Source: Spirochaeta thermophila DSM 6578 (lineage in GTDB: Bacteria > Spirochaetota > Spirochaetia > Winmispirales > Winmispiraceae). Taken from it: a stretch of DNA of 64,000 bases. Below, one piece after another: positions 1-64,000 of this stretch (its first letter is position 1; the number at the start of each line of letters is the position of its first letter). The position numbers were made by a program, and so were the translations under genes. The notes beneath the pieces were generated by a model. The model made no database searches. It worked only from the letters and a program-made list of their open reading frames with translations, and had not been told where the DNA came from. The DNA lies in NCBI RefSeq assembly GCF_000184345.1, contig NC_017583.1, positions 868,001 through 932,000 on the forward strand. The letters run 5' to 3'.

Positions 1-444
1 CCCGTGGTACATGTAGTAGCGGCCGTTGAGTTTCACCACTGAGGGAGCCCAGGTATAGGCCTCTGCATCAGAGGAGAATCCGAGCCACTCCTTCATCTCC
101 TCGTCCCACATGCCGAGGGCCGGTTCAGGCAGGCATTCCCAGTGTACGAGGTCCTTCGATCGACGGACCTGGACGCCTCCTTGCCAGGTGTTTCCAATGC
201 TTGCATCGGTGGAGAACACATAGAAGGTGCCGTCATCGTCCTGGAATAGTTCGGGGTCGTGGACGTTCAAAGGTCCCCACGTCGTGGGATCGTAGATGTC
301 GATGGAACGTGTGTACTTTTCTGTGATTGCAGGATCTTCTCCGCCATCCACAGGAGTGTCCGTGGGTGAGTATTCACTCCCCACTCGGCATGAGAGAAGA
401 AGGATGACATACCATGTAGTAAGAAAAAAGGTGTGCTTTACCAT
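1..444 (-). CDS. GH43-type glycoside hydrolase lipoprotein (5' part only)
   Basis: The gene reads off the left edge of the window; the first 148 codons are visible. Residues 1-19 form a lipoprotein signal ending in LLLSC, so the enzyme is probably anchored outside the inner membrane. The stretch VHDPELFQDDDGTFYVF (about residues 61-77) is the first blade of a five-bladed propeller glycosidase of family GH43, with D63 the expected catalytic base, and APSVVKLNGRYYMYHG is the next blade. Family members are arabinanases, xylosidases or arabinofuranosidases. The ATG has no Shine-Dalgarno sequence and lies 9 bases after the stop of the IS256-type transposase on the same strand, so the native promoter and leader have probably been replaced. 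Exact substrate cannot be told. Confidence 0.8.
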   Translation of the reverse strand, partial: MVKHTFFLTTWYVILLLSCRVGSEYSPTDTPVDGGEDPAITEKYTRSIDIYDPTTWGPLNVHDPELFQDDDGTFYVFSTDASIGNTWQGGVQVRRSKDLVHWECLPEPALGMWDEEMKEWLGFSSDAEAYTWAPSVVKLNGRYYMYHG

Positions 445-452
445 AGGGATTG

Positions 453-1697
453 TCAAGGGGGAGTGTTGAAATTGAGCTGGAGCTGATAAGGGGTGCGTCT
501 CCCCACCTCTTGTATCACCTGCATGCCCACCACGTAGAGGCCTACCACCTCATCTGCATGGGCATGGCTCATATACCCAGGATACCTCCGTAGAAAGCTT
601 CTCATGTGCCGAAACATGTTCTCCGCAAGGTTGCTCGTCCTCACCTTCTCCTTCCACTCATAGGGTAACTCCAGATAGGAGAAAAGCCGGTCCTTCCGCC
701 ACAGGAGGGAGGCCGTCATCCGGGGAGCCTTCGCCGCCCACTTCTTCACGAATGCCTCCAACGCACGTGCTGCGTCCTCCTTCCCTCCTGCCTCAAAGAG
801 CTTCCAGTACTCCGCTCGAAAAGCTCGCCTCTCCTTCTGGAGGTCTGCGTTCTTCCCCTTCCGTTCCCCCATGTCCTGCAGGAGCTTCTGCTCAAGCGTA
901 CCCTGCAGGTGCCAGAGGCATACCTGCTTCTTCGCCTCAGGATACACCGTCTCCACGGCCTGCCGGATCCCCTCAGCCTCATCGGCCACCACCAGCTCCA
1001 CCTCATGAAGCCCTCGCTCATAGAGCCTGGTAAGGAGTCGCTCGTAGCTCGCCTGGTCCTCCTGCTCCGCAACGACCCAGTCGAGGAGCTCATGAGATCC
1101 GTCCTCCTTCACCCCCACGGCACTCAGGACAACCAGCTTCTTCTGACCCCTCCCACGCCTCTTTGCCCACACTCCATCCAGCACAAGGGCCTTCACTCCT
1201 CTAAGGGACCTCCTCCGCCACTGCTCCTTCTCCTCACGAAGACGCTTTATGAGCCGCAGGAGTGTCTGCGGGTGAGCCTCGCCTATCCCCAGCTCCCGTA
1301 ACAGGATGGCCCACGTCCGCGCGCTCATCCCTCCCACATACCCGAGAAGGAGCTGCTCGGCGAGGGCCACGAGCCTCTGCTCATAGGCGACCAGCTTCAC
1401 CTCCTTCCCCCCGCCGGTGCGGATGCGGGGCACGCGTACATCCTCGATCGGCCCCCAGGGGGTCTGCACGGTCTTCCACTTTCTGTAGCCGTACCGGTAG
1501 TACGGTGCCTTCTCAGCCTCCCCTCGTGCATATCGTGGTCGTCCTACTGCCTCCTCTCTCAGCGTCTCAAGGAGGTGTTCCAGGTACGTCTTGTAGGTGT
1601 GGCGCACCTCCTCCCGGAGTTGGGCCTCTACTTGCTTCATCAGAGCAGAGAGGGTATACTGTGTTTCAGTCAATGCGCGTGTGTTACCACGCTTCAT
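453..1697 (-). CDS. IS256-family (mutator-type) transposase
   Basis: A 414-residue transposase that catalyses cut/copy-and-paste movement of the surrounding element. DDE-type acidic residues are visible in VLDGVW (about residue 173), VVADEAEG (about 240) and SNLAENMFRHMRSF (about 360), and VCLWHLQGTLE matches the conserved block between the second D and E of the mutator family. Length is normal for IS256 (about 400). The ATG is preceded by AAGGAGGAG at good spacing. The reading frame looks intact. It continues through the left inverted repeat and stops at 453, in flanking DNA 8 bases beyond the repeat tip, so its last residues are set by the insertion site. Confidence 0.93.
   Translation of the reverse strand: MKRGNTRALTETQYTLSALMKQVEAQLREEVRHTYKTYLEHLLETLREEAVGRPRYARGEAEKAPYYRYGYRKWKTVQTPWGPIEDVRVPRIRTGGGKEVKLVAYEQRLVALAEQLLLGYVGGMSARTWAILLRELGIGEAHPQTLLRLIKRLREEKEQWRRRSLRGVKALVLDGVWAKRRGRGQKKLVVLSAVGVKEDGSHELLDWVVAEQEDQASYERLLTRLYERGLHEVELVVADEAEGIRQAVETVYPEAKKQVCLWHLQGTLEQKLLQDMGERKGKNADLQKERRAFRAEYWKLFEAGGKEDAARALEAFVKKWAAKAPRMTASLLWRKDRLFSYLELPYEWKEKVRTSNLAENMFRHMRSFLRRYPGYMSHAHADEVVGLYVVGMQVIQEVGRRTPYQLQLNFNTPP
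461..503. repeat. Left terminal inverted repeat of the IS256-family element
   Basis: Matches the inverted right end at 1734-1776 with a perfect 10-base tip, then GATAAGGGG and TCTCCC in the same order. The 3' end of the transposase gene lies inside this repeat. Confidence 0.8.
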
Positions 1698-1733
1698 GGG
1701 GTATCTCCTCCTTGAAAAAAGGATTAGTGTGGT

Positions 1734-1776
1734 GGGAGATACCCCTTATCTTTTTTCCCCGCCTTTTTCAACACTC
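1734..1776. repeat. Right terminal inverted repeat of the IS256-family element
   Basis: Inverted partner of 461-503; lies 37 bases upstream of the transposase start and therefore overlaps its promoter region. Confidence 0.8.
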
Positions 1777-1832
1777 GATGTTACAGTCCCTTTACCATAA
1801 AGTACGCCCCATTGCAGCCTGTTGAGGGAAAA

Positions 1833-1857
1833 CCCCTGCCCCGGGGTGGGGCAGGGG
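1833..1857 (-). terminator. Rho-independent terminator of the LamG-porin-LamG operon
   Basis: Ten-pair GC stem (CCCCTGCCCC with GGGGCAGGGG) and five-base loop, followed on the minus strand by TTTTCCC. It lies 14 bases past the stop of the last gene of the operon. Confidence 0.75.
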
Positions 1858-1870
1858 GTGAGGAGGGAAC

Positions 1871-2608
1871 TTATCGTACAGGGATACCCGACTGCATGAT
1901 GGCCTTGATCTGTTGGTCCGTGTATGCCGCGTCGGCGATGAGGATCTCGTCCATCTTTCCCACGAAGAGCGGATCGGGCCAGTTGCTCGCACCTATGTAG
2001 AGTCCCTTCTTTTCTACATGAGAAGGAAGGAGTCCCGTATAACCGGATGCCACGCGCTTACCGTCGATGTACATGACCATCTCTCTCCCGTTCACTGTGA
2101 TGGCCAGGTGTACCCATTCACCCGTAGGAAGGGCAGGTCCGAGCAGTTTCACGCTACCAGATGGATGAAAGATGTCACACCTCATCACACCTTCCACGCC
2201 GCTGAACCCGAACCACATGTCGGCGGTGGCGCCGTCACCGAAATCGAATATCCTGGCCCAGGGAGGCCATGCCTCGGCATTCACCCAGGCGAGGAATGAC
2301 CACTCTTTACCCTCCAGGACATCGGGTTTGAGTTCGATATACGTCTGGGTCCCATCGAATACGAGCGCTTTCCCGAACTTTCCTTCGGTGGTCGCCGGTT
2401 TACCCCTGATGAGCGCGTCCAGTCCGTTCCCTGAATCGTCTTTCAGGGTATCTCCCTCGATATGGTCCATGGTGTAGATAGCCCTCGCATGGAGGTCGAA
2501 ATCCACCGTAAGGGGTGCTCCTTTCTTTTCCATCGAGGCACATCCCGCAAGAGTGAGGATGAGGACGAGTACTCTCCCCACCACTTTGGTTACGCTCGAA
2601 CTATTCAT
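1871..2608 (-). CDS. LamG/concanavalin-like domain lipoprotein (downstream copy)
   Basis: A 245-residue predicted lipoprotein: hydrophobic signal with lipobox LTLAGC, then one LamG/ConA-like beta-sandwich running nearly to the C-terminus. The opening AIYTMDHIEGDTLKDDSGNG and the ending MDEILIADAAYTDQQIKAIM are the usual edges of this fold, which binds glycans or proteins and has no catalytic residues of its own. The start at 2608 is chosen because GGAGGAGAC lies just upstream; an in-frame ATG at 2671 has no such site. It is the last gene of a three-gene operon with an outer-membrane barrel and another LamG lipoprotein, so a surface or periplasmic glycan-binding role is likely. Substrate unknown. 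Confidence 0.8.
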   Translation of the reverse strand: MNSSSVTKVVGRVLVLILTLAGCASMEKKGAPLTVDFDLHARAIYTMDHIEGDTLKDDSGNGLDALIRGKPATTEGKFGKALVFDGTQTYIELKPDVLEGKEWSFLAWVNAEAWPPWARIFDFGDGATADMWFGFSGVEGVMRCDIFHPSGSVKLLGPALPTGEWVHLAITVNGREMVMYIDGKRVASGYTGLLPSHVEKKGLYIGASNWPDPLFVGKMDEILIADAAYTDQQIKAIMQSGIPVR

Positions 2609-2641
2609 AGGTCTCCTCCACGATATGTGGTTCTTTATGGT

Positions 2642-2671
2642 GTGTCCCCCGTTCAGAGGAACAGGGGACAC
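2642..2671 (-). other. Intercistronic stem-loop between porin-like gene and LamG gene
   Basis: GTGTCCCC and GTTC pair with GAAC and GGGGACAC around an AGAG loop, giving a 12-pair stem with one internal mismatch. No T-run follows on the minus strand, so this looks like an mRNA-stabilising or processing hairpin rather than a terminator. Confidence 0.6.
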
Positions 2672-2681
2672 CTTTGTCTAT

Positions 2682-3971
2682 TCAGAACCAGAAGGCGACA
2701 TTGAGGGGTACGTAATGGGAGATGGCCTTCACCGATGTCTTAGATTCGTAATAGTTGATGTGCATCTGATACCCCAGTTGTACGTATCCGTTGGAGAGAT
2801 TTTTCTTTATGAACGGGAAGACCCCGCCGCCCATGGCCATTCCGGACGTTCCATCCGTGGGATTGGCAGGCACGTATGCGGCATCGATGTTGGTGGAGAA
2901 TCCTAGATCATCGCTGTCGCCGCTCATCATGTTTCCCACTTGGCCGGAAGAGTCCGACATGTAGGTGAAGTTCCCTCTGAGTCCTACCTGGACTCCAGGG
3001 AGGGGCAGGTCGTAGAGCGCGTCGAGCACGACTCTGTCAAGGAGAATCTCTTGAGCGTTGTCATGGAACTCGGTCGCGTAGGCGAATCTGTTGCCAAGGG
3101 CAATGCGGAGAGATGAGATCGGTCGATATGCTCCGGAGACGTTGATATTGTGCTTCATTCCTTCTGTAGCTGTTCGGTACTGGAAGTCGTAACCTGCGGC
3201 GAGATCGAAACCCGATCCGAGGAAGTTGAATCCCTCAGCGCTCAGATAGGCCTCTCTCACCACGTCGTCGTCTCCCTTGTAATCGGAAGCGGAGTACCAC
3301 AGTCCGTGGTAATACCCGGCTTTGAGAGTGACACCCATGGGGAGACTGTACCTCATGTTGATCTTGAACTGGTCTACCAGGTTCTGCCAATAGTTGTTGG
3401 CCGGCATGGATCCCCAGCCGTCGTTGGTACTCCAGGCTCGTATCGGTACCCCAACGAGAAGCGAAAACCCATCGAGCATGTAGGGCTTGATCTCGAGCCC
3501 GGTGAAGTAGGGGCCTACGTCCCGATCGGCCACGTTGTGCGCGTAGATGAACCCCCATGCGAGGTCATTGGTGACGTATCCGAAGTGCTGTTCCTCGAAC
3601 TTACCGGTGAGGAGGTCGACCTGATTGTTGAGAAGGTTTATCCGTACGTTACCCTGATAGAAGGGAACGTCATCGCCATAGAGATCGTACCAGGTGTCGA
3701 GATCGTTGCCGAGACGTATCCCGAGGACGAAGTGGATATTCTGGGAGTCCATGAACATGTTCACTTCGGTGCGTCCGCCGTACCACGAACCGAATCCGGC
3801 TCCGTATTCGAACTGTTCCCAGTCTTCACTCCCGGTCTGTGTGGCATAGGTGGTGAGGAGGTAGTTGGAATAGTCCGCATATCCGTGGAACATCACCTGT
3901 TGAGCGGCGAGGATACCTCCTGCACATGCCACAATGAGTGCTACTCCAAAAATCCGTAATGCCTTCATCAT
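2682..3971 (-). CDS. Outer-membrane beta-barrel protein, porin-like
   Basis: A 429-residue exported protein. A signal peptide ends near GGILAAQQ, and the mature part has no long hydrophobic helices but many alternating aromatic/polar strands and Tyr/Trp/Asp-rich loops. The last residues VPLNVAFWF end in Phe, the signature recognised by the BAM machinery in outer-membrane proteins. This indicates a barrel of roughly 16-18 strands. Two ATG codons (3971, 3968) follow ACAGGAGGAACG; either can be the start. It lies between two LamG lipoprotein genes and near a GH43 gene, which suggests an oligosaccharide-specific pore. No known porin family was recognised with confidence. Confidence 0.75.
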   Translation of the reverse strand: MMKALRIFGVALIVACAGGILAAQQVMFHGYADYSNYLLTTYATQTGSEDWEQFEYGAGFGSWYGGRTEVNMFMDSQNIHFVLGIRLGNDLDTWYDLYGDDVPFYQGNVRINLLNNQVDLLTGKFEEQHFGYVTNDLAWGFIYAHNVADRDVGPYFTGLEIKPYMLDGFSLLVGVPIRAWSTNDGWGSMPANNYWQNLVDQFKINMRYSLPMGVTLKAGYYHGLWYSASDYKGDDDVVREAYLSAEGFNFLGSGFDLAAGYDFQYRTATEGMKHNINVSGAYRPISSLRIALGNRFAYATEFHDNAQEILLDRVVLDALYDLPLPGVQVGLRGNFTYMSDSSGQVGNMMSGDSDDLGFSTNIDAAYVPANPTDGTSGMAMGGGVFPFIKKNLSNGYVQLGYQMHINYYESKTSVKAISHYVPLNVAFWF

Positions 3972-3999
3972 ACGTTCCTCCTGTTGGATTCTCTTCTTG

Positions 4000-4788
4000 T
4001 CAAGGCAGGATTCCTGCATAGAGGTCGCTCACCTCCGAGGCGCTGAGGGCCCTGTCGTAGATCACTACGTCATCGAGGATCGCTCCCTGAGCCTGCCAGG
4101 TATCCTGTCCGAACATGATGGATACAGTGGCGGCGGTGAAGTCCTCATATGCGGTATCGTAGGTGCCTTGCTCTTCACCGTTGATGTAGAGTGTCGCGAC
4201 ACCAGAAGAATCCATGGTCTCCGTGACATGGAACCATTCCCCGGCCGATGGGAGGGTCGTGAATATGTCACCCCAGTCGTTAGCCAGATCGCTGCGGTTT
4301 CGGGCGTAGAAACTCGTATCAGAGTTGCTGCCATGACTCACAAACCCTTCCCACGTGCCCCCGCTGTCCTTGAATATCATGTGAGCGATGGCTCCCCAGC
4401 TCGTATTCCAGGTGATCACCTTGGCCCAGTAGGAAATGGTGAAGCTCTTGCCTACCAGGTTGTCGGGGAGAGTGAGATACACATAGCCCAGGGTGTTGTC
4501 GGGGTTCTCCAGATAGAGGGATGTGTTTCTATAGCCTGTGATGAACGAGTATGAGGAAGGAGAGCTTCCACCTATGGTGGCGTCGTTACTGTTTCCCGAA
4601 TCATCCTCGAGAGTGTTCTCGAATTGTAGTACCACCACTGCTGTGGAATTGGTGAGATCGAGAGGTGTGGTTGTGACTGGATTGTCTTGAGAGGCTTCCA
4701 CCTCTTCCCTCCCGATGGTTGGCTCACCGCAGGCCAGTATCATGGTCGCGATGACAGGAATGAACGCGCTTTTCATCACTCCTTTCAT
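4000..4788 (-). CDS. LamG/concanavalin-like domain lipoprotein (upstream copy)
   Basis: A 262-residue predicted lipoprotein with lipobox MILAC, a Thr/Ser/Asp-rich linker and a single LamG-like beta-sandwich (VVVLQFENTLEDDSGNSNDA at the start; ILDDVVIYDRALSASEVSDL at the end). It has the same architecture as the other LamG lipoprotein of this operon but only the fold edges look alike, so the pair may bind different glycans. The ATG follows AGGAGGTCGGAC. First gene of the operon, 28 bases before the porin-like gene. An IS1595-type element ends 28 bases upstream of the start, leaving little room for a native promoter. Confidence 0.8.
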   Translation of the reverse strand: MKGVMKSAFIPVIATMILACGEPTIGREEVEASQDNPVTTTPLDLTNSTAVVVLQFENTLEDDSGNSNDATIGGSSPSSYSFITGYRNTSLYLENPDNTLGYVYLTLPDNLVGKSFTISYWAKVITWNTSWGAIAHMIFKDSGGTWEGFVSHGSNSDTSFYARNRSDLANDWGDIFTTLPSAGEWFHVTETMDSSGVATLYINGEEQGTYDTAYEDFTAATVSIMFGQDTWQAQGAILDDVVIYDRALSASEVSDLYAGILP

Positions 4789-4816
4789 GTCCGACCTCCT
4801 AACCGTAATATTTGAT

Positions 4817-4840
4817 GGTGATTACCATTTTTGAGCCACC
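4817..4840. repeat. Left inverted repeat of the IS1595-family element
   Basis: GGTGATTACCATTTTTGAGC followed by CACC; pairs with 5718-5741 with one single-base shift and one mismatch. Confidence 0.8.
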
Positions 4841-4875
4841 TGTGGTATAATACCGAAGAGAGAGGTGGCACGGAT

Positions 4876-5736
4876 ATGGACGTCGTAAGTCTTTCAACAC
4901 TTGCAAGCGATAGAGAGAAAACGGTCTCCTATCTGAGAGAGAAAGGTCTCCTCGTCACGTACACCCGGTGTCCCTTCTGTGGAAGTGAGCATATAGGCGA
5001 GGTGAGACGAGAGAAGTACAAGTGCTACCAGTGCAGGAAAGAGTGGAGCATACGACGAGGGAGCATCTTCGAGGGGATGAAGCTCTCCTGGGAGAAGATC
5101 CTGTGGGCAATGAAGCTCTTTGAGATGGAAGTTACCGCCCACAAGGCGGCTTTGCAGTTACGGCTCTCCTATGAGGTGACGCTGAGGCTCTACACATTGT
5201 TTCGGAAGGCGATATGGGTCCACACCCAGAAGGAGGGGAAGAGCCTGCTCGAAGGTGAAGTAGAGATGGACGAAAGTTATTTTGGAGGAAAGAGAAAGGG
5301 GAAGAGGGGGAGAGGGGCGGCAGGGAAGATTCCTGTGTTTGGGATTCTTGAGCGAGGGGGAAAAGTGCAGGTGGAAGTGGTGGAGCAGGTAAGTGCGGAG
5401 GAGCTTGTACGACTGGCAGTGGCCAAAGTGAAGCGGGGGTCGCTTGTGTATACCGACCGGTTCAAGAGCTATGATGGGCTTGTGAGCTATGGATTCAGGC
5501 ACAAGCGGATTGATCACGGGAAGCGATTTGCGAATGGGAAAGTGTACATCAATGGGATAGAGGGGTTTTGGAGTTATGCGAAAGGGCGGCTGCTCCAGCA
5601 TCACGGGGTGAGTGTAGAACGTTTTCCGCTGTACTTGAAAGAATTGGAGTGGCGGTATAATCATAGGGAGGAGGATCTATTCGAGCTTCTGCTGGAGGTA
5701 CTTAGAGAGTACTCCCGGGTGGCAAATAATGGATAA
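4876..5736 (+). CDS. IS1595-family transposase
   Basis: A 286-residue DDE transposase. N-terminal zinc ribbon CPFCGSEH...CYQC (about residues 31-53), then the catalytic blocks EMDESYFGGKRKGKRG, VYTDRFKSYDGL and NGIEGFWSYAKGRL, which is the ISXO2/IS1595 pattern. Length is normal and no frameshift is seen, so it may be active. The start at 4876 is preferred (AGAGAGGTGGCACGGAT upstream); an in-frame ATG at 4831 lies inside the left inverted repeat. The gene ends within the right inverted repeat. Confidence 0.93.
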   Translation: MDVVSLSTLASDREKTVSYLREKGLLVTYTRCPFCGSEHIGEVRREKYKCYQCRKEWSIRRGSIFEGMKLSWEKILWAMKLFEMEVTAHKAALQLRLSYEVTLRLYTLFRKAIWVHTQKEGKSLLEGEVEMDESYFGGKRKGKRGRGAAGKIPVFGILERGGKVQVEVVEQVSAEELVRLAVAKVKRGSLVYTDRFKSYDGLVSYGFRHKRIDHGKRFANGKVYINGIEGFWSYAKGRLLQHHGVSVERFPLYLKELEWRYNHREEDLFELLLEVLREYSRVANNG

Positions 5737-5741
5737 TCACC
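5718..5741. repeat. Right inverted repeat of the IS1595-family element
   Basis: Inverted copy of 4817-4840. It contains the last codons of the transposase. Confidence 0.8.
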
Positions 5742-6112
5742 TTTTCTTTTTCAGACAATATGCAGCAGGTATTCCTCAAGATTTTTTGGATGCGGCACGA
5801 ATGGATGGGGTACATGAGTATGGTATCTTCTTCAAAATCGGGATGCCTCTCATGCGTCCCGCCTATGCCGCAATGGGTATCCTTGTTGGACTCAATTCGT
5901 GGAACAGCTTCGTGTGGCCTCTGATCGTGTTGCGGACAGGAGACAAATTCACCTTGCCCATAGGGTTGAACACTCTCCTTACCCCGTATGGTAACAATTA
6001 TGATATGCTGATCGCCGGAGCTTCGGGCGCGGTCCTTCCCATGCTTGTGCTTTTCTTCTTCTTTCAGAAATATTTTGTCTCGGGGCTCATGGCAGGGGGC
6101 TTGAAAGGTTAG
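5742..6112 (+). pseudogene. C-terminal remnant of a CUT1-type sugar ABC permease (MalG/YcjP-like)
   Basis: About 123 codons remain of a permease that is normally about 280. The fragment opens within the EAA loop (RQYAAGIPQDFLDAARMDG, then IGMPLMRPA), the segment that contacts the ATPase, and ends with the typical last helix QKYFVSGLMAGGLKG. It begins directly at the IS1595 right end, and nothing upstream encodes the missing five-helix N-terminal part. A nominal ATG at 5729 lies in the inverted repeat. It is almost certainly non-functional and shows that a carbohydrate ABC operon was lost here. Confidence 0.88.
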
Positions 6113-6120
6113 GGAAGCAC

Positions 6121-7062
6121 CTAGTGCTTGTGGTTCTTGAAATAGAGCCTCAAGACGACTCCCTGGTCGTAGTTACCGAAGCCCCGTCCGAAGATGTTCA
6201 CCCCTCCGGGATGGGAAGCTTCTTCCTTGACTCCCACCTTCACCCTGATGGAGTGGTGTTTCGAAATATCGAGATCGCTGAGGGTAATGTCGGAGACCTT
6301 CACCCCGTCGATATAGGCTCCCGATTCGGTGATGCTCCAGTTCTTGAGCAGGCCGTACTGGGATCCCTCCAGCTTCCACCATACGGGGGTATATTTCCCC
6401 CGCTTGTCGCCGAAGTCTCCCGGACATTCCCAGGTTCCTATCTCTTCGTTGTTGATCCATACCGTGATGTCTGAGGGCCACTGTTTGTTCGTGCCGGGTA
6501 TCTCGGAGGAGAGTTCCATACTCACTTCGAGGCTCTGGAGCGGCTCTTTCCGGTAGAGGCTGTTGTTCGGAAATTGATATTCCACCCATCCGGTCTCGAA
6601 CCACAGGAGGGCGGCTTTCGCTCTCTCGGGAAGGAGGAAGGAGTCCGGCACATCGAGATAGCCAATGATGCTTTCCGAGGAGCACAGGCCGCACGGTGGC
6701 GTCACGTGGAAATTGGTATAGAGGCCTATGGGCATTTCCACTTCTATGGTGTTGTCCTCTTCAGGCTTCTTTTCCGTGATGAACTGGACCATGATTTCCT
6801 CATAGCGGGTGCGGCAGAGCTTCTGATTCCCCTTCTTGCCGTTCACTATCTCGGTTTCGATGAGTCCCGCCTTTTCCAGGATGGCGATATTGGTCGCCAC
6901 GGTGGATTGTGGGAGCTTGAGACGCTCGGCGATCTGATTCACATTCAGGGTTTCGGTGGTCAGCAGGTTGAGGATGTTGATCCGTATCTCCGAAGAAAGC
7001 GCCTTGAGGATGCGGGCATCTTCGTAACTGTTGATGAGCAAGAATTTTTCACTTCTCTCCAT
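6121..7062 (-). CDS. ArsR-like HTH transcriptional regulator with beta-rich C-terminal domain
   Basis: A 313-residue predicted regulator. Residues about 15-80 form a winged helix (ILKALSSEIRINILNLL, then IAERLKLPQSTVATNIAILE as the recognition region). The remaining 200 residues are unlike simple ArsR proteins: a CxxC pair (PPCGLC), a segment WFETGWVEYQFPN and many short beta strands, suggesting a ligand-binding sandwich. I recall similar two-part proteins beside carbohydrate transporters, so a sugar-responsive regulator of the divergent oligosaccharide ABC operon or of the lost CUT1 transporter is inferred. There is no Shine-Dalgarno sequence; a strong promoter sits so close that the mRNA may be leaderless. 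Confidence 0.78.
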   Translation of the reverse strand: MERSEKFLLINSYEDARILKALSSEIRINILNLLTTETLNVNQIAERLKLPQSTVATNIAILEKAGLIETEIVNGKKGNQKLCRTRYEEIMVQFITEKKPEEDNTIEVEMPIGLYTNFHVTPPCGLCSSESIIGYLDVPDSFLLPERAKAALLWFETGWVEYQFPNNSLYRKEPLQSLEVSMELSSEIPGTNKQWPSDITVWINNEEIGTWECPGDFGDKRGKYTPVWWKLEGSQYGLLKNWSITESGAYIDGVKVSDITLSDLDISKHHSIRVKVGVKEEASHPGGVNIFGRGFGNYDQGVVLRLYFKNHKH

Positions 7063-7070
7063 GATCTTTT

Positions 7071-7099
7071 ATTATACTCTTTATTTTGCTCCGTGACAA
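7071..7099 (-). promoter_or_regulatory. Sigma70-type promoter of the HTH regulator
   Basis: TTGTCA (7094-7099) and TATAAT (7071-7076) separated by 17 bases. Only 8 bases lie between the -10 box and the ATG at 7062, which predicts transcription starting at or next to the start codon. Confidence 0.8.
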
Positions 7100-7159
7100 C
7101 CTTCAACAGTCTAGACGGGTATTTATCATATTTTTGGAAATCCAACTATTCACGACAAG

Positions 7160-7205
7160 ACCTCCCATATGAGGTAAAAAACCATCCAACATATTTGTTA
7201 ACAAA
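7160..7205. promoter_or_regulatory. Candidate operators in the divergent regulator/ABC intergenic region
   Basis: ACCTC-CCATAT-GAGGT (7160-7175) is an inverted repeat, and TTTGTTAACAAA (7194-7205) is a perfect 12-base palindrome. Both lie between the regulator and the ABC operon and could be its binding sites. No confident promoter for the ABC operon was found in 7100-7294. Confidence 0.45.
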
Positions 7206-7252
7206 AGGGAAGACGGCTTGAGGAAGGAGGCGGGAGAATGGCTGTGTTTCCA

Positions 7253-7269
7253 GGAACATGTGGTGTTCC
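7253..7269 (+). other. Small leader stem-loop before the oligosaccharide-binding protein gene
   Basis: GGAACA-TGTGG-TGTTCC forms a six-pair hairpin 25 bases before the start codon. It may be a structural leader element or an operator. Confidence 0.35.
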
Positions 7270-7294
7270 CATATATTTTTTCAGGAGGGTGATG

Positions 7295-9043
7295 ATGAAA
7301 AAACTCTTTCTTGTATTCCTGTTGCTGACGGTGATTGGTACCGTCTGGGCGGAAGGCGGCAAGGAGACAGGCTCGGCAGGTGTCTCCTCTCTTCCCCGCA
7401 AGGAGACCCTCTATGTGGGTGGTCTTCAGTGGGGTCCGCCTCAGAACTTCAATCCTCTTTCCACACAGGCTTCGTTCCCTCTCAACAACGGATGGCGAAT
7501 GCCTCTGCTCTATGAGACTCTCTTCCTCTACAACCAGCTGGACAACAGTCTCGAGCCTCACATCGGTCTCTCATACGAGTGGGTTGATGATCTCACCTTA
7601 CGGATACAACTGCGGAAGGGGATTCACTTCAACGACGGCTCGCCTCTCACTGCCGAAGATGTGGCCTATAGTTACCTGTTGGGTGAGAAGTATCCCGTGC
7701 CTTGGAGTGCAACGATGACCCATATAAAGGAAGTCGTTGCAGCGGACGACTACACGGTCCTCATCCGTATGAAGCCCGAGAATCCCAACAGGCTCTATGT
7801 GTTGGACAGCCTCGGAAACGTATACGTGCTCCCCAGCGATGTGTGGAGTGAAATCGAAAAGAAGTACGACTACGATGGGACGAAGATCATTCAAGAATTC
7901 AATGCTCACCCCATCGCTTCGGGCCCCTACAAGATCGCCTTCTACGATGATACGAGGATCGTGCTCGAGCGGGACGACAACTACTGGGGCAAGGCAGTAT
8001 TCGGGAAACTCCCTGCACCGAAATACATTGCCCATCTCATCTACAAATCCAACGAGGCGAGTTCCAACGCCTTCAGACAGGGGCAGATCGATGTGAACCA
8101 GCAGTTCATCCCCAAGGTGTGGACGCTGTGGGAAAAGGGGGCGCCGTTCAAGACCTATCTCAGGAAACCTCCGTATTATATCCCGGGAAGTATCCCGAGC
8201 CTGTTCTTCAACATGACCAAGAAGGGACTCGATGTGCCCGAGGTGAGAAGGGCCCTCGCGATGTGCATCGATTACGCCAAGGTGGTCGATGTGGCGATGA
8301 GCGGCTATTCCACCATCGTGCGACCGGGTCTCATGCTGCCCGTCTACCATGAGCAGGAACTCATCGACACGAGGACACTCGAGTCGGTGTCCTACAGTTT
8401 CGACGTGGATGCGGCGAACGCCCTCCTGGATTCCATCGGTGCAAAGCCCGGGCCTGATGGCATACGGGTCCTCCCCGACGGAACCAGACTGGGACCGTGG
8501 GAGGCCTCGTGTCCCTACGGCTGGTCGGATTGGAACGCCACGCTCGAGATCGTGGCCCAGTCGGCCCGCAAGATCGGGATAGAGATACGAACCAAGTTTC
8601 CTGAATTCCCTGTCTGGCTCAACGATGTCCAGAACGGATACTTCGATATCGCCATGTGGCTCAGTACGAACCCTGGTATGGCCCAGCCGTGGGATCGATT
8701 CAGGGCCTTTCTGGATTCGAGGAATCTTCCTCCCATCGGCAAACCCGTTACCGCCAACTACAACTACGGCCGTTACAAGAATGAGCGGGTGAACGAGCTG
8801 CTTTCTCTTATACCTCCGGTGACAGATGAGAACACGTTGAGAGAACTCTATACAGAGCTCAACCTGATCTTCATCAGAGACCTCCCACAAATTCCCCTCA
8901 TGTATAGACCCTCTGCATTCTACACAGTATACGAGGGAGTATGGACGGGTTTCCCTGATGAGCAGAACAATCCCTACAATATCCCCCCCACTCCCATTTC
9001 CGGTGCATTCGTGAAGGCGCTCTACTACATACAGGCGAAATAG
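7295..9043 (+). CDS. Family-5 extracellular solute-binding protein, probable oligosaccharide binder
   Basis: A 582-residue periplasmic binding protein for an Opp/Dpp-class ABC importer. The signal peptide ends near TVWA and the mature protein starts EGGKETG. QLRKGIHFNDGSPLTAEDVAY (in part) is the family-5 signature near residue 110. In thermophilic saccharolytic bacteria such proteins often bind cello-, manno- or xylo-oligosaccharides instead of peptides; NFNPLSTQASFPLNNGW resembles those sugar binders. Beside GH3 glucosidases this makes a beta-glucan or xylan oligosaccharide the likely ligand (inference). The second of two adjacent ATGs is chosen for spacing from AGGAGGG. First gene of a five-gene operon. 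Confidence 0.88.
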   Translation: MKKLFLVFLLLTVIGTVWAEGGKETGSAGVSSLPRKETLYVGGLQWGPPQNFNPLSTQASFPLNNGWRMPLLYETLFLYNQLDNSLEPHIGLSYEWVDDLTLRIQLRKGIHFNDGSPLTAEDVAYSYLLGEKYPVPWSATMTHIKEVVAADDYTVLIRMKPENPNRLYVLDSLGNVYVLPSDVWSEIEKKYDYDGTKIIQEFNAHPIASGPYKIAFYDDTRIVLERDDNYWGKAVFGKLPAPKYIAHLIYKSNEASSNAFRQGQIDVNQQFIPKVWTLWEKGAPFKTYLRKPPYYIPGSIPSLFFNMTKKGLDVPEVRRALAMCIDYAKVVDVAMSGYSTIVRPGLMLPVYHEQELIDTRTLESVSYSFDVDAANALLDSIGAKPGPDGIRVLPDGTRLGPWEASCPYGWSDWNATLEIVAQSARKIGIEIRTKFPEFPVWLNDVQNGYFDIAMWLSTNPGMAQPWDRFRAFLDSRNLPPIGKPVTANYNYGRYKNERVNELLSLIPPVTDENTLRELYTELNLIFIRDLPQIPLMYRPSAFYTVYEGVWTGFPDEQNNPYNIPPTPISGAFVKALYYIQAK

Positions 9044-9106
9044 TGGATATGGGGCAGGCACATCGTGCCTGCCCCTCTTACTACATCCACAGAGAGGGGG
9101 AAACGC

Positions 9107-10117
9107 ATGCGACATTACCTGCGGTATTTTGGGAAGAAGCTGGGCTGGACGTTCCTCACCCTCGTGGTGGCGGTGACGCTCAACTTCTTCCTCCCACGGA
9201 TGGTCCCGGGAAATCCGGTCGATGCAATAGTAACCGACCTCGTACAAGGGATTTCGGATGAAAACAGAGTGAAGGAGATCTATGAGACCTTCAATAGTGA
9301 GTTCGGGGTGGATAAGCCGCTCTGGCACCAGTACCTGATCTACGTACGGAACCTCCTCAGAGGTGATCTAGGCACATCATTCGGTCAGTATCCGAAGAAG
9401 GTGAAGGATATACTCAGAAATGCCATCCCCTGGACCGTGGGGCTTCAACTTCCTGCAATTTTGGTGGGCTGGATACTGGGTAACGTCCTGGGGGCCCTTG
9501 CCGCCTATCGCCGCAAGCTTTTCGACAAGATATTCATGCCTCTATCGCTCGCCATAAGTTCCTTCCCGTTCTTCGTGATGGCCTTACTCATGCTCTACCT
9601 GTTCGGCATGACCCTGGGATGGTTTCCCATAGGAGGAGCCTATGCCTTCGATGTCCTCCCATCCCTCTCGTGGCGGTTCATAGGATCGGTCTTATATCAC
9701 TATGCCCTGCCGTTCCTCTCCATCGTCATAGTCACCATAGGAACGCAGGCCATAGGGATGCGATCGATGGCCATCTATGAGCTCAATTCGGACTACGTGC
9801 TCTACAGCAAACTCCTGGGACTAGAGGACAAAAAGGTGGTTCGGTACGTGTTTCGGAATGCAATGCTTCCTCAGATCACCGGCCTCGCCCTTTCCCTTGG
9901 AACAATGGTGGCGGGGGCTCTCATCGCCGAGATCGTGTTCAACTATCCCGGGATAGGGACCTATATGTTCTCTGCGATCAGACAGCTCGACTATCCTCTC
10001 ATCTCGGGGTGCACCCTCCTCGTAACGGTGAGTGTGCTCGTGGCCAACTTCGCCATAGAGGTGGTGTACGGATTCCTCGATCCACGTATCAAGATGGCTC
10101 AGCTGGAGGATAAGTGA
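9107..10117 (+). CDS. ABC transporter permease, DppB/OppB-like
   Basis: A 336-residue inner-membrane permease with six predicted helices: an N-terminal helix WTFLTLVVAVTLNFFLPRMV leads into a long periplasmic loop, as in DppB. PGNPVDAI and the EAA loop with DKKVVRYVFRNAMLPQITG place it in the oligopeptide/oligosaccharide class. It should form the channel together with the next gene product. The start at 9107 follows GAGAGGGGG; an ATG at 9065 has no ribosome site. It is separated from the following permease by one base. Confidence 0.9.
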   Translation: MRHYLRYFGKKLGWTFLTLVVAVTLNFFLPRMVPGNPVDAIVTDLVQGISDENRVKEIYETFNSEFGVDKPLWHQYLIYVRNLLRGDLGTSFGQYPKKVKDILRNAIPWTVGLQLPAILVGWILGNVLGALAAYRRKLFDKIFMPLSLAISSFPFFVMALLMLYLFGMTLGWFPIGGAYAFDVLPSLSWRFIGSVLYHYALPFLSIVIVTIGTQAIGMRSMAIYELNSDYVLYSKLLGLEDKKVVRYVFRNAMLPQITGLALSLGTMVAGALIAEIVFNYPGIGTYMFSAIRQLDYPLISGCTLLVTVSVLVANFAIEVVYGFLDPRIKMAQLEDK

Positions 10118-10118
10118 G

Positions 10119-10955
10119 ATGAAAGGTGCAACCAGAGTGCTCATGCGATCGCCGAAGTTCCTCATCGGCGTCGCTCTATTGGTGATGGTAGGAGGATTCG
10201 TCCTCATATACCCGTTCGTGGATATCCGGGATCCGTTCGAGATGGTGGGGCTCAGCTATGAGCCTCCTTCCAAGGATTTCCCCCTCGGGACGGACAACTT
10301 CGGGCGCGATGTCCTGCTCGAACTCGCATATGGGACGAGATCGTCTCTGTACGTGGGAATTCTCGCAGGGGGGATCGCATTGTGTATCGGCGTGGTCATA
10401 GGGCTCCTCGCCGGCTATCTCGGCGGTTTCTGGGACAATATCCTCACCACGGTGACCAACATGTTCATCGTGATACCCTCGTTCATGATTCTCATCCTGG
10501 TTTCGATAGGCCTCAACAGTCGGAGTCTCCTGATTGTGGGGGTGATCATAGGGTGTACCACGTGGCCGTGGACCGCCCGGGCGGTGAGGGCCCAGACTGC
10601 CTCGTTGCGATTGAGGGACCATGTCCATATTGCGCGCATCTCGGGCTATGGAGTGATGAGGATCATCGTCACGCAGATACTCCCTTATATCGCTTCCTAT
10701 GTATTCATGGCCTTCATCCTCCAGACCGCGAGCGGGATACTGGCAGAGGCGAGTATCTCCATGCTCGGCCTGGGTCCCTACAACACGATTTCACTGGGGA
10801 CGATGCTGAACTGGGCCATCATGTTCGAGGCCATGGGTGCCGGGGCGTGGTGGGCGTTCATTCCTCCAGCCCTCCTCATCGCTCTTTTCACCTTTGCCCT
10901 CTTTCTCATCAACAGTGGACTGGATGAGATCTTCAATCCTAAGATCAGGAGATAA
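10119..10955 (+). CDS. ABC transporter permease, DppC/OppC-like
   Basis: A 278-residue partner permease. The N-terminal cytoplasmic segment and first helix (FLIGVALLVMVGGFVLIYPF) precede FPLGTDNFGRDVL, the hallmark motif of DppC-type subunits, followed by five more helices. The conserved EAA segment is ISGYGVMRIIVTQILPYIAS. It is slightly short compared with DppC (about 300) but complete. The ribosome site GGAGGAT lies at the end of the preceding gene, so translation is probably coupled. Confidence 0.9.
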   Translation: MKGATRVLMRSPKFLIGVALLVMVGGFVLIYPFVDIRDPFEMVGLSYEPPSKDFPLGTDNFGRDVLLELAYGTRSSLYVGILAGGIALCIGVVIGLLAGYLGGFWDNILTTVTNMFIVIPSFMILILVSIGLNSRSLLIVGVIIGCTTWPWTARAVRAQTASLRLRDHVHIARISGYGVMRIIVTQILPYIASYVFMAFILQTASGILAEASISMLGLGPYNTISLGTMLNWAIMFEAMGAGAWWAFIPPALLIALFTFALFLINSGLDEIFNPKIRR

Positions 10956-10961
10956 GCGCTC

Positions 10962-11975
10962 ATGGACAGTAAACTGCTCGCCGTGGAAGATCTCCACACA
11001 TACTACAGGACCAGGGATGGAGAACATGTGCATGCCGTCTCGGGGGTCTCGTTCGAACTGGAGGAGGGGAGAGTTCTCGGTATCGCGGGGGAATCGGGGT
11101 GCGGGAAATCCACCCTCGCGCTCAGTCTGATGGGGTTCTACTTCCCCCCTCTCTACTACAAGAGCGGAGTGATCGCCATCCGAGGGGTGGACATCATGAA
11201 GCTCGAGTACGAGAAGTTGAGGGTAGACTATCTGGGTAAGGAGATATCCTACATTCCTCAGGCCGCGATGAACGCCCTGAACCCCACCCGGAAGATAGGC
11301 GACTTCGTGGTGGATGTGGTGCAGGTGCACAGACCGTCCCTGACCGAGAAGGAGATACTGACGATGGCGGCCGAGAGGTTCGAGTCTCTCAACCTTCCCA
11401 GTCGCATTTTGAGGGCCTTTCCAACGGAGCTTTCCGGAGGGATGAAACAGCGCACGGTGATCGCGATCTCCACTCTCCTCGACCCCAAGATCCTCATCGC
11501 CGACGAGCCCACCTCTGCACTCGACGTCTCTTCCCAGAAGGCGGTCATCCGGATGCTCAGGCTGCTCATGAGAGAGCGCGTGATCAAGGCCATGATCTTC
11601 ATCACCCATGAGCTTCCACTCCTCTACCACGTGGCGGACGACATCGCCGTGATGTACGCCGGGCAGCTGGTGGAGAAGGGGACGGCCCGGGAGGTGATAT
11701 TCGATCCCCTTCATCCCTATTCCCACGCCCTCATGGGTTCCATCCTGGTGCCGGACGAGGAGTTCATGAGTTCCTCCCGCACGATTCGCACGATTCCGGG
11801 TGCTCCGCCGAACCTCAAGGAGGAGATAAGGGGATGCCGGTTCGCCGACAGGTGCCCGTACGCCTTTGACGCGTGCAGGGAACATGCGGTGGCGGAGCGG
11901 CCCGTAGGAAAGAGGATGTACAGATGTCTCATCGATGTAGAAGATCTCAAGGAGAGGTATGTACATGGGGAATGA
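10962..11975 (+). CDS. ABC transporter ATPase, DppD/OppD-like
   Basis: A 337-residue ATPase. Walker [10 protein letters not shown] lies near residue 43, signature LSGGMKQR near 157 and Walker [13 protein letters not shown] near 177, followed by the H-loop [10 protein letters not shown]. The C-terminal extension with [15 protein letters not shown] is the cysteine-rich oligopeptide/dipeptide transporter tail, which in several relatives holds an iron-sulfur cluster. It should act as a heterodimer with the next gene product. It overlaps that gene by 17 bases. Confidence 0.92.
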
Positions 11976-12762
11976 ATACGTGCTCGAAGGGGTGGATCTC
12001 ACCCGATATTTCGGTATAGGGCGACTCCGCTTCGCGGCCGTGGATCACGTGACTATCGGCTTTCGGGAAGGAGAGATCGTCTCCATTGTGGGGGAGAGTG
12101 GGAGCGGAAAGACCACCCTGGCCAAGATATTCCTGGGACTCCTCAGGCCGAGCTCCGGTGAGGTGCGCTACAGAGGAGAGGTGTTGCGGTTGCGAGGCCA
12201 GCGGGAGCGAAGGGCCTACTGGAGCGGGGTGCAGGCCATCTTTCAGGATCCCTTCGCCTCGTTCAACCAGTTCTTCAGAGTGGACAGGTTCCTCCAGGAC
12301 TGTCTCAAGGTGGCGGGTATTCAGGCCTCAGAACAAGAGGCGCGCAGGATCAAGGAGGAGGCGTGTTCGTTCGTGAACCTCCCCTATCATGAGATCTACA
12401 ACAAATACCCGTTCGAGCTCTCGGGCGGCCAGATGCAGCGTCTCATGATCGCCCGGGTCTTCATCATCAAACCCAGTGTACTGATCGCCGATGAGCCCAC
12501 GTCCATGATAGACGCCTGCTCCCGTTCGACGATCCTCGACATGTTGCTCTCCCTCCGGAAGGAACGCGGGATGACCATCGTGTTCATCACGCACGATCTG
12601 GGGCTCGCCTACTATGTGAGCGATCGGATCGCCATCATGCACAGAGGAAAGATCTGCGAGGAGGGTGAGGCAAAGCGAGTGATAGAGGATCCTCAGCACG
12701 AATACACGAGAAGCCTCCTCGCCGATGTGCCGAGACTCATGGCCGAGTGGAGTCTCGAGTAA
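11959..12762 (+). CDS. ABC transporter ATPase, DppF/OppF-like
   Basis: A 267-residue ATPase with Walker [10 protein letters not shown] (near residue 45), signature LSGGQMQR (near 155), Walker [13 protein letters not shown] and H-loop [10 protein letters not shown]. Unlike many DppF proteins it lacks the C-terminal cysteine extension, which only its partner carries. ATG codons at 11959 and 11965 both follow AAGGAGAGG. Last gene of the transporter operon; it ends 3 bases from the convergent MFS gene. Confidence 0.92.
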
Positions 12763-12765
12763 CTG

Positions 12766-13959
12766 CTACTCCCGGGTATGGAGGAATCCCGCTCGTCGTA
12801 CCTCCGGGAGGAGGATGACTCCTCCTCCCAGGAGGAGCCCTATCCCCAAGGTGAGGAACACGGCGGGGAATCCAAGAGCCTGTGCGATCCCCCCTGCGAG
12901 CAGGGAGCCCACGGCCACTCCTGCGTCCATGGCGGTGAAAAAGGTAGAGGCGGCGGCACCCCTCCGATGGTGAGCTGCGCTCATGAGCGCCCCTGTGTTG
13001 AGGATGGGAAAAGCCACGCCATACCCTGCACCGTAGAGCAACCCCGAGACGAGGAGGTGCAGGTAACCGGAAAGTGGGATGAGGAGGAGAAACGAGATGC
13101 CGCTCACGATGAAGGATCCCGACATGAGGAGAGAGAGGTCGCCCTGTACCTTTCCGAAGAAGAGTCGGGTGAGTACGACGGCCAGGGTGAAGCTGGTGAA
13201 GAAGAGGCCGCCGTTGGGTATGCCCCTGGTGAGTGCATAGCCGGGAATGAAGGTGAGGGCCGCGCCGTAGCTCAGACCAAGGAGCAGGGCGAAGGCGGAA
13301 GGGGCGAGGGCCTCCTTGTGGAATAGACGAGACCAGAGTCTGTGGGGAAGATCCTGGGAGGATGCGCTTCCTTCTCCATCGCGTGAGGATGGTGCCCGAG
13401 GGAAGGTAGGGACGGCCAGACCCATTCCCGCGATGCCGATGAGTGTGGAGGTCACGACCACCAGCTCGAATCCGGCGGGCAGGAGTTGTACGGCGAGCGG
13501 TCCTCCGAGGGCAGGGCCCAGAGACGCGACGAGGCCCTGAATGGCTATGGCCTGGAGCACGCGGCCCTGGGGCACGAAGTCGGGGAGGAGGACTCCCATC
13601 CCGGTGGTGAACAGGGAAAATCCCACTCCCTGCAAGAGCCGGCAGGTGAGGAGGTAGGGGATTCCGGCGGGCAGGGCCATGAGGGATGTGGCGCCTATCA
13701 GGGTTCCCACTCCGAGATGGAATACGAGCGTCCGATCGTACCGATCGAAGAGTACGCCTCCCAGGGGACGGGCGAGGAGCGCGGCGATCGCGAAGAGCGT
13801 GGTGGAGAGCCCGGCCACTGTCTTGGGTGACCCTTGGGTCTGGAAGTAGAGCGGGAGCGCGGTGAACAGCATGAAGGTGCTGGTGGATATGAGGAACTGG
13901 ACCGCCATGGCGCTCAGAAAAAGTGGACCTCCGAGGGACGATCGGATCTGGTGCTTCAC
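12766..13959 (-). CDS. Major facilitator superfamily transporter
   Basis: A 397-residue membrane protein with about 12 predicted helices. LLARPLGGVLFDRYDRT between helices 2 and 3 is the MFS motif A (GxxxDRxxRR type). Glycine-rich helices and the middle basic loop fit drug- or sugar-exporting MFS subfamilies; the substrate cannot be told. The GTG at 13959 is chosen because GGAGG lies 8 bases upstream. An in-frame ATG at 14013 belongs to the -10 box of a strong promoter and cannot be the start. Confidence 0.83.
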   Translation of the reverse strand: MKHQIRSSLGGPLFLSAMAVQFLISTSTFMLFTALPLYFQTQGSPKTVAGLSTTLFAIAALLARPLGGVLFDRYDRTLVFHLGVGTLIGATSLMALPAGIPYLLTCRLLQGVGFSLFTTGMGVLLPDFVPQGRVLQAIAIQGLVASLGPALGGPLAVQLLPAGFELVVVTSTLIGIAGMGLAVPTFPRAPSSRDGEGSASSQDLPHRLWSRLFHKEALAPSAFALLLGLSYGAALTFIPGYALTRGIPNGGLFFTSFTLAVVLTRLFFGKVQGDLSLLMSGSFIVSGISFLLLIPLSGYLHLLVSGLLYGAGYGVAFPILNTGALMSAAHHRRGAAASTFFTAMDAGVAVGSLLAGGIAQALGFPAVFLTLGIGLLLGGGVILLPEVRRAGFLHTRE

Positions 13960-14010
13960 TCGTGCTACCTCCGCATTGGGTATGCTTACAGGGTTATAAA
14001 GGAGAAAGAG

Positions 14011-14039
14011 CATATAGCCTAGTCGTTTTTTGTTGTCAA
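14011..14039 (-). promoter_or_regulatory. Sigma70-type promoter of the MFS gene
   Basis: TTGACA (14034-14039), 17-base spacer, TATATG (14011-14016). It is followed by a leader of about 45 bases with GGAGG before the GTG start. Confidence 0.85.
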
Positions 14040-14154
14040 TGATGGAGCGTTGATGAACGGCCGCCGCATTTCGTCTCGTCGCCGGTCACGGCTCCGGTAA
14101 AGGAACGCCTTGATACCATGTAAAAAAGAGGAAAGACAGGGGCGGGGAAGGCCG

Positions 14155-14168
14155 GTACACTGTTGTAC
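14155..14168. promoter_or_regulatory. Inverted repeat upstream of the exported GH3 gene
   Basis: GTACA-CTGT-TGTAC, 21 bases before the start codon; a possible operator. The rest of 14040-14189 shows no clear promoter or gene. Confidence 0.35.
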
Positions 14169-14189
14169 ACCTTTTACGAGGGAGGTTGT

Positions 14190-16496
14190 ATGAAAAGGGT
14201 ATTGTGCTTTTTCGTATGTGTGATGGCCCTCAGTACCTCGAGCCTCTGGGGGGCGGGAGGAAAGGAACACACGTCCTCCGCTCCTGTGGTCTTTCCCTAT
14301 GAGGACCCATCACTTCCGTTGGATGAGAGGGCCAGGGATCTGGTCTCCCGTATGAGTCTTGAGGAAAAGGTATACTTCGTTGTGGGGACCGGCATGGGGA
14401 ATGTGGCGTTTGCGCCTTCCATAATGGGAACGGACAGGATCGTCCCGGGAGCGGCAGGGACCACGTTCCCTCTCCTCCACTTCGGGATCCCTGCAATGGT
14501 GATGGCGGATGGACCTGCGGGGGTGCGTATCAGCCCTGTGAGAGAGGGGGAGGAAGAGAAGACCTACTATTGCACCGCGTTCCCTATCGCTCGGATGCTC
14601 GCTTCATCGTGGGATACATCTCTCCTGGAGGAAGTGGGTACGGCCATGGGTGAGGAAGCCCTCGCCTACGGGGTGGATATGATCCTGGCTCCCGGCATGA
14701 ACATCCACCGACATCCTCTGGGGGGGAGGAACTTCGAGTACTATTCTGAGGATCCGCTCATCACCGGAAAGATGGCGGCAGCATTCGTACGGGGCGTGCA
14801 ATCCCAGGGGATAGGGGCCTGTCTCAAACACTACGCGGCGAACAACCAGGAGACGAACCGTATGTCCATCGACACGGTGGTTTCGGAGAAGGCCCTTCGG
14901 GAGATCTATCTCAGGGGCTTCGAGATTGCGGTGAAGGAGGGGCAGCCCTGGGCCGTGATGTCCGCCTACAACAAGGTGAACGGGCTCTACTGCAGCGAGC
15001 ACCATTGGCTCCTCACAGAAGTGCTCCGGAACGAGTGGGGGTTCTCGGGACTCGTGATGACCGATTGGTTCGCAGGGAAGGACCCTGTGGCTCAGATGAA
15101 GGCGGGGAACGACCTCCTCATGCCGGGTACGCCCTTCCAGCGAGCTTCTCTCCTGGCGGCGGTGAAGGAGGGAGGTTTGGATGAGGAAGTGCTGGATCGG
15201 AACGCGGAGCGGGTGGCCCGTATCGTTCTGGGAAGTGCCTCGGCACGTGGTGTGGAACGGCCAGAGGCGCCCGATCTCGAAGCCCACTCCTTGCTTGCCC
15301 GAAAGGCAGCGACCGAAGGGATGGTGCTTCTCAAGAACGAGGGGAACACCCTTCCGCTTGATCCTGGGCTTCGGGTAGCGGGTTTCGGGGTTTCGTTCTA
15401 TGATGTGATCATCGGAGGGACGGGAAGCGGTGATGTGAACGAGGCGTACCGCATCTCCCCTGCGGAAGGACTCACCGCAGCGGGCTATCAAGTGGATAGT
15501 GATCTGAAGGAGAGGTATCTGCACTACATAGAAGAGGCGAAAGCGAACCTCCCTCCGAAGAAGAACTGGTGGGAGCCGGAGAAGAGGATCGCAGAGTGGG
15601 ATCTTCCTGAGGAGATGGTGGATCTTCTCGCTTCCCGTACTGATGTGGCGCTCGTCACCATAGGGAGGATCTCAGGTGAGTTCGCCGACAGGAGCAGGGA
15701 GGAATTCTATCTCAGCAGCGAAGAGAAGTCCCTGTTACGGAAGGTCTCCAGTGCCTTTCATGCGAAAGGGAAGAAGGTGGTAGTCCTCCTCAACATCGGG
15801 GGGGTGATAAAAGTTGATGACTGGAGGGATCTCGTCGATGCGATCCTCCTGGTCTGGGAACCTGGACAGGAGGCAGGCCATGCAATCGCAGATGTGCTTT
15901 CGGGGCGCGTCAATCCTTCCGGGCGGCTCACCACCACTTTCCCGCTCGACTACGAGGATGTCCCCTCGAGTTCCTACTTTCCCGGAACCCCGATGGACAA
16001 CCCGGAACGTGTGGAGTATGGAGAAGGGGTCATGGTCGGATACCGGTATTTCGTCACCGACAACGTCCCGGTCGCGTATGAGTTCGGATACGGACTTTCG
16101 TATACGACGTTCGACCTGGCCCTTGCTGGGGTCGAAGGGGAGGTGACACGAGATGAGGAACTCCGGCTCCGGGTGGAGGTGACGAACACCGGAGATGTGC
16201 CGGGGAGAGAAGTCGTCCAGGTATACCTCGAGAGAGATCTTGTGGGTGACGAGCCGGCGAAGGTTCTGGTGGGATTCGCGAAGACAGAAATCCTCGAGCC
16301 GGGCGCCTCTGAACGTGTCGAGATCAGGATTCCCAGGGAATATCTGGCCGTCTTCGACGAGGGAGCGGATGCATGGATCATTCCCGCCGGCGACTACCGT
16401 CTCACGATCTCGAAGTCGTCCCTTATGGACGTAGGTTCTATACCTTTTTCCGTTGGACATAGGGTCCATGTGGCTGATGTGATTCCACTGGACTGA
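14190..16496 (+). CDS. GH3 beta-glycosidase with signal peptide
   Basis: A 768-residue exported glycoside hydrolase of family 3. A signal peptide (through LSTSSLWG) is followed by AGGKE. The TIM barrel holds ILAPGMNIHRHPLGGRNFEY and KHYAANNQETNR, with the nucleophile Asp in VMTDW (D292). Then come the (alpha/beta)6 sandwich and a C-terminal fibronectin III-like domain (YGLSYTTFDLAL onward). This full-length layout fits beta-glucosidases and beta-xylosidases acting on short oligosaccharides in the periplasm. The ATG follows GAGGGAGGTTGT. It is followed by a hairpin at 16507-16531. Substrate preference cannot be read from sequence. Confidence 0.9.
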   Translation: MKRVLCFFVCVMALSTSSLWGAGGKEHTSSAPVVFPYEDPSLPLDERARDLVSRMSLEEKVYFVVGTGMGNVAFAPSIMGTDRIVPGAAGTTFPLLHFGIPAMVMADGPAGVRISPVREGEEEKTYYCTAFPIARMLASSWDTSLLEEVGTAMGEEALAYGVDMILAPGMNIHRHPLGGRNFEYYSEDPLITGKMAAAFVRGVQSQGIGACLKHYAANNQETNRMSIDTVVSEKALREIYLRGFEIAVKEGQPWAVMSAYNKVNGLYCSEHHWLLTEVLRNEWGFSGLVMTDWFAGKDPVAQMKAGNDLLMPGTPFQRASLLAAVKEGGLDEEVLDRNAERVARIVLGSASARGVERPEAPDLEAHSLLARKAATEGMVLLKNEGNTLPLDPGLRVAGFGVSFYDVIIGGTGSGDVNEAYRISPAEGLTAAGYQVDSDLKERYLHYIEEAKANLPPKKNWWEPEKRIAEWDLPEEMVDLLASRTDVALVTIGRISGEFADRSREEFYLSSEEKSLLRKVSSAFHAKGKKVVVLLNIGGVIKVDDWRDLVDAILLVWEPGQEAGHAIADVLSGRVNPSGRLTTTFPLDYEDVPSSSYFPGTPMDNPERVEYGEGVMVGYRYFVTDNVPVAYEFGYGLSYTTFDLALAGVEGEVTRDEELRLRVEVTNTGDVPGREVVQVYLERDLVGDEPAKVLVGFAKTEILEPGASERVEIRIPREYLAVFDEGADAWIIPAGDYRLTISKSSLMDVGSIPFSVGHRVHVADVIPLD

Positions 16497-16506
16497 GATC
16501 GATGTG

Positions 16507-16531
16507 GGGAGGGGGCGATCCGCCCCTTCCC
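16507..16531 (+). terminator. Stem-loop after the exported GH3 gene
   Basis: Eleven-pair GC-rich stem with an ATC loop, 10 bases past the stop. There is no strong T-run, so termination may be partial and the AraC gene may be co-transcribed. Confidence 0.5.
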
Positions 16532-16556
16532 TTCGCCATTGTTGGTGGGTGAGAGC

Positions 16557-17513
16557 ATGGAAGGTCTTTTCTACATAGAGAACGTGGAGTACAAGGAGCA
16601 CCTTCCGTTCAAGGTGTTCCTCCACAACGTGAGGGAGTGCGGATTCCATCTCCACAAGGAGTTGGAGATGCTTTTCGTGCTGGACGGGAGTATCCTGGTG
16701 CAGGTGGAGGGAAACCAGTACGTATGCGGGATCGACGACGTGGTACTGGTGCACGGCGAGGAGCTCCACTTCACCCATTCCATGGGTGATCAGAATATCG
16801 TCCTCGTGTTCCAGATGGATGTGCTCTATGCCGATCAGTGGGAACCAGGGTTCTCGCAGATGCGATTCCTCTGTAACTCCACGCTCTCGAGAGAGGGGAA
16901 GGACCAAGAGAAGTATCGAAGGTTGAGGACGGAACTCGCCTCCCTCATGGCCATGTCCCGGAAGACAGAGGAGGGTGCACGCCTCAGGATGATGGAAAGG
17001 GTGTTTCGCATCCTCTCGCTCCTCGTCTCGGAGTTCAGGGTGGGGGAGAGGGAGATGCAGGTGGACATGTCGCAGATCGAGGAGAGCATGAGATACTTCT
17101 CGAGAGTGGCGCGCATCCTCAAATACTTGGACACCCACTACATGGATCGTATCTCCCTTTCCGAACTCGCCGAGCGGGAAGGGGTGCATCCCAGCTACCT
17201 TTCCAGGTTTTTCCACGAGAAGGTAGGGCTTGCCTTCAAAGATTACCTGCAGATGGTACGTCTGCAGAAATCGTTGCGGGATCTCATCACGAGTTCCCGC
17301 ACCATCACGGAGATCGCGATGGACTATGGGTTTCCCAGTGTGAAGGCGTATGAGACGTCGTTCAGGAAGTTCTATGGATCGACCCCCTCTGCGTGGCGTT
17401 CCAGTACCATGGAGCGACTGGCCCCCCCGCCTCACTCTGTGTACAACCCCCTGTCCAGGAAGAAGGCGTTTCGTCTTCTCGAGCGGTATGTGTCCTCCGA
17501 AGAGGACCGATAA
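16557..17513 (+). CDS. AraC-family transcriptional regulator
   Basis: A 318-residue regulator. The N-terminal half is a cupin (HLHKELEMLFVLDGSILVQVEG) expected to bind a sugar or other small ligand. The C-terminal 100 residues hold two helix-turn-helix units (LSELAEREGVHPSYLSRFFH and ITEIAMDYGFPSVKAYETSF), the AraC/XylS signature. It lies 24 bases upstream of a GH3 gene and probably controls that gene and its neighbours. ATG at 16557 follows GGTGAGAGC; upstream in-frame TTG codons are less likely. Confidence 0.9.
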   Translation: MEGLFYIENVEYKEHLPFKVFLHNVRECGFHLHKELEMLFVLDGSILVQVEGNQYVCGIDDVVLVHGEELHFTHSMGDQNIVLVFQMDVLYADQWEPGFSQMRFLCNSTLSREGKDQEKYRRLRTELASLMAMSRKTEEGARLRMMERVFRILSLLVSEFRVGEREMQVDMSQIEESMRYFSRVARILKYLDTHYMDRISLSELAEREGVHPSYLSRFFHEKVGLAFKDYLQMVRLQKSLRDLITSSRTITEIAMDYGFPSVKAYETSFRKFYGSTPSAWRSSTMERLAPPPHSVYNPLSRKKAFRLLERYVSSEEDR

Positions 17514-17537
17514 GATAATTTTTCAAGGAGAGATACC

Positions 17538-19220
17538 ATGATGGAGTGGATGAGCCGAGCACCGTTTTCTCTTTCTCCTCAGGACCGGCGGTGGGTGGAG
17601 GAGACGTTCCGATCCCTCTCTCTCGAAGAGAAGGTCGGTCAGGTCTTCGTCCTACTGTGCGATGAGCTCTCCGAGGAGAAGATGCAGTACGTCCTGGGAC
17701 TCAAGCCCGGGGGGATCCATAGATTCCCGAACGGAGTCTCGTGGGAGACGCTCGCTTCCTCGGCCGTGTTCCTCCAGGAACACTCACGCGTCCCCCTCCT
17801 CCTCACCGGCGACCTCGAGTTTTCCTTCTTTGCGGTCAGGATCGGTGATGAGGGGAGCGAATTCCAGACACAGATGGGGGTGGCCGCATCGTCCGATCCC
17901 CTCAGGGATGTGGAGAGGATGGCCCGTATCGCTGCCAGGGAGGGGCGGGCCCTGGGCTACAATGTGACCTTCTCCCCCGTGGTGGACATAAACTACAACT
18001 TCAGGAGTACCATCACCGGAGCGAGGACCTTCGGGAGCGATGCCGACATGGTGAGGCGTCTCTCCGAGGTCTACGTCAGGGTGCTCCAGGAAGAGGGGAT
18101 GGGAGCCTGTGCGAAGCACTGGCCGGGAGACGGGGTGGACGATCGCGATCAGCACCTGGTGACGTCGTGCAACAGCCTTTCCCGCGATGTGTGGGATGCG
18201 AGCTACGGTGAGGTCTACCGAGGGGTGATACAGGCCGGAGTGCAGAGCATCATGAGCGCCCACATCTGCGCCCCTGCGCTCGTGGACGGTCCCGATCGTT
18301 TCGTGCCGGCCTCTCTCTCGGGGGATCTCACGATCACATTCCTTCGGGAGCGTCTGGGTTTCAATGGCGTGGTGATTTCGGATGCCACCCCCATGGCGGG
18401 TTTCGCCTCACAGGGGAAGAGGGAGGATCTCCTGCCCCGTGCCCTCGATGCGGGATGCGATATCATACTCTTTTCCGAGGACCCTGAGGAAGATGTCCAG
18501 ATCGTCCTCGATGCAGTGAAGTCGCGGCGGGTGGCTCCCGAGCGGTTGGACGAGGCGGTGTTGCGTATCCTCGCCTGGAAAGCGGCCCTCGGCCTTCACC
18601 GCGTTGAGGACTGGTCCTCGCACGTGAGAGGGCTCATGGAAGAGGCGAGGGCGTCGAGGGAGGAACACGCCCGGTGGGCCGAAGAGTGTTTCGCCTCGTC
18701 CATCACGCTGGTGAAGCACGAGAACGATATCCTGCCCATCTCGCCGCAGCGGTACCGCCGGGTGCTCCTGCTGGAGAGCCGGCCTCCCGAGGTCTTCGGG
18801 CCTTCGGGGTTCACCCCCTTCAAGGACTATCTCGAGCAGGAGGGGTTCTGGGTGACCAGGATGGAGGCGGATGTGCTCCCCGATCCTGATCTCTACGATC
18901 TGGCCATCTACCTGCTCGATCACTACACCTTCATGAGTGAAGGGCGGGCTTCGATCCCCTGGGCGGAGTTGCATGGGGGAGCATTCCGATCGATGTGGCG
19001 CTTCTGGGACGACATCCCCACGGTGATGATTTCCCTGAGCAGTCCGTATTTCCTCTTCGAGGCGCCCACGGTGGGGACGTATGTGAACGTGTATTCCCCG
19101 GCTGAGGTGGGCCTCAAGGTGCTGGTCGATCTCCTCATGGGGAGGAGGGAGTTCCGGGGGAGGAATCCCGTGGATCCGTTCTGTGGAATGGAGGACGTGA
19201 GGGTCTCCTGTGGCGGGTAA
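17538..19220 (+). CDS. NagZ-like GH3 glycosidase, cytoplasmic
   Basis: A 560-residue GH3 enzyme without a signal peptide. It has the beta-N-acetylglucosaminidase type of active site: KHWPGDGVDDRDQH carries an Asp-x-His pair (D204/H206), the acid/base dyad of NagZ-type GH3 enzymes, and the nucleophile Asp lies in VVISDATPM (D282). NagZ is about 340 residues, so about 200 residues form an extra C-terminal domain, as in longer two-domain relatives. Some members act as phosphorylases. It follows an AraC gene by 24 bases in an operon. Possible roles are hydrolysis or phosphorolysis of GlcNAc or glucose beta-linked oligosaccharides, or wall recycling. Confidence 0.82.
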   Translation: MMEWMSRAPFSLSPQDRRWVEETFRSLSLEEKVGQVFVLLCDELSEEKMQYVLGLKPGGIHRFPNGVSWETLASSAVFLQEHSRVPLLLTGDLEFSFFAVRIGDEGSEFQTQMGVAASSDPLRDVERMARIAAREGRALGYNVTFSPVVDINYNFRSTITGARTFGSDADMVRRLSEVYVRVLQEEGMGACAKHWPGDGVDDRDQHLVTSCNSLSRDVWDASYGEVYRGVIQAGVQSIMSAHICAPALVDGPDRFVPASLSGDLTITFLRERLGFNGVVISDATPMAGFASQGKREDLLPRALDAGCDIILFSEDPEEDVQIVLDAVKSRRVAPERLDEAVLRILAWKAALGLHRVEDWSSHVRGLMEEARASREEHARWAEECFASSITLVKHENDILPISPQRYRRVLLLESRPPEVFGPSGFTPFKDYLEQEGFWVTRMEADVLPDPDLYDLAIYLLDHYTFMSEGRASIPWAELHGGAFRSMWRFWDDIPTVMISLSSPYFLFEAPTVGTYVNVYSPAEVGLKVLVDLLMGRREFRGRNPVDPFCGMEDVRVSCGG

Positions 19221-19313
19221 AGAAGGGGCGCGCATTGGGTGCAAGAAAAGGGTAGCGGGAGAGGATGGTATGTGGAATAGTGAAACTAGCTTTTTTCGCC
19301 AGGAGGTCTTAGA

Positions 19314-20249
19314 ATGAAGGTACGGTTGATGCTCGGCTGTGCACTCGTGGGAGTGCTGGTCTCATGTGCAGGTCTCAAGGAGGGTCGATCGATGAAAGGA
19401 AGCGAAGCGCGACTTGAGCGCGTATCCTATGTGAGTGTGGACGACGGGAAGGAGCGGGACGCCTTTGTCTACGTGCCCGCAGGCTACGAGGACACGAAAG
19501 ACCCGTGGCCTCTCCTGCTCTTCCTTCACGGCGACGGTGAGCGGGGTGACGGCAAGGAGGACCTCGACTACGTGCTCTCCTACGGTCCGCTCTACGAGGC
19601 GTGGATTCAGAAGCGGGATCTCCCGTTCATCATCGTGGCGCCTCAGATGCCGATGTGGGGAAGGGATGAGGGGCCGGATGCCCCTCCCTACATCACCGGA
19701 CGGTCCCGTGACCAGATTCCCCGCAGGCTCGAGGAGGGCGTGCCTCCCCGGATCACGGCGATGGAGTGGGATGTGCCGTACACCGGGGCGGTGCCTGCAG
19801 AGGTGCTTCCTCCGATCGAGGCCCTTCCACCGGGATGGGACCGCGTGGCCGAGGATATCCCCGTGCTCCTCGATCTGGTGGCCGGCCGGTATCGGGTGGA
19901 CGAGTCGAGGGTCTACTTGTCCGGCGTCTCCATGGGTGGGATCGGAACCTGGATCATCGCCTCACGGTATCCCGAGCGTTTCGCGGCCATCGCCCCGGTG
20001 GTGGGATTCGGTTACCCGGAGATGATGGAGCCGCTCGCAGAGGCGAGGATGCCCATCTGGTGCTTTTCCGGCGGAAGGGATCCGGTGGTGCCTACGAGTC
20101 TGTTCTTCCCCGCCTTCATCCGTCTGGAGGATCTGGGGCACAGGGACTACCGGTTCACCACGGAACAGGATATGGGACACGATGTGTGGGTTCGGGTGTA
20201 CGCAGGTGAAGACCTCTACCGGTGGCTGCTCTCGCATCGCAAGCGGTAG
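19314..20249 (+). CDS. Esterase lipoprotein, alpha/beta-hydrolase (CE1-like)
   Basis: A 311-residue predicted lipoprotein (lipobox VLVSC). RDAFVYVPAGYED and LLLFLHGDGERGD form the oxyanion-hole region and GVSMGGIGTW holds the nucleophile S206; a late GHDVW supplies the likely catalytic His. This is the pattern of secreted feruloyl/acetyl-xylan-type esterases and relatives of family CE1. Its placement between two GH3 genes supports a role in de-esterifying plant polysaccharide fragments. ATG follows AGGAGGTCTTAGA. The 93 bases before it contain no clear promoter. Confidence 0.85.
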   Translation: MKVRLMLGCALVGVLVSCAGLKEGRSMKGSEARLERVSYVSVDDGKERDAFVYVPAGYEDTKDPWPLLLFLHGDGERGDGKEDLDYVLSYGPLYEAWIQKRDLPFIIVAPQMPMWGRDEGPDAPPYITGRSRDQIPRRLEEGVPPRITAMEWDVPYTGAVPAEVLPPIEALPPGWDRVAEDIPVLLDLVAGRYRVDESRVYLSGVSMGGIGTWIIASRYPERFAAIAPVVGFGYPEMMEPLAEARMPIWCFSGGRDPVVPTSLFFPAFIRLEDLGHRDYRFTTEQDMGHDVWVRVYAGEDLYRWLLSHRKR

Positions 20250-20306
20250 AGGCGGGCCGTGAGCCCGTGTGATCGACACGAGACATCAACAATTTATGGA
20301 GGATAT

Positions 20307-22577
20307 ATGCAGGTGAAGGATATCGTTGCACGACTTTCGCTCGAGCAGAAGGCCGCCTTGTGTAGCGGGAAGGACTTCTGGTTCACGGTGGATATTCCGG
20401 AGCTGGGGGTGAGGTCCATGCTCCTCTCCGATGGGCCGCATGGGCTCAGGAAGATGAAGGATGGGACGGAGGTGGATGCCGAGGAGATGACGGTGCCGGC
20501 GGTGTGTTTCCCCTCGGGGGTGGCGCTCGCGAGTTCCTGGGACAGGGCGTTGCTCCATGGGCTGGGCCGGGTGCTCGGCGAGGAGGCGAGGGCCGAGGGG
20601 ATCGATGTGCTCCTGGGTCCTGCGATCAATATAAAGCGCTCGCCCCTCTGCGGGAGGAACTTCGAGTACTATTCCGAGGATCCGTACCTCGCAGGCGAGC
20701 TCGCGGCGGCCTACATCCGGGGGGTGCAGGAGCAGGGGGTGGGGACCTCGGTCAAGCACTATGTGGCGAACAACCAGGAGCACCGCAGGATGAGTGTGGA
20801 TGCGGTGATCGATGAGCGCACCCTGCGCGAGATCTACCTGGCGGCGTTCGAGAGGGCGGTGAAGGGGGGCCGTCCGTGGACCGTGATGGCCGCCTACAAC
20901 CGGGTGAACGGGGCGTACTGCACGGAGAGCGCGTTTCTCCTCACCCGGCTGCTCAGGGAGGAGTGGGGGTTCGACGGGTTCGTGGTGTCCGACTGGGGGG
21001 CGGTGGACGAGATCGTGGAGGCGCTCAAGGCCGGGATGGATCTGGAGATGCCGAGCAGCTTCGGGGTGGGGCCGGGCAATCTGGTGAAGGCGGTGAGGGA
21101 GGGGCGGCTCTCCGAGGAGGTGCTCGACAGGGCCGTGGAGCGGATACTGGGTGTGCTCGCGCGGGCCGGGGAGGCCCATTCGGGTACCTACGACAAGGAG
21201 GTGCACCACCGTCTCGCGAGGGAGACGGCGCGGGAGTGCATGGTGCTCCTCAAGAACGAGGAGGGGATCCTCCCCCTCGAAGGGGTGAGGAGGGTGGCGC
21301 TGGTGGGCGCCTTTGCCCGGCATCCCCGTTTCCAGGGGGGCGGGAGCTCCCACATCAACGCCTTCAAGGTGGAGAGCCTCTACGAGGAGCTGCCGAAGGT
21401 GCTGAAGGGAGCAGAGATCTCCTATGCGCCGGGCTACGTGCTGGGGGAGGAGGGGAAGGTTGACGAGCGGCTCATCCAGGAGGCGTGCGAGGCGGCGAAG
21501 GCTGCGGAGGTGGCGGTGGTGTGTGTGGGGCTTCCGGAGGAGTGGGAGTCGGAGGGATACGACAGGGAGCACCTGGAGCTGCCCGAGAGCCACAACCGGC
21601 TGGTGGAGGCCGTGGCAGCGGTGCAGCCCCGCACGGTGGTGGTGCTCCACAACGGCGCGCCGGTGCGCATGCCGTGGCTGGGCAGGGTGAAGGCGGTGCT
21701 GGAGGCCTACCTGGGCGGCCAGGCGGTGGGGGGTGCGGTGGCGGACATCCTGGCAGGGGTGGTCTCTCCCAGCGGGAAGCTCGCGGAGACCTTCCCGCAG
21801 CGCCTGGAGGATACCCCCTGCTACCTCTGGTTCCCGGGCGAGCGGGACAGGGTCGAGTACCGGGAGGGTATCTTCGTGGGCTACCGCTACTACGACACGG
21901 TGGGGAAGGAGGTGCTCTTCCCCTTTGGGTTCGGGCTCAGCTACACCGAGTTCGCCTATACCGGGATGAAGGTGAGCGCCGGGGAAGTATCGGCCGACGA
22001 TGGACTGGTGGTGGAGGTCTCGGTGAAGAATGTGGGGAAGCGGGCCGGGAAAGAGGTGGTACAGCTCTACGTGCGGGACGTGGAGAGCTCGGTGGTGCGG
22101 CCTGAAAAGGAGCTCAAGGGCTTCGAGAAGGTCTTTCTCGAACCGGGAGAGGAGAAGACCGTGCGCTTCACCCTCGATAGGCGGGCCTTTGCCTACTACG
22201 CGCCCGAGGTGCAGGACTGGGTGGTGGAGGAAGGTGAGTTCGAGATCCTGGTGGGCGCCTCCTCGCGGGATATCCGGCTCTCGGAGCGGGTGACCGTGCG
22301 GTCGAACGATCGTGTGCCCTTCGAGGTGGGTCGGAACACCCTCCTGGGGGATCTCCTTGCCCATCCTGCCACCAAGTCCATCGGCGAAGAGGTGGTGGGA
22401 GGGCTCACCCGGCCTGGCGGCCCGATGGAAGGGATCATGAAGCGGAGCCCGAACATGGCACAGGCGATCATCAGGTACCTCCCCTTGAGGGATCTGGTGA
22501 ACTTCAGCGGGGGTGCCTTCACCGAAGAGATGCTCGCAGACATCATCGAGCGGTGCAGCGAGTCGCTTTCATCTTGA
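20307..22577 (+). CDS. GH3 beta-glucosidase/xylosidase, cytoplasmic
   Basis: A 756-residue GH3 enzyme starting directly with MQVKDIVARLSLEQKAALCS and lacking a signal peptide, so it acts on imported sugars. Visible are the barrel motifs LLGPAINIKRSPLCGRNFEY and KHYVANNQEHRR, the nucleophile in VVSDWGAVDE (D229), the second domain with QGGGSSHIN and a fibronectin III-like C-terminus. Extra residues after the FnIII domain (about 60, ending PLRDLVNFSGG and following) match the tail of many bacterial beta-glucosidases. ATG follows ATGGAGGATAT. A terminator follows at 22601. Confidence 0.92.
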   Translation: MQVKDIVARLSLEQKAALCSGKDFWFTVDIPELGVRSMLLSDGPHGLRKMKDGTEVDAEEMTVPAVCFPSGVALASSWDRALLHGLGRVLGEEARAEGIDVLLGPAINIKRSPLCGRNFEYYSEDPYLAGELAAAYIRGVQEQGVGTSVKHYVANNQEHRRMSVDAVIDERTLREIYLAAFERAVKGGRPWTVMAAYNRVNGAYCTESAFLLTRLLREEWGFDGFVVSDWGAVDEIVEALKAGMDLEMPSSFGVGPGNLVKAVREGRLSEEVLDRAVERILGVLARAGEAHSGTYDKEVHHRLARETARECMVLLKNEEGILPLEGVRRVALVGAFARHPRFQGGGSSHINAFKVESLYEELPKVLKGAEISYAPGYVLGEEGKVDERLIQEACEAAKAAEVAVVCVGLPEEWESEGYDREHLELPESHNRLVEAVAAVQPRTVVVLHNGAPVRMPWLGRVKAVLEAYLGGQAVGGAVADILAGVVSPSGKLAETFPQRLEDTPCYLWFPGERDRVEYREGIFVGYRYYDTVGKEVLFPFGFGLSYTEFAYTGMKVSAGEVSADDGLVVEVSVKNVGKRAGKEVVQLYVRDVESSVVRPEKELKGFEKVFLEPGEEKTVRFTLDRRAFAYYAPEVQDWVVEEGEFEILVGASSRDIRLSERVTVRSNDRVPFEVGRNTLLGDLLAHPATKSIGEEVVGGLTRPGGPMEGIMKRSPNMAQAIIRYLPLRDLVNFSGGAFTEEMLADIIERCSESLSS

Positions 22578-22600
22578 GAGATCGTGAGTCACACGTGCGG

Positions 22601-22627
22601 GAGGGACGGGACGAAACCCCGTCCCTC
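22601..22627 (+). terminator. Terminator after the cytoplasmic GH3 gene
   Basis: GAGGGACGGG pairs with CCCGTCCCTC around a seven-base loop, followed by TGTTT. Confidence 0.7.
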
Positions 22628-22682
22628 TGTTTGGAGTCATAATGGGTTGTGTCTTCGCCCCCCGCATGATAGTGTCGTACCA

Positions 22683-22892
22683 ATGAAAGAACAACAGAAA
22701 CAGAAGAAGCACGAGGACAAGAGCGAGCTCGCGATAGCTGGCGGGCTGATGATCGGGTTGGGGGTGGGATTCTTCTTCCTCCAGACATCGGTGTTTGCCT
22801 TTGTGGGATGCATCCTCGCGGGGCTGGGACTGGGACTCATCATCTCGCCCATCATCGCCCTGTGTGGTGGAGCACAGAAAAGCGAAGACTGA
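22683..22892 (+). CDS. Small two-helix membrane protein
   Basis: A 69-residue protein: a charged N-terminus (MKEQQKQKKHEDKSE) and two glycine-rich hydrophobic helices (AGGLMIGLGVGFFFLQ and GCILAGLGLGLIISPIIA). Family not recognised. No ribosome site precedes the ATG, yet the gene is bounded by terminators on both sides, which supports a separate transcription unit. Function unknown. Confidence 0.6.
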   Translation: MKEQQKQKKHEDKSELAIAGGLMIGLGVGFFFLQTSVFAFVGCILAGLGLGLIISPIIALCGGAQKSED

Positions 22893-22893
22893 A

Positions 22894-22913
22894 GGCAGGG
22901 AGGAGGCCCTGCC
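22894..22913 (+). terminator. Terminator after the small membrane protein gene
   Basis: GGCAGGG-AGGAGG-CCCTGCC starts 1 base past the stop codon. No T-run. The rest of 22914-23074 shows only the 10-base palindrome AGACATGTCT and no gene. Confidence 0.6.
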
Positions 22914-23074
22914 TCCGTGTGCCCTTGCGTCCTTTTCCCTCTGTCTCGAAATGCCTCAACGGTGTATGACTATACGTGGAGACATGTCTCTCTCTTCCAC
23001 TGGGTGCCTCTCTTGGGAGGGGCGCCCTCCTGACAGGTCTTCACCGATCCTTTCTGAGATCTGATATATTTCAT

Positions 23075-23102
23075 TTGACAAATCCTGGATGTGTGTTAGA
23101 AT
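23075..23102 (+). promoter_or_regulatory. Promoter of the DUF1576 operon
   Basis: TTGACA (23075-23080), 16-base spacer, TAGAAT (23097-23102). The in-frame ATG at 23089 falls inside the spacer and cannot be the start. Confidence 0.75.
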
Positions 23103-23130
23103 ATCCCGGATCTTCCGGTGGGAGCCAGCC

Positions 23131-24390
23131 GTGGAACGGAATGAACGATTTCTCTATGTGGTGATGGGGATCGTGCTCCTGGAATTCCTTGGTCTCGGCC
23201 TTGCTGAGGATGGACTGATCCAGGCGTTGAGAGGATTCGTGAGATTGCAGACCTCTCCTGCGAGGTTGTTGAACGACTTCGCCTCATGGGGTGGGGTGGG
23301 GGGAGCGTTCCTGAACGCTGTCCTCGTGGGAATCTTCGGCCTGCTCCTCATTCGATGGAGCGGCGTGCTTCTCGCAGGGCCCACCATGGCCGCGGTTTTC
23401 ACGCTGATGGGATTCGCGCTCTTCGGAAAGACCATACTGAACATCGCTCCGATCATACTCGGAGTGTACTTCTCTTCCCTCCTCATGAGAAAGCCGTTCA
23501 AATCCTACATCCTCTTCGCCCTCTTCGGTACGGCCCTCGGTCCCCTCACGACGTATCTCATCTTCGAGGTTGGACTCCCGTTGCCTCTTTCAGCCGTCCT
23601 CGGGGTGGGGGCCTCCATTCTGGTGGGTATGCTCATCCCCCCCGTGGGGGTGGCACTCCTCCACCTGCATCAGGGATACAACCTCTACAACATCGGGTTC
23701 ACCTCCGGTTTCCTTGGGCTCTTCATCGCCTCGATCCTCGATTCTGCCGACAGTCTCCTCCCCTTGGGGGTCCGTCTCCTCGAAGATCCTCCCCTTGCGA
23801 TGGTTCTGCTCGTCCCTCTCCTCTCTCTCACCCTGGTCCTCGCAGGACTCATCTTCTCCCACGGCGGGGGGTTCAGGGAGCTTCGGTCGATCCTGAGCAT
23901 CCCGGGCAGACTTCCCTCCGACTTCGTGACGATGGTGGCGCCTGGGGGAAGTCTTATGAACATGGGGCTCTTGGGCTTGGCCTCGGCGGCATATGTGTGG
24001 GTGGTGGGAGGGGCTTTCAACGGACCGGTGTTGGGGGGGATCCTCACGGTGATCGGTTTCGGTGCATTCGGGAAGACGCTCCGCAACTCCTGGCCCGTGG
24101 TCCTGGGTGTGTGGGTGAGTTCTCTCGTCTTCGGGTATGATCCGGCCTCTGCAGGCCCCCTCCTTGCGGCGCTCTTCGGGACCACTTTGGCCCCCCTCGC
24201 GGGGCAGTTCGGCCCGCTCGTCGGCTTCATAGCCGGCTTCATGCACCTGGTGGTCGTGAGCCGCACGGGGTTCTGGCATGGCGGGTTCGCCCTCTACAAC
24301 AATGGATTCGCCGGAGGATTGACCGCCTCCCTGCTGGTGGCCATCATGGAATGGTTCAAGACGCATCGTGAGGAAAGGAAGTCGTCATGA
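23131..24390 (+). CDS. DUF1576 polytopic membrane protein
   Basis: A 419-residue protein with about 10-12 hydrophobic helices. I recognise the DUF1576 pattern, a family without assigned function. Two halves repeat each other: GFALFGKTILNIAPIILGVY and GFGAFGKTLRNSWPVVLGVW, and later LYNIGFTSGFLG and LYNNGFAGGLT. An internally duplicated channel or transporter is therefore likely. GTG at 23131 is chosen: GGTGGGAG precedes it and it lies downstream of the promoter. It overlaps the next gene by 4 bases (ATGA), so the three genes to 25173 form an operon. Confidence 0.8.
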   Translation: MERNERFLYVVMGIVLLEFLGLGLAEDGLIQALRGFVRLQTSPARLLNDFASWGGVGGAFLNAVLVGIFGLLLIRWSGVLLAGPTMAAVFTLMGFALFGKTILNIAPIILGVYFSSLLMRKPFKSYILFALFGTALGPLTTYLIFEVGLPLPLSAVLGVGASILVGMLIPPVGVALLHLHQGYNLYNIGFTSGFLGLFIASILDSADSLLPLGVRLLEDPPLAMVLLVPLLSLTLVLAGLIFSHGGGFRELRSILSIPGRLPSDFVTMVAPGGSLMNMGLLGLASAAYVWVVGGAFNGPVLGGILTVIGFGAFGKTLRNSWPVVLGVWVSSLVFGYDPASAGPLLAALFGTTLAPLAGQFGPLVGFIAGFMHLVVVSRTGFWHGGFALYNNGFAGGLTASLLVAIMEWFKTHREERKSS

Positions 24391-24797
24391 TACGGAAAGA
24401 GATGATCCTTCACCTCATAGGGGAACTCGCGAACTTCAGCCTCTCCCAGGCCCCCCAGCGAATGGTGATCTCCCTCCACCAGGAAGAGGACGGACTCCAC
24501 CTCACACTCCTCGATTCAACCGTGAGGACGGATGAAGAGATCCGGCAGATTACCCAGGCCCTCAGGATACAGGACCGTCCGGAGCTGGCGGAATACTACG
24601 GAACCATGACGGGGCACGATCTTTTCGGTACCTCGAGACTCGAGATGATAGGATGGCAGGTGAAGCATGCGACAGTATCCCGGACGGAGGAGGGCACGAA
24701 GATAGACCTCTGGTTGGGGAGTGAGCGCTTCGATCCTCGCCCCTTCAGTATCCCGACCGATGATGCCGCAGAAGAGGGGGATCGGGAAGATGGATGA
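24387..24797 (+). CDS. Conserved-looking small soluble protein of unknown function
   Basis: A 136-residue soluble, acidic protein with no signal peptide or membrane segment. It has a mixed alpha/beta pattern: an N-terminal helix (MILHLIGELANFSLSQ), a strand MVISLHQEEDGLHLTLLD and a helix rich in charged residues. Family not recognised. Start and stop codons overlap its neighbours (ATGA at 24387, 8 bases at the end), so it is translated with a DUF1576 membrane protein and a deaminase-like enzyme. Confidence 0.7.
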   Translation: MIRKEMILHLIGELANFSLSQAPQRMVISLHQEEDGLHLTLLDSTVRTDEEIRQITQALRIQDRPELAEYYGTMTGHDLFGTSRLEMIGWQVKHATVSRTEEGTKIDLWLGSERFDPRPFSIPTDDAAEEGDREDG

Positions 24798-25173
24798 GGT
24801 CGCATCGCTCATAAGGGAAGCGAGGAAGTACCTCGGGGAGTTCGGATTGGCCAGGGAATGGATGACGGCAGGGGGTGTGGCTGCGGCGATACGTACTACC
24901 TCAGGAAGGATCTACACCGGGATCAGTATCGATGTTTCCTGTGGGATCGGCTTCTGTGCCGAGCATGCCGCCATCGCTGAGATGCTGAAGCATCGTGAGA
25001 CCCGTATCGAGATGGTGGTAGCAATCAGAGAAGGAGGACACATCGTTCCTCCCTGTGGGAGATGCAGGGAGTTCATGCTACAGATCAATGACGAAAACGA
25101 ACGGACCGCAGTAGTGGTGGGCGAGGATCGGGTGGTGCCTCTGAAGGAGCTCCTGCCCTTCCGGTGGTATTGA
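24790..25173 (+). CDS. Cytidine deaminase-like zinc enzyme
   Basis: A 127-residue protein of the CDA fold. The zinc site is seen as FCAEHAAIAEM (C56, catalytic E58) and PPCGRC (C89, C92), the three-Cys arrangement of tetrameric cytidine deaminases and blasticidin-S deaminases. Length is normal. The start at 24790 follows a G-rich site and overlaps the preceding gene by 8 bases; an ATG at 24721 is not supported. It could deaminate cytidine or a modified nucleoside; the operon with a DUF1576 membrane protein hints at a transported substrate. Nothing definite is seen in the 83 bases between this gene and ilvD. Confidence 0.85.
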   Translation: MDEVASLIREARKYLGEFGLAREWMTAGGVAAAIRTTSGRIYTGISIDVSCGIGFCAEHAAIAEMLKHRETRIEMVVAIREGGHIVPPCGRCREFMLQINDENERTAVVVGEDRVVPLKELLPFRWY

Positions 25174-25256
25174 GATGTCCTTCTCTCACTGCAGTGTTCT
25201 GCCTCTCCTCCCCTTCCTTCCGGTGGAGCCCCTTCCAAGGAGGACGGATCTTCCCT

Positions 25257-27107
25257 CTATCCCTCGTCAGGCAGCTTCCGTGCCGCACCGGTGTCTGCTG
25301 AGGTGGCGAGCAGGGCATAGGCCCTGAGTGCCTTCGATACGGGACGATTCCGGTGTCTGGGGGTGTAGGGCCGTTCTCGTGCCTCTTCTTCCTTCCTTCG
25401 CTGGGCGAGCTCCTCGTCGGAGAGCAGCACGTTGATCCGCCGGTTGGGGATATCGATCTCTATGACGTCGCCGTCCCGTAGGAGGGCGATCTCACCCCCT
25501 TCGGCCGCCTCGGGGGAGACGTGCCCGATGGAGAGTCCCGAGGTGCCGCCGCTGAACCTGCCGTCGGTGATGAGGGCGCACTCCTTGCCGAGGTGGCGGG
25601 CCTTGAGGTAGGAGGTGGGGTAGAGCATCTCCTGCATCCCCGGTCCCCCCTTCGGTCCCTCGTAGCGGATGACCACCACGTCTCCTGCCTTCACACGTTC
25701 GGGGTCGAGGATGCCCTCGCAGGCCTCCTCCTGCGACTCGAAGACCTTCGCAGGTCCTTTGAAGTGGAAGATGCTCGGGTCCACGCCCGCGGTTTTCACC
25801 ACGCACCCGCGTCGAGCGATGTTCCCGTAGAGGACCGCAAGCCCGCCGTCGGGATAGTAGGCGTGTTCCACGTCGCGGATGCAGCCGTTCGTCCTGTCGA
25901 GATCGAGTTCCTTGAAGTAGCTCTCCTGCGAGCCCATGGTGAGGCTCGGCCTCCCTGCAGGGGCGCTCGCATAGAGGCGCTTTGCCTCCTCGGTGGCCGT
26001 GGGACGCCTTATGTCATAGCGCGCGATGGCCTCCTCAAGGGTGAGGCCGTCCACTCTTCTCACCTCGGTGTGCAGGAGCCCTGCCCGTTCGAGTTCGCCC
26101 ATGATCCCGAGTATGCCGCCGGCTCGGTTTACATCTTCCACGTGGTATTCCGAACTGGGTGCCACCTTGCAGATACAGGGGATCCGACGGGACAGCTCGT
26201 CGATGTCCTCGAGGGTGAACTCCACCTCCGCCTCACGGGCGATCGCGAGGATATGGAGTACCGTATTGGTTGAGCCCCCCATGGCAATATCCAGGGCCAT
26301 CGCGTTCATGAAGGCCTCACGGGTGGCGATCGACCGGGGAAGGTGCCTGTCATCGCCCTCGTAGTAGTATTCTTCCACCAGATCGCAGATGCGATGCGCC
26401 GCCTGCTCGAAGAGCCTCACTCTGTTCTTGTGGGTGGCCACCACCGTGCCGTTACCCGGGAGGGCGAGGCCCAGAGCCTCGTTGAGACAGTTCATGGAAT
26501 TGGCGGTGAACATGCCTGAACATGAACCGCACGTGGGACAGGCGATCCGCTCTATGGCGGAGATCTTCTCGTCGGAGACCTCCTCGTCCGCCGCGAGGAC
26601 CATTGCGTCCACGAGGTCATACTTTTTCCCATCGAGAGCGCCCGCCTCCATGGGACCGCCGCTCACGAAGATGGTGGGGATGTTGAGTCGCATGGCCGCC
26701 ATGAGCATGCCCGGCGTGATCTTGTCGCAGTTGCTGATGCAGACCAGGGCGTCCGCCTTGTGGGCGTTCACCATGTACTCCACACTGTCGGCGATGAGAT
26801 CGCGCGAGGGGAGGGAGTAGAGCATCCCGTCGTGCCCCATGGCGATCCCGTCGTCGATGGCGATGGTGTTGAACTCGGCCGCGAAGAAGCCGCGGCTCTC
26901 GATGATCTTTTTGACATACTGGCCTATCTCGTGGAGGTGGGTGTGTCCCGGCACGAACTGGGTGAACGAATTGGCGATGGCGATCACCGGCTTGCCGATC
27001 ATCTCCTCCTTCATGCCCGCCGCCCGCCAGAGACTCCGGGCTCCCGCCATCAGCCTCCCGCTCGTGGTGATGCTGCTCCGTAAGGGGATCTTCGGTGTCT
27101 GCGCCAT
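25257..27107 (-). CDS. ilvD: Dihydroxy-acid dehydratase
   Basis: A 616-residue enzyme of valine/isoleucine synthesis that dehydrates dihydroxy acids to 2-oxo acids. Cysteines in [10 protein letters not shown] and [17 protein letters not shown] bind the iron-sulfur cluster, and the C-terminal [17 protein letters not shown] is a family signature. Length is as expected. It stands alone: no other ilv or leu genes are in the window. Its own promoter lies at 27137-27165 with an inverted repeat over the -10 box. The short upstream gap separates it from trkH on the same strand. Confidence 0.95.
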
Positions 27108-27134
27108 GGCTCGGCCTCCTCTCGGGTATGTCGT

Positions 27135-27165
27135 TACTCTAAAGAGTATTCGCCTCCCACGTCAA
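27135..27165 (-). promoter_or_regulatory. ilvD promoter with overlapping inverted repeat
   Basis: TTGACG (27160-27165), 17-base spacer, TTAGAG (27137-27142). The inverted repeat TACTCT-AA-AGAGTA (27135-27148) covers the -10 box and is a candidate operator. Confidence 0.55.
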
Positions 27166-27174
27166 TAACGTCTC

Positions 27175-28620
27175 CTAGCGCCAGAACCTGGGATGGAACA
27201 CCACCAGCACCGTGTAGAGCTCGAGCCTTCCCAGGAGCATGGCGGCGGAGAGCACCCACTTGATGTATACAGGGAAAAAGGCGTAGTTCTGCGTCGGTCC
27301 TATTTTTGCAAATCCCGGTCCTATGTTCCCCAGGGTCACGAGGGCCGAGGACAACGAGGTGGTGAGGTCGTATCCTCCCGAGGTCACCACCAGCGTCACG
27401 GCGAGAAGAATCGCTATATAAAGAAAAAAGAAACCGGAGATGCTCATGAGGAAATCCTTCCTCACCGGCTCTCCGTTGACGCGGGGCCTGAAGACACCGT
27501 AGGGGAAGAGGAGGTATTTCAACTCCACCACCGCCTGCTTGGCCAGGGTGACGAGCCTGATCACCTTGATCCCGCCTCCCGTGGACCCCGAGCATCCTCC
27601 TACGAACATGAGGAAGAAGAGCACGCCTTTCGCAAAGGCAGGCCAGGCATCGAAATCGGCCGTGGCGAACCCGGTCGTGGTGAGGATGGAAGCCACCTGG
27701 AAGCCGGCGTATCGCAGGGCGTTAAGGAGGGATCCATAGAGAGGCCGCACCGCGAGGGCCACGGCGAGAGTCGACACTGCGAATATGCCGGCGTATGCCC
27801 TGGCCTCGGTGTTCCTCAGGATATCCCGGCCCTTTCCCGACCACACCCTGTGATAGAGACCGAAGTTGAATCCCGCCATGAGCATGAAGACCGTGATCAC
27901 CACGTCGACATAGGCCGAGCGGTAGGCCCCCACGCTCTGATTCCGGGGGGAGAACCCGCCGGTGGCCAGTGTGCCGAAGGTGTGGGTGAGTGCGTCGAAG
28001 AGGTCCATCCCGCCCAGCATGAGGAGCACGGTCTCGGCCGCCGTGAAGCCCACGTAGATCTTCCAGAGCACCTTCGCGGTCTGGGCGATGGTGGGAGTCA
28101 CCTTCTCGAGGGTGGGGCCGGGTGACTCGGCCTTGAAGAGCTGGGCCCCCGCAACCCCGAGGAGCGGGAGGAGTGCCACGGTGAGCACCACGATCCCCAT
28201 ACCGCCGAGCCAGTGGGTGAGCGAGCGCCAGAAGAGGATCGAACGGGGCAGCCCCTCGATCTCGGTGAGTATGGAGGCCCCTGTGGTGGTGAACCCCGAC
28301 ATGGTCTCGAAAAAGGCGTCGGTGTAGGAGGGGATGCTCCCCGAGAGGGTGAAGGGAAGGGCTCCGAATCCGGCTGCCGAGATCCAGCTCAAGGTGACGA
28401 AGAGGAAGGCGTGGCGGACCTGAAGCTTGATGAAGCGCTCCCCCGTGGAGAGGAAAAGCAGGACGAGGCCCGAGACTGCCATGATGATCATGGTGAAGAG
28501 GAAGGCCTGCCACGTACGCGGCCCCTCGAAGAGGGCGATGCCCAGGGGAATGAGGAGGAACCCTGCGAGCAGGAGGAGGAGGAACCCCAGAAGGCGGGCG
28601 ATTCCCTTCAGGTGGATCAC
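27175..28620 (-). CDS. trkH: Trk potassium uptake system, membrane subunit
   Basis: A 481-residue membrane protein of the TrkH/KtrB superfamily. Four pore loops are visible as glycine motifs: SGFTTTGASILT, GTLATGGFSP, TTGFATADF and GGCSGSTGGGIK. The protein forms the K+ channel gated by the TrkA ring. GTG at 28620 overlaps the trkA stop as GTGA, with GGAGGAG upstream, so translation is coupled. The frame is open far upstream (to 29766), but that part is the shadow of trkA. Confidence 0.93.
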   Translation of the reverse strand: MIHLKGIARLLGFLLLLLAGFLLIPLGIALFEGPRTWQAFLFTMIIMAVSGLVLLFLSTGERFIKLQVRHAFLFVTLSWISAAGFGALPFTLSGSIPSYTDAFFETMSGFTTTGASILTEIEGLPRSILFWRSLTHWLGGMGIVVLTVALLPLLGVAGAQLFKAESPGPTLEKVTPTIAQTAKVLWKIYVGFTAAETVLLMLGGMDLFDALTHTFGTLATGGFSPRNQSVGAYRSAYVDVVITVFMLMAGFNFGLYHRVWSGKGRDILRNTEARAYAGIFAVSTLAVALAVRPLYGSLLNALRYAGFQVASILTTTGFATADFDAWPAFAKGVLFFLMFVGGCSGSTGGGIKVIRLVTLAKQAVVELKYLLFPYGVFRPRVNGEPVRKDFLMSISGFFFLYIAILLAVTLVVTSGGYDLTTSLSSALVTLGNIGPGFAKIGPTQNYAFFPVYIKWVLSAAMLLGRLELYTVLVVFHPRFWR

Positions 28621-30011
28621 GCGAAGAACTCCTCCACCTTCTGCCGGTGTGTCTGGTTGAAGATGAGTACCAGCTTGTCGCCCTCCCTCAGCTCTGTGTC
28701 CCCTGAGGGGATGATCTGCTCCTCCTTTCGCGTGATGAGGAGGATGAGCGTCTCCCCCGGGAGCCCGAGCTCCTTTATCTTCTTCCCGATGAACGGGGAG
28801 GTGGGGAGGATCACGGTCTCCACAAGCTCGTACGGACTCCCCGAGATGGGGTAGATGGTGTGAACCTTCTCCTGGTAGATGGCCTTGAGGATGGTGGTGA
28901 GCACGGCGTGGTTGAGGCTCACGGTCACGTCCAGGCCGAGCTGTTCCCCCAGGTGCATGAAGGGGATGCGGTGGACCACGGCGATGGACTTGCGCACCCC
29001 CACCTTCTTGGCGTAGAGGGCGGTGAGCAGGTTGAGCTCCTGACTCTGGGTGGCGGTGATCACGACGTCGTACCCCTCGAGGTTCCCCTCCTCCATGAAG
29101 CCTTCCTGAGAGATATCCACGTTGCTCACGGTGGCGTCGGGATACCGGTGAGCGAGGTACTTGCACCGGTCGTAGTCCTGGTCGATGATGTGGAACTGGT
29201 AGCGTTGAGGTGTGAAGATGCGCCTGAAGAGGTGCCGGAAGAAGCCGCCCTCTTCCCTTCGTGCGTTGAGCATGTCGAGGATGTAGCAGCCCAACTCGCC
29301 GCCGCCGACCAGGACGATCTTCTTTATCTCCTCGGGGGTGATGCCTATGGCCTTGTAGAGCGTGGGGAAGTCTTCGGGGCGGGCGAGGATGTAGAGATGG
29401 TCGCCTTCCTCGATGGGAGTGTGGCCCGAGGGGACCTGGTAGGCCTCCCCCCGCTGGATGAGGGGGACGAGGAAGAGGAGGCCTACGACGGCGCGGAGGT
29501 GCTGTATGGGTTTCTTGATGAAAGGCGAGGAGGGAGGGACCTTTATCACCTGGAGCTGGAAGTGCGAGGTCTCGAACAGGCTGATGGGGCTCATGGCCCC
29601 GCTCTGGATGGCGCGCACCACCATCCGGGCGGTCTCTATCTCCGGGTTGATGATGATGTCGATGCCGAAGAGGGGGGTCTCGAGCACCTCGCTCGCGCTG
29701 TAGTCGAACTTCCTCACCCTGGCGATGGTCTTGGGGGTATGGAACACGCTCTTGGCGAGCCCACACGATATGATGTTGATCTCGTCGGAGTCGGTGACGC
29801 TCACGAAGTAGTCGGCCTTATCCACCTCCGCCTTTCGGAGGGTCTCGATCTGGTTTCCCGGCTCGTTGAGCACGAAGCAGTCGAGGAGATTGGCCGCGTG
29901 TCGTGCGAGGGCGGGATCCTGTTCGATGATGGTGATCGCGTGTCCTTCCTGGATGAGGGTCCGGGCGAGCTGGAACCCCACCCTTCCCGCACCATGGATG
30001 ATGATGTTCAT
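28617..30011 (-). CDS. trkA: Trk potassium uptake system, regulatory NAD-binding subunit
   Basis: A 464-residue cytoplasmic protein made of two RCK_N/RCK_C pairs: Rossmann motifs IIIHGAGRVGFQLA at the N-terminus and IVLVGGGELGCYIL near residue 230, each followed by a C-terminal ligand domain (PIEEGDHLYILA; ELREGDKLVLIF). It binds NAD(H)/nucleotides and gates TrkH. It is first in a two-gene operon with trkH. The promoter -10 box ends 6 bases before the ATG, so the mRNA may be leaderless. Confidence 0.94.
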   Translation of the reverse strand: MNIIIHGAGRVGFQLARTLIQEGHAITIIEQDPALARHAANLLDCFVLNEPGNQIETLRKAEVDKADYFVSVTDSDEINIISCGLAKSVFHTPKTIARVRKFDYSASEVLETPLFGIDIIINPEIETARMVVRAIQSGAMSPISLFETSHFQLQVIKVPPSSPFIKKPIQHLRAVVGLLFLVPLIQRGEAYQVPSGHTPIEEGDHLYILARPEDFPTLYKAIGITPEEIKKIVLVGGGELGCYILDMLNARREEGGFFRHLFRRIFTPQRYQFHIIDQDYDRCKYLAHRYPDATVSNVDISQEGFMEEGNLEGYDVVITATQSQELNLLTALYAKKVGVRKSIAVVHRIPFMHLGEQLGLDVTVSLNHAVLTTILKAIYQEKVHTIYPISGSPYELVETVILPTSPFIGKKIKELGLPGETLILLITRKEEQIIPSGDTELREGDKLVLIFNQTHRQKVEEFFA

Positions 30012-30017
30012 AGCTCC

Positions 30018-30046
30018 ACGATACGGCAGGAGGGAACGCCTGTCAA
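30018..30046 (-). promoter_or_regulatory. trkA promoter
   Basis: TTGACA (30041-30046), 17-base spacer, TATCGT (30018-30023); start codon at 30011. Confidence 0.7.
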
Positions 30047-30115
30047 TCTCGATTCAGCGTGCTGGGGAAATTTCGCGGGGGAGAGCTCAGAGCATACGAA
30101 AGAAACCGTTTTCTC

Positions 30116-30144
30116 TTGTCAGGGACATCCTATCCTGGTAGGAT
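30116..30144 (+). promoter_or_regulatory. Promoter of the SASA-type esterase gene
   Basis: TTGTCA (30116-30121), 17-base spacer, TAGGAT (30139-30144), 19 bases before the start codon. Confidence 0.65.
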
Positions 30145-30163
30145 GGGTGCGAGGAGGTATACT

Positions 30164-31702
30164 ATGCTGAGAACCTGTGGATATCGCCTGCTCGCACTGG
30201 TGAGCAGTATCCTCTTGCTCGTGGGGTGTGTAACCATGGAGAAGACAACGGAACCCCTGGTCCCTTTGAAGACCTCGAGACTCTTCCTCAACAACATGGT
30301 CCTCCAGCGTGAGGTGCCGGTCCCCGTGTGGGGAACCGGACATCCGGGCCTCACGGTGGAGGTGCGATTCAGAGATCAGGTGAAGCGGAGCGTGGTGGAC
30401 GAGGAGGGGAGGTGGATGGTCTGGCTCGATCCCATGGAGGCGTCCACCCGGGACGAGGAGATGACCATCTCCTATGTGCTCTCGGAGCGTGACCGGAGGC
30501 GGATCGCAGGGGAGCCCGAGGTCCGGGTGCTCCGGGGCGTGCTGGTCGGTGACGTGTGGCTCTGTGCCGGGCAGTCCAACATGGAGATGGGCATGGCCGC
30601 CATCGCCGATCGCGACCGGGAGCTCGAGGACATCGACTACCCGCACATCCGCCTCTACCTCATCCCCAAGTCGACCGGTCCCTTCCCGGAAAGGGATGTT
30701 CCGGGCGCGTGGTTCCCCTCCGAGCGCGAGTACCTCGTGACCGGAGGGTGGTTCGGGTTTTCCGCGGTGGCCTACACGTTCGGGAGGAAGCTCCACAAGG
30801 AGCTGGGCGTGCCCATAGGCCTCATCCAGGCCGCCTATGGAGGAAGCCCCATCCACGCCTGGATCCCCGAGGAAGAGCTTCGGGCCTTCCCGGAGCTGGC
30901 ACGGTATGCCGAGATGATAGATGAGGCCCGCGCGGAGTACGAGGATGCCCTGAAGCGTGATCCTGCTGCACGTCACCCATGGGAGGGGATCACCGACTAC
31001 GACAAGCTCAAGCCTGCTACGATTTACAACGCGATGATCGCTCCGCTCGTGCCCCTCGCCCTCAAGGGTGTGATCTGGTATCAGGGGGAGAGCGACGTGG
31101 GCGATGGACCCCTCTATACGGTGAAGATGCGCGCCCTCATCCAGGGACTGAGGCGCCTCTTCGGTGACCCGGCGCTTCCGTTTTTCTTCGCCCAGATCGC
31201 TCCGTGGGACTATGGGACCGAGGGGCTCCTCCCGAGGTTCTGGGAGGCCCAGGCGGCGGTGCTCGAGGTGCCGCACACGGGTATGGCGCCCACGGTGGAT
31301 GTGGGCGATCCGGACGACATCCATCCCCGCCGCAAGCGTGAGGTGGGAGAGCGCCTCGCCCTCCTCGCCCTCCACGATGTCTACGGGCGGGATGATATCG
31401 ACCCCTTCCCCCCCACTGCGGTGCGGGTGGTGAGGGAGCCCTCGGGGGTGCGGGTGATCTTCGCCCATGCGGAGAGGCTCGTGACACACGACGGGAATCC
31501 GCCCCGCGAGTTCTCCGTGGTGCGCTCCTCGGGAGAGGTGGTCCCGGCCCCGGCCCTCATCGAGGGACAGTCCGTGCTGCTGCAGGTGGAGCACCCCGAG
31601 GAGGTGCGGGAGGTACGGTACGCGTGGCGCAACACCCCCGAGGTGAACCTCTTCGACGAATCGGGACTTCCCGCCATGCCGTTCTCGCTGAGGGTGGAGT
31701 AG
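30164..31702 (+). CDS. SASA-domain acetylesterase lipoprotein
   Basis: A 512-residue predicted lipoprotein (lipobox LLLVGC). It matches the sialate-O-acetylesterase/acetylxylan-esterase SASA architecture: DVWLCAGQSNMEMGM with nucleophile S138, the block GVIWYQGESDV and the late DDIHPRRKREVG with catalytic His. In plant-polysaccharide degraders such proteins remove acetyl groups from hemicellulose; sialic acid use is not otherwise suggested here. ATG follows CGAGGAGGTATACT. It lies 60 bases before the GH5 gene on the same strand, which has its own promoter. Confidence 0.85.
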   Translation: MLRTCGYRLLALVSSILLLVGCVTMEKTTEPLVPLKTSRLFLNNMVLQREVPVPVWGTGHPGLTVEVRFRDQVKRSVVDEEGRWMVWLDPMEASTRDEEMTISYVLSERDRRRIAGEPEVRVLRGVLVGDVWLCAGQSNMEMGMAAIADRDRELEDIDYPHIRLYLIPKSTGPFPERDVPGAWFPSEREYLVTGGWFGFSAVAYTFGRKLHKELGVPIGLIQAAYGGSPIHAWIPEEELRAFPELARYAEMIDEARAEYEDALKRDPAARHPWEGITDYDKLKPATIYNAMIAPLVPLALKGVIWYQGESDVGDGPLYTVKMRALIQGLRRLFGDPALPFFFAQIAPWDYGTEGLLPRFWEAQAAVLEVPHTGMAPTVDVGDPDDIHPRRKREVGERLALLALHDVYGRDDIDPFPPTAVRVVREPSGVRVIFAHAERLVTHDGNPPREFSVVRSSGEVVPAPALIEGQSVLLQVEHPEEVREVRYAWRNTPEVNLFDESGLPAMPFSLRVE

Positions 31703-31712
31703 GGCGGACATC

Positions 31713-31741
31713 TCGACCAACTGGAGGGCGTGCTCTATACT
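31713..31741 (+). promoter_or_regulatory. Promoter of the GH5 gene
   Basis: TCGACC (31713-31718), 17-base spacer, TATACT (31736-31741), 21 bases before the start codon. Confidence 0.55.
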
Positions 31742-31762
31742 TAGGGCAGAGGAGGTGGTCTC

Positions 31763-32758
31763 ATGAAGCGGAAGTGGATCATCGTGCTCGCGGCGGTGGT
31801 GGTGCTCGCGGCGGGCGTGGGGGTGGGTCTCAGCCTCGCCACCGGCGGATCGGTGGTGGATCGGCACGGCATGCTCCAGGTGAGGGGCAATGCGATCTGC
31901 GATGCCCATGGCCGAAGGATACAGCTACGGGGAATGAGCCTCTTCTGGAGTCAGTGGTCGGCGCCGTTCTGGAACCCGGAGCTGGTGAGAAACCTCGCCC
32001 GTACCTGGAAGGTCTCCCTCATTCGAGCTGCCATGGGGGTGGAGAACGCCTACCTCACGAGCAACAAGTACCACAAGAACCTCCTCATCAAGGTGGTGGA
32101 TGCGGCGATCGAGGAGGGAATCTATGTGATCATCGACTGGCACTCCCACAACATCTACCTTCCGCAGGCCGAGGCCTTCTTTGCCGAGATGGCCGAGCGG
32201 TATGGCAACGTACCGAACGTGATCTTCGAGATCTACAATGAGCCTGATACCGAGACATGGGACGAGATCAAGGCCTATGCGGTGCGCATCATCGAGACCA
32301 TACGCTCGAGGGGGGCGAAGAACCTCATCGTTGTGGGCACGCCGCACTGGTCGCAGGACGTTGATGTGGCGGCCGACGATCCGATTACCGGGTACGAGAA
32401 CATCGCCTATACCCTCCACTTCTACGCAGGGACGCACCGGGAGGAGTTGAGGGAAAAGGCCCGGTATGCTCTTTCGAAGGGGCTTCCGATTTTTGTAACG
32501 GAGTGGGGTACGTGTGAGGCCTCGGGAGATGGGCCGATTGATGTGGAGGAATCCGAACGTTGGCTCGCCTTTCTGGATGAACATATGATAAGCTGGGCGA
32601 ACTGGGCCATGAACGACAAGCGCGAGAGTGCCTCGGTCCTTGTCTTCGGGGCGAGCACCACGGGGCCCTGGCCCGACGACCAGCTCACCGAGTCGGGACG
32701 TTTCGTGAAGGCCAAGATCATGGAGGCCCCGGTGAGGGTGGGGGAGCGGGTGGAGTAG
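31763..32758 (+). CDS. GH5 endo-beta-glucanase (cellulase)
   Basis: A 331-residue glycoside hydrolase family 5 enzyme, subfamily-2-like. An N-terminal hydrophobic segment (about residues 5-27) without an obvious cleavage site serves as signal or anchor. Catalytic residues are E160 in IYNEPDTETW (acid/base) and E247 in FVTEWGT (nucleophile); IDWHSHN and ISWANWAMNDK are further family motifs. Length fits a lone catalytic domain with no carbohydrate-binding module. It probably cuts cellulose or mixed-linkage beta-glucan. AGAGGAGGTGGTCTC precedes the ATG. Confidence 0.93.
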   Translation: MKRKWIIVLAAVVVLAAGVGVGLSLATGGSVVDRHGMLQVRGNAICDAHGRRIQLRGMSLFWSQWSAPFWNPELVRNLARTWKVSLIRAAMGVENAYLTSNKYHKNLLIKVVDAAIEEGIYVIIDWHSHNIYLPQAEAFFAEMAERYGNVPNVIFEIYNEPDTETWDEIKAYAVRIIETIRSRGAKNLIVVGTPHWSQDVDVAADDPITGYENIAYTLHFYAGTHREELREKARYALSKGLPIFVTEWGTCEASGDGPIDVEESERWLAFLDEHMISWANWAMNDKRESASVLVFGASTTGPWPDDQLTESGRFVKAKIMEAPVRVGERVE

Positions 32759-32795
32759 GGGAGCGCTCGTACGGACTACTCCGAATGGTGAGAGG

Positions 32796-32824
32796 TTGAC
32801 AAAAGGAATATCGTCTGTTAATAT
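32796..32824 (+). promoter_or_regulatory. Promoter of the metal-resistance operon
   Basis: TTGACA (32796-32801), exactly 17 bases, TAATAT (32819-32824). Confidence 0.85.
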
Positions 32825-32842
32825 ATGAATAGTTGTTCATAT
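32823..32842. promoter_or_regulatory. SmtB/ArsR-type operator
   Basis: ATATGAATA-GT-TGTTCATAT is an inverted repeat of the ArsR/SmtB family type (TGAA...TTCA). It begins inside the -10 box, so repressor binding would block RNA polymerase. Confidence 0.8.
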
Positions 32843-32862
32843 GTTCATTTCAAGGAGCATGT

Positions 32863-33165
32863 ATGCCTGAGTTTTCCGAGGAACAGGAGGTCCTCATCGA
32901 TGAAATGGCCTCCTTTTTCAGGATGATGGGGGATCCCACCCGTATCAGGATCCTCTCCCTCCTTTTCGACGAGGAGCTCTGCGTGCACACCCTTGCCGAC
33001 CGGCTGGAGATGACGCAGTCCGCGGTCTCCCACCAGCTTGCGCTCCTTAAACATGCATGGCTCGTGCGTTCGAGACGGGAGGGAAAGCATGTGTACTACA
33101 GCCTTGCGGACGAGCACGTGAAACAGGTGTACGAGCTCGCCCGGGAGCACCTCGAGGAGATGTGA
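32863..33165 (+). CDS. ArsR/SmtB-family metal-sensing repressor
   Basis: A 100-residue winged-helix repressor. The HTH is LADRLEMTQSAVSHQLALLK. The C-terminal helix DEHVKQVYELAREHLEE carries the Asp-x-His...His-x-x-Glu pattern of the alpha5 zinc site of SmtB/CzrA, and ELCVHTL has only the single Cys of the alpha3 site, so a Zn(II) sensor is more likely than a CadC-type sensor. ATG at 32863 follows AAGGAG. It lies 10 bases before a P-type ATPase gene it should control; its operator is at 32823-32842. Confidence 0.92.
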   Translation: MPEFSEEQEVLIDEMASFFRMMGDPTRIRILSLLFDEELCVHTLADRLEMTQSAVSHQLALLKHAWLVRSRREGKHVYYSLADEHVKQVYELAREHLEEM

Positions 33166-33175
33166 GGAGCACGGA

Positions 33176-35161
33176 ATGGAAAGACGATACGTTCCACAGG
33201 AGATACCTCCTTCCACACGGGCGTGCGGTGGAGAGGATGCCTCCTGCAGTGCGTGTGCTGCGGTGGGCGCCTCCCCTGCTGAGAAGAGGACGCCGCTCTG
33301 GCCGTACTTCACTGCCTCTGGAGTCCTCCTTGTCTTCATCGTGCTTCGTGAGGTCATTCCTGCAGTACCGTCCCTGGTGTGGGATGCTGCCTTCCTTGCC
33401 CTCTACGTGTGGGCTGCGCTTCCCCTGTGGCAACAGGGGGTGAGGAGTCTCCTACGCGGGGGGATCCTCGACGAGTTCGTGCTCATGAGTGTGGCTACCC
33501 TGGGGGCCTGTGTGCTGGGGGCGTATGCCGAGGCTGCAGCGGTGGCGGTCTTCTATCAGTTGGGCGAGGCCCTCCAGGATCGCGCGGTGCGTCGGGCAAG
33601 GGAGTCGATCTCGGCCCTTCTGTCGGTGATGCCGGAGGTGGCTCGCCTCGTGGAGGGTGGACGAGTCCGTGAGGTACGTCCCGAGGAGGTGCGGCCGGGT
33701 CAGGTGGTGCTCGTGCGTCCTGGTGAGCGGGTTCCCGTGGATGGCGTGGTACGTGAGGGGAGGAGTGACCTGTCCCTCGCGGTTCTCACAGGGGAGTCGT
33801 TCCCCAGGGCGGTGGAGGAGGGTGATGAGGTGCAGGCAGGGGCTCTCAACCTCACGGGTCTCCTCGAGATTGAGGCGAGCCGGCCGTATGGTGAGTCCTC
33901 CATTGTGAGGATTCGACGGCTGATAGAGGAGGCGAGGGAACGGAAGGGGCGGGTGGAGCGGTTCTTCACCCGGTTTGCCCGTGTGTACACGCCTCTGGTG
34001 GTGGCGCTTGCCGTGCTCGTGGCGGTGGTGCCCCCTGTGGTGGGGCTTGGACCGCTGTCGGTGTGGGGGTACCGGGCCCTGGTGCTCCTGGTGATCTCGT
34101 GTCCGTGCGCCCTGGTGGTGGGAATCCCCCTGGTGTACATGAGTGCAATGGGTGTGGCTGCCAAGAGGGGGGTGCTCTTCAAGGGGGGAACGGTGCTTGA
34201 TGCGCTCGCCCGGGTGTCCACAGTGGTGTTCGACAAGACCGGGACGCTCACGAGGGGGGTGTTCGTGGTCAAAGGGGTGGAGCCGGCCGGAGGGTTCTCG
34301 GCCGATGAGGTGCTCGAGTGGGCGGCGAGGGCCGAGGCCCACGCGGCGCATCCTGTGGCCGAGGCGGTGAGGAGGACGTATCGGGAGAAGGGAGGGGATC
34401 TCGAGGGGCTCTCCGGGGCATGGCGAGAGGTGCCGGGGCGTGGGGTGGTGGCCGAGGTGATGGGGCGGCGTGTGGTGACAGGGAGCGACCGCCTGCTCCA
34501 CGACGAGGGGATCCCGCACGAGGGGTGCTCCTCCGGCGGGGGTGTGGTGGAGGTGGCGCTGGATGGCCGGCATGTGGGGAGGCTGTGGGTGCAGGATGAG
34601 GTGAGGGAGGAGGCGAAGCGGGTGCTCGAGGAGCTCGGGAAGCTGGGGGTGCGGCGCGTGGTGGTGCTCACAGGCGACACCGAGGAGGCGGTGCAGGAGG
34701 TGGCGGCGGATCTGGGGATCCGGGAGTGGAAGGCGGGGCTTTTCCCGGAGGACAAGGTGGCCGAGGTGGCGCGGTGTGCAGAACAGGCACAGGGGGTGGT
34801 GTTCGTGGGGGATGGGGTCAACGATGCGGGGGTCCTCGCGCAGGCCGATGTGGGGATTGCGATGGGGGCGGGTGGCACGCAGGTGGCGAGCGAGAGCGCG
34901 GATGTGGTGCTCATGGAGGATTCGCTCCACGGTGTGGTGGAGGCGGTGCGGCTCGCGCGAAAGGCACGGGTGGTGCTGTGGGAGAATGTGGCGATCATCC
35001 TGGGCCTCAAGGTGGGGCTCATGGCAGCCGGTGTGGCGGGGCTTGCGGGTATGTGGGAGGCGGTGATCGGGGATGTGGGCACCACGCTCCTTGCGGTGCT
35101 CAATGCGCTGAGGGCGTTTGGGTGGGGGGCTAGGAGGGAAGGAGTGCGAGGAGGGCGGTGA
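33176..35161 (+). CDS. Zn/Cd/Pb-exporting P1B-type ATPase (ZntA-like)
   Basis: A 661-residue heavy-metal P-type ATPase. Motifs: TGES near residue 205, ion site CPC (C309-C311), phosphorylation site DKTGT (D353), HP locus in AHAAHPVAEAV and hinge GDGVNDAGVLAQADVGIAMG. The last helices contain NVAIILGLK and DVGTTLLAVLNALR, the PIB-2 signature for zinc, cadmium and lead. There is no HMA domain; the N-terminus has only a short Cys-rich stretch (CGGEDASCSAC). It is co-transcribed with the repressor upstream and overlaps the convergent ecfT gene by 32 bases. Confidence 0.93.
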   Translation: MERRYVPQEIPPSTRACGGEDASCSACAAVGASPAEKRTPLWPYFTASGVLLVFIVLREVIPAVPSLVWDAAFLALYVWAALPLWQQGVRSLLRGGILDEFVLMSVATLGACVLGAYAEAAAVAVFYQLGEALQDRAVRRARESISALLSVMPEVARLVEGGRVREVRPEEVRPGQVVLVRPGERVPVDGVVREGRSDLSLAVLTGESFPRAVEEGDEVQAGALNLTGLLEIEASRPYGESSIVRIRRLIEEARERKGRVERFFTRFARVYTPLVVALAVLVAVVPPVVGLGPLSVWGYRALVLLVISCPCALVVGIPLVYMSAMGVAAKRGVLFKGGTVLDALARVSTVVFDKTGTLTRGVFVVKGVEPAGGFSADEVLEWAARAEAHAAHPVAEAVRRTYREKGGDLEGLSGAWREVPGRGVVAEVMGRRVVTGSDRLLHDEGIPHEGCSSGGGVVEVALDGRHVGRLWVQDEVREEAKRVLEELGKLGVRRVVVLTGDTEEAVQEVAADLGIREWKAGLFPEDKVAEVARCAEQAQGVVFVGDGVNDAGVLAQADVGIAMGAGGTQVASESADVVLMEDSLHGVVEAVRLARKARVVLWENVAIILGLKVGLMAAGVAGLAGMWEAVIGDVGTTLLAVLNALRAFGWGARREGVRGGR

Positions 35162-35894
35162 GGGGGGCGAGGACGGCGAGGAAGGGGAGTGGAGGAAGGA
35201 GTGATGGGCCGGTGGGGAGGGGGGGTGGGGTGAAGGAGTAGGTGCGCGCGGTGAGGGCGTCGGCGGTCTCCTGGGCGAGGAGGATGAGGTTCTGGATGAG
35301 GGTGGTGGAGAGGAGGGTGAGGTAGCGAATGGGATGGCGTGAGGGGGAGAGGAGGCGGGCGGCGAGGGCGTCCTGGATGAGGGCGGCCTGGTGGGCGATG
35401 AGGGGGAGGAAGGAGAGCATGAGGGAGAGGGTCCCGGCGATGAGGCCGCGGAGGCGGCGGAGGACGGGGATGGGGGAGAGGAGCCAGGCGAGGGCGGCCT
35501 CGAAGGAGGAGAGGGGGGTGGAGGCGAGGAAGAGGTGGGCCCACACCACCAGCAGGCCCAGCTTCCCCGCCCCCACCGCCCCCCTCACCAGCCCCTCTGC
35601 CGTCACCCGCATCCCAAGCCCTTCCCACACCACCGTCCCCTCCGTGCTCAGCGCCCTTCCCACCAGCACCAGCACCCCCAGCACCGCCACCCCCCTCAGG
35701 CTCCCCCACACCCCCCGCACCCCGCCCCCTACACACAACCCCACCCCCAGCAGCCCCAGCACCCCCAGCCCCCACCTCCCCGACGCCATGGTAGCCGCAC
35801 ACGCCCACACGAACCCCAGCGCCTTGCTCCTCACATCCACCCTGTGGAGCACCCCATCACCAGGCTGGTAGAAAAAGAGGAGCGTATCCCTCAC
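35130..35894 (-). CDS. ECF transporter T component (BioN/EcfT-like)
   Basis: A 254-residue membrane protein of the CbiQ/EcfT family: YQPGDGVLHRVDVRSKAL at the N-terminus, about five helices and the coupling-helix region AALIQDALAARLLSP that contacts the ATPase. With the ATPase and BioY genes it makes a biotin importer. GTG at 35894 overlaps the ATPase stop as GTGA and follows AAGGAGG; an ATG at 35912 is the alternative. The 3' end overlaps the convergent metal ATPase gene. Confidence 0.85.
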   Translation of the reverse strand: MRDTLLFFYQPGDGVLHRVDVRSKALGFVWACAATMASGRWGLGVLGLLGVGLCVGGGVRGVWGSLRGVAVLGVLVLVGRALSTEGTVVWEGLGMRVTAEGLVRGAVGAGKLGLLVVWAHLFLASTPLSSFEAALAWLLSPIPVLRRLRGLIAGTLSLMLSFLPLIAHQAALIQDALAARLLSPSRHPIRYLTLLSTTLIQNLILLAQETADALTARTYSFTPPPLPTGPSLLPPLPFLAVLAPLTALLALLPS

Positions 35895-36604
35895 CACCCC
35901 CCTCCTTCCCATATCCCCAGAGCCTCGAGCCTTCCCGCCACCTCATCCGGCCTTCCTTCCAGCACCACCCGCCCCCCCTCCATCGCCACCACCCGCTCAG
36001 CCCGGCCTCTGAGCCACCACGCCTCGTGCGAGATCACCACCCATCCCCGACCCTCCTCTGCCAACGCATCCAGGGCCTCCAGCACGTTCCGTATACCAGG
36101 CAGGTCCAGATTGGCGAACGGCTCGTCGAGCACCAGGTAGGCGGGCTCCATCACGAGCACTCCTGCAATCGCCACCCTCCGCTTCTCACCACCCGAGAGC
36201 GTTCGAGGATGACGGGCCGCAAGCTGGGAGATACCCAGACGAGCCATCACCTGCTCCACACGACGCGCCACCTCCTCTCCCGGCAGCCCCATGTTCTCAG
36301 GCCCCAGCGCCACCTCATCCCTCACTGTATGGCGCACAAGCTGGGCATCGGCACTCTGGAACACCAGCCCCACCCTGCGTCGCGCAAAGAACGGATCCTG
36401 GCGGACATCGCGACCATCCACCAGGACCCTGCCCTCGGTAGGCTGTGCGAGCCCCACCAGGTGGCGCATGAGGAGCGTCTTCCCCGAGCCGTTCCGGCCC
36501 ACCACCAGAAGACGCTCACCCTCCCAGATCGTGAGCGATACATCCTTGAGACCCCACGAGCCATCCGGGAACCGGTGGGACACACCTTCCAGTACGATAC
36601 TCAT
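35891..36604 (-). CDS. ECF transporter ATPase (BioM/EcfA-like)
   Basis: A 237-residue energy-coupling ATPase. Walker A is GRNGSGKT, the Q-loop region is VFQSADAQLV, the signature LSGGEKRR and Walker B YLVLDEPFANLD. VFQSADAQLV is typical of EcfA proteins (consensus VFQNPDxQ). A single ATPase gene implies a homodimer. ATG overlaps the bioY stop as ATGA. It is third in the birA-bioY-ecfA-ecfT cluster. Confidence 0.92.
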   Translation of the reverse strand: MSIVLEGVSHRFPDGSWGLKDVSLTIWEGERLLVVGRNGSGKTLLMRHLVGLAQPTEGRVLVDGRDVRQDPFFARRRVGLVFQSADAQLVRHTVRDEVALGPENMGLPGEEVARRVEQVMARLGISQLAARHPRTLSGGEKRRVAIAGVLVMEPAYLVLDEPFANLDLPGIRNVLEALDALAEEGRGWVVISHEAWWLRGRAERVVAMEGGRVVLEGRPDEVAGRLEALGIWEGGGW

Positions 36605-37146
36605 GCAGACTCGATGAACCCCTGCGAGATGAGGAGCGGACGGAGCGCCCGGGCGATCGCCACCGCAGCAGCTGCTTTGAGCGCATCACCGATGAGGAAG
36701 GGAAGCATCCCTGCGGCGATGGCCTTGCCCCAGTCCATGCCGAGCGAGACCTTAAGCCAGGGCACGCCCAGCAGGTAGATCACCAGCGAGCCTGCGACCA
36801 CTGCGATGACCATACGTGCCAGATCGCCACGTCGCCCTGCGATGAGCCCCACCAGCACCACAGCCACCAGGTAGCCGAAGAGATACCCACCCGTAGGACC
36901 GACGAGGTGTGCGAGCCCGCCGGTTCCACCTGCGAACACAGGGAGCCCCACCGCACCTGCGAGGAGGAAGAGCCCCACGCTCGCCGCGCCGAGCCACGGC
37001 CCCAGGACGAGACCTGCGAGGAGCACAAAGAGGTTCTGCAGTACGATGGGCACCGGCCCGATGGGAATCGAAAGATACGACCCCACTACGATGAGCGCCG
37101 CGAAGAGCGCACACACCACGGCATACCGTACCGTCCTCTGATCCAT
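36601..37146 (-). CDS. bioY: Biotin transporter substrate-binding subunit
   Basis: A 181-residue membrane protein with about six helices. VLLAGLVLGPWLGAASVGLFLLAGAVGLPVFAGG... contains the BioY pattern (GxxLGxxxG...YLxxGxxGxPVFAGG), and GPTGGYLFGY is the second family motif. It captures biotin for the ECF module encoded downstream. AAGGAGTG precedes the ATG. It is located 77 bases after birA on the same strand. Confidence 0.93.
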   Translation of the reverse strand: MDQRTVRYAVVCALFAALIVVGSYLSIPIGPVPIVLQNLFVLLAGLVLGPWLGAASVGLFLLAGAVGLPVFAGGTGGLAHLVGPTGGYLFGYLVAVVLVGLIAGRRGDLARMVIAVVAGSLVIYLLGVPWLKVSLGMDWGKAIAAGMLPFLIGDALKAAAAVAIARALRPLLISQGFIESA

Positions 37147-37177
37147 GAAACACTCCTTACTATATGCGAGTTACCAT

Positions 37178-37194
37178 CGCTGGCCACGCCAGCG
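37178..37194 (-). other. Hairpin between birA and bioY
   Basis: CGCTGGC-CAC-GCCAGCG, a seven-pair stem, lies 32 bases upstream of bioY. It could tune readthrough or mRNA stability. No T-run follows. Confidence 0.4.
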
Positions 37195-37222
37195 CACACA
37201 CGAACGCCGTTTCCACAGTCCC

Positions 37223-38137
37223 CTATCCCTCCACCGTGCACACCCCTGTCACCACCCTCACCCCCTGCCCCTCTGGCGTCCGCACCACCAGCTCACCCCG
37301 CCTCCCTATGTCTTCCGCCACACCCCGCACCACCTTTCCGTGCTCCTCCACCACCACACGCTTCCCCCACAGCCCGCACACCCTCCGCCATCGTGCCCTC
37401 ACCACCTGTGGCCCCTCACCCAGCATCAGCCTCATGCGGGCGATCACCTCCTCCAGAAGCTCGACTCGCCGTATCCTCCCACCCGTCCACTCGTCCAGTG
37501 CCCCTGCCTCCGGCACCTCTGGCCTTGAGTGGACATTCACCCCTATTCCTACACTCGCCCACACGAGCCGCGTGTGCTCGGCGAGCACTTCCAGGAGGAG
37601 TCCTGCCACCTTCTTCCCCTCCACGTACACATCGTTGGGCCAGTGGAGCACCGCAGGCACCCCCTGCTCCCGCAACACCTCGGCCAGTGCCGCCCCGGCC
37701 CCGAAGAGCACCTCCCACGCACGGTCGAGACCCACCCCGGGCCGCCACACCACCGTGGCCGCGATGGACCCGGGCGGCGTCTCCCACCGCCTGCCGTACC
37801 GGCCCCTCCCCGCACGTTGCCGTTCTGCCGCCACCACCGTACCTGCGGGCGCCCCCGATGCCGCGCGCTCCCGCGCGAGATCCATGGTGCTCCCCGTCTC
37901 TTCCTCCCAGTGGACGAGTTCCGGATTCGAAAACTCCCAGGGATAGACAAAGTCCCCGTCTTCCTCCAGCACATATCCACCACCCGTGCTCATGATGCCG
38001 TATCCGCGCTCCACCAAGCTCTGGATGTGCTTCCACACCGCCACCCGAGAGACCCCAAGCTCCCGGGCGAGTTCCTGTCCCGAGATCACTCCACCTTCTC
38101 TGAGCCGGGTGAGGATGAGCCGCTTTGGGTTAACCAT
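37223..38137 (-). CDS. birA: Bifunctional biotin-protein ligase/biotin operon repressor
   Basis: A 304-residue BirA of the long, regulatory type. Residues about 5-60 form a winged helix (ISGQELARELGVSRVAVWKHI). The ligase domain shows GSTMDLARERAASGA and the biotinyl-AMP loop GRGRYGRRW, followed by the beta-rich C-terminal domain. It attaches biotin to carboxylases and senses biotin. ATG at 38137 is preferred; upstream in-frame starts would place coding sequence across the operator. It heads the biotin-import cluster and probably regulates it. Confidence 0.92.
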   Translation of the reverse strand: MVNPKRLILTRLREGGVISGQELARELGVSRVAVWKHIQSLVERGYGIMSTGGGYVLEEDGDFVYPWEFSNPELVHWEEETGSTMDLARERAASGAPAGTVVAAERQRAGRGRYGRRWETPPGSIAATVVWRPGVGLDRAWEVLFGAGAALAEVLREQGVPAVLHWPNDVYVEGKKVAGLLLEVLAEHTRLVWASVGIGVNVHSRPEVPEAGALDEWTGGRIRRVELLEEVIARMRLMLGEGPQVVRARWRRVCGLWGKRVVVEEHGKVVRGVAEDIGRRGELVVRTPEGQGVRVVTGVCTVEG

Positions 38138-38155
38138 AACAATCATTTGGTTAAC
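38129..38155. promoter_or_regulatory. BirA-type operator at birA
   Basis: GTTAACC, 13 bases, GGTTAAC: the inverted half-sites recognised by BirA (GTTAAC/GTAAAC types). One half-site covers codons 2-3 of birA and the other precedes the start, within reach of TTGACA at 38171-38176. Confidence 0.7.
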
Positions 38156-38157
38156 AT

Positions 38158-38171
38158 ATGTGCGCGCACAT
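38158..38171. promoter_or_regulatory. 14-base perfect palindrome in the birA promoter
   Basis: ATGTGCGCGCACAT lies between the -35 candidate TTGACA and the BirA-type operator. No known regulator is assigned. Confidence 0.45.
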
Positions 38172-38308
38172 GTCAATCGGGGGAGGAAGGCGTCGTATGG
38201 GAGAGGGTGAAATTTCCACTCGTGCCGGTATCGGTATCTCCACTGCAGGAGAGGAGGGAATTGCGTTCGTATCCATTAATATGACTTATTCATAAAAAAA
38301 TTCGAATT

Positions 38309-38337
38309 TTGAATTCCATAAAATTGAGTGATATACT
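38309..38337 (+). promoter_or_regulatory. Promoter of the LVIVD lipoprotein gene
   Basis: TTGAAT (38309-38314), 17-base spacer, TATACT (38332-38337) in AT-rich DNA. The perfect palindrome AAAATTCGAATTTT (38297-38310) touches the -35 box. Nothing else was seen in 38172-38296. Confidence 0.65.
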
Positions 38338-38367
38338 TAAGTTTATGCTACCGTAAAGGAGTATGCC

Positions 38368-39339
38368 ATGAAACACGTACATGTTATTCTTATCCTCACA
38401 TTCCTCCTCCTCGCAGGGTGTAGCTCTCCGGTGGGAGATTCTGACCCGGTCTCCCCCGGCCTTTCGGTGGTGGGAGACCTCGGTGTCGGGAGTGCGGTGG
38501 ACGTTGCCGTCGATGGGCACTATGCCTACCTCACCACGTATGTTTCCGCCACTCTTAAAATCGTTGATGTGGCCGATCCTTCCAGCCCTGTCTTGGTCTC
38601 TACCACATTCCTTCCCGGTGATGTGTCGGCGCACGGGCTCGATGTCGCATTTGGATACGCCTATGTGACCAACGAGGGGGCTTTCCGCGTGATCAATGTG
38701 AGTGACAAGGAAAATCCTGCCGTGGAAGGGAGCATCACACTTCTCAGTCAGTGGCCTGTGGATGTGATGGTCGAAGGGACCTATGCCTACGTAGCCTGGG
38801 GGCCTGCCGGCCTTGGGATCGTAGACGTGAGTAGCCCCTCCAACCTCACCATGACAGGGTGGCTCGACACCGCCGGCGATGCCCGTGCCGTGGTGAAAGA
38901 GGGACACTACGTCTACCTCGCAGACGGGGACAACGGGCTTCTCATCGTGGATGTGAGTACTCCCTCCCAACCGGTGGCCGCGGCCCAGGTCTCTGGTTTC
39001 ACCGCCTCTGCGCTTACCCTCATGGGTGGGTATGCGTACGTGGGTACGGATGGAGACGGCCTCGTGGTGGTGAACGTCACCGATCCTTCCTCTCCTCAGC
39101 AGGTTGCGCAGAAAGATGTGAACGGCGGTACCAACACGGTCTACGCCGTGGCTGCTTCTGACTCCTACCTCTACCTCTCGGACGCTGAGCGCATCGCCAT
39201 GCTGGACGTCTCGAATCCCGCCTCTCCCGTGGAGGTCGCCTCCCTTTCTCTTCCTTATGTGGGAGGCCTCGAGATCCACGGCGGTTATCTCTATGCAGGA
39301 GGAGATCAGGGCTCTTCTCTCATACAGCCGGGCTACTGA
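38368..39339 (+). CDS. LVIVD-repeat lipoprotein (beta-propeller)
   Basis: A 323-residue predicted lipoprotein (lipobox LLLAGC) made of about six or seven LVIVD repeats of roughly 42 residues. Each has the form GxYAYV...GLxIVDVSxPSxPxxV, for example GLGIVDVSSPSN and GLLIVDVSTPSQP. The repeats build a seven-bladed propeller facing the periplasm or cell surface, used for protein or glycan binding; no catalytic residues are expected. AAAGGAG precedes the ATG. A strong terminator follows at 39403. Confidence 0.88.
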   Translation: MKHVHVILILTFLLLAGCSSPVGDSDPVSPGLSVVGDLGVGSAVDVAVDGHYAYLTTYVSATLKIVDVADPSSPVLVSTTFLPGDVSAHGLDVAFGYAYVTNEGAFRVINVSDKENPAVEGSITLLSQWPVDVMVEGTYAYVAWGPAGLGIVDVSSPSNLTMTGWLDTAGDARAVVKEGHYVYLADGDNGLLIVDVSTPSQPVAAAQVSGFTASALTLMGGYAYVGTDGDGLVVVNVTDPSSPQQVAQKDVNGGTNTVYAVAASDSYLYLSDAERIAMLDVSNPASPVEVASLSLPYVGGLEIHGGYLYAGGDQGSSLIQPGY

Positions 39340-39402
39340 CCCGCCGCCCCCTTCTCCCTGTACTTCATGGCGGGTTCCCTCCCTCCATCCCCATTACGGG
39401 GT

Positions 39403-39426
39403 GCCCCGCACCGTGTGGTGCGGGGC
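39403..39426. terminator. Bidirectional terminator between LVIVD gene and glgP
   Basis: GCCCCGCACC-GTGT-GGTGCGGGGC, a ten-pair stem with a four-base loop. CTTCATTT follows on the plus strand. It lies between two convergent genes. Confidence 0.8.
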
Positions 39427-39432
39427 CTTCAT

Positions 39433-41046
39433 TTACTTCTGATACATGCGCTCGTAGTATTCCTCGAGCATCCGCTTCACGTCGAACCGGTCTTTGGTGG
39501 TGAGGATACTCTGCCGCATCATCTCCACCCACTTCCCCCGATGTTCGTAGTAGGTGGGGATCACCTCCTCGGTGAGCACACGGTAGAGCGCTCTCGCATC
39601 GTGGGCATCGTGCTCCTCTACATTGGGGCTCGTAAACCCGTTTCCAAACTGCCACCCGTTCACCCCGTGTCGACAGGCCTCAGGCCACCATCCGTCGAGC
39701 GTGCTTAGATTGAGCACCCCGTTCATCGCCGCCTTCATGCCCGAAGTGCCGCTCGCCTCCAGGGGCCGTCGGGGATTGTTGAGCCACACATCCGCACCCC
39801 GGGTGAGCATGCGCCCTATCCTCATATCATAGTTCTCCAGGAACACCACCGAACCCGGATACTTCCTGGTCATCTTCACCAGGTTGGCCACGATCCCCTT
39901 ACCCGTGTCGTCGAGCGGGTGGGCCTTGCCCGAGAAGACGATTTGCACCTTCCGGGCCTTGAGGAGAGGATCGATGACCTTTGGATCGGTGAAGATGAGA
40001 TCACTCCGCTTGTACGGTGCTGCGCGTCGTGAGAAACCGATGAGCAGTGCATCGGGATCGAGCTCCACCCCGGTGCGTTCCTTCACAGAGGCGATGAGCG
40101 CCCGCTTGTTCTCCATGTGGATTTCCCACAGGTCTCCTGCACCCCCGGCCGCTCTGAGCATCCGTTCGTCAACCCAGGTGGGGAGGTGTATCGCATTGGT
40201 GATCCCGATGATCTCCGACCTTCCCTCCACGCCTTCCCACATCTTGTTGGCGGTCTCGGCGTGCAGCTGGGCCACGGCATTGGAGATGCGGGAGAGCCTC
40301 AGGGCCGCCACCGTCATGTTGAACGGTGCCCCGCCCAGTCGCACGAGCTGCTCCAGGGTGAGTCCGTGGTTGGCACCCATGTACATCAGGCGGTCCAGGT
40401 AGTGACTCTCGTTCCCCTCCTTCACCGGGGTGTGGGTGGTGAACACCACCTCCTCTCGAGTAGCCCGCACCGCTTCCTCGAAGCCCATCCCCTTCTCCAT
40501 CTTTTCACGGATCAGCTCAAAGGCCGCAAATACCGCATGGCCCTCGTTGAAGTGGTACACATCCACCTCTACACCGAGGGCACGGAGGGCTCTCACGCCT
40601 CCGATACCCAGGACCATCTCCTGGGCGATCCGTTCCTCGCCGAACCACCCGTAGAGCTGACCGGTGATCCACCTGTCCTCGTTCTCGGGGAGATCCGTGT
40701 CGAGCAGGTAGAGAGGGGCGTTCCCAAAGCAGTCCACCAGCCACACCTTGCACCACACATCCCTCTGCCTGATCCGCACCTTCACCTTCACGCCCGTGTC
40801 TTTGAGGAACTCATAGCGATGGTTCTTGTAGGCATCGTAGGGCCTGCCGTCCTCGTCGACGAGCTGATCGGTGTAGCCCTGTTTCCAGAGGATCCCTATC
40901 CCCACGATGGGGTAATCGTGATCCTTCGCGCCCTTGAGGTAGTCACCGGCCAGGATGCCGAGCCCGCCGGCGTAGATCTTGAAATCGGATTCCAGGCCGT
41001 ACTCCATGGAAAAGTACGCCACACGCGGGAGTACTCGGTCGCTCAT
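39433..41046 (-). CDS. glgP: Alpha-glucan (glycogen/maltodextrin) phosphorylase, short form
   Basis: A 537-residue GT35 phosphorylase that releases glucose-1-phosphate from alpha-1,4-glucans. SMEYGLESDFKIYAGGLGIL at the N-terminus and EASGTSGMKAAMNG with the PLP lysine (K438) are the family landmarks. It is much shorter than the 800-residue E. coli type but normal for the short bacterial/archaeal group. ATG follows GAGGAGGGTGTA. The promoter at 41073-41101 carries a LacI-family-like operator, so expression is probably sugar-controlled. Confidence 0.92.
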   Translation of the reverse strand: MSDRVLPRVAYFSMEYGLESDFKIYAGGLGILAGDYLKGAKDHDYPIVGIGILWKQGYTDQLVDEDGRPYDAYKNHRYEFLKDTGVKVKVRIRQRDVWCKVWLVDCFGNAPLYLLDTDLPENEDRWITGQLYGWFGEERIAQEMVLGIGGVRALRALGVEVDVYHFNEGHAVFAAFELIREKMEKGMGFEEAVRATREEVVFTTHTPVKEGNESHYLDRLMYMGANHGLTLEQLVRLGGAPFNMTVAALRLSRISNAVAQLHAETANKMWEGVEGRSEIIGITNAIHLPTWVDERMLRAAGGAGDLWEIHMENKRALIASVKERTGVELDPDALLIGFSRRAAPYKRSDLIFTDPKVIDPLLKARKVQIVFSGKAHPLDDTGKGIVANLVKMTRKYPGSVVFLENYDMRIGRMLTRGADVWLNNPRRPLEASGTSGMKAAMNGVLNLSTLDGWWPEACRHGVNGWQFGNGFTSPNVEEHDAHDARALYRVLTEEVIPTYYEHRGKWVEMMRQSILTTKDRFDVKRMLEEYYERMYQK

Positions 41047-41072
41047 TACACCCTCCTCGATGGTATACGCCT

Positions 41073-41101
41073 AGTATACCCCGGTCTTTCGAATTATGCA
41101 A
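41073..41101 (-). promoter_or_regulatory. glgP promoter
   Basis: TTGCAT (41096-41101), 17-base spacer, TATACT (41073-41078), 26 bases upstream of the ATG. Confidence 0.75.
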
Positions 41102-41111
41102 GCGTTTGCAT
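41096..41111. promoter_or_regulatory. LacI/GalR-type operator at glgP
   Basis: ATGCAAGCGTTTGCAT, a 16-base near-perfect palindrome with central CG, the form bound by LacI-family regulators. It covers the -35 box of glgP. No LacI-family gene is present in the window. Confidence 0.65.
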
Positions 41112-41300
41112 AAAAAGAGAGGCCGTACTACTTGGTGTTGAAAAAACTGGAGAAAGAGACAAGCAGATGGTGGGGGAGTAACGTTGTCCAGATGGTAGCT
41201 CATCTGATAAAGTAGGTCAACCCGCACCATCCCAACCGAGAGTTGATTTGCTGTTGTGACTCTCTTTAGGATTACCCTCTCTCCAAACGGCGCTTGTGCG
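41112..41300. other. Intergenic stretch without recognised gene
   Basis: About 190 bases between the glgP operator and the next promoter. No supported gene or tRNA. TGGTGTTGAAAAA at 41133-41145 resembles the tip of the IS256-type repeat elsewhere in the window, but no partner end was found. Confidence 0.4.
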
Positions 41301-41330
41301 TTGATGTGTGAGGGTCGGTACACGTATACT
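41301..41330 (+). promoter_or_regulatory. Promoter of the alpha/beta-hydrolase gene
   Basis: TTGATG (41301-41306), 18-base spacer, TATACT (41325-41330). Confidence 0.55.
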
Positions 41331-41365
41331 GGCGCTGCACGCCGAGCAACTGGGGGAGGTTACAC

Positions 41366-42442
41366 ATGAGTGGGAGAGCAGGAAAGACCTTGAGGGTGCT
41401 GCTCCTCGTCACGGGTGTGTTGACCGTGGTGGTACTCGCCTTTGGTGTGTACATCGTCCGCTATGAGGTTCCTGAGAACGAGGTGCTCATCCACGCAGGG
41501 ATCACCGAGAAGACCACCGTGGTTGGGGAGGTGAGTTTCAACTATGTGGAGGGGCCGACCAACGGGCCCGCGCTCCTCCTGCTCCACGCCCAGACACTGG
41601 ACTGGCATTCCTACCGAAAGGTCTTGCCGGACCTCGGCTCCCGTTTCCACGTCTTCGCTGTGACCTATCCGGGACACGGAAAGACGACTGTGCCGGATGA
41701 CTATCCCATGACCGCCGAGCGGATCGGCACGGATCTTGCGACGTTCATCGAGACGATCATCGGAGAACCCGTCTATGCCACGGGCAACTCGGCGGGAGGG
41801 CTCCTTGCAGTATGGCTTGCGGCGAACAGACCCGATCTGATTCGTGCGATCGCCCTCGAGGATCCGCCCCTCTTTTCTTCGGAGTATCCGGAGGTCAGGC
41901 GAACGGTCTCCTACAAGCTTTTTCGGAAAGCACATGAGGCTTTACGTGATCCTGGCTTTGACGGCGACTTCCTCGATTACTGGGTGCAACACGGAAAGGA
42001 GTTCTTCTCGACCTACACGGGGCCTTTATCGCAGTACCTGCTTAGGCTGCTCGTGAGCCTCTACAGGGCGCTGAATCCCGGGAAACCCCTGGAACTTCCT
42101 TTCCTTCCCGTGACGGTCCAGGAGATGCTCCGGGGGCTCGATCGTTATGATGCTCGTTTCGGGGCCTCGTTCTACACCGGGGAATGGAACAGGGGTTTCG
42201 ATCATGCCGAAGCACTCCAGCGTATCACCTGTCCCGTGTTGTTGATTCACGCGAACTTCGATTACCTCGAGGACGATACCTTAAACGGGGCCATGACCCA
42301 AGAGCAGGCCGAGCACGCGGTCTCTCTGCTGGGACATGGAGCCGATGTGAGATATGAGAGAGTGGATTCCGCTCATGTGGTACACCTGGAAAGGCCTGGA
42401 CTGTTTGTCCGAATGATCGAAGACTTCTTCCTCATGCCGTGA
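41366..42442 (+). CDS. Membrane-anchored alpha/beta hydrolase
   Basis: A 358-residue protein with one N-terminal transmembrane helix (VLLLVTGVLTVVVLAFGVYI) and a hydrolase domain. LLLLHAQTLDWHSY is the oxyanion-hole segment (HA instead of the common HG), GNSAGGLLA carries nucleophile S142, and DSAHVVHLERP supplies the catalytic His. It could be an esterase, lipase or C-C hydrolase; substrate unknown. GGGGGAGGTTACAC precedes the ATG. It is transcribed alone, convergent with the AEC permease gene. Confidence 0.83.
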   Translation: MSGRAGKTLRVLLLVTGVLTVVVLAFGVYIVRYEVPENEVLIHAGITEKTTVVGEVSFNYVEGPTNGPALLLLHAQTLDWHSYRKVLPDLGSRFHVFAVTYPGHGKTTVPDDYPMTAERIGTDLATFIETIIGEPVYATGNSAGGLLAVWLAANRPDLIRAIALEDPPLFSSEYPEVRRTVSYKLFRKAHEALRDPGFDGDFLDYWVQHGKEFFSTYTGPLSQYLLRLLVSLYRALNPGKPLELPFLPVTVQEMLRGLDRYDARFGASFYTGEWNRGFDHAEALQRITCPVLLIHANFDYLEDDTLNGAMTQEQAEHAVSLLGHGADVRYERVDSAHVVHLERPGLFVRMIEDFFLMP

Positions 42443-42521
42443 AGGTGTGGTCGATACCACTCCAGACGGACTGGGGCATCCTCTCCTCGTCCGAAAGGGG
42501 GAGAGACAGGCACTACCGTCC

Positions 42522-43463
42522 TCATGTCCCGATCATGGGGAAGCGTGCGAAGTACACCAGGAATGCGCCGAGGGACACCAGCGTATACAATGCGAGGGTG
42601 GTGTTGATCCTGCCCTGTTCTTCGTCGTGTCGCTCTCCCATGAAGATGGGGATCACATACGGTGGTGGGGAGAGGAGGAGGACGAAGAGGGCCGTGCTGT
42701 AACCGGATGGCAGGTCCAGCCATCCTTTGAAGACGAACCGGCTGAGTGCAAAGAACAGGAGGAGGACTGTCGGGAAGCGAACCGCGAGGGTCCTGAATGC
42801 CAGATGGAACCCGTGTGGGGAGAATTCGAGCCCTGCTCCCACTACCAGCAGGATGAGAGGTCCAGTCATACTCGCGATCATCTCCAGCATGCGGATGATG
42901 CCGGCCGAGATAGGTGCCCCTTCCAGCGGAATCCGAAGTCCCAGGAGGTTCGCCGTGAGGCCAAGCACTATCCCGATGATCACTGGGGATGTCATGAACG
43001 AGAGGATGGTCCTGCCGAGTCCTCTTCTGCCACCCGCTGTGCCGATGAGTGCAGGGACGAAGATGAACCAGATGAAGAGCTCGTGTCCCAGATCCGTCAC
43101 TGCGATGAGAGGGATGTGCTCCTCCCCGTATGCCACGCTGAAGACCCCAAAGGCGAACATGCCGTATTCGAAGCCGCTCATGAGAAACGGCGCGAAGGTT
43201 CCCTTCCCCCCTATGGGCTCCATCTTCCGCAGGAAGAAGAGCAGAAGATTCAGGGCGAAGATAAGGACCACCACCAGGGTCAGCCGAGGGTCCAGCTCGA
43301 TTCGGAGAAACGAGAGGAACATGACGGCAGGTAATCCCAGGTCGATGACGAGGTTCTTCAATGTCGAGAGGCCGGGAGGCTCCAGAACCCGGATTCTCCG
43401 GAGTAGATGACCGCTCGCGATGAGCAACAGGACGGGGAGCAGTTTGTCGACTATCTGGAGCAC
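42522..43463 (-). CDS. AEC-family (auxin efflux carrier-like) permease
   Basis: A 313-residue membrane protein with about ten helices arranged as two five-helix halves, as in AEC permeases that export organic acids or amino-acid-like anions. LLPVLLLIASGHLLRRIRV opens the fold and LPAVMFLSFLRIELD lies in helix 2-3. GTG at 43463 is preferred because AAGGAGG lies 4 bases upstream; another GTG at 43493 is in frame. It follows the HD-GYP gene on the same strand with a 94-base gap. Confidence 0.8.
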   Translation of the reverse strand: MLQIVDKLLPVLLLIASGHLLRRIRVLEPPGLSTLKNLVIDLGLPAVMFLSFLRIELDPRLTLVVVLIFALNLLLFFLRKMEPIGGKGTFAPFLMSGFEYGMFAFGVFSVAYGEEHIPLIAVTDLGHELFIWFIFVPALIGTAGGRRGLGRTILSFMTSPVIIGIVLGLTANLLGLRIPLEGAPISAGIIRMLEMIASMTGPLILLVVGAGLEFSPHGFHLAFRTLAVRFPTVLLLFFALSRFVFKGWLDLPSGYSTALFVLLLSPPPYVIPIFMGERHDEEQGRINTTLALYTLVSLGAFLVYFARFPMIGT

Positions 43464-43557
43464 CGATCCTCCTTGATACAGAGTCCTTCTCACTCATTCG
43501 AAGGGGGTGTCTACGAGGAAAGGAGCGCGGATCGCCGTCCCTGATCCCTCCGGCTCC

Positions 43558-44724
43558 TCACCCCAACAGTTCCTCCACCTCTTTCTGGGTGAGGGCGCGG
43601 CGGATGGTGTTGATGCCTTCGTCGGTACGCACCAGGATGGGATCTTTGAGCCGGTGGCCCCGGTCGTCGAAGAGTATCTTCACCACGGGACACCGGGGGT
43701 TCTCCGGGTTCGACTCCACCACCAGGCCCTTGGCGCCGGACTGGAGCATCACGTACGAGCCGATGGGGTAGAGCGAGAGCATGAAGATGAGCGACCTGAG
43801 GAGCATTTCATCGTACCACTTGCCGGCCCGTTTCATCATGTCGAGGAGGCTCGTGTGCCCTTCGGCCGGTGGACGATAGGGACGCTCCGCGGTGAGCGCG
43901 GCGTAGGTGGAGCATATCCCCATGATCCGTGCGGCCACGGAGATCTGGTCGCCCTTGAGGCCGCGGGGATAGCCCGAGCCGTCCATGTGCTCGTGATGCT
44001 CGAGCACGGCAAGGCAGACGGGAATCGGGAACCCGAACGAACGCAATGTCTTGTAGGCGATCACCGGATGGGCGGTGATCGCGCGTTTCTCCTCGGGGGT
44101 GAGCACCCTGTTCGAGAGGTAGAGCTGGGGCGGAAGCCGGATCATCCCTATCTCGTGGAGCAGGGCGGCGGTCACGAGGTCGACCAGTTTGAACTGGGGG
44201 ATCTGGAGGCGCAGCCCGAGGCCCGCCGCGAGGATGGCTGTCTTGGCGGAGTGGACGATGAGGTAGTTGCGCCGGGGATCGTCCATCTCTTGGATCCTGA
44301 AGATGAACGGCTGGTGGAGGCGGACGGCGGTGATCACCTCCTTGGCCTTGTCGGCAACCGTGCCGGGGTTGAGCCGCTGGTTGTTGAGAAACGCGGAATA
44401 GGTCTTCTCGCAGAAGGTCACGAGATCAGAGAAAAACTCCCGCACCGCCTGCAGCGTCTTCTGCTCGGCGGCGTCGACCACGAGGGATGGTGCCTCCTGG
44501 CCGGTTCCCCCTTCTCCTTCCTCTACAGGGAGTATCCCCCCCGGTGGATTATCCGAGAGACTGCCGTTGCTCCACACGGTGAGGAATCCCCACCGCACCA
44601 GACGGTTGATGAGCTCCGATGAGACGGGCACCTCGGGAGGGAGGAGGATGTATTCCTCGTCCAGGTACAGGTCGTCCGAACAGTAGCTATCGGGTTTGAG
44701 ATCTTTCACCGGGATCTGTTTCAT
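43558..44724 (-). CDS. HD-GYP-like protein with degenerate metal site
   Basis: A 388-residue cytoplasmic protein. The N-terminal part (IPVKDLKPDSYCSDDLYLDE) resembles the domain that commonly precedes HD-GYP phosphodiesterases. The C-terminal part keeps HHEHMDGSGYPRGLKG but reads LLHEIGMIRLP where active enzymes have HDIGK, and ICSTYAALTAERPYRP where they have a metal-binding D before the Y. It may bind cyclic-di-GMP without cleaving it. ATG at 44724 is chosen because a nearer upstream ATG (44769) overlaps the promoter -10 box. Confidence 0.83.
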   Translation of the reverse strand: MKQIPVKDLKPDSYCSDDLYLDEEYILLPPEVPVSSELINRLVRWGFLTVWSNGSLSDNPPGGILPVEEGEGGTGQEAPSLVVDAAEQKTLQAVREFFSDLVTFCEKTYSAFLNNQRLNPGTVADKAKEVITAVRLHQPFIFRIQEMDDPRRNYLIVHSAKTAILAAGLGLRLQIPQFKLVDLVTAALLHEIGMIRLPPQLYLSNRVLTPEEKRAITAHPVIAYKTLRSFGFPIPVCLAVLEHHEHMDGSGYPRGLKGDQISVAARIMGICSTYAALTAERPYRPPAEGHTSLLDMMKRAGKWYDEMLLRSLIFMLSLYPIGSYVMLQSGAKGLVVESNPENPRCPVVKILFDDRGHRLKDPILVRTDEGINTIRRALTQKEVEELLG

Positions 44725-44730
44725 CTTCTG

Positions 44731-44760
44731 TTGACCGCCCCATGGGGTATACGTTACACT
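44731..44760 (+). promoter_or_regulatory. Candidate promoter of the 44786 gene
   Basis: TTGACC (44731-44736), 18-base spacer, TACACT (44755-44760). The palindrome CCCCATGGGG (44738-44747) lies in the spacer. Confidence 0.5.
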
Positions 44761-44767
44761 CTTTTTC

Positions 44768-44796
44768 ATTATAGGAGAAAACACGGTGAAATTTAA
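44768..44796 (-). promoter_or_regulatory. Promoter of the HD-GYP-like gene
   Basis: TTAAAT (44791-44796), 17-base spacer, TATAAT (44768-44773). The -35 box lies inside codons 2-4 of the divergent gene. Confidence 0.7.
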
Positions 44797-45586
44797 GGTC
44801 CTTTTTCTTGCCTTCGTCGGCGTGGTGGTCCTCGCATCCCTCCTCCTCGTGTTGCTCCCCTTCTGGATGCTCGGCTGGGAGTATGCCGTGTCCTTCTGGT
44901 CCTCGTACTGGTACCTGCTCGCGGGATTTCTCCTCCTCCTCGTGCTCCTTCTGCTGTTCTATACGAGGAACCGTCTTTTCTTCTCCTATCTAGAGGAAGA
45001 ACAGTGGGATGCCCTCTACGAGCTCCTCTCGAACCGGATCTTCAAGCTGAGGCGGGTCTCCCGGGGGGACGTGCAGCTCTATCTCACGCTCGCTGCCATG
45101 AGGGGGGAGTGGGAGGCCATTCGGAGGCTCGATGTCTTTCTCGAAGAGGTGAATCCCGCGGTACACCGGACGTTTCTCCTCGAACTCGGACTTCCTCTGA
45201 TACTCTCGAACGAAGGCGAGGCGATACGGGATCACTATGCGAACGCTGTCGGGCGGCTCAAAGGCGCCGACAGGGAGTGGTCACAGTGGTTCCACGGCTA
45301 CGGACTCATCCTCTGCAACGAGTACGAAGAGGCGGAACGGGTGCTTTTCTCCCTCCTCGACGGGGGAAAGAACCCCGCCGTCCGTCTGCTCTCGTTCCAT
45401 GCCCTCAGCGAGTTCTTTCCCAAGGACGAGGAGCGGCAGACGCTCCTCGAGGAGAAGAGGGAAGCCTTTCTCCGTGCCGTACCCAAGTCCGCCCTGAGAC
45501 GCTACCTCGATGGACACAGGGAGGAGCTTGTGGTACTTATCATGAACAAACTCATAGCCGATGCGGTAGAACGGGTGTACGTATGA
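44786..45586 (+). CDS. Membrane protein with helical-repeat cytoplasmic domain, unknown function
   Basis: A 266-residue protein with two N-terminal transmembrane helices (to about residue 58) and a soluble helical region of TPR-like character (WDALYELLSNRIFKL, MRGEWEAIRRLDVFL, EYEEAERVLFSLL). Not assigned to a family. The GTG start follows TAGGAGAAAACAC. It overlaps the next gene as ATGA, so its product is made together with an alanine-type aminotransferase. It is divergent from the HD-GYP-like gene with overlapping promoters. Confidence 0.75.
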   Translation: MKFKVLFLAFVGVVVLASLLLVLLPFWMLGWEYAVSFWSSYWYLLAGFLLLLVLLLLFYTRNRLFFSYLEEEQWDALYELLSNRIFKLRRVSRGDVQLYLTLAAMRGEWEAIRRLDVFLEEVNPAVHRTFLLELGLPLILSNEGEAIRDHYANAVGRLKGADREWSQWFHGYGLILCNEYEEAERVLFSLLDGGKNPAVRLLSFHALSEFFPKDEERQTLLEEKREAFLRAVPKSALRRYLDGHREELVVLIMNKLIADAVERVYV

Positions 45587-46830
45587 AACAACTTTTCCAG
45601 AAATCGCACAAGCTCGACGACGTGTGTTACGAGATCCGCGGGCCTGTCATGGACGAGGCGAGACGGATGGAGGAGGAGGGATTCCAGATCCTCAAGCTCA
45701 ACATCGGGAACCCTGCGCCGTTCGGGTTCAACACCCCGGACGAGATCCTCCACGACATCATCATCAATCTACCGAATGCGCAAGGCTACGGAGACAGCAA
45801 GGGCATCTTTCCCGCCCGGAAGGCGGTGATGCAGTACTACCAGGCCAAGGGGGTGTTCGACGCCGACACCGACTATATCTTCATAGGTAACGGCGTGAGC
45901 GAGCTCATCTCCATAAGCCTCCAGGCCCTCCTCAATCCCGAGGACGAGGTGCTCATCCCCGCTCCGGACTATCCCTTGTGGACTGCGGTCACCCGTCTCG
46001 CGGGTGGAAGACCGGTACACTACATCTGCGACGAGGAGAGCGACTGGATACCCGACATAGACGACATACGGCGGAAGATCACTTCGCGCACGAAGGGCAT
46101 CGTGGTCATCAATCCCAACAACCCCACGGGTGCGGTCTATCCTCGGGAGGTGCTGGAGAAGATCTACGAGATCGCCTGTGAACACAACCTGGTGATCTTC
46201 TCGGACGAGATCTACGAGAAGATCATCTATGACGAGGATGCGCGAGCCGCATACTCTCCCATGTCGCTCATCGCCGAGGATGCCCTGTGTCTCACCTTCA
46301 ACGGCCTCTCAAAGGCCTACCGAGCCGCCGGACTCCGTGCGGGATGGCTCATGATCAGCGGCAAGAAGCGACCGTTCGCCAAGGACTACATCGAGGGGAT
46401 CTCGCTCCTCTCGAACATGCGTCTGTGCAGCAACATGACCGCCCAGTTCGGGATCCAGACCGCCCTCGGCGGGTATCAGAGCATAGACGACCTCGTGAGA
46501 CCGGGCGGCAGGCTCTACGAGCAGCGGAACCTCTGCTACGAGCTCCTCAACCAGATTCCGGGGGTCTCGTGTCGCAAGCCGAAGGGTGCCCTCTACTGCT
46601 TCCCGAAGCTTGATGCCGAGCGCTTCGGCATCGAGAGCGACGAGCTGTTCGTGCTCGATTTCCTGAGGGAGAAGAAGGTCCAGGTGGTGCAGGGCACGGG
46701 TTTCAACTGGCCGCACCCCGACCACTTCAGGATCGTGTTCCTTCCCGACAAGGACACGCTTCGCGACGCCATCGGGCGCCTGGCCGATTTCCTCGCGGAT
46801 TACCGCCAGAACGGGGCGGGGGTGGCCTAG
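45583..46830 (+). CDS. alaA: Class I aminotransferase, alanine transaminase-like
   Basis: A 415-residue PLP enzyme close to the AlaA/YfbQ group. LKLNIGNPAPFGF and NPNNPTGAVYPREVL are substrate/cofactor-binding motifs, FSDEIYEKIIYD holds the cofactor Asp and SKAYRAAGLRAGW the PLP lysine. It probably interconverts pyruvate/glutamate with alanine/2-oxoglutarate. Length is normal. The start overlaps the stop of the membrane-protein gene (ATGA); the frame is open upstream, but that part is a shadow. Gene symbol by family resemblance. Confidence 0.9.
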   Translation: MKQLFQKSHKLDDVCYEIRGPVMDEARRMEEEGFQILKLNIGNPAPFGFNTPDEILHDIIINLPNAQGYGDSKGIFPARKAVMQYYQAKGVFDADTDYIFIGNGVSELISISLQALLNPEDEVLIPAPDYPLWTAVTRLAGGRPVHYICDEESDWIPDIDDIRRKITSRTKGIVVINPNNPTGAVYPREVLEKIYEIACEHNLVIFSDEIYEKIIYDEDARAAYSPMSLIAEDALCLTFNGLSKAYRAAGLRAGWLMISGKKRPFAKDYIEGISLLSNMRLCSNMTAQFGIQTALGGYQSIDDLVRPGGRLYEQRNLCYELLNQIPGVSCRKPKGALYCFPKLDAERFGIESDELFVLDFLREKKVQVVQGTGFNWPHPDHFRIVFLPDKDTLRDAIGRLADFLADYRQNGAGVA

Positions 46831-46888
46831 AGGCTCACACGCCCGGAGACGGCACCACCTGCCCGGCTTCCCGGTGCGTTCCCTCGCC

Positions 46889-46917
46889 TTGACCCTCGTT
46901 CGAGGCTCACTTATAAT
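46889..46917 (+). promoter_or_regulatory. Promoter of the tRNA-synthetase operon
   Basis: TTGACC (46889-46894), 17-base spacer, TATAAT (46912-46917). Start codon at 46949. No T-box leader is possible in the short 5' region. Confidence 0.85.
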
Positions 46918-46948
46918 CCCTTACACATCTTCGACTTCTGGAGTGTCC

Positions 46949-48427
46949 ATGAGCGTCCGAGTACGGTATGCGCCCTCGCCCACCGGGCTTCAGCACATAG
47001 GGGGGCTTCGCACGGCCCTGTTCAACTACTTCTTCGCCCGCTCGCAGGGGGGCACCTTCATCCTCAGGATAGAGGATACCGACAGGGAGCGCTACGACGA
47101 GCGGGCCCTCCAGGACCTGTTCGAAACCTTCGAGTGGCTCGGTATCACCTGGGACGAGGGACCGGGCAAGGGCGGACCGTATGGTCCGTACTTCCAGTCG
47201 GAGCGGAAGGAACTCTATCAGGAGCACGCCCGTCTCCTCGTCGAAGAGGGACATGCGTACCGCTGCTTCTGCACTCCGGAGCGTCTGGAACAGCTGAGAA
47301 AGGAACGGGGAAAGGGACGTGCCACCGGCTATGACCGGCACTGCAGGAACCTCCCCCCCGATGAGGTGGAGCGGCTCCTCGCCGAAGGAAGGCCCCATGT
47401 CATCCGGTTCAAGGTGCCCGTCGAGGGGAGCACGGTCTTCGAGGACTACCTGCTGGGGAGGGTGGAATACCCCAACGCGGACGTCAACCCCGATCCGGTG
47501 CTCCTCAAGTCCGACGGGTTTCCCACCTACCATCTGGCCAACGTGGTGGACGACCACCTCATGCGCATCACGCACATCCTGAGGGCCCAGGAATGGATCC
47601 CCTCGACACCGCTCCATGTCCTCCTGTACCGGGCCTTCGGGTGGGAACATCCTGTCTACTGTCACCTTCCCATGGTCCTCGGTCCCGACGGCCAGAAGCT
47701 CTCGAAGCGTCATGGCGCCACGAGCGTGCAGGAGTTCCGGAGGATGGGGTACCTTCCGGAGGCCGTCGTCAACTACGTCTCCCTCCTGGGGTGGGCCTAC
47801 GACGACTCCAGGGAGCTCTTCACGCGGGAGGAGCTCGAGCGGGTCTTCACCCTGGAGAAGCTCAACAAGTCCCCTGCGGTCTTCGACTACAAGAAGCTCG
47901 AGTGGTTCAACGGCGTGTATATCCGTGCGAAGACCGATGAGGAACTGTTCGCCCTCCTCCTCCCCGTCGCAGAGGAGACGGGGCTCCTCCCGAGCCCTCC
48001 CACCGATGAGGAGAAGGAGAAGCTCAGGCTCGCGGTGCCGATCGTCAAGGAGCGCCTCAAGGTGCTCCGCGACGTGAAGGACCTCCTCTGGTTCCTCTTC
48101 CACGAGGTTCCCGACTACGAGCCGGCTCTCCTGGTGCCGAAGAAGCTCGACGCGTCTGCTACGATGAGGATCCTCGCCGCCCTCAAGGAGGAGCTTGCAG
48201 GCTACTGGACGCGTACGGACGAGGAGAACGAGCAGAGGATGCGGGCCCTCGCGGAACGGATGGGGATCAAGCTGGGACAGCTCCTCATGCCCCTCAGGGT
48301 GGCCGTCACCGGCTCCACGGTCTCCCCACCCCTCCTCGAGTCCATACGGCTCCTGGGAGCGGAAGAGACGTTGCAGAGGATCGACCGCGCACTTGAAAAA
48401 CTTTCATCGCTCACGGAAGGAGAGTAG
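46949..48427 (+). CDS. gltX: Glutamyl-tRNA synthetase
   Basis: A 492-residue class I synthetase. [19 protein letters not shown] carries the HIGH motif in the usual GluRS form and [10 protein letters not shown] is the KMSKS loop. Four Cys residues in the CP region are not seen, so there is no zinc site. It charges tRNA-Glu and, if gatCAB is present, also tRNA-Gln. The ATG lies downstream of a strong promoter; an in-frame ATG at 46874 is upstream of that promoter and is excluded. First gene of a five-gene operon. Confidence 0.95.
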
Positions 48428-48429
48428 AC

Positions 48430-49761
48430 ATGGCACAGGTGACCCTCGATACCATCGTGTCGCTCTGTAAGCGCCGCGGATTCGTGTTTCAGTCGAGCGA
48501 GGTCTACGGTGGACTCTCGTCGGCATGGGACTATGGTCCACTTGGTGTGGAGCTCAAGAACAACATCGAACGCTTCTGGTGGAACGAGATGGTCCGGAAA
48601 CGCCGGAACATCGTGGGACTCGATGCCGCCATCCTCATGCACCCCAAGGTGTGGGAGGCCTCGGGCCATGTGGAGAACTTCCACGACCCTCTCGTGGATT
48701 GCAAGGAGTGCAAGGCCAGGTTCAGGGCCGACCAGATAGATCTCTCGGCTCCCTGTCCGGAGTGCGGTGCGAAGGACTCCTTCACCGAGCCGCGCCAGTT
48801 CAACCTCATGTTCAAGACCCACCTGGGGCCGGTCGAGGACGAGAGTACGGTGGTCTACCTGCGGCCCGAGACCGCCCAGGGTATCTACGTGAACTACAAG
48901 AACTGCCTGCAGTCGAGCAGGCTCAAGGTTCCCTTCGGGATCGCCCAGGTGGGCAAGGCCTTCAGGAACGAGATCGTGACCAAGAACTTCATCTTCCGCA
49001 CGTGCGAGTTCGAGCAGATGGAGATGCAGTTCTTCGTGCACCCCTCCGAGGACAAGAAGTGGTTCGACTACTGGAAAGCGGAGCGGATGGAGTACTACAG
49101 GAAGATGGGTATTCGGCCTGAGAAGCTCAGGTTCCACCAGCATGGACCGGACGAGCTCGCCCACTATGCCAAGGAGGCGGTCGACATCCAGTACGAGTTC
49201 CCGTTCGGATGGAGGGAGCTGGAGGGGGTTCACAACCGCACGGACTACGACCTGAGCCGGCACTCGCAGTTCTCGGGGAAGGACCTATCGTACTTCGACG
49301 ACGAGACGAGGGAGCGGTACATCCCCTACATTATCGAGACCTCGGCGGGACTCACCCGCAGCGTGCTCATGGTCCTCTCCGATGCCTACGATGAAGAGGA
49401 ACTCGAGAACGGTGAAAAACGTACGGTGCTCAGGTTCCATCCTCTCATCGCCCCGATCACCGTGGCGGTGTTCCCGCTCATGAGGCGTGATGGGCTCGAT
49501 ACCTATGCCCAGAACCTCGAGGAGGAGCTGAGGGACCACTTCAACACCTTCTACGACGAGAGCGGGGCCATAGGCCGCAGGTACAGGAGGCAGGACGAGG
49601 TGGGGACTCCCTACTGCATCACCGTGGACTACCAGACCCTTGAGGACGACACCGTCACCCTTCGGTATCGGGACTCGATGGAGCAGGTGAGGGTCCACAG
49701 GAACGAGGTCGTGTCTGCCATTCAGCAGGCCATCAGGGAGTACAGGAGGGTCGGCACATGA
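48430..49761 (+). CDS. glyQS: Glycyl-tRNA synthetase, single-chain dimeric type
   Basis: A 443-residue class II synthetase of the eukaryotic/archaeal-like alpha2 type. [20 protein letters not shown] at the N-terminus, a zinc-binding CKECKARF...CPECGAKD insert, motif 2 region [20 protein letters not shown] and the C-terminal anticodon domain are all present. AAGGAGAGTAGAC precedes the ATG, 2 bases after gltX. It overlaps tyrS by 4 bases (ATGA). Confidence 0.95.
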
Positions 49762-50990
49762 GCGACGCCCTCGCTGTTCTTGCCGAACGCGGCCTGGTGA
49801 AGCAGTGCACCGACCTCGAGGGGCTCGGGGCCCGTATGCAGGAGGGCCCCGTCACCTTCTACCTGGGGATCGATCCCACGGGTCCGAGCCTCCACGCGGG
49901 ACACCTCGTCCCCCTCTTCGCTGCCACGCACCTGGTGAACGCGGGGCACCGTGCCATCATCCTCATAGGCGGGGGCACGGCCCGCATAGGGGATCCCTCA
50001 GGCAAGACCGAGATGCGCAGGATCCTCTCCGTGGAGGAGATAGATCGCAACGCCCGGGCCATCCAGGCCCAGATAGAGCGTTTCTTTCCCGTGGACGGGA
50101 ATAAGGCTCTCATGCTGAACAACGCCGAGTGGCTCGCCGACCTCAACTACATCGACTTCCTCCGGGAGATCGGACGGCACTTCTCGGTGAACCGGATGCT
50201 CAGTTTCGAAACCTACAAGGCGCGCCTCGAGACCGGCCTCTCGTTCATCGAGTTCAACTACCAGCTCCTCCAGGCCTACGATTTCCTGGTGCTCAACGAG
50301 CGCTACGGCTGCACCCTCCAGATAGGCGGGGACGACCAGTGGGGCAACATCGTGGCCGGGATCGACCTCATACGGAGGGTGAGGGGAGAGGAGGCCTATG
50401 GCCTGACCATGCCCCTGGTCACCCGCTCGGACGGGAAGAAGATGGGGAAGACCGAGAAGGGAGCCCTGTTCCTCGATCCCTCCATGGTGAGCCCCTACGA
50501 GTTCTTCCAGTATTGGAGGAACGTGCCGGACCAGGACGTGGCTACGTTCCTCAAGTACTATACCTTCCTTCCGATCGAAGAGATAGCGACCCTCACGGCC
50601 CACACGGACGAGCGGATCAACCTGGCCAAGGAGCGGCTCGCCTACGAGCTCACCGCGCTCATCCACGGCAGGGAAGAGGCCGACAAGGCACTCGAGGCTT
50701 CCCGGGCGGCATTCGGGAAGGGGGGGCAGGACCGTTCCTCCATCCCCTTCGTGGAGATCCCACGGGAAGAGCTCGAGCACGGTATCGGTGTGGTGGAGCT
50801 TTTCGTGAAGACCGATCTCTGTGCCTCCAAGAGCGAGGCCCGTCGTCTCATCTCCCAGGGCGGTGCCTACATCGAGGGCGAACAAGTGAAGGATCTGGAG
50901 CAGGTGGTGCGGTTGCAGGATGTGCCCGAGGCGGGGGAGATCCTCCTCCGGGCGGGCAAGAAGCGATATTTCAGGGTCGTGGTGAGATGA
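49758..50990 (+). CDS. tyrS: Tyrosyl-tRNA synthetase
   Basis: A 410-residue class I synthetase. [19 protein letters not shown] carries the HIGH motif as HAGH, and [13 protein letters not shown] is the KMSKS loop. The last 60 residues form an S4 RNA-binding domain ([21 protein letters not shown]). This matches the TyrS2/TyrZ-like form of about 410 residues. It is coupled to glyQS upstream and, through ATGA, to an ABC permease gene downstream. Confidence 0.95.
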
Positions 50991-51745
50991 GTACACGAGG
51001 ATGGGGGAGGGAACCCGGTCTCGTACTCGTCGTGCTCGGGGCGCTCCTTCTCTGGAAGGTGGTGTCCCTCCTCGCGGGAAGCCCGTTGATCGTTCCTTCT
51101 CCCGAAGAGGTGGTGCTGAAGGTAGTGGGGATCCTCCGGGATCCCCTCTTTCTTTCCCACGTGGCCGTGACCACGCTCAGGGCCCTGGGCGGGTTCGCAT
51201 GCGCCCTGACCGTAGGTGTAGCGCTTGGAGTGCTCGGGGGGGTCTCCGGAGGTCTCATTCTGCCCCTCAGGGCTGCTGCGGTGGTGCTCCAGTCGGTGCC
51301 CGTGGTCTCGGTGATCCTCATCCTCCTCATCTGGGTGGGGAGCGCGCTCACGCCTTTCTGGGTGGGACTCGCCATGGCATTCCCCATCATCCTGATCACC
51401 ACGCTGGAGGGGATGGAGGCGGCCCCGGTGGATCTGCTGGAAATGGCGAGGGCCTTCGGGCTTTCTCCCAGGGTACAGATCACCAGGATCTACATCCCCT
51501 CGCTGATACCTTTCGTACTGGCCGGGGCGCGCTCGGCGCTGAGCCTCGTCTGGAAGGCGGTCATCGCTGCAGAGGTGATCGCCTTCCCCTCCTCGGGGGT
51601 GGGGACGGCCCTCTACACCGCCAAGCTCTTCATCGATACCCCTGGGGTCTTCGCCTGGACCTTGATCGGGGTGGTCTTGAGCGGTCTCTCCCATCTGCTG
51701 CTCGGCCTCGTCTCCAGGAGGGTCTTCTGGGGAGGGATGCGGTGA
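50987..51745 (+). CDS. ABC transporter permease, SsuC/TauC/ThiX class
   Basis: A 252-residue permease with about six helices and the EAA loop EMARAFGLSPRVQITRIYIP. This class imports sulfonates, nitrate, taurine or thiamine-precursor pyrimidines. Its ATG overlaps the tyrS stop (ATGA) and its stop overlaps the ATPase GTG. No substrate-binding protein gene is nearby, so the substrate stays open. The larger open frame that covers this region belongs in part to a shadow of tyrS. Confidence 0.87.
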   Translation: MSTRGWGREPGLVLVVLGALLLWKVVSLLAGSPLIVPSPEEVVLKVVGILRDPLFLSHVAVTTLRALGGFACALTVGVALGVLGGVSGGLILPLRAAAVVLQSVPVVSVILILLIWVGSALTPFWVGLAMAFPIILITTLEGMEAAPVDLLEMARAFGLSPRVQITRIYIPSLIPFVLAGARSALSLVWKAVIAAEVIAFPSSGVGTALYTAKLFIDTPGVFAWTLIGVVLSGLSHLLLGLVSRRVFWGGMR

Positions 51746-52485
51746 GTGGGATCAGGCTCGATGGCATACGCGTGGCCTTTCCCGGAAGGCTCGTGTTCGA
51801 CGACTTCAGCCTCACCATTCCCGAGGGGAAGATCACCTGTCTCATGGGACCATCGGCCTGCGGCAAGACCACCCTCCTCAGGGTCCTCGCAGGACTCCTC
51901 ACGCCCCAGGCGGGTCGATGTACCGGACTCCCCGTCGGCCCTGTGAGCATGGTCTTCCAGGAGCCGAGGCTCCTCCCCTGGGCCACGGTGAGGGAGAACA
52001 TCGCCCTCGTGCTGCCACCACACGAGGGGGAGAGAACGATGGTCGAGCATCTCATGGAGGAACTGGGCCTTGCCCCCTATGCGGGCGCCTATCCCCACCA
52101 GCTCAGCGGAGGACTCAAGCAACGCGTGGGCCTCGCCCGCGCCCTCGCCTTTCCCTCACCGCTACTCCTCATGGACGAACCCTTCCTCTCGCTGGACCTC
52201 GTGCTCCTCTCGAAGACACTACGGGTCTTCCACCGCCTGTGGAAGGAACAGCCCCGTACCACCGTGCTGGTGAGTCACAGACTCGAGGAGCCCCTCCTCC
52301 TCGCGGACCACGTGGTGGTCCTCGGAGGAGCTCCGACCCGGCCTGTAGCTTTCTTCGAGCATCCAGTGCCCCATGGGGTGGAAGACATGACGGATCCGCG
52401 CCTCCTTCCCCTCGAGCACGGGATACGACAGGCCCTCGCCTCGATCGAGGAGCCTCGTACTAGCGGGCGAACTTCGCCATCTTGA
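51742..52485 (+). CDS. ABC transporter ATPase, SsuB/TauB class
   Basis: A 247-residue ATPase: Walker A GPSACGKTT, Q-loop VFQEPRLLPWATVREN, signature LSGGLKQR, Walker B LLLMDEPFLSLD and H-loop VLVSHRLEEP. VFQEPRLLPW is characteristic of the sulfonate/nitrate/pyrimidine group. GTG start overlaps the permease stop (GTGA) with GGAGGGATGCG upstream. Its end overlaps the convergent rex gene by 26 bases. Confidence 0.88.
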   Translation: MSGIRLDGIRVAFPGRLVFDDFSLTIPEGKITCLMGPSACGKTTLLRVLAGLLTPQAGRCTGLPVGPVSMVFQEPRLLPWATVRENIALVLPPHEGERTMVEHLMEELGLAPYAGAYPHQLSGGLKQRVGLARALAFPSPLLLMDEPFLSLDLVLLSKTLRVFHRLWKEQPRTTVLVSHRLEEPLLLADHVVVLGGAPTRPVAFFEHPVPHGVEDMTDPRLLPLEHGIRQALASIEEPRTSGRTSPS

Positions 52486-53095
52486 GCGAGAGTACCGCGT
52501 ACCCCGAGGAGAGGTCCTCCTGTTGAACCACCACGTGGGAGGGCAATTTGAGCTTCACGTTGGTGAAGTTCCAGATCCCCTTGATGCCATGGTCCACGAT
52601 GATTTCGGCCACTTCCTGCGCCACCTCGGGCGGCACGGTGAGGATGGCCATCTCGAAGCCCTCCTGTTCCTTTACCGCCGCGAACTCCGAGAGGGAGTGG
52701 ATCCTCGTGCCGTGCACCATCTTGCCGATCTTCGAAGGATCCACGTCGAAGGCCGCGGCGATGTGCAACTTGTGTCTCTTGAGCTCCTGGTATCCCAGGA
52801 GGGCCTGTCCCAGGTTACCCGCTCCCACGAGACAGGCGAACTGATCGATGTCCCATCGGAGGAATCGCTCTATGGCGTGGATGAGTTCCTGGACAGGGTA
52901 CCCGAGCCTGGGTTTCCCCATGATACCCGTGAGGGCGAGGTCCTTCCGCACCTGTATGGCCTCGAGCTCGAGTTCCTGTGCGATGTAGGTTCCGGAGATG
53001 TATTCCCTCCCTTCCTCCGCCGCTCCTTTCACCACTTGAAGGTACGATGGAAGCCTCCGGATACTCGGTACATTGAGCAGCTTGTGTCGCTTCAC
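52460..53095 (-). CDS. rex: Redox-sensing transcriptional repressor Rex
   Basis: A 211-residue Rex protein. The N-terminal winged helix (IRRLPSYLQVVKGAAEEG, then ISGTYIAQELELEAIQVRKDL) is followed by a Rossmann domain with GAGNLGQALLGY that senses NADH/NAD+, and by the C-terminal domain-swapped helix. It typically represses fermentation and hydrogen-metabolism genes. GTG at 53095 is preferred (GGAGGAAAGC upstream); an ATG at 53185 gives an implausible Phe/Lys-rich leader. A TATAAT box lies about 45 bases upstream. Confidence 0.93.
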   Translation of the reverse strand: MKRHKLLNVPSIRRLPSYLQVVKGAAEEGREYISGTYIAQELELEAIQVRKDLALTGIMGKPRLGYPVQELIHAIERFLRWDIDQFACLVGAGNLGQALLGYQELKRHKLHIAAAFDVDPSKIGKMVHGTRIHSLSEFAAVKEQEGFEMAILTVPPEVAQEVAEIIVDHGIKGIWNFTNVKLKLPSHVVVQQEDLSSGYAVLSLKMAKFAR

Positions 53096-53189
53096 GCTTT
53101 CCTCCACACGGGTCGAATGAAATTTATGACTTTTATTATATGATAAACACGAGAAAAAGAAAAGACTGAATAATTTTCTATACAAAAAA

Positions 53190-53214
53190 CAGGGGAACGC
53201 CTCACGTTCCCCTG
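53190..53214 (-). terminator. Terminator of the superoxide dismutase gene
   Basis: CAGGGGAACG-CCTCA-CGTTCCCCTG, a ten-pair stem followed on the minus strand by TTTTTTG, 19 bases past the stop codon. Confidence 0.85.
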
Positions 53215-53233
53215 TTCGATATCGGTGGGTGGA

Positions 53234-53854
53234 TCACAGCGAGGCGAGGGCCTCTTTGTAGCGTCGTTCGACTTCCTCCCAGTTCACCACGTTCCAGAAC
53301 GCGGCGATGTAGTCGGGTCTCCTGTTCTGATACGACAGATAGTAGGCGTGTTCCCAGACGTCCAGGCCCAGGATAGGTATGAAGCCGTCCATGTAGGGGC
53401 TGTCCTGGTTGGGGGTGGAGTAGACCTGGAGCTCCCCATACGCGTTCACCACGAGCCAGGCCCAGCCGCTCCCGAACCTGGTGGCGGCCGCCTTGGAGAA
53501 GGCCTCCTTGAAGGCATCGAAGGAACCGAACGTGGAGGCAATGGCCTTGCCGACCGCATCCCGGGGCGTCCCGCCACCTTTGGGCGAGAGCACGGTCCAG
53601 AAGAGGCTGTGGTTCGCATGCCCGCCGCCGTTGTTGCGTACCGCGGTCTGCACCTCCTCGGGAAGGCTTTTGAGATTCCTGAGAAGGAAGACCAGGTCTT
53701 TGTCCTTTGCAGCAGGCGCTTTTTCGAGCGCGGCATTGAGGTTATTCACGTACCCGGCATGGTGCTTGGTGTGATGTATCTCCATGGTCCGGGCGTCTAT
53801 GTGAGGCTCGAGTGCATCGTAGGGATAGGGAAGTGAGGGGAGTGTGAAGCTCAT
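53234..53854 (-). CDS. sodA: Superoxide dismutase, Fe/Mn type
   Basis: A 206-residue enzyme converting superoxide to peroxide and oxygen. Metal ligands are visible: H27 in MEIHHTKHH, His in [11 protein letters not shown], and Asp and His in LDVWEHAYY. No signal peptide, so cytoplasmic. The metal (Fe or Mn) cannot be fixed from sequence. AGGAGGAATCCT precedes the ATG; its own promoter and terminator make it a single-gene unit. Confidence 0.94.
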
Positions 53855-53884
53855 AGGATTCCTCCTGATTCCGTATTTATTACT

Positions 53885-53913
53885 AAAATAATCATGTTTT
53901 GTTCGAACAGCAA
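53885..53913 (-). promoter_or_regulatory. Superoxide dismutase promoter with palindrome
   Basis: TTGCTG (53908-53913), 17-base spacer, TATTTT (53885-53890). TGTTCGAACA (53900-53909), a perfect palindrome, sits at the -35 side and may be an operator. Confidence 0.5.
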
Positions 53914-53935
53914 GGCCCCGTTCGGGCTTTCGGTG

Positions 53936-53965
53936 TTGACATGCGTTCCGGCTTCCATGTTTAAT
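53936..53965 (+). promoter_or_regulatory. Promoter of the SH3-like lipoprotein gene
   Basis: TTGACA (53936-53941), 18-base spacer, TTTAAT (53960-53965). Start codon at 53999. Confidence 0.65.
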
Positions 53966-53998
53966 GCAGAGAGTGATATGGTACGAGGAGGTGACGAG

Positions 53999-54814
53999 AT
54001 GAGACGTTCCATGCTGGCAGGAGGGCTGCTCGTGCTTCTTCTTCTCTCTGGATGCGAGAGGCTCGAGCGGAAGAGCGTGGAGACTGCGCCCACCGGTGGA
54101 GAGCCCGTGGCGAGCGCCCAGGAGGAAGGCGTGTCCTCGAGGAACATCCCCCGGGAGGAAGCGCCCGCCGTGGTGCTGGAGGCCGTGAGTATCTGGGACA
54201 GTCTCGACAAGGGCAAGAAATCCCTCGCCACGGCGACCGTGGGTGAACGGGTCACCTTCCTTGGGGAGATCAAGGAGGGAGTTTCCTCCAGCGGCAACAA
54301 GCTGGAGTACGCCCTCGTACGCCTCTCCGACGGTACCCAGGGTTGGGCGTACACCGGATACCTCGCACTCAGGGCGACATTGGGGGTGATCACCAAGAAG
54401 GTGGACTACTACCAGAGACCCACCACCCTTCTACCCTCGGGGCAACTCGAGCCCTTCACCCTCATCGGAATCGGTGAAAAGAAGGAGGAGGGAAGACAGC
54501 AGATCTACTTCTTCGAAAATTCCCGCAATGTGGTGAGGGAGGCGTGGGTCATGGAGGGGTTCTCGGACAGGGACGTGGACCTCAGGCTCACGGCACGCTA
54601 CTTCCTCATCCTGCGCGATGAGGACCTCCCGCCCGAAGAACGGTATCAGAAGCTCCTGGAGCTCGCTCAGGAATCCCAGGCCGAGCCGGTCTCGGCGGAT
54701 CTCGTGGATTCGCTCCAGGTGAAACTCGACGAACTCGCGCAGGAGCTCGCCGAAGAGGCAGAGGAGACGCCTTCTCCCGAGCCTTCTCCGGAGACGACGG
54801 CCTCTTCTATGTGA
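53999..54814 (+). CDS. SH3-like domain lipoprotein
   Basis: A 271-residue predicted lipoprotein (lipobox LLLSGC). After a low-complexity linker, residues about 65-125 look like a bacterial SH3 domain ([16 protein letters not shown] and [16 protein letters not shown]), and a second similar segment may follow. The C-terminus is Glu-rich and probably extended ([18 protein letters not shown]). Such domains bind peptidoglycan or protein ligands; the function is unknown. GAGGAGGTGACGAG precedes the ATG. Confidence 0.78.
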
Positions 54815-54839
54815 GGGGCTTTTCTGGTACCCTGGCGTC

Positions 54840-55886
54840 GTGGAACGCCTGGTACGCCTGCAGGTCATCTTCCTTGCCCTCCTCTCTCTCGTTGCGATAG
54901 GGGGGGTGCTCCACATCACCCAGCAGGTGGTGCTCCCCCTCGTGATCGCGGCTCTGCTCTCGTTCATCCTTGCACCGCTCGTCGTACGCATGCATCGTGC
55001 GCGTATCCCCTATTTCCTCGGGATCACGGTGGTGATGCTCCTCCTCGTGCTCATCATCGCAGGGCTCGGCACGCTGCTGTCGTCCAGCCTCTACTCCCTC
55101 ATACGTGAGTATCCCCGCTACCAGACGAGGTTCATCGGCCTCTACAACACCCTGGTGGATCGTTTCCACCTGAGGGAGTGGCTCTTCAACGACCTCTCGT
55201 GGGTGCGGACCATAGGGAGTTACCTCGTAGGCCTTTCCGGCCGCCTGGTGGAATTGGTGAGCTACACCGTCCTGGTGCTCCTCTTCCTCCTTTTCCTCCT
55301 CCTGGAGTGGCGTCACCTCCCCCGGAAGATGCTGAGGGCCCTCAGGAGGGGGCTCACCGCCCGGATCGCCCGTATCCTTGAGCACATCTCGGAGCAGATC
55401 TCCCGTTACCTCGCGGTGAAATTCTTGATCAGTCTCGCCACCGGATTGCTGGTCTGGGCGGCCTATTCGCTCATCGGTCTCGACTTCGCCTTCATATGGG
55501 GGCTCCTCGCCTTTCTCTTCAACTTCATCCCCAATATCGGGTCGGCGGTCGTCTGGGGCCTCTCCTCGCTCTTCGCCGTGATCCAGTTCTATCCGGACTG
55601 GCAGCACCCTCTCCTCGTCTCAGGGAGCATGATTCTCATCCAGATGGTGATGGGGAACCTCCTCGAACCGAAGCTCGCGGGTGAGCAGCTCAACTTGAGT
55701 CCGGTGGTGGTCCTCTTCTCGCTCCTCTTCTGGGGCTGGCTCTGGGGGGTGGCGGGGATGTTCATCGCCGTACCCCTCACCGTGATCGTGAAGATCGTGT
55801 GTGAGAACATCCCCCAGCTGAAGGCCGTGAGCATCCTCATGGGGACGGCCTCGAGACGGGACCGTTCACGAGACGGGCGGGCATGA
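54840..55886 (+). CDS. AI-2E/PerM-family membrane transporter
   Basis: A 348-residue polytopic protein of the UPF0118/AI-2E family: two N-terminal helices, a third after LGITVVMLLLVLIIAGLGTL, a long soluble amphipathic region, then four or five helices with FNFIPNIGSAV and the near-terminal block GNLLEPKLAGEQLNLSPVVV, which is the family signature. Members move autoinducer-2 or ions such as Na+/H+; substrate unknown. The start is a GTG at 54840 with no clear ribosome site. The 3' end overlaps pabC by 50 bases. Confidence 0.85.
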   Translation: MERLVRLQVIFLALLSLVAIGGVLHITQQVVLPLVIAALLSFILAPLVVRMHRARIPYFLGITVVMLLLVLIIAGLGTLLSSSLYSLIREYPRYQTRFIGLYNTLVDRFHLREWLFNDLSWVRTIGSYLVGLSGRLVELVSYTVLVLLFLLFLLLEWRHLPRKMLRALRRGLTARIARILEHISEQISRYLAVKFLISLATGLLVWAAYSLIGLDFAFIWGLLAFLFNFIPNIGSAVVWGLSSLFAVIQFYPDWQHPLLVSGSMILIQMVMGNLLEPKLAGEQLNLSPVVVLFSLLFWGWLWGVAGMFIAVPLTVIVKIVCENIPQLKAVSILMGTASRRDRSRDGRA

Positions 55887-56532
55887 ATCCGCGGACGCTG
55901 TTGATCAGATGGATCCTCCCTTGCGCAAGGTCTTCCACTCTGAGCGGGCGCACCCTGATCTTTCCCCTTGCGAGGAGGTGCGCACGGTAGACACCGGGGA
56001 GGAGACCGTCCTCCTCGGGAGGGGTGAAGAGCACGCCTCCCACCTCCAGAAGGATGTTCGCGAAGCCGGTCTCGGTGACGCAGCCTCGGGTGTTCCAGTA
56101 GAGGAAATACGAGGTCCCCTCGTGTTCCGCCATGCGGGTGTAGAAAGGACGGAACGTGGTCTTGTGCCGGAGCCACCACCAGGAGGGATCCACGGGCTCG
56201 GGCGAGAGGAGGAGGGGCACAGGGAGTGGGGGAGCGCTGGCGGAAAGCGGCTCATGAGCGGTCTCGAGCCTGCCGTCGGGGTGGAGGAGGAGGCGCACCT
56301 TTGCAGGGTGCGCGAGCGTGGAGGTGTAGTCCTCGAGGGCCTTTCGTGTCGCGGAGAGGCAGAAGGGGTATCGGAGGATCCGGGCGCTCCGTTCGAGCCG
56401 TGCGAGGTGCTCTTCGAGGAGCCAGAGTCCGCCGTGCGGGGTCCATCTCAGGCTCTCGAGGAGGGGAGGATGCTCCTGGAGAGACGACCATTCCTCCGAC
56501 GGGGGCGTGTGTCCCTCTGGATGAGTCGGCAT
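55837..56532 (-). CDS. pabC: Class IV aminotransferase, aminodeoxychorismate lyase-like
   Basis: A 231-residue PLP enzyme of fold type IV. The PLP lysine is in RHKTTFRPFY and the cofactor block is LYWNTRGCVTETGFANIL with GLLPGVYR. It is shorter than PabC of E. coli (269). A pabB-like gene lies 0.9 kb away on the same strand, so conversion of aminodeoxychorismate to p-aminobenzoate for folate is the best call. GGAG lies 6 bases before the ATG. It overlaps the convergent permease gene. Confidence 0.82.
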   Translation of the reverse strand: MPTHPEGHTPPSEEWSSLQEHPPLLESLRWTPHGGLWLLEEHLARLERSARILRYPFCLSATRKALEDYTSTLAHPAKVRLLLHPDGRLETAHEPLSASAPPLPVPLLLSPEPVDPSWWWLRHKTTFRPFYTRMAEHEGTSYFLYWNTRGCVTETGFANILLEVGGVLFTPPEEDGLLPGVYRAHLLARGKIRVRPLRVEDLAQGRIHLINSVRGFMPARLVNGPVSRPSP

Positions 56533-56667
56533 GGGCTACTCCGGTACGGGGTATCGTAGCACCGGCGGGCGTGTTGCACCAGGGGTGAAGGACGCAGGCA
56601 GCGGTGTGCTACGCGTGGTGCCGTGAGGATCGCCGGGGAATCGATATTGGTTTAGTACACGTGGAAT

Positions 56668-56696
56668 TTGCGGAATTCCGGAAACAGTGGTACCAT
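56668..56696 (+). promoter_or_regulatory. Promoter of the 56770 gene
   Basis: TTGCGG (56668-56673), 17-base spacer, TACCAT (56691-56696). Nothing else recognised in 56533-56667 except the pabC ribosome site. Confidence 0.45.
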
Positions 56697-56769
56697 ATTC
56701 CACAGGCATACAGACTGGTGGGCATCCACGGTTGCGGGGAAACCTCTACACTGTGTCGAGGAGGAGAAG

Positions 56770-57486
56770 ATGAAGCACTCTTATCTTTTTGCGATCCTCG
56801 TGGGCCTCGTGCTGAGCGGATCGATCGTCGCCCAGACGGTGATCGCCCAGGACGACTTTTTCTCCATGGGGCAGTGGAGACCTGCTTATGGGATATGGAC
56901 TGCCTCCGGTTCCCTGCTCCAATCCGATGTGAAGGCGGGAATGGCCCGGATCGACAGGCCCCTTCCCCAGACGGGGGTGTTCCTCATCGAGTTCGTGGTG
57001 AAGTACGTGGATGGGGGCTACAAGGGGGATCGAGGCCGTGTCACGGGTCCCTATCATGGCGGTTTCGGGATCCATATCGGTGTGGACAAGCCTGCACCGG
57101 GAAAGGCGTGGGGGAACGGAAGGTCCTATCTCCTCTGGTTGAACTATGACGATGTCGTGCCTCCCACCTCTGTTCATTACGGCTTCCGTGGGCAGGTGTA
57201 TCGGAGTTTCTCGAATAGCGAGATGGAGCTCATGCCGGAATACAATGTGGAGATCTATCCTCGGGAAGTGGTGCTCGAGAACCTCGATTACCTTCAGTAT
57301 CCCCTTCCGGTGAAGATCCGGGTGGATACCTCCACAGGGGAAATCCGCGTCTACCATCCGGTGGAGACCTCGTATTACTACTATTTCCACCTCGATCCCT
57401 CGCTCCTCAAGGGAAGCTATGTGAGTTTCAGGACCAACAGTCTGGCGGTGGAGATCGACGACTTCAAGGTGACGAAAATACGGTAG
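56770..57486 (+). CDS. Secreted beta-sandwich protein, unknown function
   Basis: A 238-residue protein with a cleavable signal peptide (through GSIVAQ). The mature part has the pattern of a concanavalin-like jelly roll: DDFFSMGQWRPAYGIWTASG at the start, internal Trp/Tyr-rich strands and a closing NSLAVEIDDFKVTKI. Such folds bind or cleave glycans; no catalytic residues could be named. It lies on the plus strand between pabC and pabB and overlaps pabB by 23 bases at its end. GAGGAGGAGAAG precedes the ATG. Confidence 0.75.
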   Translation: MKHSYLFAILVGLVLSGSIVAQTVIAQDDFFSMGQWRPAYGIWTASGSLLQSDVKAGMARIDRPLPQTGVFLIEFVVKYVDGGYKGDRGRVTGPYHGGFGIHIGVDKPAPGKAWGNGRSYLLWLNYDDVVPPTSVHYGFRGQVYRSFSNSEMELMPEYNVEIYPREVVLENLDYLQYPLPVKIRVDTSTGEIRVYHPVETSYYYYFHLDPSLLKGSYVSFRTNSLAVEIDDFKVTKIR

Positions 57487-58624
57487 GTGGTTCCTCCTTG
57501 GGGGCATGGAGGGGGCCTGCAGGGGGGGCGAGAGGCCTCCCCAGGGCTCCCACCTTCAGGAGGGCCTCGAGGTATTCTTCGCCCGGATCCGAGTCCCACA
57601 CGATGCCTCCCCCGGTCCCGTAGTACCAGCGCGGCCCCTCCTTCACGAGGGTACGGATCGCCACGTTGAACAGCGCAGTCTTCCTGCTCCAGAATCCCAC
57701 CGTGCCGGTGTACACTCCTCGTGGGGAATGTTCCTCGTGTGCGATGATACCCATGGTGCTCACCTTGGGGGCTCCGGTGATGGAGGCGCAGGGGAAGAGG
57801 GCCTCGAGGAGCCGGGGGATCGAGGCGGATGTCCGCGCCCTCACGGTGCTCACCATCTGGTGGGCGTAGGGGATGCTCCGGATGACGAAGAGGTGCGGAA
57901 CCTCCACCGTGCCGATGGTGGCGATCTTCCCGAGATCGTTACGGATCATGTCCACGATCATGAGATTCTCGGCTCGATTTTTTTCACTTGAGAAGAGGAG
58001 GTGGGCCTGGTGGGTGTCCTCTTCTGGGGTGGCTCCACGAGGAGCTGTCCCTTTCATGGGCTCGCATTCGACGATATCCCCGTGTGTGCGGAAGAAGAGC
58101 TCGGGCGAGAACGAGAGTACCGCGTGATCCCCGGCCTCCACATAGGCGCTGTAAGAAGGGCCGGTTCTGTCCAGCAGGGAAAGAAAGAGGGGGAGGGGAT
58201 CTGCGTGAGAGCGGCCTTCCAGCCTGAAGGTGTAGTTCACCTGGTACGTGATGCCTGCCTCGAGGGCCTCTCTTATTCTCGAAAGGTGGAAGAGATAGGT
58301 CTCCTCGTCGAGTTCCGGGGTGAGGGAGGGGGGCTCGATCCGTCGCGGAGGGGGAAGCGAGACATGCTCCGGAGGGTGGAATACCCCCAGGCAGAGGAGC
58401 GGTCCGGAAGGGCGATACACCGGAAGTACGGGGTCGAAGGCCGGGGCGGCCTCATACGCGAGCCAGCCCGCAGCATACCGATGTGAGCGTTGTATCTCGT
58501 GGTCGACCTCTTCGAGCACCTGAGGGATCGAGGCGAGGGCTTCGGGGCCCACCACCAGGACTCTGAGAGGCCGACGGAAGAGGAGCCAGGTATCGGAAGC
58601 GGGGTCATGAAAGAGTGCACGCAT
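57464..58624 (-). CDS. pabB: Aminodeoxychorismate synthase component I
   Basis: A 386-residue chorismate-binding enzyme. EPMKGTAPRG contains the lysine typical of aminodeoxychorismate synthase, ENLMIVDMIRNDLG the magnesium/chorismate block and SITGAPKVSTM the C-terminal signature. It is shorter than E. coli PabB (453) but complete for this group. A pabA glutaminase gene is not in the window. ATG lies 1 base after the upstream gene stop, so the two are co-translated. Confidence 0.9.
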   Translation of the reverse strand: MRALFHDPASDTWLLFRRPLRVLVVGPEALASIPQVLEEVDHEIQRSHRYAAGWLAYEAAPAFDPVLPVYRPSGPLLCLGVFHPPEHVSLPPPRRIEPPSLTPELDEETYLFHLSRIREALEAGITYQVNYTFRLEGRSHADPLPLFLSLLDRTGPSYSAYVEAGDHAVLSFSPELFFRTHGDIVECEPMKGTAPRGATPEEDTHQAHLLFSSEKNRAENLMIVDMIRNDLGKIATIGTVEVPHLFVIRSIPYAHQMVSTVRARTSASIPRLLEALFPCASITGAPKVSTMGIIAHEEHSPRGVYTGTVGFWSRKTALFNVAIRTLVKEGPRWYYGTGGGIVWDSDPGEEYLEALLKVGALGRPLAPPAGPLHAPKEEPPTVFSSP

Positions 58625-58625
58625 T

Positions 58626-59315
58626 CTATCGTTCGGGAGTGGGGGAGACAGGTCCTATTCCGGTGAGATGTCGTGTGAGGAAGGCCCCGCCTGCGCTCAG
58701 GGTTCCTTCGAATCGTAGCATCACCCCGGTTGCAGGGTCGAACCAGTAGGTGCTCTTCCAGAAGGCGGAGAGCAACCCGGCGAGTCGGATGGTGACCTTC
58801 ACCGCGCGGACCTCTCTTCCCATCACGGTGAGCGTCTCCTCCCCTTGTTTCCGGGCTTCCATCTCGTAGACCTCGCCGGTGGCGGGGCGCAGGGCATAGA
58901 AGGTGAGCTTCTCCTTCGAGGATTCGGTGATGAAGGGGATGAGGCCGAATTCGAAGACCTGGATGAAGGGGAGGTCTTTCTTCAACTCGTGGGTCTTCTT
59001 TTCTTTCTTGTCTTCCTGTTCCTTGGTGTACTGGAGGACGCGCCTGTCCGGGGCCCATCGGGTGGTGATGCGGAGATTTCCGGCCTCGTACTTCCACAGG
59101 AGGGTGGAGGTGCCCGCATGCACGGCTTCCCACCGGGCTTCGGTGCTCTCCACCTCGATGTCGAGGCGCCCGCCGTCCGCTACGACCCGGTAACGGTCCT
59201 CCCACGAGCGATCGCCTGCCGTGGTCTGGTAGGTGTAGAGGCCCGAGAGGGGGTGGGCCGGCAGGAGAGAGGAGATGAGCAGGAGAAATGCTGCATGCAT
59301 GAGACGGGTCCGCAT
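58626..59315 (-). CDS. Exported DUF3108-like protein
   Basis: A 229-residue protein with a signal peptide (to about residue 23, ending PAHP). The rest is mostly beta strand: [28 protein letters not shown] and [19 protein letters not shown], a pattern I associate with periplasmic lipocalin/LolB-like proteins such as DUF3108. Function unknown; a role in envelope lipid or glycan handling is possible. It lies directly upstream of pabB. A TATACT box ends 9 bases before the ATG. Confidence 0.7.
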
Positions 59316-59358
59316 CGTGGTCCCAGTATATCACGTTTCCTGGATCATGCCAGCTCCC

Positions 59359-59387
59359 TTGCAAGGAGAGGGGTTCCTGTCTATAGT
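59359..59387 (+). promoter_or_regulatory. trpS promoter
   Basis: TTGCAA (59359-59364), 17-base spacer, TATAGT (59382-59387). Confidence 0.75.
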
Positions 59388-59418
59388 ATGCCCGTATCTC
59401 AGGGTAAGGAGAGGGGGC

Positions 59419-60495
59419 ATGGAACGAAAGCGCATTCTCACGGGTGACAGACCGACGGGGAAGCTGCACCTGGGACACTATGTGGGTTCTCTCGCCAACA
59501 GGGTGAAGCTCCAGGACGACTACGAGTGTTTCTTCATCATCGCCGACCTGCACATGCTCACCACGAAGCCGGAGAAGAAGGACGTGGAGGCGATCGCGGA
59601 GAATGCGAGGGAGATGGTGCTCGACTACCTGGCGTGTGGGATCGACCCGGAGAAGTCGGTGATCTACCTGCAGTCCGCCGTTCCCGAGGTGTACGAGCTC
59701 AATCTCTTTTTCGAGATGCTCGTGACGGTCCCCCGTCTTCAGCGCATCCCGACTCTCAAGGAGATGGCCCAGGCTGCGCACCTGGAGGAGATGCCTCTGG
59801 GGCTCCTCGGGTATCCGGTGCTCCAGGCGGCCGATATCCTCCTCCCCCGAGCCCACGTGGTGCCGGTGGGGAAGGACAATGTGCCGCACGTGGAGCTGAC
59901 CCGGGAGATCGCGCGCAGGTTCAATTTCCTCTACGGCGAGGTCTTTCCCGTTCCCGACCCGCTGGTGGGTGAGGTTCCCACACTGGTGGGGATCGATGGT
60001 GCGGCGAAGATGTCCAAGTCGCTCGGGAACGCCATCCTCCTCTCCGACGATCCTAAGACCGTGGAGAAGAAGGTCTTCAAGATGTACACGGATCCGAACC
60101 GGGTGCGTGCAGATGTGCCTGGAAGGGTCGAGGGTAATCCGGTGTTCATCTATCACGATATTTTTAATCCCAACAAGGAAGAGGTTGAGGATTTGAAGCG
60201 TCGGTACCGGGAGGGGAAGGTGGGGGACGTGGAGGTGAAGGAGAAGCTCGCGAGGGCGCTCAATGCCTTCCTGGATCCCATCCGAGAGCGGCGTGAGTAC
60301 TTCCGCCGGCAGACGGGTCTGGTGGACGAGATCCTCTACGAGGGGACCATGCGGATGAGGGAGGAGGGGAGGAAGACCCTCATCGAGGTGAGGAAGGCGA
60401 TGGGGCTCGCCGGGGTGTGGAACAGGATAAGCAGAGGGGCGGAGCGGCGGAGAAAGAAGCAGGAGAAGGGGGGTACGGATGCGGATGAGGCGTGA
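59419..60495 (+). CDS. trpS: Tryptophanyl-tRNA synthetase
   Basis: A 358-residue class I synthetase. [17 protein letters not shown] carries the HIGH motif and [13 protein letters not shown] the KMSKS loop. A C-terminal Lys/Arg-rich tail ([10 protein letters not shown]) is slightly longer than in the E. coli enzyme (334). AAGGAGAGGGGGC precedes the ATG at 59419; an upstream in-frame ATG at 59275 lies before the promoter. It overlaps the HAD gene by 17 bases. Confidence 0.95.
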
Positions 60496-61192
60496 GTGCG
60501 CGCCGCCCGGTATCCGGGCGGCGATCTTCGATATGGATGGTACGCTCGTCAATTCGGAGGATGTGTATTGGGATGCGGACTGCGCCTTTCTCGATCGGTA
60601 CGGGATTCCTCACGATGATGCCCTGCGCGAGTACATGATCGGGAGGGGGACGAAGGGGTTCATCGAGTGGATGCGTACGCAGAAAGAGATCCCCAGGTCC
60701 GATGAGGAGCTGGCAAGGGAGAAGATCGGGCTCTTCCTCGAGCACGCCAGGGGCAGGGTGCAGGTGTTTCCCGAGATGCGGAGGTTGTTGGGGCTCTTTG
60801 AGGAGGCGGGGATGTCGTGTGCCCTGGCGTCGGGGTCTCCCCGACGGGTCATCGAGGTGCTGCTCGAAGAGACGGGGCTCGTGGGGTTCTTCCGGGTGGT
60901 GGTGTCGGCGGACGAGGTGGCGCGTCCCAAGCCGGCGCCGGATGTGTTCCTCGAGGCGGCGGGGAGGCTTGGGGTGGAGCCGGGTGGGTGTGTGGTCTTC
61001 GAGGACTCGGAGCCGGGGGTGCAGGCGGCGTTGGATGCGGGGATGGTGTGCGTGGCGATCCCCACGTTGGTGAAGGATCGCTACCCGGAGGTGTTCTACC
61101 AGGCGGATGTGTTGTTCGAAGGGGGGATGGGGGAGTTTTGCGCGGAGCGGGTGTGGGAGTGGCTGGGGTGTGGGGTGGGGGTGAGGAGGTAG
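60479..61192 (+). CDS. HAD-superfamily hydrolase, phosphoglycolate phosphatase/beta-phosphoglucomutase-like
   Basis: A 237-residue HAD enzyme. Motif I is [11 protein letters not shown], motif [11 protein letters not shown], motif [17 protein letters not shown] and motif [15 protein letters not shown], with a helical cap between motifs I and II. SGSP and PKPAP are usual for beta-phosphoglucomutases and sugar phosphatases. The start lies inside trpS (17-base overlap) with AGGGGGG upstream, so expression is coupled. Substrate unknown. Confidence 0.88.
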
Positions 61193-61193
61193 G

Positions 61194-62012
61194 ATGGGAC
61201 TGGGGTCGGCGGTGGTGAGGGGGTTCCAGGAGGAGGTGCTGGGGTTCCACCGGCGCGAGGGGCGGGATTTTCCGTGGCGGCGCACGCGTGATCCGTACGC
61301 GATCTTCGTCTCGGAGATGATGCTCCAGCAGACGCAGACGTCGCGGGTGGTGGGGAAGTACGGGGAGTTCCTGGCGCGGTTTCCCTCGTGGGAGGTGCTC
61401 GCCGGGGCGAGGCTGGGGGAGGTGCTGGAGGTGTGGCAGGGGTTGGGATACAACAGGCGGGCGAGGGGGGTGTGGGAGAGCGCCCGGATGGTGGTGGAGT
61501 GGTGGGGCGGGCGGCTGCCGAAGGAACCGGAGCTGCTGGAGGTGCTTCCCATGGTGGGGCCGTACACCGCGCGGGCAGTGGCGACGTTCGCTTACGGGAA
61601 GCCGTGCGTGTTCATAGAGACGAATATCCGCACGGTGTTCCTCGATCGGTTTTTCCCGGGGAGGGAGGGGGTGCGGGATGCGGAGATTCTCCCATTGGTG
61701 GAGGAGACGCTCTATCGGGATGATGTGCGTACGTGGTACTATGCCCTGATGGATGTGGGGGCGGCGATCAAGGCGCGGAGGGGGAATGCAGGGCGCAGGA
61801 GCGCGCACTACCGGCGTCAGGGGAGGTTCGAGGGGTCGGTGCGGCAGGTTCGAGGGGCGGTGCTGCGGGTGCTGGTGAAGCGGGGTGGGTGTGAGGTGGG
61901 GGAGCTGGCGGAACGGCTGGGGAGGGGGAGGGAGGAAGTGGAGGGGGTGGTAGGGGCGTTGGAGCGGGAGGGGTTGGTGGTGAGGGAGGGGGGAAGGGTG
62001 TATGTGCCGTAG
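61194..62012 (+). CDS. HhH-GPD DNA glycosylase, MutY/Nth-like without iron-sulfur cluster
   Basis: A 272-residue base-excision enzyme. SEMMLQQTQT holds E41, matching the catalytic Glu of MutY; LPMVGPYTARAV (about 118-129) is the helix-hairpin-helix. The catalytic-Asp block, DGN in MutY, reads FIETNIRT, so Glu142 stands in place of Asp. The four-Cys iron-sulfur loop is missing and replaced by AIKARRGNAGRRSAHYRRQ. The last 65 residues look like a winged helix (GEVGELAERLG region, wing VVREGGRVYVP). Glycosylase activity is likely, but A:G specificity cannot be assumed. Confidence 0.82.
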   Translation: MGLGSAVVRGFQEEVLGFHRREGRDFPWRRTRDPYAIFVSEMMLQQTQTSRVVGKYGEFLARFPSWEVLAGARLGEVLEVWQGLGYNRRARGVWESARMVVEWWGGRLPKEPELLEVLPMVGPYTARAVATFAYGKPCVFIETNIRTVFLDRFFPGREGVRDAEILPLVEETLYRDDVRTWYYALMDVGAAIKARRGNAGRRSAHYRRQGRFEGSVRQVRGAVLRVLVKRGGCEVGELAERLGRGREEVEGVVGALEREGLVVREGGRVYVP

Positions 62013-62084
62013 AATGCGATTTGCATTTTCGTCATAAGAGTACTACTATTCTGAGTAGTACGTTGGCTTTCTAAGGAGGAGATA

Positions 62085-62564
62085 ATGATAGTGAAAGAGA
62101 TCATGCTCTTCGTTGTTGCGGTGGGTATCTGTCTTGGTGTTGGTTTTCTTGGCTCGTCTTTCACCATGCCTGCCATCGAAGGCTGGTACAGCACCATCGA
62201 GAAGCCCTCTTTCAATCCTCCCAACTGGATATTCGCCCCTGTGTGGACCGTTCTCTTTGTGCTGATGGGGATTTCTCTCTACCTCGTGATTCGGAAAGGG
62301 TTCTCTTCCCAGGTGGGCCTTGCGGTACTCCTCTTTGTGGTACAATTGATCCTCAACGTGCTCTGGTCGTTTTTCTTCTTCGCGCGCCGAAGTCCCGGTC
62401 TCGCGCTGGTGGATATCGTGATCCTCTGGGTCGCCATTCTCGCACTTATTCTGGTCTTTGTCCGGATAGAGCGTTGGGCAGGATACCTCCTCATTCCGTA
62501 TCTATTGTGGGTGAGCTTTGCCACTGTGCTCAATGCGAGCATTTTCGTGTTGAACCGCACTTAG
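62085..62564 (+). CDS. tspO: TspO/MBR-family membrane protein
   Basis: A 159-residue tryptophan-rich protein with five helices. WYSTIEKPSFNPPNWIFAPVW is the TspO signature and LNVLWSFFFFARRSP lies in helix 4. Bacterial TspO proteins bind tetrapyrroles and sense oxidative conditions. AAGGAGGAGATA precedes the ATG. It overlaps the end of the convergent phosphohexomutase gene by 4 bases. Confidence 0.92.
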   Translation: MIVKEIMLFVVAVGICLGVGFLGSSFTMPAIEGWYSTIEKPSFNPPNWIFAPVWTVLFVLMGISLYLVIRKGFSSQVGLAVLLFVVQLILNVLWSFFFFARRSPGLALVDIVILWVAILALILVFVRIERWAGYLLIPYLLWVSFATVLNASIFVLNRT

Positions 62565-64000
62565 GAGCGTGTACGACCTCGTGAAGCCTCCTCGTCGGCA
62601 CGTCGGATGAGGCTGTGCTGCCACTCGAGGAGGTAGTCGTAGAGGCCGGGGAGATGTGCGCGTGCATCCACCATCACACGGAAGACGGGTTCGGTCCCTG
62701 ATTTCCGCATCCACATGAAGGCGCATGGCTCGCCCTTTTCGTCTTTGAAGAGGATCCTGAGGCCTCCTTTCTGTGTGCCGGTGCGGAAGGAGGGGCCGAA
62801 GCCCACGTGTGTCTCGAGGCCTTCGTGGTGGTGTTCTTCGAAGCCGGTGATGCCGAAGCGCTCGTGGAGTTCGTTCGCGCGGAGTTCCCAGTCCGACAGG
62901 AAAAGGCGTTCGTAGGTGGATTTGAAGGCGGCCCGGTCCTCTGATCGGATGGTGAGACGTGCCTCAGGGGCACCTGTGCCGGTGGTGAGGTAGGCGGGGA
63001 GAGAGGAGAGTACGTCTGTGAGGGTGAAGTGGGGATGATAGGAGAGGCCCTTCCGGGCGCACCATCTCGCAAAGAGGGCATAGGGAGGTTCTCGCAGGGC
63101 GAGGATCTTGAGCACCGACCCGAGCGTGGCGAGGGGATCGCGTACCCGTGCCGGATGCACGATGCTCCCCCCGTTGGACCCTTCCCCCAGCACCCGCACC
63201 ACCCACCCCTCTTGCCGCAGCGCCTCCGCCTTCCCCACCACATGCGCCTCCCCCACCTCCGTGCGCACCACGTGCGCCCCGAACGCCCCCGCCACCTCCT
63301 CCACCCGCAGCGACGTCGGCCCGTTGCACACCACCGCCACCCTGTGCGCCTGTACCCCGCCGGGAAGCAGCGCATCCAGCCACGCCAGCTCGCCGAGCAC
63401 CGCGAGCGCGAACACCTCCTGTGCCCCCAGCGCCCTCACCCCCACCCCGGGCGCGCCGTACACCAGGTTCCCCCGATCGCCGTCGCAGTCCGGCACGTAC
63501 CCCAGCACCTCGCACTCCCGTTCCTCCACCACGCTCCTCACCAGGTCCGCGCACATCTCCAGCGACTCCCCCTCGGGCAGGATCTCGTGGACGAATCGTC
63601 CGGGTTCGGCATTGTAAAGGCGCACCTCGCATCCAAGGTCCTCCAGCACCTCCCTGTCCACGCTCGCCCCCCGGGCGCTCCCGTTGAGCTCCCCCACCAC
63701 CACCAGCCCTCTCCTGCGCACCCCCTCTCCCAGCTCCCTCCACCTTCGGGCCACTTCCTCCTCGGCCTCCCCCCCCGTGATCACCCGCCGCACGAACCCC
63801 CCGTACGCCCTGAGCGCCCGGTCCTTCCACCTGGCTTCCTCCTCCCACAGATCCGAAGGCGCCTCCCCCTCGAGGAGCCCCTCTGCCTCCGCCTCGCCGA
63901 GCCTCTCCACCTCCTCCCTGAACCTGCGTATGAGCTCGTTCGCCTCATCTGCAGAGAGCACCCCTCCCCTTGCCCCCACCTTGATCCCGTTGTGCCCCAC
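62561..64000 (-). CDS. Alpha-D-phosphohexomutase (phosphoglucomutase/phosphomannomutase), 5' end outside window
   Basis: At least 479 residues of an enzyme that interconverts hexose-1- and hexose-6-phosphates. VPDCDGDRGNLVYG is the magnesium-binding loop and MWMRKSGTEPVFRVM the phosphate-binding loop near the C-terminus. The edge residues GHNGIKVGARGG match the part just after the catalytic-serine TASHNP loop, so the serine lies beyond base 64000 and the GTG at the very edge is not the start. The middle domain is large for the family. Substrate (glucose, mannose or glucosamine) unknown. Confidence 0.87.
   Translation of the reverse strand: MGHNGIKVGARGGVLSADEANELIRRFREEVERLGEAEAEGLLEGEAPSDLWEEEARWKDRALRAYGGFVRRVITGGEAEEEVARRWRELGEGVRRRGLVVVGELNGSARGASVDREVLEDLGCEVRLYNAEPGRFVHEILPEGESLEMCADLVRSVVEERECEVLGYVPDCDGDRGNLVYGAPGVGVRALGAQEVFALAVLGELAWLDALLPGGVQAHRVAVVCNGPTSLRVEEVAGAFGAHVVRTEVGEAHVVGKAEALRQEGWVVRVLGEGSNGGSIVHPARVRDPLATLGSVLKILALREPPYALFARWCARKGLSYHPHFTLTDVLSSLPAYLTTGTGAPEARLTIRSEDRAAFKSTYERLFLSDWELRANELHERFGITGFEEHHHEGLETHVGFGPSFRTGTQKGGLRILFKDEKGEPCAFMWMRKSGTEPVFRVMVDARAHLPGLYDYLLEWQHSLIRRADEEASRGRTRS

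Follow-up and report, generated by a model that had tools for sequence, protein, structure and literature searches.

A conserved lipoprotein–barrel module of spirochaetes, most likely for arabinan uptake without SusC/SusD

Introduction

Surface glycan uptake in the Bacteroidetes is served by SusC/SusD pairs. The outer-membrane passage of plant polysaccharides in spirochaetes from the rumen, the termite gut and hot environments is poorly known. A locus in Spirochaeta thermophila DSM 6578 resembles the SusC/SusD PULs of the Bacteroidota in that surface-type lipoproteins, a barrel and lipoprotein glycosidases are encoded together and a lipoprotein gene adjoins the barrel gene. The PULs encode SusD and a TonB plug, whereas the spirochaete locus has neither, and its barrel is porin-sized and plugless.

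Two other described systems share features with the locus. The ScrY and LamB (maltoporin) sugar porins give the highest TM-scores to the barrel model among the matches listed, and the barrel gene likewise lies in a sugar locus, but there is no detectable sequence similarity and the barrel genes are paired with lipoprotein genes. AbnA of Geobacillus stearothermophilus contains a related LamG domain and belongs with the GH43 enzymes of the same broad activity class; its binding domain lies inside the enzyme, while in the spirochaete it is a separate lipoprotein. The AbnA LamG domain (Domain4) binds arabinan with a Kd of 7.7–11.1 uM, and in the crystal of Domain4 arabinopentaose sits in the concave cleft (PMC9110388).

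The analysis described here supports the module as real and conserved, independent of SusCD and built around an undescribed barrel family; arabinan uptake is its most likely role. Searches of the open-access literature returned no description of this module. The locus offers a module that is defined, conserved and open to testing, in which an undescribed barrel family comes with named partners.

Layout of the locus

The window is the whole stretch of DNA that was analyzed, 64,000 nucleotides of the single contig (2,560,222 bases) that makes up the genome (NC_017583.1, positions 868,001 to 932,000). The sister genome, from the same genus, has 2,472,645 bases. On the minus strand, the gene order in the window is LamG1, barrel, LamG2, a terminator-like hairpin, an IS256 copy and the GH43a lipoprotein (Table 1). 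The preliminary description had two single-LamG lipoproteins flanking a barrel gene, with a GH43 lipoprotein on the same strand past an IS element, and all of these parts were confirmed. Lipoboxes can be read from the sequences of LamG2 (LAGC), LamG1 (ILAC) and GH43a (LLSC).

Table 1. Features of the lipoprotein–barrel locus and its surroundings; coordinates are those of the window unless prefixed
Feature	Position	Strand	Remarks
LamG1 lipoprotein, first gene of the probable unit	4000-4788	-	one LamG/ConA domain; lipobox Cys at residue 20
Outer-membrane beta-barrel (predicted)	2682-3971	-	429 aa; signal peptide; C-terminal Phe
LamG2 lipoprotein	1871-2608	-	one LamG/ConA domain; LAGC lipobox; LamG gene kept downstream of barrel
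Intrinsic-terminator-like hairpin	1833-1857	-	10 pairs, 9 G-C; loop 5; TTTT tail
IS256-family insertion	446-1790 (transposase 453-1697)	-	NF033543, 194.6 bits against a cut-off of 150; flanking 9-bp duplication TATGGTAAA
Target-site duplication copies	437-445 (carries GH43a ATG) and 1791-1799	-	
GH43a lipoprotein, arabinanase similarity	1-444, runs out of window; full gene L002:9798-11444	-	PF04616 and PF16369
IS1595-family element	about 4816-5741 (transposase 4831-5736)	+	abuts LamG1 5' end
ArsR-type regulator	6121-7062	-	HTH_5
Opp-type ABC transporter	7238-12762	+	binding protein 7238-9043, then permease and ATPase ORFs

The earlier picture of a LamG–barrel–LamG operon beside GH43 holds for the gene set but needs correction. 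Because a GC-rich hairpin with a TTTT tail, also seen in the sister, separates LamG2 from the IS and GH43 part, LamG1–barrel–LamG2 probably forms a single unit, with GH43 as a second unit or an attenuated one. The IS1595-family element had gone unmentioned.

Past GH43a and outside the window lie GH43b (with a lipobox) and, in convergent orientation, GH51b, GH51a and a dehydrogenase of AraM type. At the other end of the locus, the binding protein of the Opp-type transporter matches SBP_bac_5 (E 5.5e-61), and its permeases and ATPase were assigned by eye from ORF order. This transporter is the likely inner-membrane importer of oligosaccharides, and arabino-oligosaccharides would be its cargo. 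Two GH3-like glycosidase ORFs and an AraC-type regulator, also assigned by eye, follow the transporter at 14163-19220.

LamG lipoproteins and the target glycan

Both LamG proteins score well above the cut-off of 27.6 bits for Laminin_G_3 (PF13385): the two bit scores are 86.3 and 74.9. The E-values are 9.9e-21 for LamG1 and 3.1e-24 for LamG2. LamG domains are versatile. The top PDB match is 5HON, the AbnA LamG domain, for LamG1 (E 2.9e-9) as well as LamG2 (E 1.3e-10), a ranking that depends on which structures have been solved. LamG2 and AbnA have NWxDPxFxGxxDE in common, and a profile comparison of the LamG proteins with the AbnA LamG domain gave E 7.8e-20. At the level of sequence, both LamG proteins are related to the arabinan-binding Domain4 of Geobacillus AbnA. 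A reading of LamG1 as a toxin was rejected: its matches to clostridial neurotoxin receptor-binding domains fall below the Pfam cut-off and are weaker than the LamG and AbnA matches, and they arise because the ConA-like fold is common to both.

The full GH43a gene matches PF04616 (E 6.7e-31) and PF16369 (GH43_C; E 8.4e-17). For the 152 residues inside the window, the top NCBIfam models are arabinan endo-1,5-alpha-L-arabinosidases, at scores far below the cut-off. The neighbors are of an arabinan type: two GH43, two GH51 and the AraM-like dehydrogenase, with a GH127 and a third GH43 also present in the sister. Given the LamG match to AbnA Domain4 and the GH43, GH51 and (sister) GH127 neighbors, arabinan is more likely to be the target than xylan.

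The same uptake mechanism could instead serve another arabinose-containing glycan, such as arabinoxylan, arabinogalactan or beta-arabinosides, rather than pectic arabinan. Arabinoxylan is also a substrate of the GH43 and GH51 families, and GH127, which is found in the sister and in some Treponema loci, acts on beta-arabinofuranosides. Such a target seems rather unlikely when set against the GH43_C domain and best-scoring endo-arabinanase models of GH43a and the arabinanase domain that tops the LamG matches; no xylanase family was recognized in the locus stretches read.

The barrel

The barrel has no sequence relative in Pfam, NCBIfam or the PDB, including a PDB profile search, and none of 11 barrels matches the LamB sequence family in Pfam. 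An AF2 model of moderate confidence (pLDDT 69, pTM 0.68) has about 18–20 strands and no plug. A Foldseek search with this model leads to porins. The sugar porins ScrY and LamB give its highest TM-scores (0.52–0.56), with ScrY at 0.56 and maltoporin at 0.54 the highest among the listed matches, and values of 0.5–0.56 on a model of this confidence do not prove a sugar porin. The model suggests, with moderate confidence, an undescribed outer-membrane family that is porin-like.

When ranked by E-value, BpsOmp38 and similar general porins also come out high in the Foldseek search, which would fit a general diffusion porin that sits in a glycan locus by chance. The distribution of the family makes this improbable. 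Of 393 sampled genomes from the phylum, only 9 had a full-length match in a profile search, with one or two copies each (tandem where there are two; single in the window genome) and nearly always in arabinan-type loci, a restriction that argues against a general porin.

A SusD-like lipoprotein (PF07980) was found in 0 of 14 genomes, with a positive Bacteroides control. The TonB plug (PF07715) is absent from the window genome and the sister, with positive control genomes; plug proteins are present in 10 related genomes, none of them the barrel. Because SusD and, in the window genome and its sister, the plug are both missing, uptake in this strain, as judged from gene content, cannot use SusCD. 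The earlier observation that SusC and SusD genes are lacking is thus borne out.

Lipoprotein–barrel pairing

Wherever the upstream side of a barrel gene could be read, it holds a lipoprotein gene (in locus L025, what remains of LamG1) at -1 to 58 nt; the exceptions to this survey were G648a, which is unclear, and G708, where the barrel lies at a contig end. The upstream lipoprotein is clearly LamG in two families only, and most Treponema examples have an unknown fold. The C-terminal parts of the Treponema lipoproteins differ (LamG, Big_3, unknown), and an HHalign comparison with LamG gave a probability of 42%, which is only suggestive. An AF2 model of one of them was discarded (pLDDT 37).

The start of these proteins is more uniform. 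The pattern C-x-[LMP]-[EQSDK]-[LIV] at the lipidated cysteine occurs in 18/18 Treponema barrel-upstream lipoproteins and in 0/22 of the remaining lipoproteins in those loci (Fisher p 9e-12, an optimistic value, as the sequences are related and also served to derive the pattern that was counted on them). A stricter DNA version, run on 7 whole genomes, had 3 of its 18 matches at a lipoprotein start, all three barrel-upstream. LamG1 begins differently from the Treponema motif, with CGEPTIGR in the window's genus and CGMPTIGR in L025. Because the motif separates the two sets of Treponema lipoproteins so fully, the upstream lipoprotein is a candidate partner of the barrel, and we infer that the motif stretch may dock it there.

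More speculatively, the upstream lipoprotein could dock via the residues that directly follow the lipidated cysteine and hold a variable glycan-binding domain over the channel. The pair would then be a counterpart of SusCD that does not need TonB and whose lids are exchangeable, an idea that is best regarded as tentative.

Conservation across genomes

The preliminary description had proposed conserved gene order in relatives as a check, and the order is kept across three families, in part in Treponema. The sister locus (L004) reads LamG1–barrel–LamG2–GH43a–GH43b without IS256. LamG1 is 97% and GH43a 95% identical to the sister's; dN/dS between the two strains is 0.09–0.27 across LamG1 (about 0.15), barrel (0.09), LamG2 and GH43a, which by this measure are under purifying selection. 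L025, from another family, has the order with identities of 71–73% for the barrel, 67% for LamG2, 67% for GH43a, 86% for GH43b and 68% for LamG1. Its LamG1 (10554-11321) has one in-frame stop, and the neighboring genes are intact.

The Treponema loci keep the lipoprotein–barrel pair; in most of them a LamG lipoprotein and GH43 come next, with GH43a at 25–46% identity. A search of one family gave further barrels in two genera, mostly the Treponema-type genus. A genome-contig scan with one short peptide pattern gave matches in Treponema only and says little on other phyla. Within the stretches read, 14 of 16 barrel loci have a GH43a relative, 13 have a LamG2 relative and 8 have the regulator, whose ArsR-type homologues in other families are 43–65% identical. 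Two of the 16 have no GH43a relative there, and one locus (L065) has no arabinan enzyme at all. The module occurs in cultured or named organisms, including Treponema zioleckii kT3, Treponema sp. JC4 and the sister strain with its uninterrupted copy. The conserved order, the restricted barrel and the absence of SusD and plug support the earlier proposal of a SusCD-independent glycan capture system, as far as comparative sequence evidence goes.

As a separate observation, Treponema often has two tandem barrels, each with its own upstream lipoprotein (L028, L029, L030, L066, L067). GH43b is 86% identical between L025 and L002, which belong to different families, while the barrel is 71–73% identical. 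This difference makes a lateral transfer of the locus between families possible.

A proposed uptake route

It is probable, on the gene content and the similarities above, that the locus encodes the outer-membrane part of arabinan utilization without SusC/SusD. The two LamG lipoproteins would bind arabinan at the cell surface, where they are presumably exposed, and the GH43 lipoproteins would cut it there. The resulting arabino-oligosaccharides would cross the outer membrane through the barrel, a putative TonB-independent, porin-like channel. Entry into the cytoplasm would probably be via the nearby Opp-type ABC transporter, and cytosolic GH51 arabinofuranosidases would finish the arabino-oligosaccharides. 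If true, a heat-loving spirochaete would take up the side chains of plant pectin by a route that needs none of the SusC/SusD machinery known from gut Bacteroidetes.

The LamG lipoproteins and the barrel might instead mainly attach the cell to the plant cell wall, with oligosaccharides using another porin. LamG or CBM-type lipoproteins would bind substrate wherever they are placed, and the barrel could be a mere anchor. However, the barrel model is porin-like and has no adhesin domain, and the tight barrel–lipoprotein pairing together with the nearby importer favors uptake, so attachment as the main role appears very improbable.

Insertion sequences and the state of the locus in this strain

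The IS256 copy had been described as inserted between the parts of the system, and comparison with the sister agrees: the site is empty in L004, near 13168, where TATGGTAAA is single, and the 9-bp sequence stands on both IS256 flanks in the window. In the sister a purine-rich stretch precedes the GH43a ATG; in the window the element lies between the two. IS256 thus splits the GH43a start codon from its predicted ribosome-binding site.

The LamG1 ATG of the sister is preceded, at a distance of 46 nt, by a promoter-like TTGACA-17-TACAAT. In the window, the IS1595 end is 27 nt upstream of the LamG1 ATG and the sister's promoter-like site is lost; a search of 1-6500 gave no such site on the minus strand. 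IS1595 has replaced what would be the upstream promoter region of the operon. The reading frames of the operon are intact in this strain. Because IS1595 took the promoter region and IS256 cut GH43a from its ribosome-binding site, the operon may have fallen silent in this strain or may depend on an IS promoter, and the system may be impaired, its expression lost or altered.

The sister carries GH43c and GH127 between the regulator and LamG1, and neither was found elsewhere in the window genome. The window strain lacks about 3.9 kb of the sister's DNA, including GH127 and a GH43 gene, which is consistent with an IS-associated deletion. The two ends of IS1595 carry no matching duplication, and the element borders on the C-terminal half of a MalG-type ABC permease (5729-6112). 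At 437-470, the IS256 end puts a TTGACA box beside the GH43a start codon.

Follow-up and report, generated by a model that had tools for sequence, protein, structure and literature searches.

The conserved unit at this locus of Spirochaeta thermophila DSM 6578 is a gene pair, consisting of a DUF1576 membrane protein and a 136-aa protein encoded directly downstream of it, and not the trio that these genes form with a following cytidine-deaminase-like gene. We suggest, with a probability of about one half, that the pair is made up of a channel or receptor of the Amt/UT/RnfD type and a docking partner with a GHKL fold that gates it or relays its state, and that the deaminase is a separate local addition.

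Three overlapping genes and a candidate promoter

The window, by which we mean the whole stretch of 64,000 nucleotides that was analyzed, belongs to a closed 2.56-Mb genome, and the positions given here are those of the window. The locus has the following features.

23075-23102, plus strand: candidate sigma-70-like promoter, TTGACA-16-TAGAAT, whose second hexamer is preceded by TG (extended -10), 11/12 in a consensus scan
23131-24390, plus strand: DUF1576 membrane protein, 419 aa, GTG start, PF07613 with 330 bits
24387-24797, plus strand: conserved partner of DUF1576, a soluble protein of 136 aa with a predicted GHKL fold
24790-25173, plus strand: cytidine-deaminase-like enzyme of an atypical clade, 127 aa, PF00383 with 25.6 bits
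24023-24625, 603 bp: absent from the sister genome G001 in a blastn comparison of the window with locus L099; covers the end of DUF1576 and the beginning of the 136-aa gene

As had been read from the sequence in the original prediction, the three open reading frames lie on the plus strand and overlap by 4 bases (ATGA, 24387-24390) and by 8 bases (24790-24797). The GTG at 23131 matches the beginning of the family alignment and was preferred over the ATG at 23089, because the longer ATG frame would begin within the candidate promoter. The claim that one promoter serves all three genes corresponds to a consensus match to a sigma-70-like site upstream, which by itself is not evidence of function. 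Since 1.3 looser sites of this kind were expected in the 8-kb region scanned, we regard the single promoter as a candidate. Just upstream of this site, at 22683-22892, lies a short ORF for a hydrophobic peptide that belongs to a 102-aa frame. The overlap of DUF1576 with the 136-aa gene goes beyond chance, since these genes also abut or overlap each other in most relatives. The overlap of the 136-aa gene with the deaminase gene is limited to this genome and its sister, where the first two genes are broken.

Conservation of the pair

A species-level genome collection yielded 216 DUF1576 loci, and the pairing was surveyed at the best 80 of these, with all open frames searched. In 76 of these 80 loci, which come from other genera, an iterated profile found the 136-aa partner directly downstream of DUF1576 on the same strand, and in the remaining four the contig ends 0-80 bases after DUF1576. 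The median gap in the 76 pairs is 0, with starts taken from the profile; the two genes overlap in 37 pairs, and in 24 the overlap is exactly 4 bases. These counts use loci L016-L095 and include two loci each from two genomes (L074/L076 and L088/L089); loci L001-L015, which came from a search of relatives, partly repeat the same genomes. The 136-residue protein had been described as unknown, and it is present as called, but its status as a conserved partner had been missed.

A whole-genome search of 41 relatives gave a consistent picture. DUF1576 was found in 14 of them, one of which (G030) has a 29% partial match, and the partner was found in exactly the other 13, so that among these relatives it was never seen without DUF1576. 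Locus L014, a 29% partial match without a DUF1576 ORF, was dropped. The reverse does not hold in Bacillota. In the class to which Proteiniclasticum ruminis (L084) belongs, DUF1576 is matched in 34 of 291 genomes and in 32 of these over the cut-off; loci were obtained from 30 of the 32, and since L132 had already been counted, 29 new loci remained, 22 with the partner and 7 without it. Six of the seven partnerless genomes were searched whole and contained no copy of the partner (positive controls, 3/3), and the seventh locus, L165, which has a broken DUF1576, was excluded from this check. DUF1576 can therefore do without the partner. The stand-alone Bacillota genes (L155-L157, L160, L163 and L166) offer a natural test of the partner's role.

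Among the neighboring families listed for the 80 loci, there is no recurrent redox partner gene, nor is a receiver or a transcription factor a recurrent direct neighbor of the pair; a response-regulator-like frame is found in 7 loci, mostly upstream and on the other strand. Separately, a gene that we take from its sequence to be guaA-like (GMP-synthetase-like) lies near the pair in 11 loci (L021, L030-L033, L036, L050, L055, L064, L071 and L077), and in 6 there is also one that we take to be carB-like (carbamoyl-phosphate-synthase-like). GMP synthetase and carbamoyl-phosphate synthase are glutamine/ammonia-using enzymes. These neighbors cluster in Sphaerochaeta-type genomes and are therefore probably a case of shared synteny.

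The deaminase-like gene is a probable local addition

The protein encoded by the third gene reaches PF00383 with 25.6 bits against a cut-off of 25 and carries the zinc motifs CAE (residues 56-58) and PCGRC (residues 88-92), the latter of the PCxxC form, as in tetrameric cytidine deaminases (TIGR01354) and blasticidin-S deaminase. It differs from the tetrameric enzymes in falling below all NCBIfam cytidine deaminase cut-offs (TIGR01354, 52.4 vs 113.65; PRK05578, 60.6 vs 74), in having SIDV where the true cytidine deaminase of the same genome has NMEN before CAE, and in its position in a side clade. Its best PDB match is 3b8f (E = 8e-9), which is named putative blasticidin S deaminase, and ordinary cytidine deaminases trail by a few bits in the same search. 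The genome encodes RibD (357.5 bits) and, elsewhere, a true cytidine deaminase (119.7 bits vs 113.65), so that the third gene is an extra and atypical member of the superfamily. A role as the ordinary salvage enzyme was ruled out, because another deaminase of this genome is above the cytidine deaminase cut-off. A literature search on the clade gave nothing useful.

The original prediction derived the role of DUF1576 from this neighbor: the deaminase would convert a nucleoside, a modified base or a nucleoside antibiotic, and DUF1576 would import the substrate or export the product. The genes do overlap in this genome, the third protein does resemble cytidine and blasticidin-S deaminases, and deaminases release ammonia, while the predicted fold of DUF1576 is that of ammonia and urea channels. 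However, a survey of DUF1576 neighborhoods for deaminases, which had been put forward together with the prediction, found no deaminase as a neighbor in any of the 80 loci from other genera (zinc-deaminase motif and cytidine-deaminase profile; flanks up to 4 kb). As far as gene neighborhood is concerned, this is the outcome that had been named beforehand as refuting the prediction. Among all 95 loci searched, the motif or profile was matched only in this genome and in sister G001. Intact relatives of the deaminase with 54-60% identity are present in four more genomes of this phylum, and relatives with 35-47% identity occur in further ones; among the flanks listed they adjoin other, unrelated genes.

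The sister genome provides a further argument. Apart from the 603-bp deletion and a C run earlier in DUF1576 that differs in length by one base, G001 aligns to the window; the deletion destroys the pair, and the deaminase gene is intact. For the deaminase, a comparison of the two strains gives dN of 0.057 and dS of 0.29 (ratio, 0.20). In the alignment of 20902-27009 with L099, the identity is 97.6% to the left of the deletion and 92.4% to the right, and the drop coincides exactly with the breakpoint, suggesting that recombination had its border here. Because of this difference between the two sides, the deletion may be recent, and the ratio of 0.20 is therefore no proof that the deaminase has long been independent of the pair.

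In view of the neighborhoods and of a sister genome that keeps the deaminase without an intact pair, the deaminase was ruled out as part of the unit, and we consider a joint pathway of the three proteins highly improbable. The detoxification of blasticidin or another nucleoside antibiotic finds no backing beyond a weak sequence resemblance. The deaminase is probably a local addition in this genus, which shares the message of the pair but neither needs the pair nor is needed by it.

DUF1576 is a family with two homologous halves

DUF1576 belongs to PF07613 (330 bits, against a gathering score of 25), which is its sole Pfam family at E ≤ 1; the same scan gave no match to PF00909, PF03253 or PF03116. 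Judged by their profiles, it is thus a member of neither the Amt nor the UT family. No paper was found in a literature search for "DUF1576" and "PF07613," whose coverage largely leaves out subscription journals and preprints.

The two halves of the protein are homologous. Compared by hhalign, half 1 and half 2 gave a probability of 99.9 and a score of 220 over 163 columns with 31% identity, against scores of at most 20.8 in 20 column-shuffled controls. The alignment used for conservation contained P0001 and 50 of 57 non-redundant homologs, seven having been excluded as truncated or as carrying odd insertions. The repeats and their most conserved segments are as follows.

23215-23745, plus strand: first internal repeat, residues 29-205 (hhalign, half vs half)
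23668-23691, plus strand: HQGYNLYN at residues 180-187, preceding the final helix of repeat 1, identical in 51/51 aligned proteins
23860-24354, plus strand: second internal repeat, residues 244-408 (hhalign, half vs half)
24277-24306, plus strand: repeat-2 counterpart of HQGYNLYN, residues 383-392, ending in LYNNG, with L388, Y389, N390, N391 and G392 invariant in 51/51

Invariant residues recur at matching places of the two repeats: D49/D264, N62/N277, G83/G298, F98-G99/F313-G314, N104/N319, T134/T351, P138/P355 and L185-Y186-N187/L388-Y389-N390. H180 is invariant, and H383, at the matching place in repeat 2, is histidine in 39 of the 51 proteins. Two homologous halves are also a feature of the Amt/UT/RnfD structural group. 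Amt/Rh proteins are built from two inverted repeats of five helices each and have twin histidines of the pore in helices 5 and 10.

Predicted fold of DUF1576

An AlphaFold2 model built from the 51 aligned proteins had a mean pLDDT of 95.7 and a pTM of 0.94. Foldseek found nothing in the PDB at E ≤ 0.001: the best match (E = 0.034) has a different fold, the best rows are unrelated transporters, and the human urea channel 6qd5 stands at rank 38 (E = 0.44; probability, 0.63). When the top 1000 PDB matches of Foldseek were re-aligned with VIA-align 2, ranks 1-36 were all Amt/Rh/Mep2 ammonium channels or urea transporters, with Z of 13.1-10.9 and alignments of 236-259 residues at 4.1-6.2 Å; on the tool's own scale, Z of 11-13 lies in the range rated as possible for helical proteins of common arrangement, which tells against the assignment. 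Rank 37 was RnfD (Z, 8.8), and rank 38 was UlaA, which has an unrelated fold (Z, 5.0).

Sequence comparison was of less help. PDB sequence profiles gave no match, and in comparisons with Spirochaetota UT, Amt and RnfD/NqrB alignments, which contained untrimmed open frames, none of nine was significant (probability for UT, 0.1-0.2%). Because UT, Amt and RnfD/NqrB fail to find one another as well, this test has little power, and the kinship that it failed to support is rejected with this limit on its weight. An alternative to be considered is that DUF1576 belongs to a different class of secondary transporters and that the match to Amt and UT reflects a common two-repeat helical arrangement, a reading for which the absence of significant Foldseek matches and profile comparisons speaks. 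However, the top 36 of 36 VIA-align rows belong to one structural group, and the score then falls from 10.9, or from 8.8 with RnfD included, to 5.0, so that we consider another transporter class unlikely.

The match to RnfD raises the question of whether DUF1576 might be a redox protein that carries flavin in the membrane, like RnfD/NqrB, and not a channel. RnfD is the third structural group among the matches, most carriers of DUF1576 look like anaerobes from the titles of their records, and DUF1576 has a Ser-Gly-Pro-Thr stretch that resembles an RnfD-like flavinylation motif. Yet Thr85 of this stretch is kept in only 36 of 51 proteins and SGAT is found in 1 of 51, Amt and UT outscore RnfD, and the survey revealed no recurring redox partner gene; a redox function is therefore very unlikely in our judgment.

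We conclude from the model that DUF1576 probably shares the Amt/UT-type fold without detectable sequence kinship and probably works like a protein of this type. The earlier proposal that DUF1576 is a transporter agrees with this predicted fold, which is that of channels for ammonia and urea, one of the types of substrate then guessed, but the route to it by way of nucleosides and the deaminase does not hold. The same genome has two PF00909 ammonium transporter genes elsewhere, which argues against DUF1576 as its simple ammonium importer. The second of them (G000:C1:399337-400512) lies inside a 928-aa open frame and is possibly an Amt fused to a signaling module.

The partner has a predicted GHKL fold with degenerate motifs

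The 136-aa protein has no Pfam or NCBIfam match above cut-off. It is hydrophilic (GRAVY, -0.55) and hence probably cytosolic. The alignment of the family used 51 of 76 homologs in addition to the protein itself, the remainder being near-duplicates. The resulting AlphaFold2 model (52 sequences) had a mean pLDDT of 77.6, was weak at residues 61-90 and after residue 120, and had the order helix-strand-strand-helices-strand-strand. The top 50 Foldseek matches were histidine-kinase ATP-binding domains throughout, one of them at E ≤ 0.001 (9e-4). The best 50 VIA-align matches listed had Z of 6.8-8.8, middling by the tool's scale, and were headed by SiaB (6kko; Z, 8.8) and SpoIIAB (1th8; Z, 7.8). GHKL kinship was also sought by sequence and had to be rejected as not significantly supported: in a Pfam scan of the 52 proteins the commonest match was HATPase_c, in three and with a best E of 0.093; hhalign with six sequences gave a probability of 1.8%; and nine matches among PDB sequence profiles were at chance level.

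The nucleotide-binding motifs of GHKL proteins are the N-box asparagine and DxGxG, and neither is conserved in the 52 proteins of the partner family. In the N-box region, position 16 is Asn in 16/52 and position 17 is Tyr or Phe in 52/52; in the DxGxG region, D43 is present in 42/52, and position 45 is mostly Asn, Arg or Thr, not Gly. No kinase activity is predicted for this reason. The residues that are conserved instead are E13, E66, Y70, Y71 and G76. The protein thus appears from its model to be a GHKL-fold protein without recognizable nucleotide-binding motifs. The partners in L081, L083 and L094 are very divergent, and those in L083 and L094 have basic C-terminal tails unseen in the other members listed.

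The fold of the partner also fits a different arrangement, in which DUF1576 would be a receptor that does not transport: binding of a solute would be passed to the partner, which would then bind or phosphorylate a downstream target in the manner of the sensor Amt proteins or of SpoIIAB/SiaB-type switches. There is a precedent in Ks-Amt5, whose Amt domain is joined to a histidine kinase, binds ammonium without transporting it and drives the kinase (PMC5764959). The degenerate motifs of the partner and the lack, among the families listed, of a receiver or transcription factor recurring directly beside the pair argue against such a receptor, which we regard as rather unlikely.

Proposed mechanism and comparison with known systems

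The analysis shows the pair and its tight linkage, the internal repeat and conserved residues of DUF1576 and the predicted folds, and from here on we infer a pore and a class of substrate. We propose that DUF1576 is an unrecognized family of the structural group of Amt/Rh proteins, urea transporters and RnfD/NqrB. Its two halves would meet face to face in the membrane and create between them a pore, or a site that binds a small polar solute, with the residues that are repeated in both halves as its lining; ammonia-, urea- or amide-like compounds would be the first candidates. The GHKL-fold partner would dock on the cytosolic face of DUF1576 and either gate it, as GlnK does AmtB, or relay its state, as does the kinase fused to a sensor Amt, and a shared message would ensure that the two proteins are produced together.

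In bacteria, amt genes form operons with glnK, and GlnK blocks the AmtB channel (PMC4852598). The pair described here resembles AmtB/GlnK in the Amt-like predicted fold of DUF1576, in the small cytosolic protein encoded beside it in most genomes and in genes that often overlap or abut. It differs in that DUF1576 has no PF00909 match, that the gene of the partner lies downstream of that of the channel, that PF00909 proteins are encoded separately in the same genome and that the partner has a predicted GHKL fold. GlnK has the PII fold.

The urea transporters (UT/SLC14; PF03253) share with DUF1576 the two homologous halves and the predicted fold (Z, 10.9-11.9), whereas no PF03253 match or profile similarity is detectable. 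DUF1576 is placed in the same structural group as RnfD/NqrB (PF03116), but it does not match that family, does not conserve the flavinylation motif and lies outside rnf/nqr operons. The sensor Amt proteins Ks-Amt5 and Sd-Amt1 likewise combine an Amt-type membrane fold with a histidine-kinase-type module; Ks-Amt5, however, carries a full kinase within a single fused protein, whereas the genes of the pair are separate and the partner amounts to a CA-like domain whose motifs are degenerate. The best structural matches of the partner are the stand-alone switch proteins SpoIIAB/RsbW and SiaB, and it differs from them in having neither a significant sequence match nor conserved ATP-binding motifs and in being encoded with a membrane protein and not with sigma factors. 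On the basis of the two models, what appears to be new is a known channel architecture in an unrecognized family and a partner whose fold is unlike that of the known regulator.

Implications

The overlapping genes of this locus illustrate that a neighboring enzyme, here the deaminase, can mislead functional inference. Two families gain a testable, structure-based role: DUF1576 as a candidate channel or receptor of the ammonia/urea type, and a family without a name as its partner. As a tentative further step, DUF1576, which occurs in Spirochaetota, Bacillota, Fermentibacteria-type and other lineages, might be a new branch within the superfamily of ammonia and urea channels. Its dedicated regulator would then be a catalytically inactive protein of the histidine-kinase fold, and DUF1576 would be the first channel to be gated by a stand-alone pseudo-kinase domain in place of PII. 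If the proposed reading of the pair is right, small cytosolic controllers would have been recruited to Amt-type channels on two or more occasions, from the unrelated folds of PII and GHKL.
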